From NCBI RefSeq assembly GCF_037975245.1, contig NC_092573.1:6746501-6810500 (forward strand): DNA of 64,000 nt. The letters run 5' to 3'. Position 1 is the stretch's first letter; every line of letters begins with the position of its first letter. Source of the DNA: Apostichopus japonicus. Lineage: Eukaryota; Echinodermata; Holothuroidea; Aspidochirotida; Stichopodidae. The notes under the pieces are model-generated. The model did no database searches. It worked only from the letters and a program-made list of their open reading frames with translations, and was not told the origin of the DNA. Made by a program: the position numbers and the translations under genes. Shown one piece after another: positions 1 to 64,000 of the stretch.

Positions 1-150
1 CTTGCAAAAAGCGTGGTAGGCCAGATGAACTGCGCTTACGGTGGTGTTACACGGAAATATTCGGGCATAATGATGCTGAATAAAGAAAATCATGGAATTG
101 TCGGGCAAAAATTTGAAAAAGATTCGGGCAAGCTACTGCATATTTATATT

Positions 151-201
151 CCAGATGACAAGAAATTCGGGCAAAAGTCCTGAAAAATTCGGGCAGCCTA
201 A

Positions 202-243
<42 letters not shown>

Positions 244-301
244 CCTCCTCTTAGGCTGCCCGAATTTTTCAGGACTTTTGCCCGAATTTCTTGTCATCTG
301 G
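151..301. repeat. Perfect 50-bp inverted repeat around a TA microsatellite
   Basis: Positions 151-200 and 252-301 are exact reverse complements over 50 bases, separated by a poly-A, TA-repeat and poly-T spacer of about 51 bases. The single strand would form a very stable hairpin. A fold-back MITE or a recent inverted duplication would look like this. A related short motif (ATTCGGGCAAAA) also occurs just upstream near 98-112. No coding capacity is credible; the reading frame through it is a repeat artefact. Confidence 0.85.
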
Positions 302-360
302 AAATTTGGGGGGGGGGGGGCAGTCTGCCCCCCTTGCCCCCCCCGCCTCGTACGCCTATG
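302..360. mobile_element. G/C tract followed by a hAT-like terminus
   Basis: A run of G, a run of C and the end GCCTCGTACGCCTATGG follow the inverted repeat. Read in reverse this is CATAGGCGTACGAGGC followed by a G tract. That layout, a short terminal motif with a homopolymer G tract just inside it, recurs at several other element ends in this window. The other end of the element is not visible, so this is only a likely solo terminus. Confidence 0.4.
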
Positions 361-528
361 GTTTTATCCTAATAAATTAATGTTATGCAGACATAATCAT
401 CTTTGACAATAACACGGCCAGGTAGAATGTCGACATCATACTATGATCAACATTACGTCATAATCAATAGTTGTTAACACCCAGCCGTTTGTTAAAGATT
501 ACGCAAATTTTAATAATTGGAAACTTAC

Positions 529-1421
529 CGGTGATTCTACCATATTTGCCTTGTTCTGCGCCTGCGTAGCCAGCCGTATGAGCGCCAAGACTATGTCCCA
601 TGAAGTGCATTTTTGCATAATCGGCCCCAAATTGAGTGTTCAAGACATCGGTGAGTAAAGCAATCTCTTTGCCGACGACACGAATATTTTGCCGAGCTTT
701 ATTATACAGGCTGTCTGCTCCGTTCGCCCAGTCCACCATGATAACGTTATAGTCACCCTACATATTGAAAACAAAAAGATAAACCTGTCAAAATGTTCAT
801 ATCTAAGTGTTAAATATATACGAAAACAAATTATTTTCACATTGATATGACCCTCTCCACTTCCACCCATCCATCATCACCGCTCCACGTGTGATAAAGT
901 TAGTGATAAATCTGCATACAGTATCTTATAAATATCTGTACGCGTAACGAAATTATGCCAGTTAGCCATACATTTTGAGGTGAAAATCGGCTATAAACAT
1001 TTTGTACATAAGATATTAACATATATCATTAACCCAAAACATTATACTTTGTTGGAATATAACAAAGCAACAACACAAAGATTCTTCTAAAGCTCATCTT
1101 TAATACAATTTCCAAAGGGCGCCACTACAGTTACCTTCTGTAAAAGTAAGTCTTTAATATTTTGAAAGTCGTTGTTGAAAATCGTATCAGTATAGCCGTG
1201 AATTATGAATTTGGTGTCACGATAACCCTCAAAATTAGAGGACGCTATGTTAGAAACATCTTGACGGTAGAGTTGTTGGTATCCAGACGGGTTCGTCTGA
1301 GTATAGAGATAAAACTGTGTGTTGATGTCAGCTGGGCTCCATGGCGGGAAACTATTGTCTGAACAGAATGTATCGTCTGTGAAACAACCTACATCATCGA
1401 AACAAACCTCCGAAGTCAAAA
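529..1421 (-). CDS. Pancreatic-type triacylglycerol lipase family, N-terminal part, two exons, incomplete
   Basis: Secreted alpha/beta-hydrolase of the pancreatic lipase family, expected to hydrolyse neutral lipid or phospholipid esters outside the cell. Two coding exons read right to left. Exon 1135-1421 encodes EVCFDDVGCFTDD, then PWSPADINTQFYLYT and KFIIHGY, the classic start of the mature enzyme (paired cysteines, oxyanion-region HGY). It ends at AAG/GTAACT. Exon 529-757 starts after a TAG acceptor with GDYNVIMVDWANGADSLY and carries the nucleophile elbow GHSLGAH, ending at a GTAAGT donor. The exons join in phase to give LLLQK-GDYNV. The Asp and His of the triad and the PLAT domain must lie left of the window. 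The signal-peptide exon upstream was not securely found. Placement as a lipase is confident; pancreatic, hepatic or phospholipase A1 subtype is not resolved. Confidence 0.85.
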
Positions 1422-1977
1422 CTGTTGAAATAAATAATAACCATATCTGTTAAAGATATTCGTATGTTTTACTTAAGTCTGTTGGGGTAATCCTGACCAC
1501 GGTGCTAGTCTTTAATGCACATAATTGAATACCCGTCTAAAGATCCGTATGAATACATTAATTTGGCTAGTCTTAAAAAGGATGAAGAGGCTAAGAAAAT
1601 ATGTTTTTTTTTACTGAAGTACGTGTTCTAAGCATCTTGTTAAAATTTACATTCGATTGTGATGTTTCGTATTGGTTTTTAAAAAAAAACTTGAAACAAA
1701 CAGGTGATGTCATATATGACAAATGCACACTGACAAATTTGTTTTATATTTTCTTCAAATTTACATCCAATTTTCTTTCAAATTGGTAGGAATTAACAGA
1801 ATATATACTACAGTCGTTGGTGATATCAATTGCGACGCATGCCCGAAAACAAAGTCGGAACTCTATCCAATGCAAAATAAATAAATCAATCAAAACCAGC
1901 AAAAATAAAGCATTTTGCTGTCCGTGCACGACTATGACAACTTACCTGCATGTTTGATCCAAGTTCAATTCAAAAAC
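1422..1977. other. Upstream region of the lipase gene, no secure exon
   Basis: This stretch should contain the first intron and possibly the signal-peptide exon of the lipase on the minus strand. A hydrophobic minus-strand frame near 1744-1929 (QNALFLLVLIDLFILHW) looks signal-peptide-like but begins with GTG, not ATG, and a matching donor of the right phase was not found. A nearby ATGCAG/GTAAGT at about 1942-1953 has the wrong phase for exon 1135-1421. Confidence 0.35.
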
Positions 1978-4900
1978 AATACTGTTATAATGAAAAAGGT
2001 GATCATTGAACCTTGAATTAACGATGTTAATTCTAAAACGATGCTAATTCTAACTCTTCTCTGATAGAATTTTAGCGATAAAAAAACCATCTAATATATG
2101 TATATAATTAACTATTCAAATACTAACTTACCCGAAGAACAAGTCAATGAGTAGAGAAACAGAAATAATGAAATATTAGACCGCATCCTCAATTAGCAAA
2201 ATAATTGTTCGATTCTACAAGAAAGGTTCTGCTATTATACGTGTATAAGTAACGAGTGAAAATTTAGATTACATTCATCTTATTTTATAAGAATCTTCTC
2301 CAACAATATTTGATTCACTGCCAAAAGTTTTTATTTGACGAAGAGATTAAGACTATTGTTATACTTTAAGCTGGTATTTACTTTGTTTACCATGCGGTTT
2401 AAATTACAAGGAAAGATAACGGATGGGATAGCCATATGGGCAACTCTCATAGATTATCAGGTGTTTACGGAGAAGTCTTATCAGAAAACAAAACGCTTTC
2501 CCGAAGCCACTGTTGACCAATTGAAACAAAATAGAACACCTTTTGAAATGACTCATTTCATAAATCATCAATATAGTTAGTTGTAAACGTCTTCAGATGA
2601 ATTCACGCAATGCATATACTTTCATCTTGGGTTCCTTTTCATTAACTGGAAATGTGAAAGCTATTATGTTTATTTCTGTTTTGGAGTATAAAATTGTATA
2701 TCGAGTATTTATCACATGTTTACGAAGCCATATTAGTATCATGCAAAATTAACTATACTCCCTTCACATCATAGACTGTCGATTTGTTATCTCAATAATT
2801 TGTTCTCACCCTATTTTGTTATTACAAATGAGAATATCATTATCGCATTAATTTGTTGTAATATTGTAATCACATGTACTCTTCCGTACATTTTGTTTAC
2901 TGCCTGTAATAAAAGTTGATAAACGAGGGTGATATATTCCAATTCATTTGGTTATTTTCTCCGTTCTCCTTCTAAAGTGAACGACTTTGACGTCACAGTA
3001 AATAGGTTGCATTTCTCCGTGACTTCAGAAACCTTCAAAAAGAGATAATCGTTTAAATAACTAAGATTAAAGAGGGCCTCATTTACCGGTTGTAGAAGAT
3101 TTGGGTGATAAGCGTTCACAGGTTATTTTTCGAACACTTATTTTTAGGATATAAAGAGGTTTTCTGACACTAATAATAGCATGTTTAATGATAAGCATTA
3201 TAAACAGACTTGACGTTATCACATACGCCAGTATGACTCCTCTCTGCAATGCTATAGAACTGGATTTTCTTATCAAAGGGTATATTACGTTGTCGTGAAT
3301 CATTTTCCTCTAGAAACAGGTTTGTCAAATTAAATTCTGTCAAAATGGACAATAAATTAGAATATATTTAAAGTCGATGCTTTTCGTCAGGCTGGCAGCT
3401 CTAACGATATCAGAGAATGTTATTTTTTAATATTTTCAGAGCTGATCAGATGTACTATATTAATATGCTATGACCATGATGATATAGTGCATTTATAACC
3501 TACCATCTTCTTGATTCTGGTACAGGGATATAATCGTATATATGTGTTTATAGCGAGTGTAACAGCATGCAAAGAGGAACCTTTTAGACCATTTCTTCCG
3601 TCAAAGTAACCACATAACAGTTTGTCTGTAATCATTGAACCTCTATCTTAATCAATCTCAATCTCGCCAATCTCTCCTCTGGCCCATCACACCTCCTTAC
3701 TCTCCATGCTACCTCTTCCTGGTCGAATTCTCTCCCTTCCAGTTGTTAGCTGGTGGTTGTGTTCCTCTCTGGCTTACACCAAGAGATGAGCCCCTTCGAA
3801 TACAACAGCCAGTTGGGACAATTTCCTGATGCTATAACCTCTCTAAACTGTACTCCCATATCATGCTTCAAAGCACTGGTATTGGCAGTTCAAACAGTTC
3901 CTACCCTTTATCTGATAGAAACATGACATTCATACTGTGAAGAAAAAAATGTCCCAACTGGGTGAATACAATGTCATTACGGGTTGTGGTTTTAAGGATG
4001 GGTGCTTAGGAATCTGCATAGGAAGTGAAATAGCGCCAACATCTCACTTTTGTACGCGCGACTCCTTTATAACAGCCATTCATTGCAATGATTGCACAGT
4101 TATACAGCGTACGGTACCCGAAAGTAGGTTCTTATTCTGACGTCTTCTGTGACGTCATTAATTATAGTTTATTTGACGTTACTTGTTAAACGTTGATTCT
4201 GTTTCATGGAAAACATAAACCGGCATAGGCCTATATATTTCACTCTTAATTCAGAAATGCTTGAATCTGGCATTTGTGAATGTCTACAAATTACTCATAC
4301 CGAAGAAGAATAGTGTTCTTGTGATATTTAAGAAGTCTTGCAAATTTCCTTCTCTTTGCTTTCTCCGACTCTGTTTGAGCTCAAAGGTAAAAAAGTATTG
4401 TCGAAGTGAAAGTTGTATTAGACTGATGTAAGTAATACGTGAATGTATTTCCTACGTAGCGTTTTCGAGACGTTGATAATGAAACTTGTGATTGTTTGTA
4501 GCATAAGTGAACTTGAAGCAAACAGGTGTGATGTCATAGTTGCACACTAACAACAAAATATTTTTGTTTTGTTTACTTTTCACTTATTGCTTTCACTCTG
4601 GATTGGATAGGGTTCCAACTTTACCCATTGGGGGTATGGAGTTAACAATATACCAATAACTGTGCATGGTGTATTGATAATTTGGAGATGAAAGTTTAAT
4701 GAAATACATAAACATATATTCGTCGGAATGCTTCTATGACAGCACAAGTTCCGTTTTGGTACAAAACGTATCAACTTCAAATGCTGTTATCTCAAAAATA
4801 GAGCATATAGTAAAGGGATGCAAATTGAACCACGATACCATTTCTCCATTTCTATGGTAGTTTTTTTCTTAAATCAGATCAAATGAAAATGTCACCTGGC

Positions 4901-5785
4901 ATATCCTAATATATTCCATAATTGCTTTATATTTGTGTCATTAAATATTTGAGATTTTTTATTGCCGAGTGAAGTACAATTAATTTGCTAATAGCATAAT
5001 TCGTATTTGGTATGAATAAATTAGTCATAAATGATAAATTGCATATACATGAAATAAGGTGGCTACTTTCCTGTAAATATAGTCTTTGCATTAAACAGTA
5101 ACTTATAGCCTCAAATGAAGAACAGTGAGAGAATATAGTGAATTCTATGAAAAGTCTCAAGCATATTTATTTCTGACGTCACTTTGGTCATTCAGATATT
5201 CATGAGTGCAATTGGGCCAATTAAAACTATATACTTGAATATTCACGAGTGGAAGCTTTAACTTCTTGTGTATGTGGCATATTTTATGTTGTATTTGTTG
5301 TGTATGTGTGTGTTTGTTTTTGCTTAATACTGGTTGAGATTCCTGCTTCATTAGTCTGTTCAAAAATTTTGTGAGTGAGCATCTTCCCCCCCCCCCCCAA
5401 CCCCCACCACATTCCCAAACAATAAAATTATCCTTTACTCCCAAGTTCACCTACCTGATCTATTTCTCAACACATCAATTCATAATTACTCATTACACTT
5501 GAAATTTACATCTAGAGTTGATCTTTATGGTTAATGAGATCCAGACCATCGTAATTGTTGACTTACTTAATGGGTTTGAGTTCCGTCTTGTTTCAACTAC
5601 TTTGTAACCTATCATTTCGTGAATCAACCACGATCGCGCACAGAGGTTTACATTGTAACCATGCATGTTATACAGGAAATGTAATGTTTTAGGGCTAGCA
5701 TAAAATCGAAAGAGATAGATAGATAGAGAGAGAGAGAGACCACTACACTATGTGGAGAGAGAGACACACTTTCGGATTCAAGTTG
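1978..5785. other. Non-coding part of duplication copy 1
   Basis: No credible gene is seen. The same sequence recurs at 19252-24225 with scattered substitutions and indels, apart from the LINE inserted in the second copy. Short conserved frames (for example 3635-3829 and 3937-4140) are present in both copies but show no domain, no splice context and no codon-position pattern that I can recognise. A poly-C tract lies near 5387-5398 and a short GA repeat near 5713-5740. Confidence 0.6.
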
Positions 5786-7080
5786 AAAAAAACCCAGCAC
5801 AAATCGAGCAGTTGATACAGTTCGAAAAGGATATGCTCAATATGACTAAGAACAACCCCTTCCAGTCTCTACTTGAGGCGGACATTGACCATATTTACAT
5901 TACATCATAGAAAAAGCTAGTCGTGCATGCGGACAAAACAAGGAACATGTTTTTAATGGACAACATCAGCTACAACACACCTCTCACCGATAACATAATC
6001 CCCAAAATATAGACTTGCCGAAGCAGAATTTGTCGACCAAATCGACACCGAGTTCACATATATTGCTGATGAGCAGAAATTAAGTGACAGAATAAATAGA
6101 ACTGACGCGAAGAAAGCATACATCACCATGTAGGATCACAAAGAAAATTTCGAGAAAAAACCCCGAAATGCAGATATATCAACTATACGAGAATTAGGAA
6201 ATGTGGGTCAACAAATGCTAGACCGTATTAACAGTGAATTTAAACTAAACTCTCAGGTCAACCAGTGGAGAAATACCCAATCTGTATTGGAATGGCTCCA
6301 AAACCGCCTATCCTTCTTAGTCTTTGACAAAGTAGACTTCTACCCATCCATAACCGAGAAGGCTCTTCGCCACATCTTGAAAATGGTCCCGCCAGTTCCC
6401 CCGAACTTGGGACACACCACCATCATGCATGCAAGTCCCACCTTCGTGACAATAAAGGAAAATGTGGGTGAAAAGGGTCTCCCGCAACACCTTCGACGTC
6501 ACCGTGGGTGGCTAGGACGGCATCTAAATATGTGAATTCATAGGCCTGTTCATTCTATATCATCTAGATCAGAAGCTAAAAATTCACCTGGCCAGCATAG
6601 GCCTTCTTAGAGACGACGGCCTTCCCGTCATAACAACCATCCAGGCCCCAAAGCAGACCGCGCTAGCAAGCAACTAATCCAGATTTTCCAGTCATTTGGC
6701 CTACAAATAACCGTCCAAACCAACCTCACATCAGTCAACTATACCTAGATATCAACCTTAACCTTGTAATCGGCATACACCAACTAAACAGGAAACCCGA
6801 TGACCTACCCATGTACATCAACGCGAAATGCAACCACCCACCACCTATAATCAGGCACATTCCCGTTACCGTAAGGAAAACAATATCTTTGCTATCATCG
6901 AACCGCGACGTCTTGAATGCTGCCGCTCGCGTATATGACGAAGCACTGAATTGAATTGGATACACAGAATCCGACCAGTACACCCAACTTAAACAAGGTC
7001 ATGAATGCCAAGAGCGTCAAATCCCCCCCTCCCCTCTTTTCAGTATGAATGTGAAGACCAATATTCAACAGAAACACCAT
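5786..7080 (+). pseudogene. Decayed reverse-transcriptase-like retroelement gene, copy 1
   Basis: Broken pieces in changing frames recall a family of invertebrate retroelement polymerases. They include FEKDMLNMTKNNPFQSLLEA near 5820-5875, a HADKTRNMFLMDN segment near 5930-5965, then VNQWRNTQSVLEWLQ and VDFYPSITEKAL near 6250-6365. The last resembles the first aspartate-bearing RT motif. A downstream piece, MYINAKCNHPPP, near 6810-6845 resembles the Asn-His-Pro motif that follows the polymerase core, with RVYDEALN and a GYT piece after it. Stops and frameshifts interrupt it throughout, so it is inactive. The same decayed copy is present at 24225-25520, so the decay mostly predates the duplication. 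Penelope-like or a related order is my best guess. Confidence 0.65.
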
Positions 7081-7403
7081 AAAAGTCAGCTGTATAGCTG
7101 CACGAAAAATATGAAGTCAATCATCCAATCACATAACTCAAAAATCGCCAAGGAGACAAGCAAATCGACCCCTGCTAGATCATGTGACTATAAATATACA
7201 CAAAGTTTCCCCCACTCTGGAAATGTATAACCAAGTAAAGGTAATAAATGTAAACACAAATGTGATCCTTAGAAGTTTCAGAAAGGTCGGTACACGCGGC
7301 AGCGAAAGTTTTACTTGTCAGTCTATACTTCACGTTGACATAATAACTCTAAACAAGGAAATGCGATAATGACATACAATACTATATACATATACAAGAT
7401 TAA
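7081..7403. other. Upstream region of Ig receptor gene 1
   Basis: No gene is seen. The stretch is shared with copy 2 (25521-25859). A TA-rich segment, TACTATATACATATAC, lies near 7379-7394 and could act as a TATA-like element, but this is weak. Confidence 0.35.
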
Positions 7404-7423
7404 GGAAGTAAGACATAACTTCC
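7404..7423. promoter_or_regulatory. Inverted pair of ETS-like sites upstream of Ig receptor 1
   Basis: GGAAGT at 7404-7409 and ACTTCC at 7418-7423 form a dyad of ETS-type cores about 150 bases before the receptor start codon. Both are conserved at 25860-25879 in the second copy. ETS factors often control blood-cell and immune genes in animals. That this pair is functional is inference. Confidence 0.35.
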
Positions 7424-7574
7424 TGTATGCACAAGGAAAGCGTTTATACAGAGAAGTCTCAATATCACAACCAACAAACCCGTGAATTGCGATTGCACAT
7501 ATTTTGTGTGATATGTTGTATGTATCCTAGCTCAATCTTCTCAATTCTTATCAGCTTTGAATTCATATTTTGTT

Positions 7575-9029
7575 ATGGCGCTTTTTGTCGCATTTATCGT
7601 ATTAATGAGCTGTTTGCTTCGGTCTGCTTACGGAGACGAAATGTTGGCTTTTAATACCACAATTTCTGAAGGAGTTTTCTTGGCTTACACCGGTAATGCA
7701 GTAGTTCTGACCTGTAATCCTCTTGAAGGTGCAGTGAATGTTGAGATACTGAAAGGGAGAGATAATACGTTGTTACTTCATAACGGACAGGTAAAAACAA
7801 GCGACGGACGCTATCGAGTTCAATCACCCAGAGAAGGGTATAAGTTATTGATTCAAGATCTTAAAACGTCGGATTCAGATGTGTATACATGTACCTGGGA
7901 TTTCAAGTGGCGTCATTGGTATCGAAAGCTGTTTTGGAACGGTGATTTACACGCAGAACTTCGAGTGGTCAATCGTCAGATGGAAGAATGTGTCCTAATG
8001 AATGGATTTGACGGCATATTTTTCGTAGGAGAGACATTTGATGTATACTGTCCTAAAAACATTGCTATTAATCTATACATTAAAAAGGGAACTGAAAATA
8101 TCGATGTGCAGTCGACACTTGAAGATACTAAGTTCGAGAACGTGGAGTTGAGACGTATACATAATATATCGGCACAATATAATAACAGCAGGTTGGTGTG
8201 TAGTGAGGAAGGCAGTGACTACTGTAACTCAAGTCCAAATATTACTGTATACGAAGATTTACAAGTAACGGTAGAGCCTCAGACTGTAAATGTTATTGAA
8301 GGAGGAAACATAAGTCTTGCATGCCGTATTTTTCCTCTGATACCATCAGCATCAATCGAATGGGATTTATCTGGAAGCTGGAATATCATTTCCAATGTCA
8401 ACGTGTCTCACACAGTTAACGGATACAGATCGATAATACTCACGGTTAACTTTCAAAATGTAACAGAAGTAGAAGATCAATATTCGATCAAATGCAGAGT
8501 AATCGCAGGATCAAAGAATAAAACCAAGATGGTAACCATACAGCAAGAACGAAAAATAACCACCGACGTCACCATGACAACGAAATCATCGACCGGGATT
8601 AGTCAAATAACCACCGACGTCACCATGACAACGAATTCACTGACGGGGAATAGTCAAATAACCACCGACGTCACCATGACAACGAAATCATCGACTGGGA
8701 TTATTCAAATAACCACCGACGTCACCACGACAACCAATTCACTGACGGGGATTGGGCAGACACAGTCGAGGTTACAAGACGAAAACAGCAAAATATTGAT
8801 CATTGTTATACCACTTATTGCTACACTGGTGGTTATTTTCGGGGTCTTTGGTGTAACTTTGTACATAAAAAGGTCAAAGAGAGACGCAATCACAACAAAA
8901 ATTAGAAACATTGACACCTTTGATCAAACAACTTATGCCAATGCGAAGATTGAGATACAACTCACGGAAAATGATTCTGAACTCATACACAATACAGTTT
9001 ACGAATCATACATGCACGGAAAAACTTGA
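7575..9029 (+). CDS. Immunoglobulin-superfamily type I membrane receptor, paralogue 1
   Basis: Single-exon receptor of 484 residues. I start at ATG 7575 because it opens directly on a signal peptide (MALFVAFIVLMSCLLRSAYG); the frame is open slightly further upstream without an ATG. Residues 25-132 form a V-like Ig domain (Cys47, then DSDVYTCTW with Cys106). Residues 139-225 form a second, odd Ig-like region with cysteines 139, 159, 209 and 217. Residues 228-325 form a third Ig domain (Cys250, Cys307). Many N-glycosylation sequons follow the ectodomain. Residues 328-395 are a Thr/Ser-rich stalk of four 17-residue repeats, 408-430 span the membrane, and a 50-residue tail carries YANA (a YxN SH2-type motif) and VYESYM. 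No canonical ITIM or ITAM is present. Recognition or adhesion at the cell surface is inferred; no named orthologue is recognised. Confidence 0.85.
   Translation: MALFVAFIVLMSCLLRSAYGDEMLAFNTTISEGVFLAYTGNAVVLTCNPLEGAVNVEILKGRDNTLLLHNGQVKTSDGRYRVQSPREGYKLLIQDLKTSDSDVYTCTWDFKWRHWYRKLFWNGDLHAELRVVNRQMEECVLMNGFDGIFFVGETFDVYCPKNIAINLYIKKGTENIDVQSTLEDTKFENVELRRIHNISAQYNNSRLVCSEEGSDYCNSSPNITVYEDLQVTVEPQTVNVIEGGNISLACRIFPLIPSASIEWDLSGSWNIISNVNVSHTVNGYRSIILTVNFQNVTEVEDQYSIKCRVIAGSKNKTKMVTIQQERKITTDVTMTTKSSTGISQITTDVTMTTNSLTGNSQITTDVTMTTKSSTGIIQITTDVTTTTNSLTGIGQTQSRLQDENSKILIIVIPLIATLVVIFGVFGVTLYIKRSKRDAITTKIRNIDTFDQTTYANAKIEIQLTENDSELIHNTVYESYMHGKT
8556..8759 (+). repeat. Four tandem 51-bp repeats encoding the receptor stalk
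   Basis: Each 51-base unit encodes 17 residues beginning ITTDVT and ending in a TG-xx-Q pattern. Four units are present here and two at 27016-27117 in the paralogue, so repeat number has changed since the duplication. The threonine and serine content suggests O-glycosylation of an extended stalk. Confidence 0.9.
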
Positions 9030-9318
9030 TTGATAGAACTTAACAAAACACTGACTTTCATGGGTCTATAAAGTAGTCAATTTGCTTGTTCATTTAAACT
9101 CACACACATACACACCCACAAACATCACTGTAATGGCATTTGGAAAAATACAGTCATGTACGTATATATGTTTATATATAGTAGAAAATATAAGGACAAC
9201 ATGTAATGCCTTTAAATCCAACATAATATTTAGAATAGAATAGATATAACTACACGCTACACAAATTTTCGGACACCCTGGTCCTTCGTCAGGTGTAAAA
9301 AGAGTGATTGATATCACG
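9030..9318. other. 3' flank of Ig receptor 1
   Basis: Non-coding. A segment of roughly 100 bases (about 9150-9245, TA-rich) is absent from copy 2. No clear AATAAA polyadenylation signal is seen close to the stop codon. Confidence 0.4.
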
Positions 9319-9864
9319 CTAGTCTACCGTATAAGCCCCAGACTGCACAAGGTGCTTGAACCCGAAAAGAAAAGCCATATCCCTATTGAGACCATGACAG
9401 TGTGAACATACTTTAAGGATCAATTCGACTTCCTTCAAGTTTCTGTTACTATGGTCAGATAAATTACCCAGAATTATGGCAAACTTAAGACAGTCGATAT
9501 TGTGTTGTGGAAGATTAAAATGTTCAGCCACTGGAAAACTGGTTTTGTTCAGTCTGATTGTGCTTTTGTGATTATTAAGTCGTATACGAAAAGGAGTGGA
9601 GGTTTGGCCAATGTATTGTATATCAGGACAGAGAACACAAGTGATAAGATATATCACAAAGAGAGTGTCACAATTGTATGGACCTGGATGTAAACACATC
9701 CCTGAAGGAGAGAGCTGAATGTCAGGGTCCGTGATCATGTGATGGTTATATTTATATATATATATATTCCTCACAAAATTTGGAAGTAAACAAAAAACAA
9801 GTTTTGTAATTTTTCCACCATGTTTTACGAGAACTTTAGTGATTGATCTACAACATCCTACCAT
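9319..9864 (-). pseudogene. GIY-YIG endonuclease fragment of a Penelope-like retroelement, copy 1
   Basis: The minus-strand frame of 181 residues contains LFVIYLITCVLCPDIQYIGQ followed by TSTPFRIRLNNH, the two signature strands and the arginine-bearing helix of a GIY-YIG nuclease. Next comes PVAEHFN and a terminal KEVELILKV...GLN segment typical of the C-terminal endonuclease of Penelope-like elements. The reverse transcriptase expected upstream is missing and a TA microsatellite interrupts the N-terminal side, so this is a truncated remnant. It points opposite to the decayed polymerase at 5786-7080 and is unlikely to belong to the same insertion. The frame is still open here but has a stop in copy 2. 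Confidence 0.75.
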
Positions 9865-10826
9865 TGGAATATGTGGGGAAGATATGTAATGATTGAATCA
9901 AGTATTGCATATGTGCATTTCTGCCCATATGTTACTTTTCGTCAGGTACTAAGACAATAGCTTGACGTTAACGAATAAATCTATACGTCGAACAATATGT
10001 TTTTATGGTAAACAATAATGAAGCTGAAAAGAAGGTATTCGAAAAGGAATAACTCATATACAGGTATATTGATTTCTAAAATAAGTTTTAATCTCTTTTT
10101 TCTGTTGCATGCCCACTATTATACCAGAAATATCATTCTTAAAAGTGTCTTAGAACTAACTTTCAGTCATACAGCTAACATGGAAGGCTCGCACATTGCC
10201 AACCATCTCTATGACGTCAATACGTCATTGACGAAGTCTCAAAAGTTACAAAACAAAATCCATTTCAACAACTATGGTGTTTTTGTCCTATAGTTGTTTA
10301 AGTGAATTGGTTACATTAAATAAACACCGGTTAGGTGTTGCAGCAGAGAAAACGAAAGGTTACTCTATTCAAAGTTACTTCCTTTAGAACAGAAACAGAA
10401 ACATGAACAGAAACAGAAACATGAACAGAACCGAACAGAAAGAAACAGAACGCTCTCGCAGAAATCGATATTTAGACGATCAGTCTTAATTGGCAACCTG
10501 TTATAGCATTGTATGATAACGTTTACATTGTATTATATATAGACGTCAAGCAGTAACGGTAGATAGAACGATTGTCCCTGGTTATTTTTTCATTTCTTTT
10601 GAAGTTTAACGCAGATAGCCATAGTTTTCCTGTATCCATCATGATAACCTGTAACAATATCCTAGGTTGTAAAATTATCGCATGTTACAATACTTTATTC
10701 ATAGTCTGTACATACTGAGATAAGGTACTCTATTTCAATACCTCAGATAATCAGAACGGAGAAATTTTAAGAAGGATCTTGTGACGCGGTCGCTTTGTTC
10801 TCCTGCTAATGGAGCCAGATGTATTA
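9865..10826. other. Non-coding sequence with a short minisatellite
   Basis: Shared with copy 2 at 28154-29037. A GAACAGAAACA-type tandem repeat lies at about 10386-10450 and is shorter in copy 2 (28678-28722). No gene is seen. Confidence 0.5.
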
Positions 10827-10900
10827 CATTAACCAGAGACGTAGCCAGAAATTTGAAGGGGGGGGGGGGGAGCATCAGAATTTGAAAAGGGGCACTTCTC
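10827..10900. mobile_element. hAT-like terminus shared by both duplicates
   Basis: CAGAGACGTAGCCAGAAATT followed by a G tract closely resembles the ends of the 11485-13701 element. The same end is at about 34416-34465 in copy 2 (CAGGGAAGTAGCCAG), so this insertion predates the duplication. The opposite end was not located with confidence. Confidence 0.5.
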
Positions 10901-11484
10901 ACAAAAGGAGCATTTTTTACATTTAACGGAACGCCATGACTGTACAAAGCAAAATTTGCCCAAAATGTCTCCCACGTTGCAGGAAATAACCAATACTATT
11001 TATAAGAGTTTTACGTAGCAGACGAACTTTCAGCAGAAAGATTGAGAAGGGTCGCTTAGCTTAATGATTGGGAATACAGCAGCAAATGTATTCAAGAAAT
11101 GCATGTTAGAATAACCAACGTCATTCTCTAATATAAAAAAAGCTTTACGTCCTGGTTCACACCTATATATATATATCCGTCTGATCAATGTTAAGGCCAT
11201 TGTACTCCAAAAGTTAACTGTTTGTTTAAGAACTTTCTTGACGGAATTGTTCACATGTGTTAAGCTATATAGCTATATAACTTAGCACAGTTTAAAGTGT
11301 GCAATACCAGCTACGTATCCCGCAATGATCGTTATGTCGGTCACTGTATTTTCGTACGTCTTGATATAAACACATCGGCTCGTGTTGCTATGCCAATTTG
11401 ACGCAGACGCAGTATGCCTTTTCGTCAGATCGTTATGCTGTACAACGCAGTGTTATTTTATTTGCGTATTTATATTGTTTGGAG
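10901..11484. other. Non-coding sequence of the duplication tail
   Basis: No gene is seen. It aligns with about 34466-36345 in copy 2, where the TTAA-flanked element 34862-36116 interrupts it. Confidence 0.5.
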
Positions 11485-11555
11485 CAGCGACGCAGCCAGG
11501 AATTTGAAAGGGGGGAGCACTTTTTGCGATGGATATGGATTTTCAAAGTTGTAGG

Positions 11556-11665
11556 CACGACTATCTGAGCGGAGCGCCACCATCGGTTGGCGCGGAGCGT
11601 ACAAGAAAATTTTTGGTTTTACAAACCCCCCAGATGGCTGGAAAAGGCCCTTCCCTAGTGTTCAT
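11556..11665 (+). repeat. Dispersed module with core GCGCCACCAT...TTGGCGCG, member 1
   Basis: This is one of five related modules of about 100 bases in the window: here, about 16025-16120, 16640-16745 and 16795-16905 (these three inverted), and 17515-17625. Each has a CGGAGCGCCACC core, then TTGGCGCG, a CGTACAAG stretch and a closing GGCACTTCC-like part. Frames across them give similar peptides (RSATI-WR), but this reflects the repeat and not a gene. Confidence 0.65.
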
Positions 11666-11797
11666 TCTGGTTCCCTGGCCTCTTGCTAACTTGAGACACC
11701 TCATTCAATATCACTTTTAAACCCCAAAAAACAAACGAGTTAAAATAGTACGTAATTCAGTAATACATAATGTATTAAAATTAGCAAGGTACATACA

Positions 11798-12698
11798 CAA
11801 GGGCGGCGGAAGCACTTTTAATCTGGGGGGGGGGGGGGCACCGACGTCAAAGGGCACTTTGCAGAAATTCGATTTGACTGATGCAGCCTGATATTTAGTA
11901 CCCTTTATAAATCTTATTGTATTATCTTATTTGCGTATACACATCACTCCATCAACGCCCCCCCCCCCCCCCGTCTTAGTAGTCTTACTTTTCAACTTCT
12001 GATACTTGTAGATACAAAGATAGGCCAGAAATGTCTTTGATACAACCATAGCCATGCAGTATTTGTCTTTGATACAACTGTAGCTAGTAAATGTTTATCG
12101 AAAAGGCTGTTTTGGAACTTGGAACGCCGATCGTGACAACAACAGGCAACAAAGTGCTGCAGCTCTATACATATAAAGTCTGTTAATCAACGATAGGCTT
12201 ATTTGACTGTGGAATGTTCTCAACTGAAATTTTATCTGCGTAAACGGGTTCTTAAGTAAATGTTAAAAAACTGACAAGATCGTATCCTAGTTTTTTTCGG
12301 CGGGTAGAGTATTGAATGAAACGGCACGCGATATGAATGACAGCCTAGATGACAGAAGAATAGGTCACCTAATTTAGCCATAATCTTGCTACGTTCATTT
12401 CAATAGTTTTTCCTGTCTAGACTCTTAAACTCGTCCAGCAAGCTTATGGATTTGAATTATGGGTGTTTTAATAAAAAAGATAACTTGGCCAAAAAAAGTG
12501 TACGCCCGGGTCTACAGTGCTACACACTGGCTACTCCCCTGATAGTTCTAAATTAGGATTAGATCTCTTACTGAAATATCGCTGACCTAATAAGGTGATC
12601 AAGAGTACAAGTTTTATGTAGAAAAAGGGCACATTTTTAACCTGAGGAAAAGTGGGGGGGGCACTTGCCCCCTGTGCCCCCCGGTTCCGCCGCCCTTG
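11798..12698. mobile_element. Nested hAT-like element inside 11485-13701
   Basis: The ends CAAGGGCGGCGGAAGC and, in reverse, CAAGGGCGGCGGAACC form a terminal inverted repeat, each followed within about 30 bases by a G tract. The 8-bp AAGGTACA occurs at 11786-11793 and 12699-12706, a probable target-site duplication with a 4-base TACA duplication on the left. No transposase is seen. Confidence 0.65.
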
Positions 12699-13012
12699 AA
12701 GGTACATGTACAGAGTAGTCTTACTTTTCAACTTCTGATACTTGTAGATACAAAGATAGTCCAGAAATGTCTTTGATACAACTGTAGCTAGTAAATGTTT
12801 AAGTTAGCCTAATAAGAGAAGGCGAGAGCTATCCGACGATTGCCATCTGATGCAAATTTCTCAAGTGTTTTCTCAACTGAAATATTATCTGCGTAAACGG
12901 GTTCTTAACTACATGTTAAAAAACTGACAAGATCGGATCCTATAGTCTTTTTCGGCGGGTAGAGTGTTGAATGAAACTATTGTGCTACATACTGGCTACG
13001 CCCTGATCATAT
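11976..13012. repeat. Internal direct duplication straddling the nested element
   Basis: Sequence at about 11976-12325 recurs at about 12713-12990, both beginning AGTAGTCTTACTTTTCAACT and both containing GCGTAAACGGGTTCTTAA-like and TTTTCGGCGGGTAGAGT segments. The first copy lies inside the nested element and the second outside it. Confidence 0.7.
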
Positions 13013-13709
13013 GATACCAGTATCAGCAGATTTTGTTTCCTGTTTAAATTCTTTTACATGTTCTTTTACATAATATATCAGAAAGACAAACATAGTGCTC
13101 TTTTACAAGTTTTCCAGTAGGATGATTCTTGTTTATTGTCCAATGTCTGGACTTTAATACATTTGACGAACTTAACTGATGGACAATATAAACTTTCATA
13201 TTTTGTAATACAGCCAGATATGCAGTGGCCTAAAAACAAATATCGTTATCGCAGTGTATTAGCAGTGTAATAATTATTTATAGGAAGTGCGTATCACGTA
13301 CGATTGCTAGCTTAGCTTCATAACATGCTGTTCGTGCAACAACTTAGGACGACTCATTGAACGAACATTGTCGACGTTGTTGTGCATACAGTTCATGACA
13401 TTCCATAGAGTGCGGTTAGGTAGGCAATATGTATTTTATTATGCAGTGGCCAACTGTAGGCTTGTAATAGGCTATAAGCTAAATTTAGCTAATTGCATCT
13501 GCCAAACTAAGTAAGTAGTTGAATCAGTAGGCGTGAATGTTACTACGATTACAATCGAGTTAACGGAGCTGACGAGTATTCAAGACCAAAAGAGCACTGA
13601 CAAAATACCATGCTAAAAAAACGACAGTTTAAAAAAAAAATCGACACTGAAAGGGGGGAGCGGTCGCTCCCCCTGCTCCCCCCCCCCTGGCTACGTCCCT
13701 GGTTTGGAG

Positions 13710-14245
13710 ACGCTTTTCTTTAGTAACAGTAAAGAAGAACGGAGTACTCTTTCGAGACAATTGCTGGTTATGTTTCTTTTAAAGTTGATATAAAATTGTA
13801 ACATTCTGAGATAAAAATTAATGTTTACGTAGTGCTTTGTATGAATGAATGAACTCGTGCGTTCGTGCATTATCCTGGCCGGGCGATAAAGGCACGGCAG
13901 ATCAATGATTAACCACCTAATTAACAAGTTCTTATGTAATTACATCATACTGCACTGGTTCGTTACATACAAGAATGTTTGGATAACAATGGAATGTTCA
14001 CCTGCATGATTTGTATTTGCCATAATACGCTGCAATGTCTGGTATTGTTCAAATCGTTATAAAATTTAAGAAGCATGCCCTCATTAACTGAAGTTACCTA
14101 ATGCCAAGGTCCGGGATCTTTTTGAGAAAGCTATTGAAGAATGACGTATTTCTCACGTATTTCTTCACATTTTTTTAATTAGTTGGACAAATTTGATCCA
14201 ATTTTGATCTACAATATTTGATTTTATTAAACTTAAATTAAATAA

Positions 14246-14320
<75 letters not shown>

Positions 14321-15030
14321 AATGTATATGTAATATAAATATACATTGCATTCTTACCACATACCACGAGGCAGTATATTTATGGCGAATACTAAGCCTA
14401 TACTCATACCATTGCATTCAGCTACTATATTTATTGTCTGTAACTAAATCATGCTTATTTATTTCTCGTCGGTTCTTGTGATAAATATACACGATACATA
14501 AACAAAACCAACAATAGCGATGCATATGTATGTTTTACTGTGTAATAATAACACTATATTCTACATTATAAACTAAATGTTTATAGCATTAAACGTATAT
14601 ATATATATCTACATTATATGATAGTTGGTAATAAATAATTTATGACAGTGCGGGCAATGACATTAATGAAACATCTCGGTATTCCCATTAGAAGTGAACG
14701 AACAACTGAAGCATAGCTGCTATGTAGGTTATCTTGTATCAAACCATATTCTGCAGGCTTCATCGCGTCACAAACATATGATATAATCATTTTGAATGTG
14801 TCATACAACTGCGACACATTACTATAGGCCGATGGCAGAATGAACAATTGAAAACATTACAAATGAATTATCACCTATTTGATTGATCTCTCAATTTGCA
14901 TAAAATTGCTTATTGACATGTGTTTGAATCATTTAACTGGATAATTACATAATCAGTTGAAGGTATGGTCGCACGTATCGTCCTCATATAGCTTTTTTTT
15001 CCCTTCCATGTCGGATATAAATCATCTTTC
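13710..15030. other. Non-coding duplication tail with a TA microsatellite
   Basis: No gene is seen. A long TA repeat at about 14240-14320 is the site where copy 2 carries the tRNA-derived insertion. The rest aligns with 36337-38060 of copy 2 almost base for base. Confidence 0.6.
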
Positions 15031-16978
15031 GTGGCGGAGAAACAGGGGGGGTTGGGGGGGGGGGGGGGGTTTAACCCCCCCACTTTTTGAAGAGGGGGGT
15101 GGCCCACACAATCAACCCCCCCTAGTTTTTGCCAGTAATGTTCTGTTATAGCTTATATTATGTGCTCCAAATGGCATAATAAATCAAATTATTAAATTTG
15201 AAATTGTTAAAGTCATTTCAACCTTTTACCTGGTAGGCTACCTCAACAATTAACGACAGAAAACCGAGTTAGAATTGACCCACACATTATTTCTAGCCCC
15301 TTTCCCCCACCTTGCGCATTAGAACTTGTAGCTCATAGCGCTAACTTCACCCCACAACAGACATACACAAAATAACGTTTTGCTGTTGAATAGCTTTGGA
15401 ACTGTATACACTTGCCAACTTCAACGAGGTGAAGGAAGGAAAAGAAAAAGAAGAACGAGAGAAAAGGAGAAAAGGATGGAGTAGAAAATACGGCAAGAAA
15501 ACGGGAAGAGAAAGAGGAACAGTGACCAAATTATTCGAATTTGTAAAGCAAACAGCAGATATCACATAATATCAGTGAGCATGAAAATGGCGTTCCACGA
15601 TAAACAGCCTCCAAACCATGGGCGCAGATCCTGGTGAGGACAGCGGGACGCGTCCCCACCAACTTTTTCAGTAGTGGGGACATGATATACCGTGTCCCCA
15701 CCAATTTGTCTTGACCAATAGCTGCATTTCAAGTTCCCCTGTATTGAACTTTGGCGCAGTTTGATCCAGCATTGTGCAAATGACATGCAGCAGTTCTCAT
15801 TTTATTGTATTTTATCCAGTTGTTAAATATAGGACGGAAATCGCATTTGCGGCAGTCTATATTTGTTTTCTGGGAGAGGACACCAGACCCATCGTATATA
15901 CAAAAGTCTACTTGGATTATTTGTACTGATTTTCTTTCTGCAGACGCCCATGTATTTCTCCAAACTAAATTTCTAAGCCATGAGATCTAAAACTTAAGGA
16001 GGTTTAGGAGCATCATTAGGTCTGGGAAGTGTTATTTCCGGCGATCTGTGAGGTATATTTGCCCCAAAAAATCGTACGCTACGCGCGAGCCCATGGTCGC
16101 GCTCCGCTTAGATAGTGTCATAGAACAGACACGCGTCCCCACCATTTTCCAAGACTGATCTGCGCCCATGCTCAAAACTGTCGATGTGTGTAGTGTTCGG
16201 TTTCGGAAATATCTGGTATATTTTTATTTCCTTCAACGAAATTTTTTAGTAGCCGTCTGAATTTTCGAAAATTCCCTAACCAACATTCTTCATCATACTT
16301 CATCATACTCGTGCAATTTTGACCCGTCTGTTAGGGTTTGAAGGAGGTTTTTCTATATCGGTTGTCCATAGATGATATTTTGTGCAACATTATGGGTATG
16401 TTTTGAAGTGAATTTATTCACGAGAATTGTGAATTTTCAAATTCTGAACAGTGGGGCTGACGGATATTGTGGGCCGCGATGAAGAATCACCTACAAAAGC
16501 AATGATCCACAGGATATGTGATGAAGTCGAACATGATGTGTGACTGGTGACAATCTTCAAAAAGATTATATAGATGAGAGAAAAAGTATTTGGAAAAAAC
16601 TTGGTTCTCAGGCTAAAGTGTACATATGGTTGGTCAGTTTCAAGCCCGAGAAGTGCCATTTCCCGTGATCTGGGGGTACCAAAACCAGAAATTTGCTTGT
16701 ACGCTGCGCGCCAACCAATGGTGGCGCTCCGCTTAGATAGTAATACGCGCCCCCCGGGATAGAAAATCCTGCATACGCCCCTTGTTAAATGCAGCTTTTC
16801 AAGGCCTGGGCAATGCCACTTACTGCAATCTGGGAGGCAATATTTGCCAAAAAGTTCTTGTGCACTTCGCGCCAACTTATGGTGGCGCTCCACTTAGATA
16901 GTGAGCCAGCAGTTATGACTTTTTATTTCATCAATGGACTGCAACCCCCGCACTTCTGACAAGAAATCTCCGCCACTG
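15031..16978. mobile_element. hAT-like insertion specific to copy 1
   Basis: Copy 2 reads straight through at about 38060, so these 1.95 kb were inserted into copy 1 or lost from copy 2. The right end in reverse is CAGTGGCGGAGATTTC and the left end begins GTGGCGGAGAAACAGG, giving a 10-base inverted core. Long G and C tracts lie just inside the left end. GATCTACC follows the right end; the matching left duplication is not visible, as if the left edge lost about a dozen bases. It carries three inverted modules of the GCGCCACC family (about 16025-16120, 16640-16745, 16795-16905). No transposase is found. Confidence 0.6.
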
Positions 16979-17402
16979 GATCTACCTACAAACCACTTAT
17001 AGTGGTGATAGTCAACGTTCCGAGAAATTAAAAGAAATGTATTTCTCGAAGCCCTGTATTGTCTACTTATTGTAGCACATAAGTTAGATTTATCCCTATA
17101 CGTATCAACGAGACTCAATTTGAAAAGAATGCTTAGCTGCTCGTTTCCTGTAGTTAATTCATACTTCCACATGCCACCTATACTTTTCGTTATAGCAGCG
17201 CGATTGAAGTCATTCTTTAACGTTGTAAGATGTAAACAACATTCCTTAGAAAGTGTGAATCACACATCAAGTAAAATATTGTTGTTGATAGCTAACTTTA
17301 TCCTAAGGCCCATGATACCTAATATGTCAGCATGCAAGAAACAGTTTGAATTAATCTCTTCAAGGACAACGTCAAATATTGCGACAGTTATATCGCTGCA
17401 AT

Positions 17403-17996
17403 AATTCATTTCGAAAAGTCAAAACAACTTTTGGTGAAAGTCTGTGATGTTTTTTGGTCATATTTAGAAACAAATTGTGACACGGTTAGACACGTAGCGA
17501 GGAAGCTTGTAGGTAAACCACCTAAGCGTAGCGCCACCATAAGTTGGCGCGAAGAGTATAAGAAAATTGAGGCCGAAAATTGCTCCCACATTGCTGGAAA
17601 TGGCACTTCCCAGGCCTTGTTAGTTGCATAACACGCTATAATGGAAAGGTTTCTTGAGATTACAAAATCAACCTGCAATTGGTCGTAATATGACCTCTTT
17701 TTACCAATTACTGTAGTTTGCAACGCCTGCCACATATTATTTCTTAGTATGAGGGTCTTTGTGTGAACGCTGTATGATGAACTACACTGTAGACATGAAC
17801 ATATCCACACAGTGTTTATACAAAGAGCCCAATGGTGTTAAGAAGCTATGCAGGATAATTGTACAGTCTAGAACAGGTTGATTTACGACCGTGTCAGATC
17901 GATGACGGTGTACTATTACTAAGCCTGTGCGTTGCCGATTATTATTCCGCACTTGTCCATATGCGGACTGTGCGGGACCGTAGCTATGTTTTTACG
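17403..17996. other. Unique spacer between the duplicates, left part
   Basis: Outside the duplication. It contains one GCGCCACC-type module at about 17515-17625 on the plus strand. No gene is seen. Confidence 0.5.
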
Positions 17997-18505
17997 CGAT
18001 AAACATGGTTTATCGGCGATAAACATGATTTATCGGCGATAAACATGGTTTATCGGCGATAAACATGGTTTATCGGCGATAAACATGGTTCATCGGCGAT
18101 AAACATGGTTTATCGGCGATAAACATGGTTTATCGGCGATAAACCATGTTTCTCGATAGATAAACGTGGTTTATCGGCGAAAACCTTGTCATCGCTCGAA
18201 AAACCATGTTTATCGCTTGAAAAACATGGATTATCGCAGATAAACATGGATTGTCACAGATAAACCATGTTTATCTATCGAGAAACATGGTTTATCGCCG
18301 ATAAACCATGTTTATCGCCGAAAAACCATATTTATCAGTGATAATCCATGTTTCTCAAGCGATAAACATGGATTCTCGTCGATAAACCGTGTTTATCAAC
18401 CGAAAATCCATGTTTATTGGTCGATAAACATGGTTTTTCGATCGAAAAACATGGTTTATCAGTCGATAAACATGGTTTATCGACCGATAATCCATGTTTT
18501 TCGAT
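17997..18505. repeat. Palindromic 20/21-bp minisatellite of about 25 units
   Basis: The basic unit CGATAAACATGGTTTATCGG is itself a hairpin: CGATAAAC and GTTTATCG flank ATG. The first units (to about 18142) are nearly identical at 20 bases; later units drift to 20-21 bases and alternate orientation. Reading frames in the diverged half encode a 7-residue period only because 21 is a multiple of three. The array sits in the spacer between the two duplicated blocks. Confidence 0.9.
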
Positions 18506-19251
18506 TAATTGAGCAATTGGCTCGCCATAGACATTAGTAAAACATGAGTCCCATAAGAACATTGTCTTTATATATATTCGGTCGAATTCGATATCAATAG
18601 ATTGTTGCTAAATCAAAGTGAAATGCAGTTTTATTTATGGAATGATATATACGACAATAAGAAATTAAATCAGAGGAAATGACAGGCCTTTCTCCAGCAA
18701 ATGACCAATAGAATGCATCCATTATGGAATTTTGCATAAGTTATCTTACAGACACATACACTAATAGTTGCTTAATTATTCTCATGACTTTCAAATAAAT
18801 CCATTTTGCCTGTGTATACAATTAGTCGGATCGTTTATGAGTTATATTTGCAAGCTGCATATGTAATTATACTTAATTTGCATAATTAGTATGCCATTTG
18901 CATGTAGATAATATTGTCCCGGTTGCGTTATCACAATCCTGAAGTAACAAATTTTGGTTCGAGATTGGTTTCGGTTAGATATCGTGCTGTTAAATTTGGT
19001 TCCCGTGATTTGTTTAGACCTCGAGTAACGTACTTCAACAGAAGTCATTTGTCTGAGATCGCTATCATTTATGATTTCTATCTTTAACGCTATAATAATT
19101 AAAAAACAACGCTTATTTCTCAATAGACCTTCCTGTAATCATACAGTGTTATCAGTAAATTTTCAATCAATCAATTAATCAATCAATGACGACATTTATT
19201 TCAGCGCCACAATCATAGACATGTCTTAAAGCTGTAAAACATTAACGATAT
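18506..19251. other. Unique spacer, right part
   Basis: AT-rich, no gene or repeat boundary recognised apart from a short AATC-type run near 19167-19188 that ends just before duplication copy 2. Confidence 0.5.
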
Positions 19252-20642
19252 TTACTGCTGTTTATAATGAAAACGGGGATCATTGAACGTTAAATGAACG
19301 ATGTTAATTCTAACTCTTCTCTGCTAGAGTTTTAGCGGTAACCAAATATAAGAACACCATCTTATATATGTTTATAATTAAATGTTCAAAAAACTAACTT
19401 ACCCGAAGAACAAGTCAATGAGTAGAGAAACAGAAATAATGAAATATTAGACCGCATCCTCAATTAGCAAAATAATTATTCGAATCTACAAGAAAGGTTT
19501 TGCTATTATACGTGTATAAGTAACGAGTGAAAATTGAGATTACATTCATCTTATTTTATAAGAATCTTCTCCAACAAAATTTGATTCACTGCCAAAAGTG
19601 TTTTATTTGACGAAGAGATTAAGACTATTGTTATACTTTTAAAGCTGGTATTTACTTTGTTTACCATGCGGTTTAAATTGCTAGGAAAGATAACGGTTGG
19701 GATAGCCATATGGGCAACTCTCATAGATTATCAGGTGTTTACGGAGAAGTCTTATCAGAAAACAAAACGCTTTCCCCGAAGCCACTGTTGACCAATTGAA
19801 ACAAAATAGAACACCTTTTGAAATGACTCATTTCATAAATCATCAATATAGTTAGTTGTAAACGTCTTCAGATGAATTCACGCAATGCATATACTTCATC
19901 TTGGGTTCCTTTTCATTAACTGGAAATGTGAAAGCTATTATGTTTATTTCTGTTTTGGAGTATAAAATTGTATATCGAGTATTTATCACATGTTTACGAA
20001 GCCATATTAGTATCATGCAAAATTAACTATACTCCCTTCACATCATAGACTGTCGATTTGTTATCTCAATATTTTGTTCTCATCCTATTTTGTTATTACC
20101 AATGAGAATATTGTTATCGCATTAATTTGTTGTAATCATAGTCTTTCTTACAGTTTGGTTTACTGCCTGTAGTAAAAATTGATAAACGAGGGTGATATAT
20201 TCCAATTCATATGGCTATTTTCTCCGATCAACCTGTTTTTCTAAAGGGAAGGACTTTGACGTCACTGTAAATAGGTTGCATTTCTCCGTGACTTCAGAAA
20301 CCTTCAAAAAAAGATAATCGTTTAGATAACTAAGATTAAAGAGGGCCTCATTTACCGGTTGTAGAAGCTTTGGGTGATAAGCGTTCATAGGTTATTTTTC
20401 GAACACTTATTTTTAGGATATAAAGTGGTTTTCTGACACTAATAATAGCATTTTTAATGATAAGCATTATAAACAGACTTGACGTTATCACATACGCCAG
20501 TATGACTCCTCTCTGCAATGCTATAGAACTGGATTTTCTTATCAAAGGGTATATTACGTTGTCGTGAATCATTTTCTCTAGAAACAAGTTTGTCAAATTA
20601 AATTCTTTCAGAATGGACAATAAATTAGAATATATTTAAAGT

Positions 20643-21683
20643 ATTAACGTTGCGGATTTTTATAAGAATGGTGATTATTGGGTTAATCTCGTTAGCCGAC
20701 GTGTTCACAATCCATTCTGGAAAGATGTTTTTTACTCCACTTGGTTATACCTGAATAATTTTTTGAATTCTCCTCATTTGGATAGTTCGCTTATCTGTAG
20801 TCTGCCAATTTGGAATATCTCCCTGGTGACGATAGGGGATTTCCCGGTTGATTATCGTCATTGGGCGCTTCATGGCGTACTTTTCATTGGTGACTTGATT
20901 GATGAAAACGGACATTTTCTTCCTTTGATTCACTTTCTTGAGAAGTATCCCATTAAGACCAATTTTTTGGAATATCATGGCATTTTTCGGTCTGTAAAAA
21001 CCAGGCTGCGTAGTATTACAGATGCCTGTAATGTTGAGTATCTTTGTGGCCCTGTTAACAGTTTCATAAATATACTATTGAATATGGGTAGCTTTGATTG
21101 TAAATATGTTTACAATCATTTGCTGTATTCTTCTTACCGCCCGTGTAAATCTTATCTCAAATGGACAGAATCGTTCAGTATTACTAGTGCGGATTGGGCC
21201 TTGTATTGTACAGTCCCTTTTAACTCTAGTAGTGATATTTACATTCGCTGGTTTCAGTATCGTATTCTTCATAGAATCATCCCGACAAATTATTATTTGC
21301 AAAAGACTGGTATTGTTGCATCAAATATGTGCACTTTTTGCCTGCTTAATCTTGAAACAATAGAACATTTGTTTTATCATTGTGATTTTGTTCAGAGAAT
21401 TTGGAAATTCTTTGAAAACCTTTTCATTAATGTTGATATTAAATTTCATTTGGATATTTCTGAAGTTTTGTTTGGGGGCGACTTTTCACGTGTCCTCAAT
21501 TTAATGCTCATTTTGATAAAATGTTACATTTTTAGTTGTAAGAAAATTAAGATTCTTCCCACAGTGATTGGCACTGTGAAATATCTGAAAGAATATTTTA
21601 TGATACAAAAATTGATTTTTCAAAAGAATATGGATGAGTTGGTATGGGAGAAGTATTGGCTCCCTTGGGTACTTTTACTTTAA
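20643..21683 (+). pseudogene. C-terminal part of LINE ORF2 (L1/Tx1-like)
   Basis: The frame is open from the 5' truncation point through a stop at 21681-21683, about 346 residues. It lacks endonuclease and reverse-transcriptase cores and holds only the C-terminal region: IRWFQYRILHRIIPTNYYL, then a zinc-knuckle CTFCLLNLETIEHLFYHC (C-x2-C-x8-H-x4-C), and a late WEKYW motif. This order and spacing match the C-terminal tail of L1- and Tx1-clade ORF2 proteins. The intact frame suggests a recent insertion. The fragment cannot encode a working transposition protein. Confidence 0.85.
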
Positions 21684-21800
21684 TCGTGACAGTTCGTTTA
21701 TTATTTTTGTTGTCACTTGTTGATTTCATCCTTTTATTGTGTATTGTTTGATTTTCATGAGCAATAAAAAAAAATAAATAAATAAATAAATAAATAAATA
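20643..21800 (+). mobile_element. 5'-truncated LINE with target-site duplication
   Basis: A 20-base direct repeat (AATTAGAATATATTTAAAGT) flanks it at 20623-20642 and 21801-21820, and copy 1 has the empty site near 3356-3375. The insert ends in an AATAAA-type (TAAA)n tail, typical of target-primed reverse transcription. Only the last part of ORF2 is present. Confidence 0.95.
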
Positions 21801-24224
21801 AATTAGAATATATTTAAAGTCGATGCTTTTCGTCAGGCTGGCAGCTCTAACGATATCAGAGAAAGTTATTTTTTTTTATATTTTCAGAGCTGATCAGATG
21901 TACTATATTAATAGGCTATGACCATGATGATATAGTGCATTTATAACCTACCATCTTCCTTATTCTTGTGCAGGGATGTAATCGTATATATGTGTTTAAA
22001 GCGAGTGTAACAGCATGCAAAGAGGAACCTTTTAGACCATTTCTTCCGTCAAAGTAACTACAAATATTACAGTTTGTCTGTAATCATTGAATCTCTATCT
22101 TAATCAATCTCAATCTCGCCAATCTCTCCTCTGGCCCATCACACCTCCTTACTCTCCATGCTACCTCTTCCTGATCGAAGTCTCTCCCTTCCAGCTGTTA
22201 GCTGGTGGTTTTGTTCCTCTCTGGCTTACACCAAGAGATGAGCCCCTACGAATACAACAGCCAGTTAGGACAATTTCCTGATGCTATAACCTCTCTAAAC
22301 TGTACTCCCATATCATGCTTCAAAGCACTGGTATTGGCAGTTCAAACAGTTCCTACCCTTTATCTGATAGAAACATGACATTCATACTGTGAAGAAAAAT
22401 TGTCCCAACTCGGTGAATACAATGTCATTACGGGTTGTGGTTTTAAGGATGGGTGCTTAGGAATCTGCATAGGAAGTGAAATAGCGCCAACATCTCACTT
22501 TTGTACGCGCGACTCCTTTATAACAGCCATTCATTGCAATGATTGCACAGTTATACAGAGTACGGTACCCGAAAGTAGGTTATTATTCTGACGTCTTCGG
22601 TGACGTCATTAATTATAGTTTATTTGACGTTACTTGTTAAACGTTGATTCTGTTTCATGGAAAACATAAACCGGTATAGGCCTATATATTTCACTCTTAA
22701 TTCAGAAAAGCTTGAATCTGGCATTTCTGAGTGTCTACAAATTACTCATACCGAAGTAAAGAGCGTGTTCTTGTGATATTAAGAAGTCTTGCAAAATTTC
22801 CTTCTCGTTGCTTTCTCCGACTCTGTTTGAGCTCAAAAGTAAAAAAGTATTGTCGAGGGGAAAGTTGTATTAGACTGATGTAAGTAATACTTGAATGTAT
22901 TTCCTACTTAGCGTATTCGAGACGTTGATAATGAAAGTTGTGATTGTTTGTAGCAAAAGTGAACTTGAAGCAAACAGGTGTGATGTCATAGTTGAACACT
23001 AACAACAAAATGTTTTTGTTTTGTTTAATGTTCACTTATTGTTTTCACTCTGGAATGGATAGGGTTCCAACTTTACCCATTGAAGGGGTATGAAGTTAAC
23101 AATATTCCAATAACTGTGGTGTATTGATAATTTGGAGATGAAACTTAAATACATGAAATACATAAACATATATTCGTCGGAATACTTCTATCACAGCATA
23201 ACTGAGTTCCGTTTTGGTACAAAACCTATGAACTTTAAATGCTGTTATCTCAAAACTAGTACGTATAGGATAACGAATGCAAATTGAACCACGATACCTT
23301 TTTCTATGGTATTTTTTTCTTAAATCAGATAAAATAAAAATGTCACCTGGAATATTCCTAATATATTCCATAATTGCTTTATATTTGTGTCATTAAATAT
23401 TTGAGATTTTTTTATTGTCGAGTGAAGTACAAATAAATTTGCCAATATTTGGTATGAATAATTTATTCATAAATGATAAATTGCATATACATGAAATAAG
23501 GTGGCTACTTTCCTGTAAATATAGTCTTTGCATTAAACAGTAACTTATAGCCTCAAATGAAGAACAGTGAGAGAATATAGTGAATTCTATGAAAAGTCTC
23601 AAGCATATTTATTTCTGACGTCACTTTGGTCATTCAGATATTCATGAGTGCAATTGGGCCAATTAAAACTATATACTCGAATATTCATGAGTGGAAGCTT
23701 TAACTTCTTGTGTATGTGGCATATTTTATGTTGTATTTGTGTGTGTATGTGTGTGTTTGTTTTTGCTTAATACTGGTTGAGATTCCTGCTTCATTACTCT
23801 GTTCAAAATTTTTGTGAGTGAGCATCTCCCCCCCCCCCACCCCAACACATTCCCAAACAATAAAATTATCCTTTACTCACAAGTTCACCTACCTGATCTA
23901 TTTCTCAACACATCAGTTCATAATTACTCATTACACTTGAAATTCACATCTAGAGTTGATCTTTATCGTTAATGAGATCCAGACCATCGTAATTGTTGAC
24001 TTACTTAATGGGTTTGAGTTCCGTCTTGTTTCAACTACATTGTAACCTATCATTTCGTGAATCAACCACGATCGCGCACAGAGGTTTACATTCTAACCAT
24101 GCATGTTATACAGGAAATGTATTTTTTTTAGGGCTAGCTTAAAAGCGAAAGAGATAGATAGATAGGGAGAGAGAGAGAGACCACTACACATGTGGAGAGA
24201 GAGACACACTTTCGGATTCAAGTT
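21801..24224. other. Non-coding part of duplication copy 2
   Basis: Counterpart of 3356-5785 with small differences. A poly-C tract near 23828-23838 sits at the matching place in copy 1. No gene is seen. Confidence 0.6.
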
Positions 24225-25520
24225 GAAAAAAAAACCCCAGCACAAATCGAGCAGTTGATACAGTTCGAAAAGGATATGCTCAATATGACTAAGAACAACC
24301 CCTTCCAGTCTCTACTTGAGGCGGACATTGACCATATTTACATTACATCATAGAAAAGCTAGTCGTGCATGCGGACAAAACAAGGAACATGTTTTTAATG
24401 GACAACACCAGCTACAACAAACTTCTCACCGATAACATAATCCCCAAAATATAGACTTGCCGAAGCAGAAATTGCGACCAAATCGACACCGAGTTCACAT
24501 GTATTGCTGATGAGCAGAAATTAAGTGACATAATAGATAGAACTGACGCGAAGAAAACATACATCACCTTGTAGGATCACAAAGAAAATTTCGAGAAAAA
24601 AAAACCGAAATGCAGATTGATCAACTCTACGAAAAACGAACTAGGAAATGTGGGTCAACAAATGCTAGACCGTATTAACAGTGAAATTAGATTAAACTCC
24701 CAGATCAACAGTGGAGAAATACCCAATCTGTATTGGAATGGCTCCAAAACCGCCTATCCTTCTTAGTCTTTGACAAAGTAGACTTCTACCCATCCATAAC
24801 CGAGAAGGCTCTTCGCCACATCTTGAAAATGGTCCCGCCAGTTCCCCCGAACTTGGAACACACCACCATCATGCATACCCCACCTTCACGACAAGAAAGG
24901 AAAATGTGGGTGGAAAAGGTCTCCCGTAACACCTTCGACGTCACCATGGGTGGCTAGGACGGCATCTAAATATGTGAATTCATAGGCCTGTTCATTCTAT
25001 ATCATCTAGATCAGAAGCTTAAAATTAACCTGGCCAGCATAGGCTTTCTTAGAGACGACGGCCTTCCAGTCATAACAACCATCCAGGCCCCAAAGCAGGC
25101 CGCGCTAGCAAGCAACTAATCCAGATTTTCCAGTCATTTGGCCTACAAATAACCGTCCAAACCAACCTCACATCAGTCAACTATACCTAGATATCAACCT
25201 TAACCTTGTAACCGGCATACACCAACTAAACAGGAAACCCGATGACCTACCCATGTACATCAACGCGAAATGCAACCACCCACCACCTATAATCAGGCAC
25301 ATTCCCGTTACCGTAAGGAAAACAATATCTTTGCTATCATCGAACCGCGACGTCTTGAATGCTGCCGCTCGCGTATATGACGAAGCCCTGAATTGAATTG
25401 GATACACATAATCCGACCAGTACACTCAACTTAAACAAGGTTATGAATGCCAAGAGCGCCAACCCCCCCCCCCCCACCCCCTCTTTTCAGTATGAATGTG
25501 AAGACCAATATTCAGCAGAA
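24225..25520 (+). pseudogene. Decayed reverse-transcriptase-like gene, copy 2
   Basis: Same broken gene as at 5786-7080. The segment LSFLVFDKVDFYPSITEKAL is preserved near 24750-24810 and the CNHPPP piece near 25270-25285. Additional small indels are present (for example in the A tract near 24597 and the C tract near 25463). Not functional. Confidence 0.65.
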
Positions 25521-25859
25521 ACACCATGAAAATCAGCTATATAGCTGCACGATAAATATGAAGTCAATCATCCAATCACATAACTCAAAAAACGCCAAGG
25601 AGACAAGCAATTCGACCCCTGCTAGATCATGTGACTATAGATATACACGTAGTCCCCCCCCCCCTCACACTGGAAATGTTTAACCAAGTAAAGGTAACAA
25701 AATGTAAACACAAATGTGATCCTTAGAAGTTTCAGAAAGGTCGGTATACTCGCGGCAGCGAAAGTTATACTTGTCAGTCTATAGTTCACATTGACAACAA
25801 TAACTCTACAAGGAAATGCGACAATGACATACAAATACTATATACATATACAAGATTAA
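25521..25859. other. Upstream region of Ig receptor gene 2
   Basis: Matches 7081-7403 with substitutions and a C tract near 25654-25663 that is absent or short in copy 1. No gene is seen. Confidence 0.35.
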
Positions 25860-25879
25860 GGAAGTAAGACATAACTTCC
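25860..25879. promoter_or_regulatory. Inverted pair of ETS-like sites upstream of Ig receptor 2
   Basis: GGAAGT at 25860-25865 and ACTTCC at 25874-25879, identical in arrangement to copy 1 and about 150 bases before the ATG. Confidence 0.35.
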
Positions 25880-26030
25880 TGTATGCACAAGGAAAGCGTT
25901 TATACAGAGAAGTCTCAATATCACAACCAACAAACCCGTGAATTGCGATTGCACATATTTTGTTGGATATGTTGTATGTATCATAGCTCAATCTTCTCAA
26001 TTCTTACTAGCTTTGAATTCATATTTTGTT

Positions 26031-27386
26031 ATGGCGCTTTTTGTCGCGTTTATCGTATTAATGAGCTGTTTGCTTCGGTCTGCTTATGGAGACGAAATGT
26101 TGGCTTTTAATACCACAATTTCTGAAGGAGTTTTCTTGGCTTACACCGGTAATGCAGTAGTTCTGACCTGTAATCCTCTTGATGGTGCAGTGAATGTTCA
26201 GATACTGAAAGGGAGAGGTAATACGTTGTTACTTCATAACGGAGAGATAAAAGCAGGCGACGGACGCTATCATCGAGTTCAATCACCCGGAAAAGGGTAT
26301 AAGTTATCGATTCAAGATCTTAATACGTCGGATTCAGATGTGTATACATGTACCTGGGATTACCGTTGGTATAAATTGATTAAAAATGTGTTTTGGAACG
26401 ATGAAATACACGCAGAACTTCGAGTGGTCAATCGTAAGATGAAAGAATGTTTTCTAATGAATGGATTTGACGGCATATTTTTCGTAGGAGAGACATTTGA
26501 TGTATACTGTCCTAAAAACATTACTGTTAATCTATACATTAAAGAGGGAACTAAAAATATCGATGTGCAGTCGACACTTGAAGATACTAAGTTCGAGAAC
26601 GTGGCGTTGAGACGTATACATAATATATCGGCACAATATAATAACAGCAGGTTGGTGTATAGTAAGGAAGGCAGTGACTACTTTAACTCAAGTCCAAATA
26701 TTACTGTATACGAAGATTTACAAGTAACGGTAGAGCCTCAGACTGTAAATGTTATTGAAGGAGGAAACATAAGTCTTACATGCCGTAGCTTCCCTCTGAT
26801 ACCATCAGCATCAATCGAATGGGATTTATCTGGAAGCCGGAATATCATTTCCAATGTCAACGTGTCTCACACAGTTAACGGATACAGATCGATAATACTC
26901 ACAGTTAGCTTTCAAAATGTAACAGAAGTAGAAGATCAATATTCGATCAAATGCAGAGTAATCGCAGGATCAAAGAATAAAACCAAGATGGTAACCATTC
27001 AGCAAGAACGAAAAATGACCACCGACGTCACCATGACAACAAATTCATCGACGGAGATTATTCAAATAATCAAAGACGTCACCACGGCAACCAATTCACT
27101 GACGGGGATTGGACAGACACAGTCGAGGTTACAAGACGAAAACAGTAAAATGTTGATCATTGTTATACCACTTATTGCTACACTGGTGGTTATTTTCGGG
27201 GTCTTTGGTGTAACTTTGTACATAAAAAGGTCAAAGAGAGACGCAATCACAACAGAAATTGGAAACATTGACACCTTTGATCAAACAATGTATGCCAATG
27301 CGAAGATTGAGATGCAACTCACGGAAAATGATTCTGAACTCATACACAATACAGTTTACGAGTCATACATGCACGGAAAAACTTGA
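26031..27386 (+). CDS. Immunoglobulin-superfamily type I membrane receptor, paralogue 2
   Basis: Single-exon paralogue of 7575-9029, 451 residues from ATG 26031. The frame extends upstream but that part has no signal peptide at its start, while ATG 26031 begins the same MALFVAF signal sequence as paralogue 1. The signal peptide and first 50 residues are identical to paralogue 1. Residues 51-141 differ at 26 positions and gain one residue (His81). In the second Ig region Cys209 and Cys217 are replaced by Tyr210 and Phe218. The third Ig domain differs at only about four positions. The stalk has two 17-residue repeats instead of four. Membrane span and tail are nearly identical, keeping YANA and VYESYM. 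It appears intact and expressible. Confidence 0.85.
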   Translation: MALFVAFIVLMSCLLRSAYGDEMLAFNTTISEGVFLAYTGNAVVLTCNPLDGAVNVQILKGRGNTLLLHNGEIKAGDGRYHRVQSPGKGYKLSIQDLNTSDSDVYTCTWDYRWYKLIKNVFWNDEIHAELRVVNRKMKECFLMNGFDGIFFVGETFDVYCPKNITVNLYIKEGTKNIDVQSTLEDTKFENVALRRIHNISAQYNNSRLVYSKEGSDYFNSSPNITVYEDLQVTVEPQTVNVIEGGNISLTCRSFPLIPSASIEWDLSGSRNIISNVNVSHTVNGYRSIILTVSFQNVTEVEDQYSIKCRVIAGSKNKTKMVTIQQERKMTTDVTMTTNSSTEIIQIIKDVTTATNSLTGIGQTQSRLQDENSKMLIIVIPLIATLVVIFGVFGVTLYIKRSKRDAITTEIGNIDTFDQTMYANAKIEMQLTENDSELIHNTVYESYMHGKT

Positions 27387-27583
27387 TTGATCGAACTTAA
27401 CAAAACACCGACTTTTCATGGGTCTATAAAAGTAGTCAACTTGCTTGTTCATTTAAACTCTCACACATACACACCCACAAACATCACTGTAATGGCATTT
27501 GAAAAAATACAAAAACTACACGCTACACACATTTTCGGACACCCTGGTCCTTCGTCAGGTGTAAAAGAGTGTTTGAAATCACG
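27387..27583. other. 3' flank of Ig receptor 2
   Basis: Non-coding, shorter than the matching flank of paralogue 1 by about 100 bases. Confidence 0.4.
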
Positions 27584-28010
27584 TTAGTCTACCGTATAAG
27601 CCCCAGACTGCACAAAGTTCTTGAACCCGGAAAGAAAAGCCATATCCCTATTGAGAACATGACAGTGTGAATGTACTTTAATGATCAATTCGACTTCCTT
27701 CAAGTTTCTGTTACTATGGTCAGACAAATTACCCAGAATTATGGCAAACCTAAGACAGTCGATATTGTGTTGTAGAAGATTAAAATGTTCAGCCACTGGA
27801 AAACTGGTTTTGTTCAGTCTGATTGTGCTTTTGTGATTATTAAGTCTTATACGAAAAGGAGTGGAGGTTTGACCAATGTATTGTATATCAGGACAGAGAA
27901 CACAAGTGATAAGATATATCACAAAGAGAGTGTCACAATTGTATGGACCTGGATGTAAACACATCCCTCAAGGAGAGAGCTGAATGTCAGGGTCCGTGAT
28001 CATGTGATGG

Positions 28011-28052
<42 letters not shown>

Positions 28053-28153
28053 CTCACAAAATGTGGAAGTAAACAGAAAACAAGTTTTGTAATTTTTCCA
28101 CCATGTTTTACGAGGACTTTAGTGATTGATCTACAACATCCTCGGCCTACCAT
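27584..28153 (-). pseudogene. GIY-YIG endonuclease fragment, copy 2
   Basis: Same remnant as 9319-9864. A TCA serine codon of copy 1 is TGA here (about 27965-27967), splitting the frame into 27584-27964 and 27968-28153. The TA tract in the N-terminal side is longer. The GIY-YIG motif (VIYLITC, QYIGQTS, FRIRLNNH) is unchanged. Confidence 0.72.
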
Positions 28154-29039
28154 TGGAATATGCGGGGAAGATATGTAATGATTGAATCAAGTATTGCATA
28201 TGTGCATTTCTGCCCAGATGTTACTTTTCGTCAGGTACTAAGACAATAGCTTGACGATAACGAATTAATCTATACGTCGAACAATATGTTTTTATGGTAA
28301 ACAATAATGATGCTGAAAAGAAGGTATACGAAAAGGAATAACTCATAAACAGGTATATTGATTTCTAAATTAAGTTTTAATCTCTTTTGTCTGTTTGCAT
28401 GCCCACTATTATACCAGAAATATCATTCTTAAAAGTGTCTTAGAACTAGCTTTCAGTCATACAGCAAACATGGAAGGCTCGCACATTGCCAACCATCTCT
28501 ACGACGTCAATACGACATTGTCGAAGTCACAAAAGTTACAAATCAAAATCCGTTTCAACAACTATGGTGTTTTTGTCCTATAGTTGTTTAAGTGAATTGG
28601 TTACATTAAATAAACACCGGTTAGGTGTTGCAGCAGAGAAAACGAAAGGTTACTCTGTTCAAAGTTACTTCCTTTAGAACAGAAACAGAAACATGAACAG
28701 AACCGAACAGAAAGAAACAGAACTCATTCGAAGAAATCGATAATTAGACGATCACTCTTAATTGGCAACCTGTTATAGCATTGTATGATAACGTTTACAT
28801 TGTATTATATATAGACGTCAAGCAGTAACGGTAGATAGAACGATTGTTCCTGTCTTTATTTTATATTTCTTTTGAACTTTAACGCAAATGACAATAGTTT
28901 TCCTGTATCCATCTTGATAACCTGTAACAATATCCTAGGTTGTAAAAGTATCGGATGTTACAATACTTTATTGATATTCTTGGTTGTAAAATTATCGTAT
29001 GTTACACTACTTTATTCATACTCTGTACATACTTAGATA
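28154..29039. other. Non-coding sequence of copy 2
   Basis: Counterpart of 9865-10730. A roughly 60-base segment with TTGTAAAATTATCG is locally duplicated near 28940-29015. No gene is seen. Confidence 0.45.
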
Positions 29040-29720
29040 CACTGTAAAACCCAACCGGTAGATGAGCTTTCTGAACAAGGGTTATGACAGTCAGGATGAC
29101 TCAATAATGTTAAAATAAGCGTTACAACATGATTTACGTAAGTTTTATGCGGAAACGTAGATCAACGTATGAAGATATCGTTGTTTCAACTTGTGATGGT
29201 CGAGTATCAAAACATTTCTACATGAAAACGACTGGAAAGAGAAGACTGTGCGTATTGAAACAAAATTACCGGTAAGTGATCGCTCGCGCGCGTATATCGA
29301 CTAAGTAGATAACATACGTCAGGGGCCAGCTTTTCCAAGTCTTGGATGATTTAAGGTTCGTATTTAGAATGATTAATGCTCAATACAGTAATGATATTCG
29401 CAAAAATTCGACTGAATCTGAAATATGTTGTTAAAATTAGCCCAAGTCAAAGTTTAAAACTTGCAGCATGAAATTATATGCGTGATTGAATTGGATTAGA
29501 AAAGTTACTATTTCAACAGCCTAGCCTACAAAATTTATAAGCTCCATTTCACGTTGAACGTAGGCTGTGCATCAGGTTAGGCTATAGAGCTTTACAGATA
29601 GGCCTAACCATTAACAGTTGCGCAGTGTGAGACAAAGGAGTAAAACATTCGGTTCATCAGCATGAGCTCATGTGGTTAATACATGGTACTGATGAGCAAA
29701 TTTGAATGAGGTATAATTTA

Positions 29721-30001
29721 GAGATATGTTTGTTGTGATTGGCAGTGATAGTGGTCATTCTGTACTAGCAAATATACAAACTATTATTGTTGATAAAAAC
29801 AATGGATGGCTTGTAGTAAAATTGCATAAATCTATTTTTCAAAGCCACATTGGAGCATACAAAGTGACAGAGACTGAAAACTATGATCAAGTAGTTTGTC
29901 CAGGTAATCTTAAAGATTACTACCCTCTAACTTCCTACACTATGAGAGAAGCTAAAGTGGTTGTGTTAAAACACTCTGTAGATATACATGAAGAACAATA
30001 G
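29721..30001 (+). pseudogene. C-terminal exon-like fragment of a transposon-associated protein
   Basis: After a TTTAG acceptor near 29720 a frame runs to a stop at 29999-30001. It includes VIGSDSGHSVLANIQTIIVD and the ending LKDYYPLTSY...VVVLKHSV. I recall similar endings in uncharacterised multi-copy proteins of fish and invertebrates, where a Tyr-Pro-Leu motif precedes a LKH close. It stands upstream of the SAMD3-like start, so it may be the last exon of a first gene in the same element or a rearranged piece. No function is assigned. Confidence 0.45.
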
Positions 30002-30327
30002 GAGTTACCCTAAGTTGAGTTGTCTGTGATAAAGCATGAGCCTTACTAAACGTTGAAAGATGCAGTACTTGGATGACATTTACATGCAAAATTTCTACTC
30101 ATGCAAGTAGCCAAGAGTAGATGTACAGTAGATCAGCTGCCATACTGCATATTTATGCAGTGCATTTGGTATACTGCAGCTGAATGGGTTGTTGCACTTA
30201 CTGCTAAAATATTACTATGTGGTACAGTACTGTAATTCTAAGGGGAGTGTACGAAACAATATAGCCAGCTTCTAACTCACTTACATTGTTCTCTTTTCAT
30301 GCATAGGATTGCTCAGAAATTGATACT

Positions 30328-31475
30328 ATGTACAAATTGAGGGTAGTGTTGTCACCAAAGGACATTCAGAAGGTGTCCCTTGAGCAACGTCCAGAGTCTG
30401 TTGAAAACCTTATGGAAACTTTGAAAGATAAGTTAAGCCTTGAAGGCAGTTTCTAAACGTTTACGTCTAAACGTTAACCCAAGGAAGCGCTCCTACCCTG
30501 GAACGTCTTCATCAAAACACAAAAAACCAAAGAGAGCAGAAATAAATTACTTACCAGACATTCCAATTGGAGAATATGCAACAAGTATGGAGTCTTATTG
30601 AGAAAACTTTTGCACAGAAGTTCAAAAAAGAAACAGGGTCATGGACAAGATTTAAAAAATGATGATAAGGACCTATGCATACCGTAGACAGGACCTGGTC
30701 TTAAATGCGCCAGCCGTCAACGAAATGGTAGAAAGATGCCCGCCTTATTTCTTCCCGGTGAAGTAAGTTCCTTAATTGTCAATTAATTTATTGGGGTGCT
30801 GTCTCCTTCACTAAAATTGGACATTTTGTTTTGTATTTTTCATGATATAGTAGCTGCAGTGTATAATGAGTAATAAAAGTAATCACAGTGGGTGATTAGT
30901 GTTAGAGATGTTTTATTTCTTATGTATAAAATTTTGGTAAAATACAGAAAAAAAGAGATACAAAGTATGTGGTCTGAATATGGTGCAGCAGGGTGATCTG
31001 ATCAGTAATTAGCATTTTAAGCATTTTTTAGCATTAGTAATTAGTATTTTTTAACCCATGGATGTCAGTCACTATTACTTATTTTGTTTGTCACTAATAT
31101 CTGCACTAAATACCTGTAAAATTAGTTTTTAACTGTATATTATATATGGTCTTACCCAGGATTCCGATTGGCAGTTGACTACCATCGACAAATGCACTTA
31201 CAAGTTGCATTTATACTCTCACCTTGGAAATGGCTTTCTATAATATTGCTACCTGGCAAAAGGGAGCCATTTTCTTTTCATATGGCAAACTTAACTAAAT
31301 ATTGTTTTCTACATTTCTCATTTTATTCTTTCAGTTGAAGGCTGAGTTTTCGAGGTTAAGCAACCTTGCTCTGGACAGCAGTTTCTTTTCTTCACTAGAC
31401 CAACACCTTGACAGAATGGTGGAAATATTGTCAACCAGACAAAAGTTTCAGAACTTGTTTCACTTTGAGACAGGG
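30328..31475 (+). pseudogene. Decayed SAMD3-like gene inside the transposon
   Basis: Four pieces recall multi-copy 'sterile alpha motif domain-containing protein 3-like' proteins of fish. Piece one, 30328-30456, opens MYKLRVVLSPKDIQKVSLEQ and ends early at a stop after LEGSF. Piece two, 30476-30601, reads KHKKPKRAEINYLPDIPIGE then stops. Piece three, 30659-30763, reads RTYAYRRQDLVLNAPAVNEM and reaches a GTAAG-like splice site. Piece four, 31335-31475, begins after a TTTCAG acceptor with LKAEFSRLSNLALDSSFFSS and ends near GGG/GTAGGC. Stops and missing sequence between the first three pieces show decay. Function of this family is unknown to me. The downstream part of the gene is not recognisable in 31480-33900. 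Confidence 0.65.
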
Positions 31476-33900
31476 GTAGGCTATATAACTCATTCTGTAG
31501 TGTATGGTATGATCAGATAATACAAGAGCTCATTCATCTATATTCTTGTTTTAGCAATACTTCAAATACAGTAAATAAGAGTACATACTTTTTATTAGAA
31601 ATTACCTTGTGACAATTTAACAGTTACATTTTGCATTGTGTGTACAATATTACATGCAAAACTAGCATAAAGGTATGCTGTATTTGCCCCAAATATACCA
31701 GATATTCAAATATGGTTACCTTTGGTAGCACAAAGGTACTGTATGCTGTATTTGCCCCAAATATACCAGAAATTCAAATATGGTCACCTTTGGTCAAAAT
31801 TCTTACACTGTTTTTATTACCACCTTGGAGGAAATTTACTTTAATTTTGGTTTGTTTCATTTTTGCATTCTACTGTATATGTTAACAACACCATTGGTTT
31901 ATTTGATCCATCGTAAGTACAAATTGTGTCCTGGATATAGATTCAAGAAAAAGGGACTGCTGAATATTTTTGCTAATTGACAGCTTAAACAATAATATTC
32001 TTTAGTTAAAGAAGTTAATATATTGCTGTTTTAGTGTAATTTATCAACAAAAAATAAACCGTCAGGCTACTTAAATAACCCTCTTAACAATTTGAAACCA
32101 TGCCTGTGGCATTACATTCCATTATAAACATTCATAGTTATCATGCATCTGAAGTGTTTAAATAGTTCATGTGGTGTCCTGAGAGATATTGCAAAACTCC
32201 ATTTGACTGGTAATTATCTTGTTTCTTGGTAAATCTTGAAAATGTGTTGAAACAAATTGTAATATGGAACAGGATGCCATTGGAAATTGTTTCTCTGCTT
32301 TTACATTTCAACTTATGAAGAATTGTTGATTGGGTGAATAGGCACTAATAATAATCATTGTAATAATCAAAGAGCGAAACAAAGTTAATTTTATGATATG
32401 CCGATGTTTTCTTCAGGCAGAGAAATGATATAATAGCCCACACCTCTAGTGAGTTGGAAGGGTCCAAAAATGTCTGAAAAAAATTCTATCGGGCTTAAAC
32501 TCTAGTTTACATTTTCATTTTTATTCAGAGCCATTGTTTGTCAAATAATCACTTTGTACTTGCTTAGTTATGGAGAATTTCTAACAGCTTGCTTGCATCA
32601 ATGTGATTGGTATCATAGTATATGTTTCAGAAATAATTTGCAAAATTTGAAGTTACAAACATGTTCATCCTAAACAAAGCCCAATGAGGGATGTACTGTG
32701 AAATCATTTACAGGAAGTCAGTATTAATATTATATATACTGATAAAGGAAAATGCATCAGATATATCTGTGTTGTGATGAAACTATTCAAATCACAGTAA
32801 TACAAGTGTTTGAAGGATCCAAAAACTGGCAAAAGACAGGATTGACAATGGAATTCTTTCAAAGTATTTTGTGTTCCAAATGGGTAAAAATAAAGTGCTT
32901 TGCTGTAAAGATCTAAAAAACAAACATTTTTCATTATGACTTTACTTTGCATGCAGGTTTTCATGAGCAAAGACTGTTGTGCTTCCTCTCAGATTATTAA
33001 AAGAGTTTTACAGAGTTGCTTTATCTTCTGATTAAAATGTAAGTTTTTGAGTACAAAGGACCAAACAGGGGCTATTTGCTGAACCCTGGCTTGATTTCAT
33101 ATACCCATTTCTAGGATGAAAGGTTGTATGTGATTCCCCAAACATATCCTTAGCTTTCATGGGAACTAGTTTCATGGTAATTTCTAATATAAGGGATCAA
33201 AATACCCTGAAAAGAAATTTTTCATATCATTGAAAAGATGAAGTTCCTGTTCTATGCTTGGTTTTCACAATTGAACAATGCTCTTATCCATCATAACTAG
33301 TCTTTGTTATAAAAACAGATGCAAGAACAATTGGTCGCATCACTATAGCTTTGCTAATGACAACTTTAAGTGCATTCCTTTAGTTAATGAAACATTGGTG
33401 TTTTGAGCATCGTTGCCTATTTACATGATGTAATTATGATTCACCTATAAAACTATTTGCCACAAAATTAAAAGTCTTTAGCTGAAACAATCATATTGTA
33501 AATGGCTGAGAGGAGTGGTTACTTCTTTCTTCTTGGCTTTTAACAACATTGGTTATTTCCAGCAGCCATAACATATTAATTTTACTTCTGTATTTCATAC
33601 CAAAGAACACATGCACTTGAAATTGGTATTTACTATCTCAAATGAATCATGGAAATGAATGATTGCAGCAGGCATGTACCCATGCTCCATGTTCTTCTGT
33701 ATCTCATTATTGATACATTTTGGCGTTGTTTCCACCGATAAAAGTATTAGGCACTTTTTATGCGTTTGATTATTTCTTCTATTTCCTTGTTAAAGTACAT
33801 TGTTACTGACTTCAGAGGTTGAAAATAAAGTTGTGTTGTTAACTTAGCAATATATAGTTTTCTTTACTAAAATTGTCTGTTGTCATAACTCAATTAAATT
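31476..33900. other. Interior of the 5.26-kb transposon without recognised exons
   Basis: AT-rich sequence with a short local duplication near 31673-31795 (GTATGCTGTATTTGCCCCAA repeated). No coding piece could be assigned on either strand. Confidence 0.4.
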
Positions 33901-34295
33901 GAGGTAACCCGCTGCCTAGAATATTCCAAGTAGCGTCAACTTAAATATTCAAAGGTAACTCTGGAGATAATGGAAAGTGGGAAAAACTTGAATTGGTCTT
34001 GTCAGTTTAACGAGGAAAGGCTATGCTGTATCAGCTCTAATGTTTTAGTTACCATAACTTGCCCAGCTTTTTCTCAAAAACAGATAAAGATTAAATTTGT
34101 TGGACTTTGCTGATATCTGTTGCCACAACTGATGAACATGAAGTGTAACAAAGTAAAACCAGTGAGTTGGTTGTAACCACTACTGTCAAGTCTTACTTAT
34201 GGAGTTTCTGGGTTAGTAGAGTGAACTTAAAAAAGTTAAGGCAGCGGGTTACCTCGACTTTTTCAAGTTGTCTTGACGTGTTGGGTTTTACAGTG

Positions 34296-34861
34296 TACGG
34301 TACTCTATTTCAATACGGACCTCGGATAATCGGAACGGAGAACATTTTTAGCAGGATCTTATGATGCGGTCGCTTGGTTCTCCTCCTAACGGAGTCAGAC
34401 GTCTTACAATCACCAGGGAAGTAGCCAGAAATTTGAAGGGGGGGGGGGGGGATCAGAAAAGAAAAGGGGCACTTCTCACAAAAAGGAGCATTTTTCACAT
34501 TTAACGGAACGCCATGACTGTACTAAGCAAATTTGAGCCCAAAGTGCCTCCCACGTTGCAGGAAATAACCAATACTAAGAGTATATTGTATTTACGAAGC
34601 GGACGAACTTTTAGCAGAAAGATTGAGAAGGATCGCTTAGCTTCCTTAACCTGAAAAGAGGGCTTAATGATCGGGAATACAGCAGCAAATGTATTCAAGA
34701 AATGCATGTTTCAAGGAATAACCAACGTCATTCTCTAATAAAAAAAAGCTTCACGTCCTGGTTCACACCTATATCCGTCTGATCAATGTTATGGCCATTG
34801 TACTCCAAAAGTTAACTGTTTGTTTAAGAACATTCTCGACGGCATTGTTCACATGTGTTAA
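34296..34861. other. Non-coding sequence of copy 2 with an old hAT-like end
   Basis: Counterpart of 10734-11260, including the shared hAT-like terminus with a G tract at about 34416-34465. Confidence 0.45.
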
Positions 34862-36116
34862 AAGGATTGTCTGGTGGCCCAAAGAAGTTACCTTAAAAAA
34901 TAGTAAATAATTTTCCAAACATGTTGTCAAAGTATGAGAACGCTAATGTTGCGTTTGACAGAGAAACGATTTTTTAATCGTTATGGATAGACATTTCAAA
35001 TATGATTTGAACAGTACAATACGTGACGTCAGCTCTGCCATAGCAGATTGCGTCATAACCCACCCTCCGCACAGTACCTATACGGTAATCACAACAAAAA
35101 CAGCGTTTGTATACAGATAAATTTCTTCCTTAATTTCCGGTGAAATTTCTTAAAAATTAGATATGTTTTCAAAAACTCCTTAAGCCGCCATGTACTTGAG
35201 CGGTGGTTCCGTGGTCTTTGTGTAACACAAGGTAAATTTTAACAGCAGACTCTGAGTTGTTCAGGCTATACATCGCGCTATCCAGCTCCAACGCGAAAAA
35301 TGTTCGCATGTAGGCTGTACTCAAACGTTGACAATCGGACAGTTCTGCGAAGCCTAAGCTTCTCAGTGCTATATTCTGCTCTGACAACGATTCGATCAAT
35401 TTCTTCAATAATTTCCGGTGAAATTTCTTATAAATTAGATATGATTTAAAAAACTCCTTAAGCCGCAATATATGTAGTAGATCGGTGGTTTCGTGGTCTT
35501 TGTGTAACACAAGATAAGTTTTAACAGCAGGCTCTTCGTTGTTTATACATCGCGGTATCCAGCTCCAGCGCGAAGAATGTTCGCGAGTATAGGCTCCTCT
35601 AACGTTTACAATCGGACAGTTCTGCGATGACATCGATCCTGCCAAGTTTCATCTTTCGGTTTAACGAATACTTTATAAGTTTCCTTTTACTGTTAATCTG
35701 ATCCGTGAATTTTATTTCAGCGATTTCGAAGAACAGTTAATGAACTGTGGTTTGAGTGTGAGTGTACTATGTGTAACGCTATACAATTACACCAACTGAG
35801 CATCGTAGTATATACGTTCGCAAGTATGTACGTTATATATATATGAGGCAATTCAATGTGCTTACACGTGAGTTAATTTGCTGCGGAATTGAGAGTGCTA
35901 ACTTCAAGTCGCCTGTTTTGCCTATCTGCAAGCACTACGTCAATCACCATATTGAAGCGTTCGAACAAACGGTACTTTTGGTGAGAAACTGGTGAATTTG
36001 AAAACCAGATTTCTACAAGAAGAAAACGTCGAATGGGGACAATTTTTACATGGTTAGAAAGAGAAAAATAATAACTACAAGGACAATGTATCAAAATCTT
36101 CCACCAGACAATTCCT
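34862..36116. mobile_element. 1.26-kb TTAA-flanked non-autonomous DNA transposon
   Basis: TTAA at 34858-34861 and 36117-36120 flanks ends AAGGATTGTCTGGTGG and, in reverse, AGGAATTGTCTGGTGG. Copy 1 has a single TTAA at the matching place near 11259, so this is an insertion. TTAA target sites point to Kolobok or piggyBac; the terminal bases favour a Kolobok-like element (inference). No transposase is encoded. Confidence 0.85.
35128..35610. repeat. Internal direct duplication within the TTAA element
   Basis: About 35130-35345 and 35405-35610 are near-identical copies, each with TTTCCGGTGAAATTTCTT, a GTGGTCTTTGTGTAACACAA stretch and CAATCGGACAGTTCTGCG. The long minus-strand frame across both (35169-35645) is repetitive at the peptide level and is not credible as a gene. 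Confidence 0.8.
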
Positions 36117-36120
36117 TTAA

Positions 36121-36880
36121 GCTATATAGCTATATAACTTAGCACAGTTTAAAGTGTACAATACCATGTACGTATCTCGCAATTACCGTTATGTCGGTCA
36201 CTGTATTATTGTACGTCTTAATATGAACACATTGGCTCGTGTTGCTATGCCAATTGGACGCAGGCGCAGGATGCCCTTTCGTCAGATCGTTATGCTGTAC
36301 AACGTAGTGTTATTTTATTTGCGTATTAATATTGTTTTGAGACGCTTTTCTTTAGTAACAGTAAAGAAGAACGGAGTACTCTTTCGAGACAATTGCTGGT
36401 TATGTTTCTTTTAAAGTTGATATAAAATTGTAACTTTCTGAGATAAAAATTAATGTTTACGTAGTGCTTTGTATGAATGAATGGATTCGTGGATTCGTGC
36501 ATTATCCTGGCCGGGGCGATAAACGCACGGTAGACCAATGATTAACCACCTAATTAACAAGTTCTTATGTAATTACATCATACTGCACTGGTTCGTTACA
36601 TACAAGAATGTTTGGATAACAATGGAATGTACACCTGCATGATTTGTATTGTCATAATACGCTGCAATGTCTGGTATTGTTCCAAACGTTATAAAATTTA
36701 AGAAGCATGCCCTCATTAACTGAAGTTACCTAATGCCAAGGTGCGGGATCTTTTTGAGAAAGCTATTGAAGAATGACGTATTTCTCACGTATTTCTTCAC
36801 ATTTTCGTTTTTAAATTAGTTGACAAATTTGATCCAATTTTGATCTACAATATTTGATTTTATTAAACTTTAAATAAATA

Positions 36881-36931
<51 letters not shown>

Positions 36932-36957
36932 GTATATATATGTATGTATATATATGT
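36121..36957. other. Non-coding duplication tail in copy 2
   Basis: Counterpart of 11261-11476 joined to 13702-14320, running into a TA microsatellite (about 36880-36960). It includes the empty site for the copy-1 hAT insertion near 36330. Confidence 0.6.
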
Positions 36958-37320
36958 ATATGCATTTGCCTTTGTCGTTTACCTCCATTGCATTAACATA
37001 AAGTCTGTTCAAAGTATCTCTTTCGAGATCCGGCTTTAGGAATCACAAATGATTTCGGGTTGGTTAGCATCATGTTTGATCTCTAGAGTAAGGCAAAATA
37101 TGTCACCAAAAACAGAACTAGTATTGTTCGATACAGGTGACAAACGCCTACAGTGGAATTACGACCTTCCTTACCGGTTTCGAACCTCTGGACATACAAT
37201 CAGCGTCCATAGCCTAGTGGTTAGGGTGTCCGCGTACAGAGCGGGAGGCCCGGGATCGAATCCCGGTGGAGGCTGGAAGTTTTTTCACTGTTCTTGATTT
37301 TCCAACTCATTACGATTTTC
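36958..37320 (+). mobile_element. tRNA-derived SINE-like insertion in a TA microsatellite
   Basis: About 360 bases interrupt the TA repeat that is continuous in copy 1 (14240-14320). The insert contains a tRNA-like core at 37203-37273 and, upstream, a second B-box-like match (GGTTTCGAACCTC near 37177-37189). The exact edges are blurred by the flanking TA repeat and no target duplication could be read. Confidence 0.6.
37203..37273 (+). tRNA. tRNA-like sequence, probably SINE head or tRNA pseudogene
   Basis: 71 bases fold as a tRNA. The acceptor GCGTCCA pairs with TGGAGGC (one G-G mismatch), the D arm contains TAGCCTAGTGGTTAGGGT (A-box-like), and the anticodon stem TCCGC/GCGGG holds loop GTACAGA. 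The T arm CCGGG-ATCGAAT-CCCGG matches a B box. The anticodon position reads ACA, which is not the usual cysteine anticodon (GCA) and argues against a working tRNA. Confidence 0.5.
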
Positions 37321-37607
37321 ATATATATATATATTGTAATGTATATGTAATACGAATATTGCATTCTTACCACATACCACGAGGCAGTATATTTATGGCG
37401 AATACTAAGCCTATACTCATACCATTGCATTCAGCTACTATATTTATTGTCTGTAACTAAATTATGCTTATTTATTTCTCGTCGGTTCTTGTGATAAATA
37501 TACACGATACATAAACAAAACCAACAATAACGATGCATATGTATGTTTTACTGTGTAATAATAACACTATATTCTACATTATAAACTAAATGTGTATAGC
37601 ATTAAAC

Positions 37608-37641
<34 letters not shown>

Positions 37642-38486
37642 ACATTATATGATAGTTGGTAATAAATAATTTATGACAGTGCGGGCAATGACATTAATGA
37701 AACATCTCGGTATTCCCATTAGAAGTGAACGAACAACTGAAGCATAGCTGCTATGTAGGTTATCTTGTATCAAACCATATTCTGCAGGCCTCATCGCGTC
37801 ACAAACATATGATATAATCATTTTGAATGTGTCATACAACTGCGACACATTACTATAGGCCGATGGCAGAATGAACAATTGGAAACATTACAAATGAATT
37901 ATTACCTATTTGATTGATCTCTCAATTTGCATAAAATTGCTTATTGACATGTGTTTGAATCATTTAACTGGATAATTACACAATCAGTTGAAGGTATGGT
38001 CGCACGTATCGTCCTCATAGCTTTTTTTCCCCTTCCATGTCGGATATAAATCATCTTTCATGATCTACCTACAAACCACTTATAGTGGTGATAGTCAACG
38101 TTCCGAGAAATTAAAAGAAATGTATTTCTTGAAGCCCTGTATTGTCTACTTATTGTAGCACATAAGTTAGATTTATCCCTATACGTATCAACGAGACTCA
38201 ATTTGAAAAGAATGCTTAGCTGCTCGTTTCCTGTAGTTAATTCATACTTCCAGATGCCACCTATACTTTTCGTTATAAGAGCGCGATTGAAGTCATTCTT
38301 TAACGTTGTAAGATGTAAACAACATTCCTAAGAAAGTGTGAATCACACATCAAGTAAAATATTGTTGTTGATAGCTTACTTTATCCTAAGGGCACATGAT
38401 ACCTAATATGTCAGCATGCGAGAAACAGTTTGAATTAATCTCTTCAAGGACAACGTCAAATATCGCGACAGTTATATCGCTGCAAT
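37321..38486. other. End of duplication copy 2
   Basis: Counterpart of 14321-15030 joined directly to 16979-17402. No gene is seen; a TA repeat lies at about 37610-37639. Confidence 0.6.
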
Positions 38487-39105
38487 ATTGTGGCAATGTT
38501 CTGGCTCATTCTGTTCACATAACATTACGATGATATATCTACAAAGATTATATTTACGCAATTAATCACAGGATTTTTCATTTTATTTAGCAATATAATT
38601 TTAATTTATTAGTTTGTCACTCCGTTTTTCTTATCTTTTTCGTCGTTTATAAAGCTCCTCGACAAATTCATAGTATGCGCATGCTCAGTACTTTTGTTAA
38701 TGAAGTAAGAGAATTCTTACTGAAAAGACTAACACATAATATATCAATCATTCGTCTTATATTAGTTTTCGTCTTGATGTTTATTTTGTCACATTTGCAG
38801 AACTTATCCATTAATGTCATTTCGAATTCGATTAAGAGAGTTGATTCTAGCGTAAATTTTTAAAAACTTCGTGTCTTAATAAAGAAAAGGTTAATGTTGA
38901 TGCTATGCATCGATGTGCTTTGAGGTGTACTAATTACCAGATGTACTGCGTAACTACAGATGTAAAATAAAACAAAAACGTTGTCTTAAAAAGAAAAATT
39001 GATCTGGTCCATTTTCTATGTGAAGGAATTGATTCAGTTCGACCCCTGCACCCCTCGTCCAGGAAAAACTGCAGACTTTTTTTTAAGTACCGATAGTCAA
39101 TAGAG
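38487..39105. other. Intergenic, unique
   Basis: No gene or repeat recognised. Confidence 0.45.
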
Positions 39106-39468
39106 CAGGGGTTCCCTGACTGGGGTGCATAAACCCCAGGGGGTGCGTGAGTCCATCTCAGGGGGTTCGTGAGACGCTTCTGAAAGACACAGGCCGCATG
39201 ACTTTGGTGAAGTTGGTGTACGCATGACAGTACGTCGTGAAGATAAAGAGCTGATCTGATCTTGAAGTTTCCAAATAAATATTTGCTCATCTCTTGTTTT
39301 TTTTTCATTACAATATTAGAACTATTATGAACTTGATCCGTTACAAAGCACTGTTATGTGTATTATAGTATAATAATGACTCAGATCGTGTCTCGAAAGT
39401 TGGGGACTCGTGTACAACTCTGACATCCACAGGGGGGTTCGTGGGGGCATAAAGTTAGGGAAGCCCTG
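39106..39468. mobile_element. hAT-type MITE, 363 bp
   Basis: The left end CAGGGGTTCCCTGACTGGGG and the right end in reverse CAGGGCTTCCCTAACTTTAT form a hAT-like terminal inverted repeat. Flanks CAATAGAG (39098-39105) and CAATTGAA (39469-39476) match at 6 of 8 positions and may be a decayed target duplication. No coding capacity. Confidence 0.7.
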
Positions 39469-42139
39469 CAATTGAATAAAGTGAACCCATCTTTCCTAGT
39501 TATATTCCTACGTAAAGCTTTATACCGATGTCGTATTCAAATTTATCAAGGAATGGTTGATTTTTTGTGTTTATCAGCAGTGAAAAGGGTATATGTTGAT
39601 CAGTGTTTTGATAATATCAATTAATTCACAATAGCTATCTATCAGAAATTGTCACAATCTTTCAGCTGCGATGTACAATAAGAGACGTATTGCCTTAAAA
39701 CATGTGCCCTTATTGCAATACCGCAGTGTGTGAAAATAAGGGGAATAAAACAAATAATGTTCATTCTCTAAAACTTAAAATATTCCGTAACTACAAAAGT
39801 AAAAGACAAATCTTCAATAGAACAGACGTTTTCTCTCACAGCTGTTTATTATTTTGTTGTAGTTATCACTTTCTTCTTAAATCAATATAAAGACAGTATA
39901 TAGTATTTCTTACAACAGCATCGAATTCATTGAAAATTTCACCACATGCAATTAAGAATACGGTTTCCGTTAATATTTCAAATTTTACAGATTAAATATA
40001 GTTTCTCAAGTTATTCTAATTATTAATCACATTAATAATGAATAATCATAAAAAGGTGACACAAATATTTACGAAAGACCACTCTCAATATTGCCATACC
40101 ATATATAAATATATATACAGTTGATTATTATGTTAATTTCATACTAATTTTATGAAACAAAAAGAAAACAGATATTTATGTTGTTACTGTTATACAATTA
40201 AGATGAATATATTTAGCATTATTAATTAAACAAGAGTAAATCGCAAGAAGATAATCATCTCAGAGGGAGACAAACTTATGCAACTTTACAGAAAAGGAGT
40301 CATTAATTATTATAATTGTTTAAATTTTTCATCCTACAAAGTGAAACGACAGTTCGTGAGTGAAGTAAAGATAATTGTTTCATAGCAAACAAAAGGGGTT
40401 CTTAATTGGCTAATTACACATTGACAACAAAGCGTGAATTGTATTATATAATATTGTATTGTGTTGTATTACAATGTATCCCACACAACACACGCTATGC
40501 ATTCTACAAGATTCACGTGTATCTATTTTTTAATCATAAGAACGTTAGCAAACAATAATTCACATCATCAATTCATATGAGTTGAAATCACAAAATGAAA
40601 TTCAATAAAATCATGTTTTCATAGTGCAACATGATTCGGTATCACCCTTTAATATGCTGTTTAGTTTCAAATTTCTTTCAACCCTCAGTTTGCCCTCACT
40701 GAGACGTGTATACGTATCTAATTAAAGACTCCTCGAAGTCTATCAACAATTTGTGAAACCTTCAGTAAAGAACTTTTGGAACTTATTTAACAATGTTTAA
40801 AAAATATTGGAGCCGATACAAACGAGCTTTCACGCATGATCCAAAGAAATATTTTTGTTGTAAGAAAAACGGAATAATATTCGTATCTTATTGTCATTTC
40901 TTTTGTTTAACATGTCAATGAATGGTAATAAACGTGTTTACCGTTCAACTCACCCACCCCCCCCCCCTAAAAAAAGGTGAGTAATAATAAGTGCATAAAA
41001 CATTCTTATAGTAACAGATAATGTCATCGTATATTGAATATTCATAATGCTACATGATCTTATTTACAAATTGCTACGTTTCATAAGGTTTGTGTATTTT
41101 ATATTAAATATACATTTGGTATGTCAGTTATGGTAATATGTACATCTTACGTACTACTCCCGTTATAAGGATCTTGTTTAGTTTAAGAATCGAAAAGTTC
41201 ACAGTATGAAGACAAACGTTAGATCTATATACTTTCCGTTCGTCATACAGAACTGTGAGTAGAATTCATATTAAACGCAGGAAAGCAGGAGGAAAGCATA
41301 GAAAATGAGCTCTTTCAAAAAGAGCACACAAATCGAGGTTCAACTGCCTATAACTTTTGACTGGCAATAAATGGAAAAAGGGATTATCAAATCATAACTC
41401 AGAAAGCAATAACTACATTTCTTCAATTTTACAGATCAATTTCAGCGATGAAAGAAGCAACGCAAAACCCGAACTGTCTAGATTCTAACGCCTTAACACT
41501 TATTTCACACTACAAGAGACACACTCAAAAACACACTCACCACGAGGTAACTTGATTTGAATTCTGACAAGAAACGACACCTGGAAAATTAACTGGTTGC
41601 CCAAGAGACCATTTCAAAATTATACTACCCTGCAGCTGTATGATATAACCTCTAATTGGTGATCCCATGTGGTTATGTGGTGAATAAACGCAGGACAGGT
41701 TCTATATGTGAAGTAAAATGACCGTATCTAAGCAGAAGACAGCTTCTATACTCATTACTGGTTTCAACTTCTCACTTTAGCCGTGATGGAGTTACTATAT
41801 CCCCTGTAAATGAGCGCCATGTTTCAAATTTGAGCGTCCAAATTACAAATGCTTGTTCTTTCCATAACGTTAATGAGATCAATATTAGCGGTACTGCTAT
41901 ATACATGAGAGAAAGAAAGAAAAACAGAACGAAAGAAAGAGAGGTGGAGAGATGAAGAGGGTTGAGAGGTGGAGAGAGAGGTGGAGAAAAAGGGAAAGAA
42001 TTAAGGCGATATAATTTATGAGTTTTCCAACGTTTGCATAGCCACTTGCTATCTACTCTTAGAGTGCCGAACAAATACAAGATGAGAAATATGATCTTTG
42101 ATGTTTCATAACGATTCGAGTTTTTGCCTGCTCGTTGTT
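39469..42139. other. Intergenic, 3' side of the LRR gene
   Basis: AT-rich, with a C tract near 40960-40968 and a GA-rich purine run near 41908-41995. No gene is seen on either strand. The 3' untranslated region of the LRR gene should lie at its right end. Confidence 0.5.
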
Positions 42140-44104
42140 TTAAACAGGGGTCTCCGGCATGGTGTTCCATTTTACCTTGTCCAACTTAGCAGGTGACCCC
42201 GGAGACAACTTTGGTTCATCCTGCTTTGATGGTGTCGATGTTAGCATTGGTTCAGGAGTCTCTGAAGTAGTACTCTGTTGTCTCAACAGCTCAAAGTCAC
42301 TTTCTCTGACAAGCTCATACTTCCCAACTTTGCGGTTCTTCTTAAGTAAATCTATCAACGTTTGGTCGTCTTCTAATATCCTCTCTCGTTTTCTGCAAAT
42401 GTACCAATTTCTTCTTGAGCCACGGAAGATGTGGTATAACTTACACCCTACAACAAATGTCAGTACCGACAACCAAACCGCTATTAGCCATGTCATGTGG
42501 TGTAGTTTGGGGAAACTATTACATATTAAGGAGGGGTAGTAGTCGCCCAAAGCTTCAACTAATAACTTGTCTTTTAAATATGGAGGTGAGGTACAGGTGG
42601 CTCTGGTGATTAAATCGTATTGGAACACGTACTCGGGTTCTTCTACTAATACGCTTACCAACCACCTCACATTACAATCACATTTTAATGGATTATCACT
42701 TATTTGAAACTCACGTAATTGCTTTGCTTTATGAAATACAGATTTTTCTATCGTCTTTAATAGATTGCTGTTTAAATAAACCTCCTCCAAAGCGTAGCAT
42801 CCTTGAAAGATATCCTCCTCTAAAAATCTGATGCGATTGTAGGAGATTTTAACTGTTTTTAAATATCCTAATCGGCGAACATTTGGAAAATGTCTTAGTT
42901 TGTTATGGTCTAACTGTAAATACATGAGGTATGGAATGTTATTGAAGTTCAACGGTTCTTCTTCATCACTTAGCATGTTTCGTTGGATACTCAAGTCTTG
43001 AAGTTGATCAAAGATTGTCAAACTTGTAGCATTCCAAACTGGCAGATAATTGCCAGACACGTCTAACTTCATTAAGGAGTTCGACAGTGGATAGAGTGTT
43101 TCGGGAGACAAAAACAGAAGTTGATTACGTTTCAAATTTAAAATTCTCAAGTTTGAATTACTAGCAAATATAGCAGGAATGTGTTGCAAAAAGTTATTTT
43201 GAAGGTAAACCTCTTCCAAGTTGAATAAATGAACGAACAAATCGTCCGGTAATGATGTAAGTTGATTCATGCTTAGGTCCAATATCTCAAGCTTATGAAA
43301 CCATTGGTTGAATGACGATTCCGCAAGACACTGTATGTTACTGTTACTGATTGTTAACACTAATAGAGATAAATTTCTCTTCGGAAGATCGAACCAAGAA
43401 GCCACATTAACACATTGCACAGACTGATTAATCATCATATCATATGAGCTACTGACAGAGTTGTAATTGTCGTAATAGTCATCAGACACTTCAGCGTTCA
43501 ACGAGGGAGATGACGCAGCCTCCATGTCCGACATGGTCAACTTTCGAAGTTTGACCAGAGAGGAGAAGGTTCCTCTTGCTATTTGAGTGAGATCGATCTC
43601 ATTTCCGTCCAGAAAGAGAGTTCTCATCTGATTGTGGTCCAGGAATGTCTCGGATGGGATTGTCTTGATTGAATTACTTCGCATATCTAGAATCTGCAAC
43701 TTGGTCATTTTGCTGATTCCATAAGGCACTGTATGGAGTGAATTCTGGCTCATATCTAAGGATATTAGTTTAGTTAACATACTGAGCGTTCCGTTTGTGA
43801 CTGATGTCACCCCACTGTTCACCAACGCCAGTTCACGGAGGTGTTGAAGGCTGGATACGTTGAAATTGTCCGGGGTCAAATGAGTAAAATTATTATCATT
43901 GAAATAAAGTGAATGATATTCTCTGGGTAAATGAGAGGGCAATTCTTGCATCATTGTACCGGAACAATTTATACGTAAGATGATGTCATTGCATTGACAC
44001 ACGTCTAGACAGGATGGCATCACATAGTATCCAAAAGACGAAAGGTGCATGGTGGATAATATCATCCAGTATGGCAAAAGCATGTTTATGAGAACAGCGG
44101 CCAT
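42140..44104 (-). CDS. Leucine-rich-repeat type I membrane protein, single exon
   Basis: 654 residues from ATG at 44104. A hydrophobic leader (residues 1-27) is followed by an LRR N-terminal cap (CLDVCQCNDIILRINC, about 32-47). A run of leucine-rich repeats covers about 60-490, with clear units such as LISLDMSQNSLHTVPYGI and LEILDLSMNQLTSLPDDLF. The cap NPLKCDCNVRWLV...CTSPP...LICNS follows at about 495-553. One membrane span lies near 560-582 and a 70-residue basic then Ser/Thr/Pro-rich tail ends the protein. A non-repeat island at about 195-245 (DDYYDNYNSVSSSY) breaks the LRR series, as loops do in some Toll-like receptors. There is no TIR domain, so it is not a standard Toll receptor. A cell-surface adhesion or recognition role is likely; no orthologue is named. 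Confidence 0.85.
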   Translation of the reverse strand: MAAVLINMLLPYWMILSTMHLSSFGYYVMPSCLDVCQCNDIILRINCSGTMMQELPSHLPREYHSLYFNDNNFTHLTPDNFNVSSLQHLRELALVNSGVTSVTNGTLSMLTKLISLDMSQNSLHTVPYGISKMTKLQILDMRSNSIKTIPSETFLDHNQMRTLFLDGNEIDLTQIARGTFSSLVKLRKLTMSDMEAASSPSLNAEVSDDYYDNYNSVSSSYDMMINQSVQCVNVASWFDLPKRNLSLLVLTISNSNIQCLAESSFNQWFHKLEILDLSMNQLTSLPDDLFVHLFNLEEVYLQNNFLQHIPAIFASNSNLRILNLKRNQLLFLSPETLYPLSNSLMKLDVSGNYLPVWNATSLTIFDQLQDLSIQRNMLSDEEEPLNFNNIPYLMYLQLDHNKLRHFPNVRRLGYLKTVKISYNRIRFLEEDIFQGCYALEEVYLNSNLLKTIEKSVFHKAKQLREFQISDNPLKCDCNVRWLVSVLVEEPEYVFQYDLITRATCTSPPYLKDKLLVEALGDYYPSLICNSFPKLHHMTWLIAVWLSVLTFVVGCKLYHIFRGSRRNWYICRKRERILEDDQTLIDLLKKNRKVGKYELVRESDFELLRQQSTTSETPEPMLTSTPSKQDEPKLSPGSPAKLDKVKWNTMPETPV

Positions 44105-46080
44105 AATGGAAAAATACAGTACTCCGAAAAGTAGTTAAATAAGGTGAGAAGATTTTATACTCTTAAAGTATTCTCAATGTACCGTACCTTTCCCAAATAA
44201 TAAACTTGCTAGAAAGGTTCAGCGAATGGTTACATGAGCATATGTGTTTGTCGGTAGGTTGCTACTTGATTTCCAAAAGCCCTACAGCCATGTTTCCCAC
44301 ACGAGCGTTGCTGGGAAGTCCTATCACCCCAAGAACCGGTCATTGTGTATTCATGCAACCGCCAACTGAGGCCTGAAAAGTAATAAGAAAATCAAGAAGT
44401 ATTAAGTTTCGTGCTCTTATTGCAGAAATATTTAAAACGGAGAAAGCTTGGAAATTTTGAAAGCTTGGCATATGAAGACAGCGACAGGTTCGCAAGTCTA
44501 TTTGTCAATTAAAAATAGTCAAGAGTTTTCAGTTAAGGTGTTAAGCATATTGCGAACATTTTGCTGTATGTTCTTTCTACGCTCAAAAGGTGTATACCAT
44601 ATCCGATTTGTATGTCTGCCTGCTATTTCAAAAGTTTATTTTCTGCTTTATTAAATAAAAATCAATAATAATAATAATAATAATTTCTTTTAATAATTTG
44701 TAACAAATTCATGACATGGATTACGGGTTTCAGTGTTATATTGTAATGGGATAGATATAATTGCGAGCATCACATTGATATGCAGTAATATATAATTAAT
44801 CACAGGGCGTATAACCACAGGGCGTATAGGGATTTCTCTTTGACTTGGTTTCCTCTTTAGAGAGTCAAACCACAGTTAGAGCTTCTTCTCTTTTACAAAG
44901 TAAATATATATGTATGCTAATTCATGGCGTCTTCGTTGGTTAACATCACTAAAATAGTCTTTAGGGTTATTTTTCAGTTATGTAATACCAGTAATAACAA
45001 ATGAAGCCGAGACCCAAATTCTATATAAGATCAGAGCTATATGAGGCAAATTGAAGATAAACGATTGTACGGGAGTCATCACCTGTCTCTCAGATCTTAC
45101 ACAATCAAAATGCGGAAAAGCCATTAATAGATGCATGGATATTCCGGATCAAATCTCAAATCTTGCTTTAAATAAAGATTTGCCATCAGAGTAGACCATT
45201 CTCATCATCGTCTTTCAGCTAAATTATTCGACAAATATTAAAACGTCTTCACAAAAATCGACGAAAATCCATGTAGAAGATTAATGATAGCAGTGTTCCA
45301 GTTTAACTGACGGCTTACAAATCTCTCTCCTACCTCTCTCTCTCTTCCCCCCCCCCCTTTCTCTATGAAGTTGTGCAGTTATAGAAAGCTTAAGTACATA
45401 CCTTTTAAGTACAACTATTCTTTCTTGCATTTCGCTTCAAGAATTTGTTCAAAATTCCGAAATTTTGTTGCAAGGCATAACCCACTTTGATTTTGTCCTT
45501 ATCTTTAACACGCGGAATTTTAAGTAGTTCCGGTGGATATTTATTAGAACGGTCAATGAACCAAATTTGCCATTGCTTTCATATTAAAAACCACAATGAA
45601 ATACATATTCGAAATTTGCTCCTAACGTGACATTTTGTTTAATATTAGTAAAACACCCTCAGATTGCCCGAAGCCTTAACAATGTAGATCAAGATGAATT
45701 TTGTCCAACAATTCTCTTTTAGCGAATTTTTAATTCATATATTTCCTTTTGTGTTCATCTTCTTGCGATGTACCCATTCAAAACTCTTGTAGTGCACGGC
45801 ATTCATCGGTAGTGAAATGTAAAATGTCAGACGTGATTGGATAAAAAACCACCTTATAAGAGCCTTTAGTGAATGCTAGAGGGTAATTGTTTGGCCTTGT
45901 GTATTTTAATGCATAACACTTTATATAGCATTCTGATTACGTTTGATAAATACCTCCCTTTCTCTTCTTGCATGTTTTACGGTATAAAGTAATCTTATGC
46001 ACGAAATAATAAACATAAATATATATATATATAGATATATATATATAGATATATATATAGCATATATATATAGCATATAT
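44105..46080. other. Intergenic, 5' side of the LRR gene
   Basis: Contains a TAA microsatellite near 44665-44685, a CT/C-rich run near 45328-45363 and TA runs near 46018-46080. No gene is seen. Confidence 0.5.
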
Positions 46081-46105
46081 TACGTTACTTAGTATATGGA
46101 CCACA

Positions 46106-46186
<81 letters not shown>

Positions 46187-46391
46187 TCGATTTAGGAAAG
46201 CAGGATCTCACATTTCATAAGTCCTCTCACATCCTACGTACCACCTAGGAACAGAAAAGAATGTAGTGTTTAACATATATGAATGCAAAGTCCTCGAGAA
46301 GGTTATAACGTCAAAGGCAGTAACCTCGTTCCAGCTGAATGTAGTATTGAAGGTTATCTGTAGTATGTGGTCCATGTACTAAGTAACGTTA
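46081..46391. mobile_element. MITE-like inverted repeat, about 310 bp, enclosing a TA microsatellite
   Basis: The arm TACGTTACTTAGTATATGGA... (46081-46110) is repeated in reverse at 46361-46391 with one or two mismatches over 30 bases. A long TA repeat (about 46111-46182) lies inside. No coding frame. Confidence 0.75.
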
Positions 46392-49300
46392 TCATTCCTC
46401 TCCCTATATCAAATTCGTTCAAGCAAATACATCTTGTTATGTAAAATACGACCACTATGAGGTTCTATTTTTGGTACATCGAAAGAGAAGCATTTGACAT
46501 TATACTTGGTAAATAAACCTAACCAGGTATCGTTCACTTCAAAACAAGGTTCGTCTGACGTATATATGTCACATTTAGCTAAGCGAAGTAACCAGCCGGG
46601 CTACGTCAGACATACAGTTCGTGATACTGCGCATGTACAACCAGAGAATGCATGGCGAGCCATATGCAATGCTCTAGCATGTAGCAAGGGTGTAGCAAAT
46701 AAATAAATTATAGATAACTCTCGAACGAAATAGTTGTCTCATTCACGTGATAATAACTACTCAGTAGCAACTGATTTGAAGCATCTTGGTTGAACCAAAT
46801 TATATTGACATAAAATACATCTGACAAGAACGAAAGGGTGGGTTTGGAGATACAAATGTTTCATAAAATACAAAAAAAAAATAATAATATTAAACGCAAG
46901 CGATTGCCTTAACCTTTATGGTTGCATGCATGAGCTTGATTGCAAGATGTAATCAATGTTAGACTCAGGCAGTACACAGTGATACGACGGAGAAATCCTG
47001 TGCTACTTGGATTAAATCCAAAACACCCTGTTATATTGTCCTGACCGGGTAATCTATATATATGCATCGACAAGACATGCTGATGTCATCAAGGTATTGC
47101 AACTTTCCATGTACACACAAACGGGTTGTAAGCACGCGCTTGTGTAGGACAATTTCTAATATTTGTCTCCAGTACTGTAAACGCTAAATTTCATTTATTC
47201 ATGCCAAATCCCTATAGGTAACCTTGAACAAAAATTTTGGACCTTCAAGGCATTGATTAAAACTTAACCATTCAAAAGGATCACGTACATACCGCCAAAT
47301 GTTAGAGTACTTTGCATTCAAAAACATGTCCAACTGACGTTTCGTAGAAGTTAAATGGATTTGTGATAAAGTACTCCTTGTTACTCACGCTGTGCAGCCC
47401 GCTGCGACATATTCCTTCAGCGACATAGTCTCGCTCAAACTGTAAATTCCTGCACTCACCATGTACGACAAGGATAGCCTCGATCGTTATATTACGAACG
47501 TCTAAAGTGTATATTCGACAAACCCGCCTCTTTAAGGCGGAAACAATCCTTAAAGGCAGGAATAATTGTAGATCAAATTATAGACTTATGAGGTCGAGAA
47601 ATAATGCCAAGACATGAACCATGTGTGTACCTTTTATCAAATAATAAAATAGCTTTTTAACTTCAATGAGGTCGGGAAGGTACAGAAAAAGATATTTCAT
47701 ATCTTTTTTAATTATTAAGTCCCATCAAAGACAGCTGAAGTTGCTCAGGCATGAAGACATCTCTCGCTCGGGAGGAAAGCATTTGGTAAAACCTGAGTTC
47801 GTTTATGGAGACGTGTCGCCATAGAACCACGTAAACACATTTCAGTGTGAGGTGGTTCTTATACCTTATTCTTAGTGTGTCGTTAAAATCATCAAATTCT
47901 TTGAGAGCCTTGCTTACCTCGACTTTATCTCTAGAATGTCTCGCAAAAACTGTTGCGATATTTTAACGTGCCATTTGGAAGTGTTGCTGTTTACGATTAA
48001 CACACAATTAAAACACTGTTTTGTTCTGTGTTGTTATTTCTTGTTGGTGTTATTTGTTGTTATTGTTGTTTTTTCTTCTTCTTGGACTACATGCATGCTA
48101 AAAGCATATACCTGCTTCACATTTGTTTAATATGAATCACCTCACGGGTCAAATGACGGGACTGATATCGATGACGACACAAACAACTGGAGCTTAAGAA
48201 TATGGGACGCCGTTAAGTCTCCATTATTAGCATAAGTGCTCTTTTCTATCACGTCATATATATGCACACCACATAAACATGTTTCTGATGTAAAAACAAA
48301 ATACCGTATTTAAAACAGCCTATCGTATTATATTGTGAACGTTCATATAACAGTTCAATTTAAGAAGAGAAACATATGGAGAAAATAATTTAAACCTACC
48401 GTTATCACGCCAGGGTAAGATAAAACTGGCCTGCAATGACATTTAGACGAATTACAGTCGCACATGTTTTCTTTATGTTTCCCTTCCAGCCCCGTCGAAT
48501 GTTTAGATTTGCCAACCACGCAATAATGTGAATCTCATGAAGTCTGTACACACAAACTAACAAGTGATGTCAAAGACGTGCTGATGTGTGTTTGGCATTG
48601 TGTTGAAGTGAAGTCATCGTAATTTTGATAGCATCGTTGAAATTGCAACTTGCTGGTATAGGAACAATGTTTATGTTGTCAGTTACCAAACAAACAGTGT
48701 TTGCCTAGTATTGGAACATCATATATGCACGACATTATACCTCAGCTAAGGCGGAATCTTACTGTATCGATATAAATATATGTTACATATTGGCTACTGA
48801 ATAATATATGTTCTACCCCGTTGCGTTAATCGCAGATAGATCACGCGAAAACCGTGAACTGTTTACTTCTTACGAACAATGATGGAATGGATAATAATAC
48901 CAGAGACTAGCACATAATTTCAACGGTGTGTATGTATTTGAGACGGGAGGGTGGAGTGGGGATGGGGGTGGGGAGGGTATTGTTTCATACTGTAAGAAAC
49001 CCTTCTTTGATAATAATCACAATACTGTCTTCAAAAGCCTTGCTTACCCCAGAAAATAGTAGTACATATAGTGTATGATTAAAGCAAATCCGAAGGGAAT
49101 AAATATCACTCAAAATTCAGGGAGAAATATAGTTAATTCTATAAAACGATAAAAGTAGAACTTTAACCAATACAACTGATCTTGATTGATTTATAGCTAA
49201 TGCAGATGATGACGATCACTGCATTATTATATCGATAATATGTTGTCAGATTTAATGATTTATATATCAACATAATAATGTGCAAGACATCTGGCAATCA

Positions 49301-50993
49301 TAAATTAACGATGAAATCATTTATGAATGCTTTGACTAGGACAAACACTGCCATATGTTCAACTTATATTATGTCAGTCTGGATGTAGTGAACTCCGAGT
49401 AAGTCAAAAATTAACATTAAGAAATCTTCATGAACACAAAGAAAAATCGAAACAATTGCATCACCGAAACAAGACTAAAACCACCACCACCAAACCAAAC
49501 CAACAACATCAACAACAACAACAACAACTACATCAACATCAACATCAACATCAACAACAACAACAGAAGAAGAACTATAGCATATGTAATTTATTTTGTT
49601 TTAAGCCAGTTCATTTATGTATATTTATATATCGCTTTAATGTGTTGTGAGAACATTCGACATATAGTAAAAACGTAAATAATGTTACACTACCTATGTC
49701 ATGATGCTTTAATGTATCTTTGGATATTTACATTAAGACTACCGAGTTAAATGATCGGCGGCAAACTACAAAGATGACGTCACGTCGTAGATAGCATGCA
49801 TCAGCATATAGCCAAATATGTCCTTAATTGTTTAAATGGTTTTCTTCGTTCAACACGTATATAGAGAGTTTCTTGCGCAAACAAATCGTTGCCTTTAACT
49901 GGATCTCTTTTCATTATCTAAGTAGTGTTATATATTCTTACACACACACACCGACCCACGCACGCACACACTTAAATATTTATACTCCTTATATGTCAAT
50001 TATGACTCTCATTTAATTGCTCGGTATTCGTTTTTTAATTAATTTCTTTTGAAGTACATGCGGGTTTTCTGTATAATTGTATACCGCAACTCCGTGTGTG
50101 TACTGCAAAAAAAATTCTATAATGAACGTAAGCAGATACTATATTAGAAAATATAATGGAATTTTCGGTCCCTCTGGAACCTTCATTATCAATTGTTTCC
50201 ACTGCCAAGTATTGCTGACGTAGGTCCCTGGGGTACCGAAAAATTCCCATTTACTTTCTAATACAGTACTCTTTATTTGTCAATTACGAGTCATAGTTTT
50301 TGGCCCTTTCTTTCTACGTACATACGTAAGATTGAGGGTTTTGATAGATTCAAACGCCAGTTTTCATCGCGCATATGTCTTTCACACAGAATAGCCAGGT
50401 GTTTTATAACAGACTTGATATGGTATAATTCTCTTGGATCCTAACCCATATGTGCATGTCTAATTTAGAAGCTCGGCATTATAAATGTTTTCTATCTGAC
50501 TATCTATGTAATGTATGCCTGTCTGTATGTGTCTCTATCTGTCTATCCGTCTATCTATCTCTGTTTATGTCTGTCTGTCTATCCGTCTATCTGTCTGTTT
50601 GTCTGTATGTCTGTATATATCTATACTAAATGGCAATGTGTTAGAAAATCCAGAACAGTGGAACAATTTCCAGCCTCCACCGATATTTATATCTATCTAC
50701 ATTTCCAATTTTGTTCAAAGATGTTTTTCGTCAAATAAGACAAAAATATCACTTTACGTATGAGATAGACATGTGATTTTAACATTAATATAATAATTTT
50801 AAAAAAAAATCTTAATTACAACTCACCTCACATCACCAGTAAATCAATTACTTTCGACGTATTTTATTTTATTACTTGATTTCATTTTCCGTCATAATAA
50901 ATTACAAATTTAATAATCAGTCAGCGTACTATCATTATAAACTACAAAAGTAATATCATAGAATGAGTCACTGCTCCTTCTTCACCCTTTTTA
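46392..50993. other. Intergenic, microsatellites only
   Basis: A CAA/CAT repeat at about 49488-49565, a CA run near 49940-49970 and a CTGT/CTAT run at about 50515-50625 are the only clear features. Short frames are repeat artefacts. No gene or RNA is recognised. Confidence 0.5.
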
Positions 50994-51295
50994 GGCCATC
51001 AGCTGAAGGTCGAAATTCGCTTGTTTCGTTCCAGCAACTGCGGGTCTAAAATTTCTCTACAGCATTGAATACATAAATTAACTAAGATTAATGATCCAAA
51101 AGTTCTCCATGTACTTTCCTGCAGTTTTTTTGCAATTCCGCTCGAAAGATCGAACTATATTTTTTATTGCGTATGTTAAGAAACCTGCCGTTTTACGTTC
51201 AAAAGTTGTGCGCCAGTGAGATATCTGTACCATGTGATATGAATTGTCCAATGAGCCATGAGTTGTGTGTGCAATCTTTGTAGAAAACAACAAAG

Positions 51296-53245
51296 ATGGC
51301 GGCTCCCACGGGCGCTAGTCAGTCTCCGACACACGGAAATCTACAGTGCTCAGTGCACATTGAATCTGTAAAATTTGAAGCAGTCAAGGCACTGACGAAT
51401 AAACGATGGACTAAAGTTACTTCCTGCGCTAAAGATTGGCTTAATCTCAGCGGCGGAGACAGTGATATCGCCGTACTACTGATTACTCCATGGCCTACTA
51501 CGATCAAGAGTGTGTTCAACAGCATAGTATGATGGGGTTCCACGATGAGTGTTACAGGCGGTTCATTGATAGCAAGCACATTGCTGCAAGAAAACGGACA
51601 GTTCCAGAGGAGACCCCATGTGATTTTAAACGAAGAATTGACGGAAAAGATCGAGGAAACCAAGCAGAAGCTCTGGTGTATTGCCTGTTCAATTTATTAT
51701 ATGTGGGAAAAGAAACAATACATTACTCGGCGTTGCAAACGGGTGCAGGACAAGCTGCAGCAGGCAGAGACTTTCGATGGAGGTAAGACTAAGCATACTA
51801 CACCACTCTACTTGTACTTCTGTGGCATAGTTGAAGTGTTAAGAGAAGTTGCATAATGCAAGATCAGTAGCTCTTGAGGGATAGAATCCAAGTCAAAGGG
51901 CACAGTGTTGGACCTGAACATAATATAATTAGTGGCATGGTCATCTGATTTGTTTTGTTATAAGGTGGTAGGAACGGAAATTTGTTTCAAATTCTCCATC
52001 TGGGGCACTAGCCTAAGTGTTAAATACAGGCTTCATAGTTTTCTTACTGTGGCCCTTTATTTGAATGATAGAGATATTATATTAGTTAGAAAAATAAGTG
52101 TAACAAAGGTGCAATAAGGTTAGGTTTGCAAGGTCTTATGGTCAGCCTGTCTAGCTTTACCAAAATGAACAAGTATCTGTCTCCTTTATTATTAGTAACA
52201 GATATAATCTACCATTGTATAATTCAAACCATAACATTAAGAGATAATGTACTGTACTGTCAAAAAAAGCCTGTTTTAATTCTTTTTTGCATGACACTGG
52301 TTTGCAAAATTTGAATGTGTCTTTGTTTGTCCATAGAAGATGAGCAGATCACATGGTATATAAATAAAATTGTCTTAGTTCTTATTTGTTCAAACTTACA
52401 TTTTGATCAACAGAAAATGCAAAACAATTTGCTTCTTTTATTTCATTTTATTAAAGTATTGCTTCGACAAGCAGCAGAGCGGAAAAAAGATGAGCCCAGA
52501 TTTTATGAATATTAGAGGAAAAGACCGTGTTGCCATTGAAGTGAGGTACCACTCTCTATGTTGAAGAAACTAGATACAATTCTTGACAAGGAAGACATAC
52601 AGATCTTGAAAGGTAAAGTACTCTCTTCAATGTGTGGTTCATTGAGTGTTCAGGGGTGGATCTAGGACTTTTGGAATATGGGGGTCCTCCCCCAAGGAAA
52701 ATTAAAAAATTCTCTAAACGCTTTGAGATGCAATATCAGGTTAATCTTTCCATTGAAATTATTAAAGTAATTTGCAACATATTTCTAGCTGAATTGTAAT
52801 TATATTGGTACCCCATCATAAAATGTGAGACTCAAAAATATCCAATTTCATGGTACAAGGTGTTCTGTTCATCTCCTCCTCAGAGCAGAGTTTACCACCA
52901 ACAAAAGATGCTCTGATCCAGCATGTTAAGCGCTGCACCAACCAGGCTGCTATTCACAGTAGGGCATTGCAGCAAAGGATTGATGCACTCTCACCAGAGG
53001 GACATGGATGGAAACTTGAAAATGATGACTTTATCACTTGGATGACGAAGCCACCTGACCCAGATGTTTTGCTTCAGTGTGTCAGCAGTAGCTGTAGAGT
53101 CGGCAAATGTCTTAAAGGAAGATGTTCCTGAATGAATGCACAACTACCGTGTACAGACCTATGTAAATATAGAAATTGCAGCAACTTCCAAGAAGATGTT
53201 GAGATTGTTGATGCAGGGGAAGATGATTTGGAGGATGAACTGTGA
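51296..53245 (+). pseudogene. Decayed cysteine-rich transposon protein gene
   Basis: Pieces recall an uncharacterised family repeated in many animal genomes. Exon one starts at ATG 51296 (MAAPTGASQSPTHGNLQC) and includes WTKVTSCAKDWLNLSGGDSD. The next part, MGFHDECYRRFIDSKHIAAR, is in another frame (from 51490). The first frame resumes near 51650 with KLWCIACSI and RVQDKLQQAETFDGG before a GTAAGA donor at 51783. A second exon near 52471-52560 holds QAAERKKDEPRFYE and, after a frameshift, IRGKDRVAIEVRYHSLC. The last exon starts at 52884 after a CAG acceptor with LPPTKDALIQHVKRCTNQA and SPEGHGWKLEN, then a cysteine cluster. TGA at 53129-53131 replaces an expected cysteine; the frame continues to 53245 with PCTDLCKYRNCSNF. 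At least three frame breaks show it is inactive. Confidence 0.7.
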
Positions 53246-54990
53246 TGGTGTTAAATCTTGATATCTTAGTCTGAAATTTTAATCAAGTTTGAAGTTTGTG
53301 AAGAGGGTTAACTTTTTCAAGTCATGTTGTCATTATTTTGTTCCCCATAGTTTAAAGGAACCAGAAAACATGATCTTATTCCTATATTCATTTTAGCTAT
53401 TAGTAGTTTTATGTAGATTACCCTACCTACCAGACACCTTATGATAAATATCCACATTATCTTCAAATCACACTTTTTTTGCTGAGAGGGGAGGGGGAGG
53501 AGGGTGTTATGGGCATGCTTTATCTCTTGCATATTCACAACTACATTTACTGATGACGATGACGCAAATACCGCGTCCTGAAACCAGTCAGAGGTTTATA
53601 TACTGTTGTTGGGGAACCATCGCCCCTGACCCTGTTCCAATATCACGGTTCTTTATTGTTTTGCCGTAACATTTCGTTACCTGTTTTATTCATATTGTTA
53701 ACACGTTTTGTGCATCTGTTCAAGTTTTGACTGAAGGATATTCAAGTCTTTAGTGACTTTTATTTCATCTAATTATCTTCACCTCTACTACCGAATGGAC
53801 TTTCCCTTTTCCATACCATATCTGACTTCCATGCAGTGAATTGAAGTGGATCCTGTTATAACTAGTACAACTGTCCTTGGATGAACTTTTAATCACTTAT
53901 TAATTCCTCGCCGCGCCTTTTGATGAAGAACCTGTATCTTGAATCATCGCAAAGGCCCAGCTCTACTACACCATTGAGTGTATCGACCCAGTCTTAATAG
54001 ATACATTATTTCTTTCTATCTGGGGCTTAAGTTAACTGTCTTCGTTATTCACTTATTTGTACCATTCACCTTTATTATTCATATTATTTGTAGAATATAG
54101 AACTATTATTATTCAAAATACCATTCGCAACCTTGTCGATCTTTTCTTTTATACGTTAACTCCCTTGGAAACACTTTTTGCAGGAATAGGAATTATAAAC
54201 ATGTCGTTTCCGTAACATGGAGAAAGTACCTAGCTTTGCAGCAGACTGTAGAAAGAGTACTAAGGTAACGGATATATACCGAATAACTTTATTTCACATC
54301 TACGATATGCCATGATGTCTTAGTGTGCCAACTTACTGTATATATTGATTTATACAAAAAAAATAACTCACTGGTCTTGGGGCATTGGCACATCTCACTG
54401 TAACTAGGGATTTAGCTACATGTAAAGTAGAGGGGGAGGGGGTCACATGTGTAAAACAGTTTGGATGGGGAGTGTAACAATTATGGAGAGGAACTTTTCA
54501 TTATATGTGTATATTTACGCATACATGCACAGACGAAATGCATTCATAACATAGGGGGAAAATCTAAAAATATTTGATTTATTACAAAGCATTATATCTG
54601 AGTTTATTAAAAGTGCTACATTTTTATAATTAAAACCCTTAAGTTATAATGTGCAAAAATTGTATTTCATATTTCAAAGTTGAAAATGTGATTTTTTACC
54701 ATTTTGGCGAAAATGGAGGGGGGGGGGGGAGGGCACAACTTGTAATGCCTGAAAACAACCCTCATAGACCCTTAGACCAGAATCTTCTTCCACCATTCTT
54801 GTAACCCTGACCCAACTATTATACAAAAAAATATATATCAGTCGTAATTAAACATATAAGAAAAGAGTGCTATGTATGCACCACTGTACCAAATCTAACG
54901 TTAGCACATGTGTTCCTAATACATAGCATCGTAGCACGTAATGTCTACATAAAATACCCAATTTCAAGGGTGCGTTACAAAAATACTGCA
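53246..54990. other. 3' interior of the 4.1-kb transposon
   Basis: No exon recognised. A G tract lies near 54716-54732 and a hAT-like end (CTAGGGATTTAGCTACATGT) followed by G-rich sequence near 54404-54442 suggests a nested fragment. Confidence 0.4.
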
Positions 54991-55127
54991 GGAAATTTTT
55001 TGGAGAACTTTTGATATAATGTTTGTGATGCATTAAACTACCCAAAAATGCATTAAAAGTTTAGACCCGTTGTTGCTGGAACGAAACTGTTTTTACAGCC
55101 ACATTTTGAGCTTCAGCTGATGGCCTA

Positions 55128-57173
55128 TTTCACACAATCAACTATTTTCATTTATACTCTCTTATATCGGTTTCCTTCTTACGAAAGGGAAGCTAGTCAA
55201 ATTCTTTTAGTATACGGAAAGAGGCGCATGGAATAATTGGATGCTGGAGCTAAAGTTATGATATTAGGGGTACATTGGATGATAACATAATTAATCAATC
55301 ATGATCTAGTGTGTGAATTAAAAGGAAGATAAATTTCAATTACGATCGTGTCTACAGTATTAAACAGTCGGCAGGTTGTACATCGTAAAATGTTAAAAGA
55401 ATAACTTACGGTACAGAAATTATTTTTCATATGTTGTCAACGGTTAAACAATGACTGAAGGTCAGTGCACGTTGTATCTCTATACCACTTTTAAGTTTTT
55501 GAGGAAGATCCATCAGTAAAAGTGGTTGGACAATATAGTCTACGGCATAAAGGTCAGTTCTCAAATGTAACACAAATGCCTATGGAAAAACAGAGACTCC
55601 CATTGCGTTAAATGATATGTTTACATCTTGTTACCAATTTGCCAGGGGCGAATAACGTTGAATGTCACCCAGGGGTTGTTTCTTTGAAGTTAAAGGAGCA
55701 TGTTTTGGTTTATGTATTATAATTTATAAACAATAGATTAACGTCATACAATTAGACCTGGACTGATGAGTCAACTTCATCATAAAGTTAGGAAAGGAAC
55801 TTTCCAGAGATGGAGCATATTTTAAGGAAAACCTTAATAATTCTTAAACATTTATGAAACTCAATTTTTTTCTTGGACTACCGCATATCAAGACTAACAT
55901 TTTGCCTTTAAGCGTAACGCACTAGCTATGGCATTGATAAAATGAACCCCAAACGTGCCCATGCAAGAGTTGAATGGTTTGAACAAGTATAGGGAAGTAT
56001 GCAATCACCTCTGAAGGCCTATACGTTACGAAGTCTGATCTATAGGTCTTCTCAAGGTATAGTTGTAAAAAATATTGCGATGGGATAGCCTGATAAAACT
56101 ATATGCAATTTCAATCGCAGTACGTGTTTGCTTCTGTTGTGTTATCCATGTATCCAATATGTATAAGTGTAAATTCATACCGTAATGTTCCTCTATATAG
56201 GGATGACAACGACGGTTAAACATTTTTACATACTTAAATACCATATTTGTATATACAGGGATGTGCCCACGCTGGGCGGCACTGGGCGGCCCGCCCAGCA
56301 CTAAAAATTACCACCCAGTACTGTCTTAAAAATCGTGAATCCCGCCCAGCACTATTTTCATCTAAAATCCCGACATTCCTAACAATATATTCAACATAAA
56401 TTGGGCCCAGTCTATGCCAAAATCATACAGACTAATAATGCATGAGTTACGCATGTGAGAAACATTACTTACGGCTCTCAATCGGTCCCTTGTAAATCTC
56501 TTTTAAACAAACTAATAACTTTTACCAGGTACGTAATATATTTTTCCATAATTATTTTTTTAATGTAAATTGTTAGCAAAACTGTATGTGTATATGTGCT
56601 TAAAAAGCTACACAAGTGCCAGCATTTGGCATCTGAGCACCTTCAAATATGGTATTTTAGTATTTAAAATTGTTTGTATTGATAAAGCAATGAACTTTTA
56701 GCCTGGCCGACTTATCTCAAGCTTGCACTCGACTTGTTAACGAGCCATTACTGAAAGTTGAATAACTCGAGAGTTGTAAGTAATAGTATGCTTATGTAGT
56801 TACCCCGTTTAAAATTTGGCCTCTGAAGAAAGATAAGAGGACTTCTTAAGTGCAAGGGAAGAAGCAAGTTGTTGCAAAGTTTGGCTGATTGAAACAAAGA
56901 GTAGAAGACGAGGTTCGTCTGATTATTTTAGGTGTTAACATTGATAAATATATGGATTAGAGAAACGTGGACCGAATTTTACTTTTGATAATTCACAAAA
57001 TCAGCTTGTTACCATCAGGAAATACAGTTACTTAATAACAAATTAGATGCAGATGTGTAGACTCAAGGCCTATACATGTATGTATGTATGTATATTAGAT
57101 CCTCCTGCAAGCAGGAACTCGCGAAGAAGCCTAATTGGCTTATCAAAGCCGCAAGCTGACCGAAGTCAGTCTC
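55128..57173. other. Intergenic
   Basis: No gene is seen. CAGGGATGTGCCCACGCTGG at about 56258-56277 with a GGGCGG-rich start looks like one end of a hAT-type element; the other end was not found. Confidence 0.45.
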
Positions 57174-57278
57174 TCACATTCATATTTGACATTCACATTC
57201 ATATATTCACATTCATTCACATTCATATATTCACATTCATATTCAGTCTCTCACATTCATATTCACATTCATACATGA
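57174..57278. repeat. CACATTCATAT-type tandem repeat
   Basis: About nine imperfect copies of CACATTCATAT or CATTCACATTCAT units. Frames through it encode repeated His-Ile-Phe-Thr and are not genes. Confidence 0.8.
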
Positions 57279-57930
57279 CAGCAAGCAATGCTGTGTATAC
57301 ATGCATGGAGTTCAATTGTTTTCAGTTGGCAACATTAACATAATGCCAGACATGATACAAAACTATATACATTTTCATCCTCTATTTCTGACTTTCCATT
57401 GGTTTATCATTGATTTTTGTCCTTGTCATATGTCGAGGGGAGACTAAGGAATTAAGTGTCAATATTCCTCTGTTTAATATGTAAGTGTTCTTTTAACGAT
57501 GTCACCACACTATCGAAGAAACGTTCCCCGTAGACCTATCCTTTTTTGTGACGTGGGATGTACCCCCATGGGAAGCCAAATGTAGAGTTAAAGAGTGCTT
57601 AAGATGCGTTGGGTTTCCTCTCCGGAATGATTAATATTACAGAGCTTGTTTAAAAGGGCCTCCTTTCATATATCGATGAATATATAAGGAGTTTAGAAAG
57701 CCTCAATTTCAAGTTCGTTATGACTAAAATAGTGGAATCAGCTTTCATAACTATGGCGAAGTGCATCAAAAATGGCCTCTATTTTAATGTGTGCATTCAT
57801 TGTGTATACTAACTAACTTTGGTGAACGAAGTCCATACACGGTCGTTCCACACAATTTCAGCCCTTTTCTATGCACCCCCAAACTATGGAATCTGATCGA
57901 GTGTTACAAAGTAAAGCCATGAATATAGTA
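57279..57930. other. Intergenic
   Basis: No gene or repeat recognised. Confidence 0.4.
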
Positions 57931-58040
57931 CATCGTAGCAGGCACGTAGCAGTCACGTAGCGAGCACGTATCAGGCACGTATCAGGCACGTAGCAGTCAC
58001 GTAGCAAGCACGTAGCATGCACGTAGCAGGCATGTAGCAG
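57931..58040. repeat. 11-bp minisatellite, ten units
   Basis: Ten consecutive 11-base units of GCACGTAGCAG type, each with the palindrome CACGTA or CACGTG-like core and one or two substitutions (for example TCACGTAGCAG and GCACGTATCAG). Confidence 0.9.
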
Positions 58041-61000
58041 GCCTGATAATGAAACGGATAAGGCCAAAACATTTTGTTCCCATTTTCATTAAACCTTGCG
58101 TTGATATATCTTTCTTTGCATGACACGTCCCTATAGGCTCTACCCTCTGTAAAGAATTCAAATTTTAGGGGACGGTAGAAAATTTTGCTGACGACCGTTC
58201 TGAGGAAGGGTCTATAAGGGGAGGGAAGTCCCCTTGCACAAAGATGTTTCGAAAAGAGAGCTTAGATGCAAAAAAAAAAGGTGCTATCATTTGAACTACA
58301 TTTATATATGCGACTTTGCGTGCGTGCGTGCGTGTGTTAGAACATTTATGTCATATAAAAGAGACCCCGTGTAACCATGTTCCCAGTGGCTACGGACCTT
58401 TACATATTTACGGTACCAAAGCTTCAAACATAAATAATTGCTTAGATGTGGGTATATTGGTATTCGCAGGTACCTGATTGAGAGGTTGAGTGTTTCTTTA
58501 AGATGATAACTGAGTTCGACACCACGCTCGGAACTTATATATGTTTGTTTCTTTTGCCATTTTTGCGCCCCTGTTTCGTCCCTGGAAACTTCAATTGGGT
58601 CCGTTGCCCTCTCCCTATGCACCCCTTACTTTTGGCTACGTCAATGCACCGTTAAAAGCTATAAAATAATGTACGTTAACAACAATTGAAAGATGAAAAA
58701 ACCAGTAATTCATGATGGTCACATGATAAGAATTGTTACTCTCGTTTAACCAATCTATTCAATGGAATTGAAATGGCAATCTATATTGCATGGTTATCTA
58801 TGAAATGTTTCCAACAAAATCAACTTTGTGATGTGACTGCAAACAATGGTTTTGATTTTCTTGTCTAATTAATTTATTCACAGCCCTTAATTTGTAAAGT
58901 CTCAGTATGTTCCTACTTTTAATTGACATGGTATAAATGTCAACTTATGTCTAAAGGCTATGTAAAAGTGTGATGATGTATCATAATGACCCAGTACATT
59001 AAATTCATCATTTTATCATATTTTCTTCCGAAGCAGTGAACTCTTTTACACACAACGAAAGTAAAGAAGAGTACAACTGTTATTGAATTCTGTCAAAACT
59101 ATAGCCTAACGCGGCGAGTCACTGGGAGGACTGGTAATCCCCGTATATGTATAGGCTATATGCAACCCTGCAGTAAGTGTTCATTTTTACACTGTTCGGC
59201 TGATGCATCGTTCGATTGCCGTTTCCTCGTGAGACTTCTTCTCTCACACTGTATGCACCCAGTTTACCGATTTCTATCGAATTACCATCTCTTTCAACAT
59301 GTTCTCGACCTCATTTTCGATGTAAACTTCTTCACCCACGAGACCTTATGAAATCAACTTTCGCTACATGCAGGAACCAATTTAACACAGATAGTCGTTC
59401 GGAGTGGCTTTCATCATGTCTGTTAACATATGCTGATAATATTTACAATCTTAAGAAATTTGCTTAAATGATTTCTCATGCATGTAATGGTCTCCGCGTA
59501 TACCATACAAGTTGAACATAATATTTGTGCCATCATCAAACGCAGTAAAACCTTCCCCCAGAAGATTAATTTCGCGACCCAGATACTCACTCTCACCGCG
59601 TCAAAATAGTACGAAGTAAATCTATTTATATATTTATTCATTCCAGGAGAGATAGAAGCCAAAAAAATCATGTCAGCACTGTCACATTATGTTGTGTGTC
59701 AGCAATATTGAGAAGAGAGTATACAACATTTTGTTTATGACATTCTGTTTACCAACAAATATAAACCTAATATTAACATGCCCACATGTTTTGAAGAACA
59801 TGGTAGAACGGCCAACGCATAACGCTAGTGTATTCTTGTACATACTGGTATAACATGGCTGTATATATATTGGCAATCTTTATAGTTGTGACTGCATTTC
59901 ATATAAGACTATCACACGTAACCAATCCAGGCAGGCAGCAGAGATTTAACGGATAACAGTAACACACCATGTTGTTATATAGGAACGGTTATACACTCTG
60001 GGTATTATTGTTTCTTACGTAATCGTGAATAGCGCTCTCGTTCATACTTCAAATAGTCAACCTCCCATGCAGACATAATTATTTCGTGTCTATATAGAAT
60101 TTATGGGAAAATATCTGCACAATTACATCAAAATATGTCACCATCTGTTATACAGATGTACAAGGTAGCCATTTCGTCTCCACATACAGCATAGATATAC
60201 ACAAGACAAACATATTATCACCATGTTACAGGCGATGGAATACAGAAGACGACGAGGTTATTTAAAGATCGTATATGTCGAAATACTTCCCCATATATAC
60301 AAAACAAATCCTTCATGACAAGACGAAGATGAAGACAACACTATGAAAATTGTAAACATAGAAATTTGTTGGATTTACGAGCTGTCTCCGCTGTTAAGTA
60401 CTTCTATAAGTAATTACCCGAAGTGCATCTAAAAAAAAAACATAAATGATATTACGGATTTATCTTGATAAATCAATATACCCTCTGGTCGCCAGTATAG
60501 CGGTAACCGGATTAGAGGTGAATTTATAAGGATGAAACTAATGCATGGCAGAACCAAACTTGATGTGTCTTTATTATGTTGATTCCTATAGCAACATGAA
60601 CGCTTCACATATCTTACGGATACCACCAACCCACGCAAATTGCTCTAGTAAAGCACGGCGTTTCAATAATTTGAAACGACCGTCATATCGTCTGCTATAG
60701 CCTTCTCTTTGTCATTGCCAAGGTCTTCGGATAAAGTTTGAGGTGTTTTAGTGTTTGCTTCTTTAGAATGGAAAAGCTTATCATGGATGAAACTACTATA
60801 ACAAAATAATAAATATATATGCAAAGCACATGGTTAGCATTCAATATATGACAGACCTACCATTATATCTTTGAAATGATATACCAGTACTTTACAGTTG
60901 ATGACGTCATTGGAGTTTAATATAAGAGGACCTTCCCAGAGAAATACCCGGAGAAAAGTGCAAGTAAGCATAGAAAGGTTACTGTCGTTATTGTATATAA

Positions 61001-61490
61001 TGTACTATATAGTGTAATAAGTAATACGAAATTCTCCTTCTCCTATGTTGTAATCTATATATAGCAGATTGAACCGCGGTTACCGTACCGTGTGTATAGG
61101 TATCACGGTTTTCCCTGTTTTCCATACTGATATGCTCTACTGGAATTGAAGCTAGTAATTCGAGTCCCAAAATGAAATGTTAGTCTTCCAATGTATCGTG
61201 TGCCTACAAATTTCCCTCTTCGTATTTATGTGTCCATGTATATCCACCACAAAACTCACAGATATATGACAGTCAATAATGTGATAAGGAGAATGGGGTA
61301 TATAGGAAAACCTTTTCCGTAACCAATATTTCTTGCTAAGATGATGTGTAAATGTTTGCATCCTCAACCTAACCGCCCCCCCCCACAACCCCCCACACAC
61401 CCTTTCACGGCGCTTACACAACAGGGCAAGATCAGTATCCTTTGGCAAACTTTTACTAAGCTGTATTAATATAGTTGAATAGAACACTTT
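58041..61490. other. Intergenic
   Basis: No gene, RNA or clear repeat was recognised in this AT-rich stretch. A GTGC/GCGTGC run at about 58316-58335 is a short microsatellite. Confidence 0.45.
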
Positions 61491-61796
<306 letters not shown>

Positions 61797-62520
61797 TTAA
61801 GGGTTGGTCTATCTTAACGTAATCACGAGGAAAGAGCATTACCAACACAATTTTTAATTTGAAATACTAGTACACGATAGTCACGTACATGTCACAATTA
61901 ATTATATTCTCCCAATATGTACATCTTTATACCCATATACTAATAATAGATTGGAAGAACACGCTGTAGATAAACAATTTTAAAGCGATCGTACAATTGA
62001 ATTAGTATATAAAGCAACGTGTATACACGCAACGCTGTTTATATGGCGTGAATTTGTCGTTCGTATAGAATTTGGCCCTCTATCGGACGTTAAGTTGACA
62101 AGTCATTTTCTTGGGGCGGGGGGGGGGGGGTATCTAACACTTACTTTATTGTCGTATCTTACTTATACAAATGTAAAGTTATTTTTATCATTATGATCGC
62201 TCTTGGGACCATTCAATTGTTCCTGTTAGTAACAATAATGAAAGCAGTCATGCTTGAGCTATGTGGCTCAACACATTTATCTGTTTTGATACATGATGAT
62301 GTTTTAACGTATGAAAATGTAAGCAAGCGGTGACATATATGAATACGCCTATACGTTTAATCACCGCAAAGCTGTGTAAGGTTAGAAGCACGGAAGAGTG
62401 AACATTACCCGTACATTATAGATTTGAGCTAACGGCAACTGATCCAGAGGAGAGTAGTAAGAAGCCAGTAAGGATGTTAACTGATCGCGTTGACCGTGGA
62501 TCACCCCCCCCCACCCACCC
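61797..62520. other. Intergenic
   Basis: No gene is seen. A G tract lies at about 62117-62131. Confidence 0.4.
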
Positions 62521-63115
62521 CCTCATCCAGGGAGTTGTTATGGAACTCCCCACCTCATTCCCCACCCGTAAAGGCAACACAACTCATTTCTATTTCGTCT
62601 TGAGAAGAAAATAAAACGGCGAAATAACTGTTACTTTTGTTGCGCAACGACATGAATATTCATATATGCAGATGTCCTGGAAGTATTTATCCGCAGTATA
62701 GTATAATCGTAGATTTCGCGAATAATTTCAGACAAGACCTTGAAGATGTTCTCTACACCTTCCAGATGTTTTCCCTCTATGGTAATATTTCTCTTTCATA
62801 TGTGAATAGTTGTGCATAGACAGAACATGGTCAACACTGAAGAAAAATTTAAAATCAGAGACAATTTAAGAAAAACAAACTCAGAAAAAATTACCTTCAA
62901 TTCTTCTGCAGCCTCGCTGAACTTTGGTGGCTGATAACCTCAAGATAAAATAATCCCCCCCCCCCCGCAATTTCATTAGAAACACAAAAAAGAGGGGAAA
63001 AGTAAACTTGATAGCAAAGGCTTTCTTGGGTTTTCTAATGCACGAGCAGGAAATTGCTCAAGGAGTATAAGTTCGTTTAACCAGGGAGTTGTTATGGAAA
63101 CTCCCTGGTTTAACA
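62521..63115. mobile_element. Possible MITE bounded by CCAGGGAGTTGTTATGG motifs
   Basis: CCAGGGAGTTGTTATGGAAC at about 62527 and the near-perfect hairpin CCAGGGAGTT...AACTCCCTGG at about 63081-63108 flank about 580 bases with C tracts and no coding sequence. The two ends are not simple inverted copies, so this could instead be two solo fragments of one family. Confidence 0.35.
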
Positions 63116-63789
63116 GTGGATATATATTTTGATCTGGCTTCTAGCGCTCACCAAGTATCTATGTATGTTTAGTTCCATCCGAGGTTGAAGGAACATGAGA
63201 ATGATTTTGCTGTAGGGCATCTTGAAGAAAGAGAATGTGCATCCAACGATAGATCAACATCGTATATTTTTATACAGAATAACACGTTGCGCCTATTATC
63301 ATTTCATCGGTATACTAATGCTCAAACTGCGATGAATAGCACTGATGACGAAGAGCACCCTAAAGATCATGATAATAATTGGATTTTCATCGGTCCCCCA
63401 ACCCCGCCCCCACCCACTTACCCCCCCCCCCCACCCGTATCACAACCATCTCACTTCTACAACCCGCTTCAGAGATTTCCTTCTTGAAAAAAGGATAATG
63501 ATATGATTAGTTGTCATCGGCAAACTATTGCAATCAATCAAAAGAGCATTACAAAGAGAAATAATGTTAAAACATAAGAGGTATAACATCAATACTGACA
63601 TTATATAATACTAGATTAGGTATTAAATTCACAAAGAGTAGAACATACAGTGGAAAGATAATTGAATGATTGAGGATAATACTAAGAAAGTTTAACAATA
63701 AAACCTGTGGATAAGAAGTCAATGGAGAGCAAGAAAACAGGAAACAGAATATAACGAAGGAGTAAGAGTGACAAAGAAAGATAGCAAAG
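63116..63789. other. Intergenic
   Basis: A Pro-rich frame at about 63185-63487 is driven by C tracts near 63419-63434 and is not credible as a gene. Nothing else recognised. Confidence 0.4.
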
Positions 63790-64000
63790 TATACCCCTAC
63801 CCCGTCCACCCCACTATGTATCCACATCACTATGTATCTACATCACTGTGTATCCACCCACTTTGTATCCACCCCTTGCAATATGTATCCACATCATTAT
63901 GTATCTACATCCCTATGAAACCAGGCTACAGTCCACCCCACTATGTATCCACATCACTATGTATCCACCCCACTATGCATCCACCCCACTATGCATCCAC
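63790..64000. repeat. 16-bp minisatellite at the right edge
   Basis: Units of TCCACCCCACTATGTA type, many ending ATGTA or ATGCA, with CCACATCACTATGTA variants. The array continues past the window end. Confidence 0.88.

Follow-up and report, generated by a model that had tools for sequence, protein, structure and literature searches.

A deletion derivative of a two-gene, probably CACTA/EnSpm-like transposon with a SAMD3-like gene in Apostichopus japonicus

We analyzed a 64,000-nt stretch of the Apostichopus japonicus genome (the window; all coordinates are positions in it) and observed that the segment 29040–34295 is an internal-deletion derivative of a two-gene transposon. The first gene of the complete element encodes a transposase and the second a protein that we take to be SAMD3-like. 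The most probable reading, to which we assign a probability of roughly 85%, is that the window copy is a non-autonomous derivative of a CACTA/EnSpm-like (CMCT) transposon, in which the SAMD3-like protein would act as an accessory factor.

The insertion and its copies in the genome

The window contains a tandem duplication (2037–17403 and 19297–38487), whose aligned pieces are 85–98% identical (94% in the longest piece). Joined flanks of the insertion were aligned to copy 1 of this duplication, and the alignment was free of gaps at the insertion point, where copy 1 has an empty TA site (10721–10722). The flanks differed from copy 1 by a 44-bp tandem-repeat difference on the left and by small indels on the right, with none at the junction. 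As the junction reads GATA/AGG in the empty site and GATA[insert]TACGG in the filled one, the duplicated target is TA, present at 29038–29039 on the left and at 34296–34297 on the right. The left terminal inverted repeat (TIR), CACTGTAAAACCCAAC, lies at 29040–29055 on the forward strand and the right one at 34280–34295 on the reverse strand. These inverted ends are perfect over 16 bp, or 18 bp when the flanking TA/TA is included. The empty site thus bears out an earlier note on this DNA, which had proposed a discrete 5256-bp insertion with 16-bp perfect inverted ends.

The 671.6-Mb genome contains 54 occurrences of the 16-mer of the ends and none of its reversed control. Forty-eight of these occurrences form 24 facing pairs, 5.1–11.9 kb apart. 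Among the six unpaired ones, three mark elements whose opposite end is damaged or absent, one is an end fragment and two are without homology to the element. All 24 pairs have CACTG..CAGTG termini, this being the very pattern by which they were picked, and all 24 are flanked by a 2-bp duplication: TA in 19 (scored by script), CA in two, TT in two and TG in one (these five read by eye from the flanks). TA is therefore a preferred but not an obligatory target.

In two full-length copies, of ∼11.2 kb each, one set of TIRs, flanked by target duplications, encloses both genes. Each copy encodes an 894-residue open C2H2/DDE-type transposase in one exon; the spliced SAMD3-like gene lies downstream on that strand, with GT..AG bounding the intron between its exons 1 and 2. 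One of the two copies has an in-frame stop in exon 1 of the SAMD3-like gene. The earlier note had suggested collecting the genomic copies by their end sequence, and had held that full-length relatives devoid of the SAMD3-like gene would speak against its proposal; both full copies so collected encode this gene together with a transposase. At least a piece of the SAMD3-like gene is present inside all 24 exact-ended pairs. Of these pairs, 22 lack one and the same 2.76-kb stretch of the transposase gene, and these 22 copies occupy different sites, each with its own target-site duplication. Therefore, the derivative was amplified by transposition.

The window copy retains, on the forward strand, the last ∼93 codons and the stop of the transposase frame (29719–30001), the rest having been deleted with a junction at element position ∼680. 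SAMD3-like exon 1 is left in two forward-strand pieces, a 5' piece beginning at the ATG (30328–30453) and a 3' piece ending at a GAA/GTAAGT donor (30467–30762), with ∼573 bp missing in between. Exon 2 (31335–31475, forward strand) follows a TTTCAG acceptor at 31329–31334, its 3' end being tentatively placed by a GT, and the last exon of the full copies is deleted. What the earlier note took for pieces of SAMD3-like and companion proteins are indeed pieces, the companion piece being the C-terminal end of the transposase that the element itself encodes. When four read-through frames of this copy (three forward, one reverse) were scanned against Pfam, none gave a match at E 1.

Pairing of the SAMD3-like gene with the transposase

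We scored the best 51 of 419 transposase candidates in the genome for neighboring SAMD3-like matches. At 33 of these 51 loci a match was found within 10 kb downstream on the same strand, at a distance of 0.3–8.4 kb, and at none of the 51 was one found upstream or on the opposite strand within 10 kb. The mean under random placement was 0.08 and the maximum 2 in 1000. Loci with the pair are scattered over many contigs; the 33 paired loci fall into roughly a dozen groups by frame length and are, therefore, not 33 independent cases. The SAMD3-like proteins of three families are as low as 21–30% identical, with long open frames kept, and 13 comparisons of exon 1 against one full copy gave dN/dS values of 0.21–0.51. 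Taken together, the constant order, strand and side at the 33 loci, the long frames despite divergence and the dN/dS below 1 indicate an old, selected component. The SAMD3-like gene in this element is a transposon gene, not an ordinary host gene.

CACTA and MULE elements are known to capture genes, and the SAMD3-like gene could have been taken up from the host as passive cargo with no role in transposition. The broken SAMD3-like pieces in the window copy and in most exact-ended copies would fit such cargo, as would the 18 of the 51 scored transposase loci that are without a SAMD3-like match (nine of the 18 being one group of 868–872-codon frames). Furthermore, 78 of the 134 listed SAMD3-like places have neither an exact-ended pair around them nor a listed transposase (best 51 of 419) in the 10 kb on their upstream side, as expected of free host genes; three of them belong to elements damaged at one end. 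Cargo would not, however, be expected to keep its order, strand and side next to transposases that are mostly 30–34% identical to the query, nor to stay open and under selection at the protein divergence described above. We consider this explanation unlikely. The proposal of the earlier note, that the repeated SAMD3-like families serve a mobile element as cargo or machinery, holds for this element and its relatives (two full copies, 24/24 exact-ended pairs, 33/51 loci) but not for every locus, given the 78 places that remain untied.

On the accessory-factor reading, the complete element would consist of a TIR, the C2H2-fingered transposase, the spliced SAMD3-like gene and the second TIR. The transposase would cut at the CACTG ends and paste into TA. 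The SAMD3-like protein may be a dedicated factor for end synapsis, for binding of DNA or transposase, or for regulation, and its role might be comparable to that played by the second protein in plant CACTA elements. Copies without most of the transposase, such as the window copy, would move in trans.

With the SAMD3-like protein itself, no SAM domain and no Pfam or NCBIfam family reached its cut-off. By eye, its N-terminal domain looks PB1/ubiquitin-like. Three weak matches of exon 1 to PDB sequences (best E 0.019) were not credible. In IMG/VR, no relatives were found for the transposase, and none were confirmed for either alignment.

Placement of the element

D362, D454 (in DNLGxH), C476xxC479, H688xxxH692 and RFE712xKH are invariant in three transposases (31–34% identity to the first), which gives a D-D-C(2)C-H(3)H-E pattern. 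PMC12730594 describes the C(2)C and H(3–4)H pattern for EnSpm, Mirage, Chapaev, Transib and relatives. As judged from the motif, the DDE residues are probably catalytic. The AlphaFold model built for the transposase on a 3-row alignment had a mean pLDDT of 39 and was unusable, so that the assignment of the RNase-H fold and of the DDE residues rests on motifs. A PDB sequence search with the transposase retrieved zinc fingers only, and the NCBIfam search gave no match. None of the three transposases matched Transposase_21 (PF02992), and no coincidence was seen by eye between the 20 PF02992 matches of the genome and the 51 transposase loci. DUF4218 (PF13960), the C-terminal domain of plant CACTA transposases, was matched below threshold in two of the three (14.5–17.3 bits against a cut-off of 27; E-values of 0.032 and 0.014 for the whole proteins and of 0.0047 and 0.0044 for C-terminal pieces), and the third gave no match.

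The ends of two diverged families were also compared. In the L041/L044 family the 5' end follows a TA and starts with CACTGT (CACTGTTAAAA); a 20-mer of this end (≤1 mismatch) occurs in the genome only at the two 5' ends. In the L042/L043 family the 3' end, CACTGTAAAAA, adjoins a TA and starts with CACTGT, and the 5' end is without CACTG. We placed the element in the CACTA/EnSpm-like (CMCT) group because of its ends, its duplication and the D-D-C(2)C-H(3)H-E motif. The missing Transposase_21 match, a DUF4218 signal short of its cut-off and the 5' end of the L042/L043 family count against this placement.

The prevalence of TA among the duplications (19 of 24) and the absence of a Transposase_21 match in the three transposases would also suit another TA-targeting superfamily (of the Harbinger/PHIS, Tc1/mariner, Kolobok or KDZ type), the CACTG ends then being coincidental. 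This is very improbable: animal CACTA-like TRC elements give 2-bp duplications according to PMC1636069, CA, TT and TG are duplicated here as well, and CACTGT recurs at one end of both diverged families. 

The CACTA/EnSpm-like group is well known, and to that extent the earlier note's remark that no such element had been described does not hold. Among the papers listed by our literature searches, none was seen to link these transposons to SAMD3, and to that extent this part of the remark stands; an excerpt of PMC11258905 reports a sex marker adjoining a samd3 gene and makes no transposon link there.

A chance co-duplication of two neighboring host gene families, with an unrelated transposon around the pieces, can be set aside as extremely improbable: such proteins are annotated as host genes in fish, but in each of the two full copies, which contradict it unless misassembled, a common pair of TIRs with target duplications encloses both genes, and the pair recurs at scattered loci.

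Wider meaning and comparison with known systems

It is possible, at odds just short of even, that the SAMD3-like families of fish and other animals are mainly the second gene of an ancient CACTA-like, C2H2-fingered lineage, with the protein as a required, co-evolved cofactor. We hold back from even odds because of the 78 of 134 listed places that are without a listed partner. Genes annotated as host genes would gain an origin or a home, namely a mobile element whose ends, target and transposase are defined. Should this apply widely, it would be right to mask many SAMD3-like loci as belonging to transposons, and the function of vertebrate SAMD3 could be examined as a possible domestication. The element itself offers, from an animal, a CACTA-like system of two components that can be tested.

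En/Spm has arrays of short subterminal repeats bound by its second protein, and its internal-deletion derivatives are the dSpm elements. Three copies of our element were searched for exact k-mers over their outermost 400 bp, a search under which degenerate motifs are possible, and no array was found; the element thus differs from plant CACTA in showing no TNPA-like subterminal repeat array. It also differs in its 2-bp, rather than 3-bp, duplications, in having no detectable Transposase_21 and in the SAMD3-like nature of its second protein. It resembles plant CACTA/En-Spm (TNPD and TNPA) in its internal-deletion derivatives, and in the CACT[A/G] ends and the transposase with a second protein aiding transposition that are described in PMC4158355 and PMC1636069.

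With the animal TRC/EnSpm elements (SmTRC1), as they are presented in PMC1636069, our element shares an animal host, 2-bp duplications, TIRs and truncated copies. TRC ends, in contrast, begin with CCC and the TRC transposase has Transposase_21; the 20 loci of this genome that match Transposase_21 are all without a SAMD3-like match within 12 kb.

ESTA, Plavaka, Lanisha and other CMCT lineages are also among the nearest known systems. PMC12730594 gives them the C(2)C and H(3–4)H motif, CA..TG ends in most, duplications of 2–5 bp (TA being used by ESTA) and, in some lineages, an extra TET/JBP gene. Our element likewise combines this motif and CA..TG ends with short duplications and an extra gene. 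Unlike those lineages, as they are portrayed there, its extra gene is SAMD3-like instead of TET/JBP, and its transposase has N-terminal C2H2 fingers.

The insertion and its copies in the genome

Within the window lies a tandem duplication (2037-17403 and 19297-38487; aligned pieces 85–98% identical, the longest 94%), and the insertion at 29040-34295, bounded by perfect 16-bp inverted ends, is present in the second duplicate only. The first duplicate still has the uninterrupted target, at 10721-10722, and so identifies TA as the duplicated target. This empty site bears out the discrete insertion proposed in the earlier note. Each duplicate also has an ORF of ~500 codons (7512-9026 and 25875-27383) that by eye is of the Ig-like membrane-protein type, with a different number of Thr-rich repeats in the two. 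A short-period repeat array at 17985-18505 matches itself in reverse complement as well. ORF pieces at 9322-9897 (-), 27587-27967 (-) and 6134-6532 (+), which by their motifs look like a GIY-YIG endonuclease and a reverse transcriptase, are perhaps remains of a Penelope-like element. A 664-codon ORF at 42143-44134 (-) looks by eye like a leucine-rich-repeat membrane protein.

Copies were sought throughout the genome from which the window comes (671.6 Mb, 35 contigs). The terminal 16-mer was observed 54 times (reversed control, 0), and 48 of these form 24 facing pairs. All 24 pairs are flanked by a 2-bp direct duplication (19 TA, scored by script; 2 CA, 2 TT and 1 TG, read by eye from the flanks), the chance expectation by simple arithmetic being 1.5 of 24, and all 24 enclose a SAMD3-like match. 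Along its whole length the window copy shares 99.2% identity with the copy at C12:4971761, and over the last 650 bp it is 95.6–99.7% identical to 22 of the 23 other copies (84.5% for the remaining one, L031+L032). Such high identity suggests that the family has been mobile fairly recently, and the presence of the insertion in just one of two duplicates that are ~94% identical is consistent with this.

The L031+L032 copy (G000:C19:2314400-2326305) is split by a nested LTR retrotransposon having a long open frame, and another long copy (L014) has ~4.4 kb of extra sequence. Two further loci, L035 and L038, carry exact 16-mers and show no sequence detectably homologous to the inside of the element; these are perhaps the ends of an unrelated short element. 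An imperfect 45-nt inverted repeat (33887-33931 / 34225-34269) lies inside the element's final 400 bp, and its core, AGGTAACCCGCTGCC, adjoins the right terminal repeat and is exact in 23 of the 24 copies. No array of exact subterminal repeats, a possible binding site for the SAMD3-like protein, was found in the terminal 400 bp of three copies.

Full-length copies and pairing of the two genes

The same 2.76-kb block is missing from 22 of the 24 pairs, including the window copy, and is present in two full copies, C17:9195058-9206227 (11,170 bp) and C19:19408217-19419506 (11,290 bp). Both have an open frame of 894 residues from ATG (905 codons stop-to-stop) that encodes C2H2 fingers; the SAMD3-like gene comes next, in the same orientation. 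The earlier note had asked whether full copies encode a transposase besides the SAMD3-like protein, and both carry the two genes. Exon 1 (334 residues), exon 2 and the last exon of the SAMD3-like gene were seen, intervening exons possibly having been missed; the intron between exons 1 and 2 starts with GTAAGT and ends with TTTCAG. Exon 1 of one full copy contains an in-frame stop. The window copy keeps the last ~93 transposase codons, exon 1 minus ~573 bp, and exon 2, and has lost the last exon.

Two further families were examined directly. In one, the copies L042 and L043 sit at different sites and share 99.2% identity; L042 shows frames of 885 and 425 codons together with a last exon, and the SAMD3-like frame of L043 contains a stop. 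Their 3' end, CACTGTAAAAAAA, adjoins TA and carries CACTG; the 5' end, without CACTG, is the same in both copies at unrelated sites, as if a shortened 5' end still moved. In the other family, L041 has 932- and 349-codon frames, and L041 and L044, whose 5' ends only were covered, share TA followed by CACTGTTAAAAAAAA at different sites.

A transposase query gave at least 53 matches at no fewer than 51 loci, a lower bound since 51 of 419 candidates were scored. Besides the query's own two copies, matches among these 51 loci are mostly 30–35% identical, and 35 of the 51 have a stop-free match. Three SAMD3-like queries (best 120 of 164, 100 of 189 and 116 of 142 candidates scored) gave 302 rows, representing at least 134 distinct places. 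At 33 of the 51 listed transposase loci, a same-strand SAMD3-like place lies 334–8355 bp downstream; no such place was seen in the 10 kb upstream of any of the 51, nor on the opposite strand. Random placement (1000 trials, four contigs set to 30 Mb) yielded 0.08 on average and never more than 2. The 51 loci are not independent cases: grouped by frame length, the 33 paired loci fall into about twelve groups, and the 18 lacking a SAMD3-like match into about seven, with 9 of these 18 in one 868–872-codon group.

Among the 134 listed SAMD3-like places, 24 are inside an exact-ended pair, 34 are downstream of a listed transposase (2 are in both), and 78 are in neither. Three of these 78 belong to elements in which one end is damaged or absent; the others may be deletion derivatives, elements with an unscored transposase, or free genes. 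About ten of the places lacking a listed transposase (for example C12:6002016, C12:6017297, C13:21352295, C19:8040494 and C1:10849150) share a repeated SAMD3-like fragment with 244-codon frames and common stops, which resembles a deletion derivative of another family that has been amplified.

Affinity of the transposase and proposed role of the second gene

Three transposases were compared; two of them share 31 and 34% identity with the first. Residues common to all three are D362, D454 (DNLGxH), C476xxC479, H688xxxH692 and E712 (RFExKH). EnSpm, Mirage, Chapaev, Transib and related transposases have been reported to carry C(2)C and H(3–4)H (PMC12730594). DUF4218, the domain found at the C-terminus of plant CACTA transposases, matched two of the three weakly, below the cut-off both for whole proteins (E 0.032 and 0.014) and for C-terminal pieces (E 0.0047 and 0.0044), across the region with H(3)H and E; the third gave no match. 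The predicted transposase structure was of poor quality. Transposase_21 was not detected in the three proteins. Elsewhere in the genome Transposase_21 matches at 20 separate places; by eye none of these coincides with the 51 listed loci, and none has a SAMD3-like place within 12 kb. These results argue for a CACTA-like lineage of its own and against a classical TRC/EnSpm element.

SAMD3-like exon 1 gave dN/dS of 0.21–0.51 in 13 comparisons against one full copy, which share common ancestry; 12 of them are with deletion derivatives, which inflates the ratio, and the highest value, 0.51, is based on 6 changes. These ratios point to purifying selection on exon 1 in the past.

The earlier note knew of no description of such an element. 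The kind of element is already known, and the SAMD3-like second gene and the C2H2 transposase lineage make this one a variant. Among the open-access papers listed, titles and abstract openings, and passages of PMC11258905, gave no link of SAMD3 or SAMD3-like proteins to a transposon or transposase.

In plant CACTA elements, the ORF2 protein is described as aiding excision and transposition (PMC4158355), and Spm as requiring both TNPA and TNPD (PMC1636069). From its position, recurrence and past purifying selection, we infer that the SAMD3-like protein is probably an accessory factor analogous to the plant second protein.
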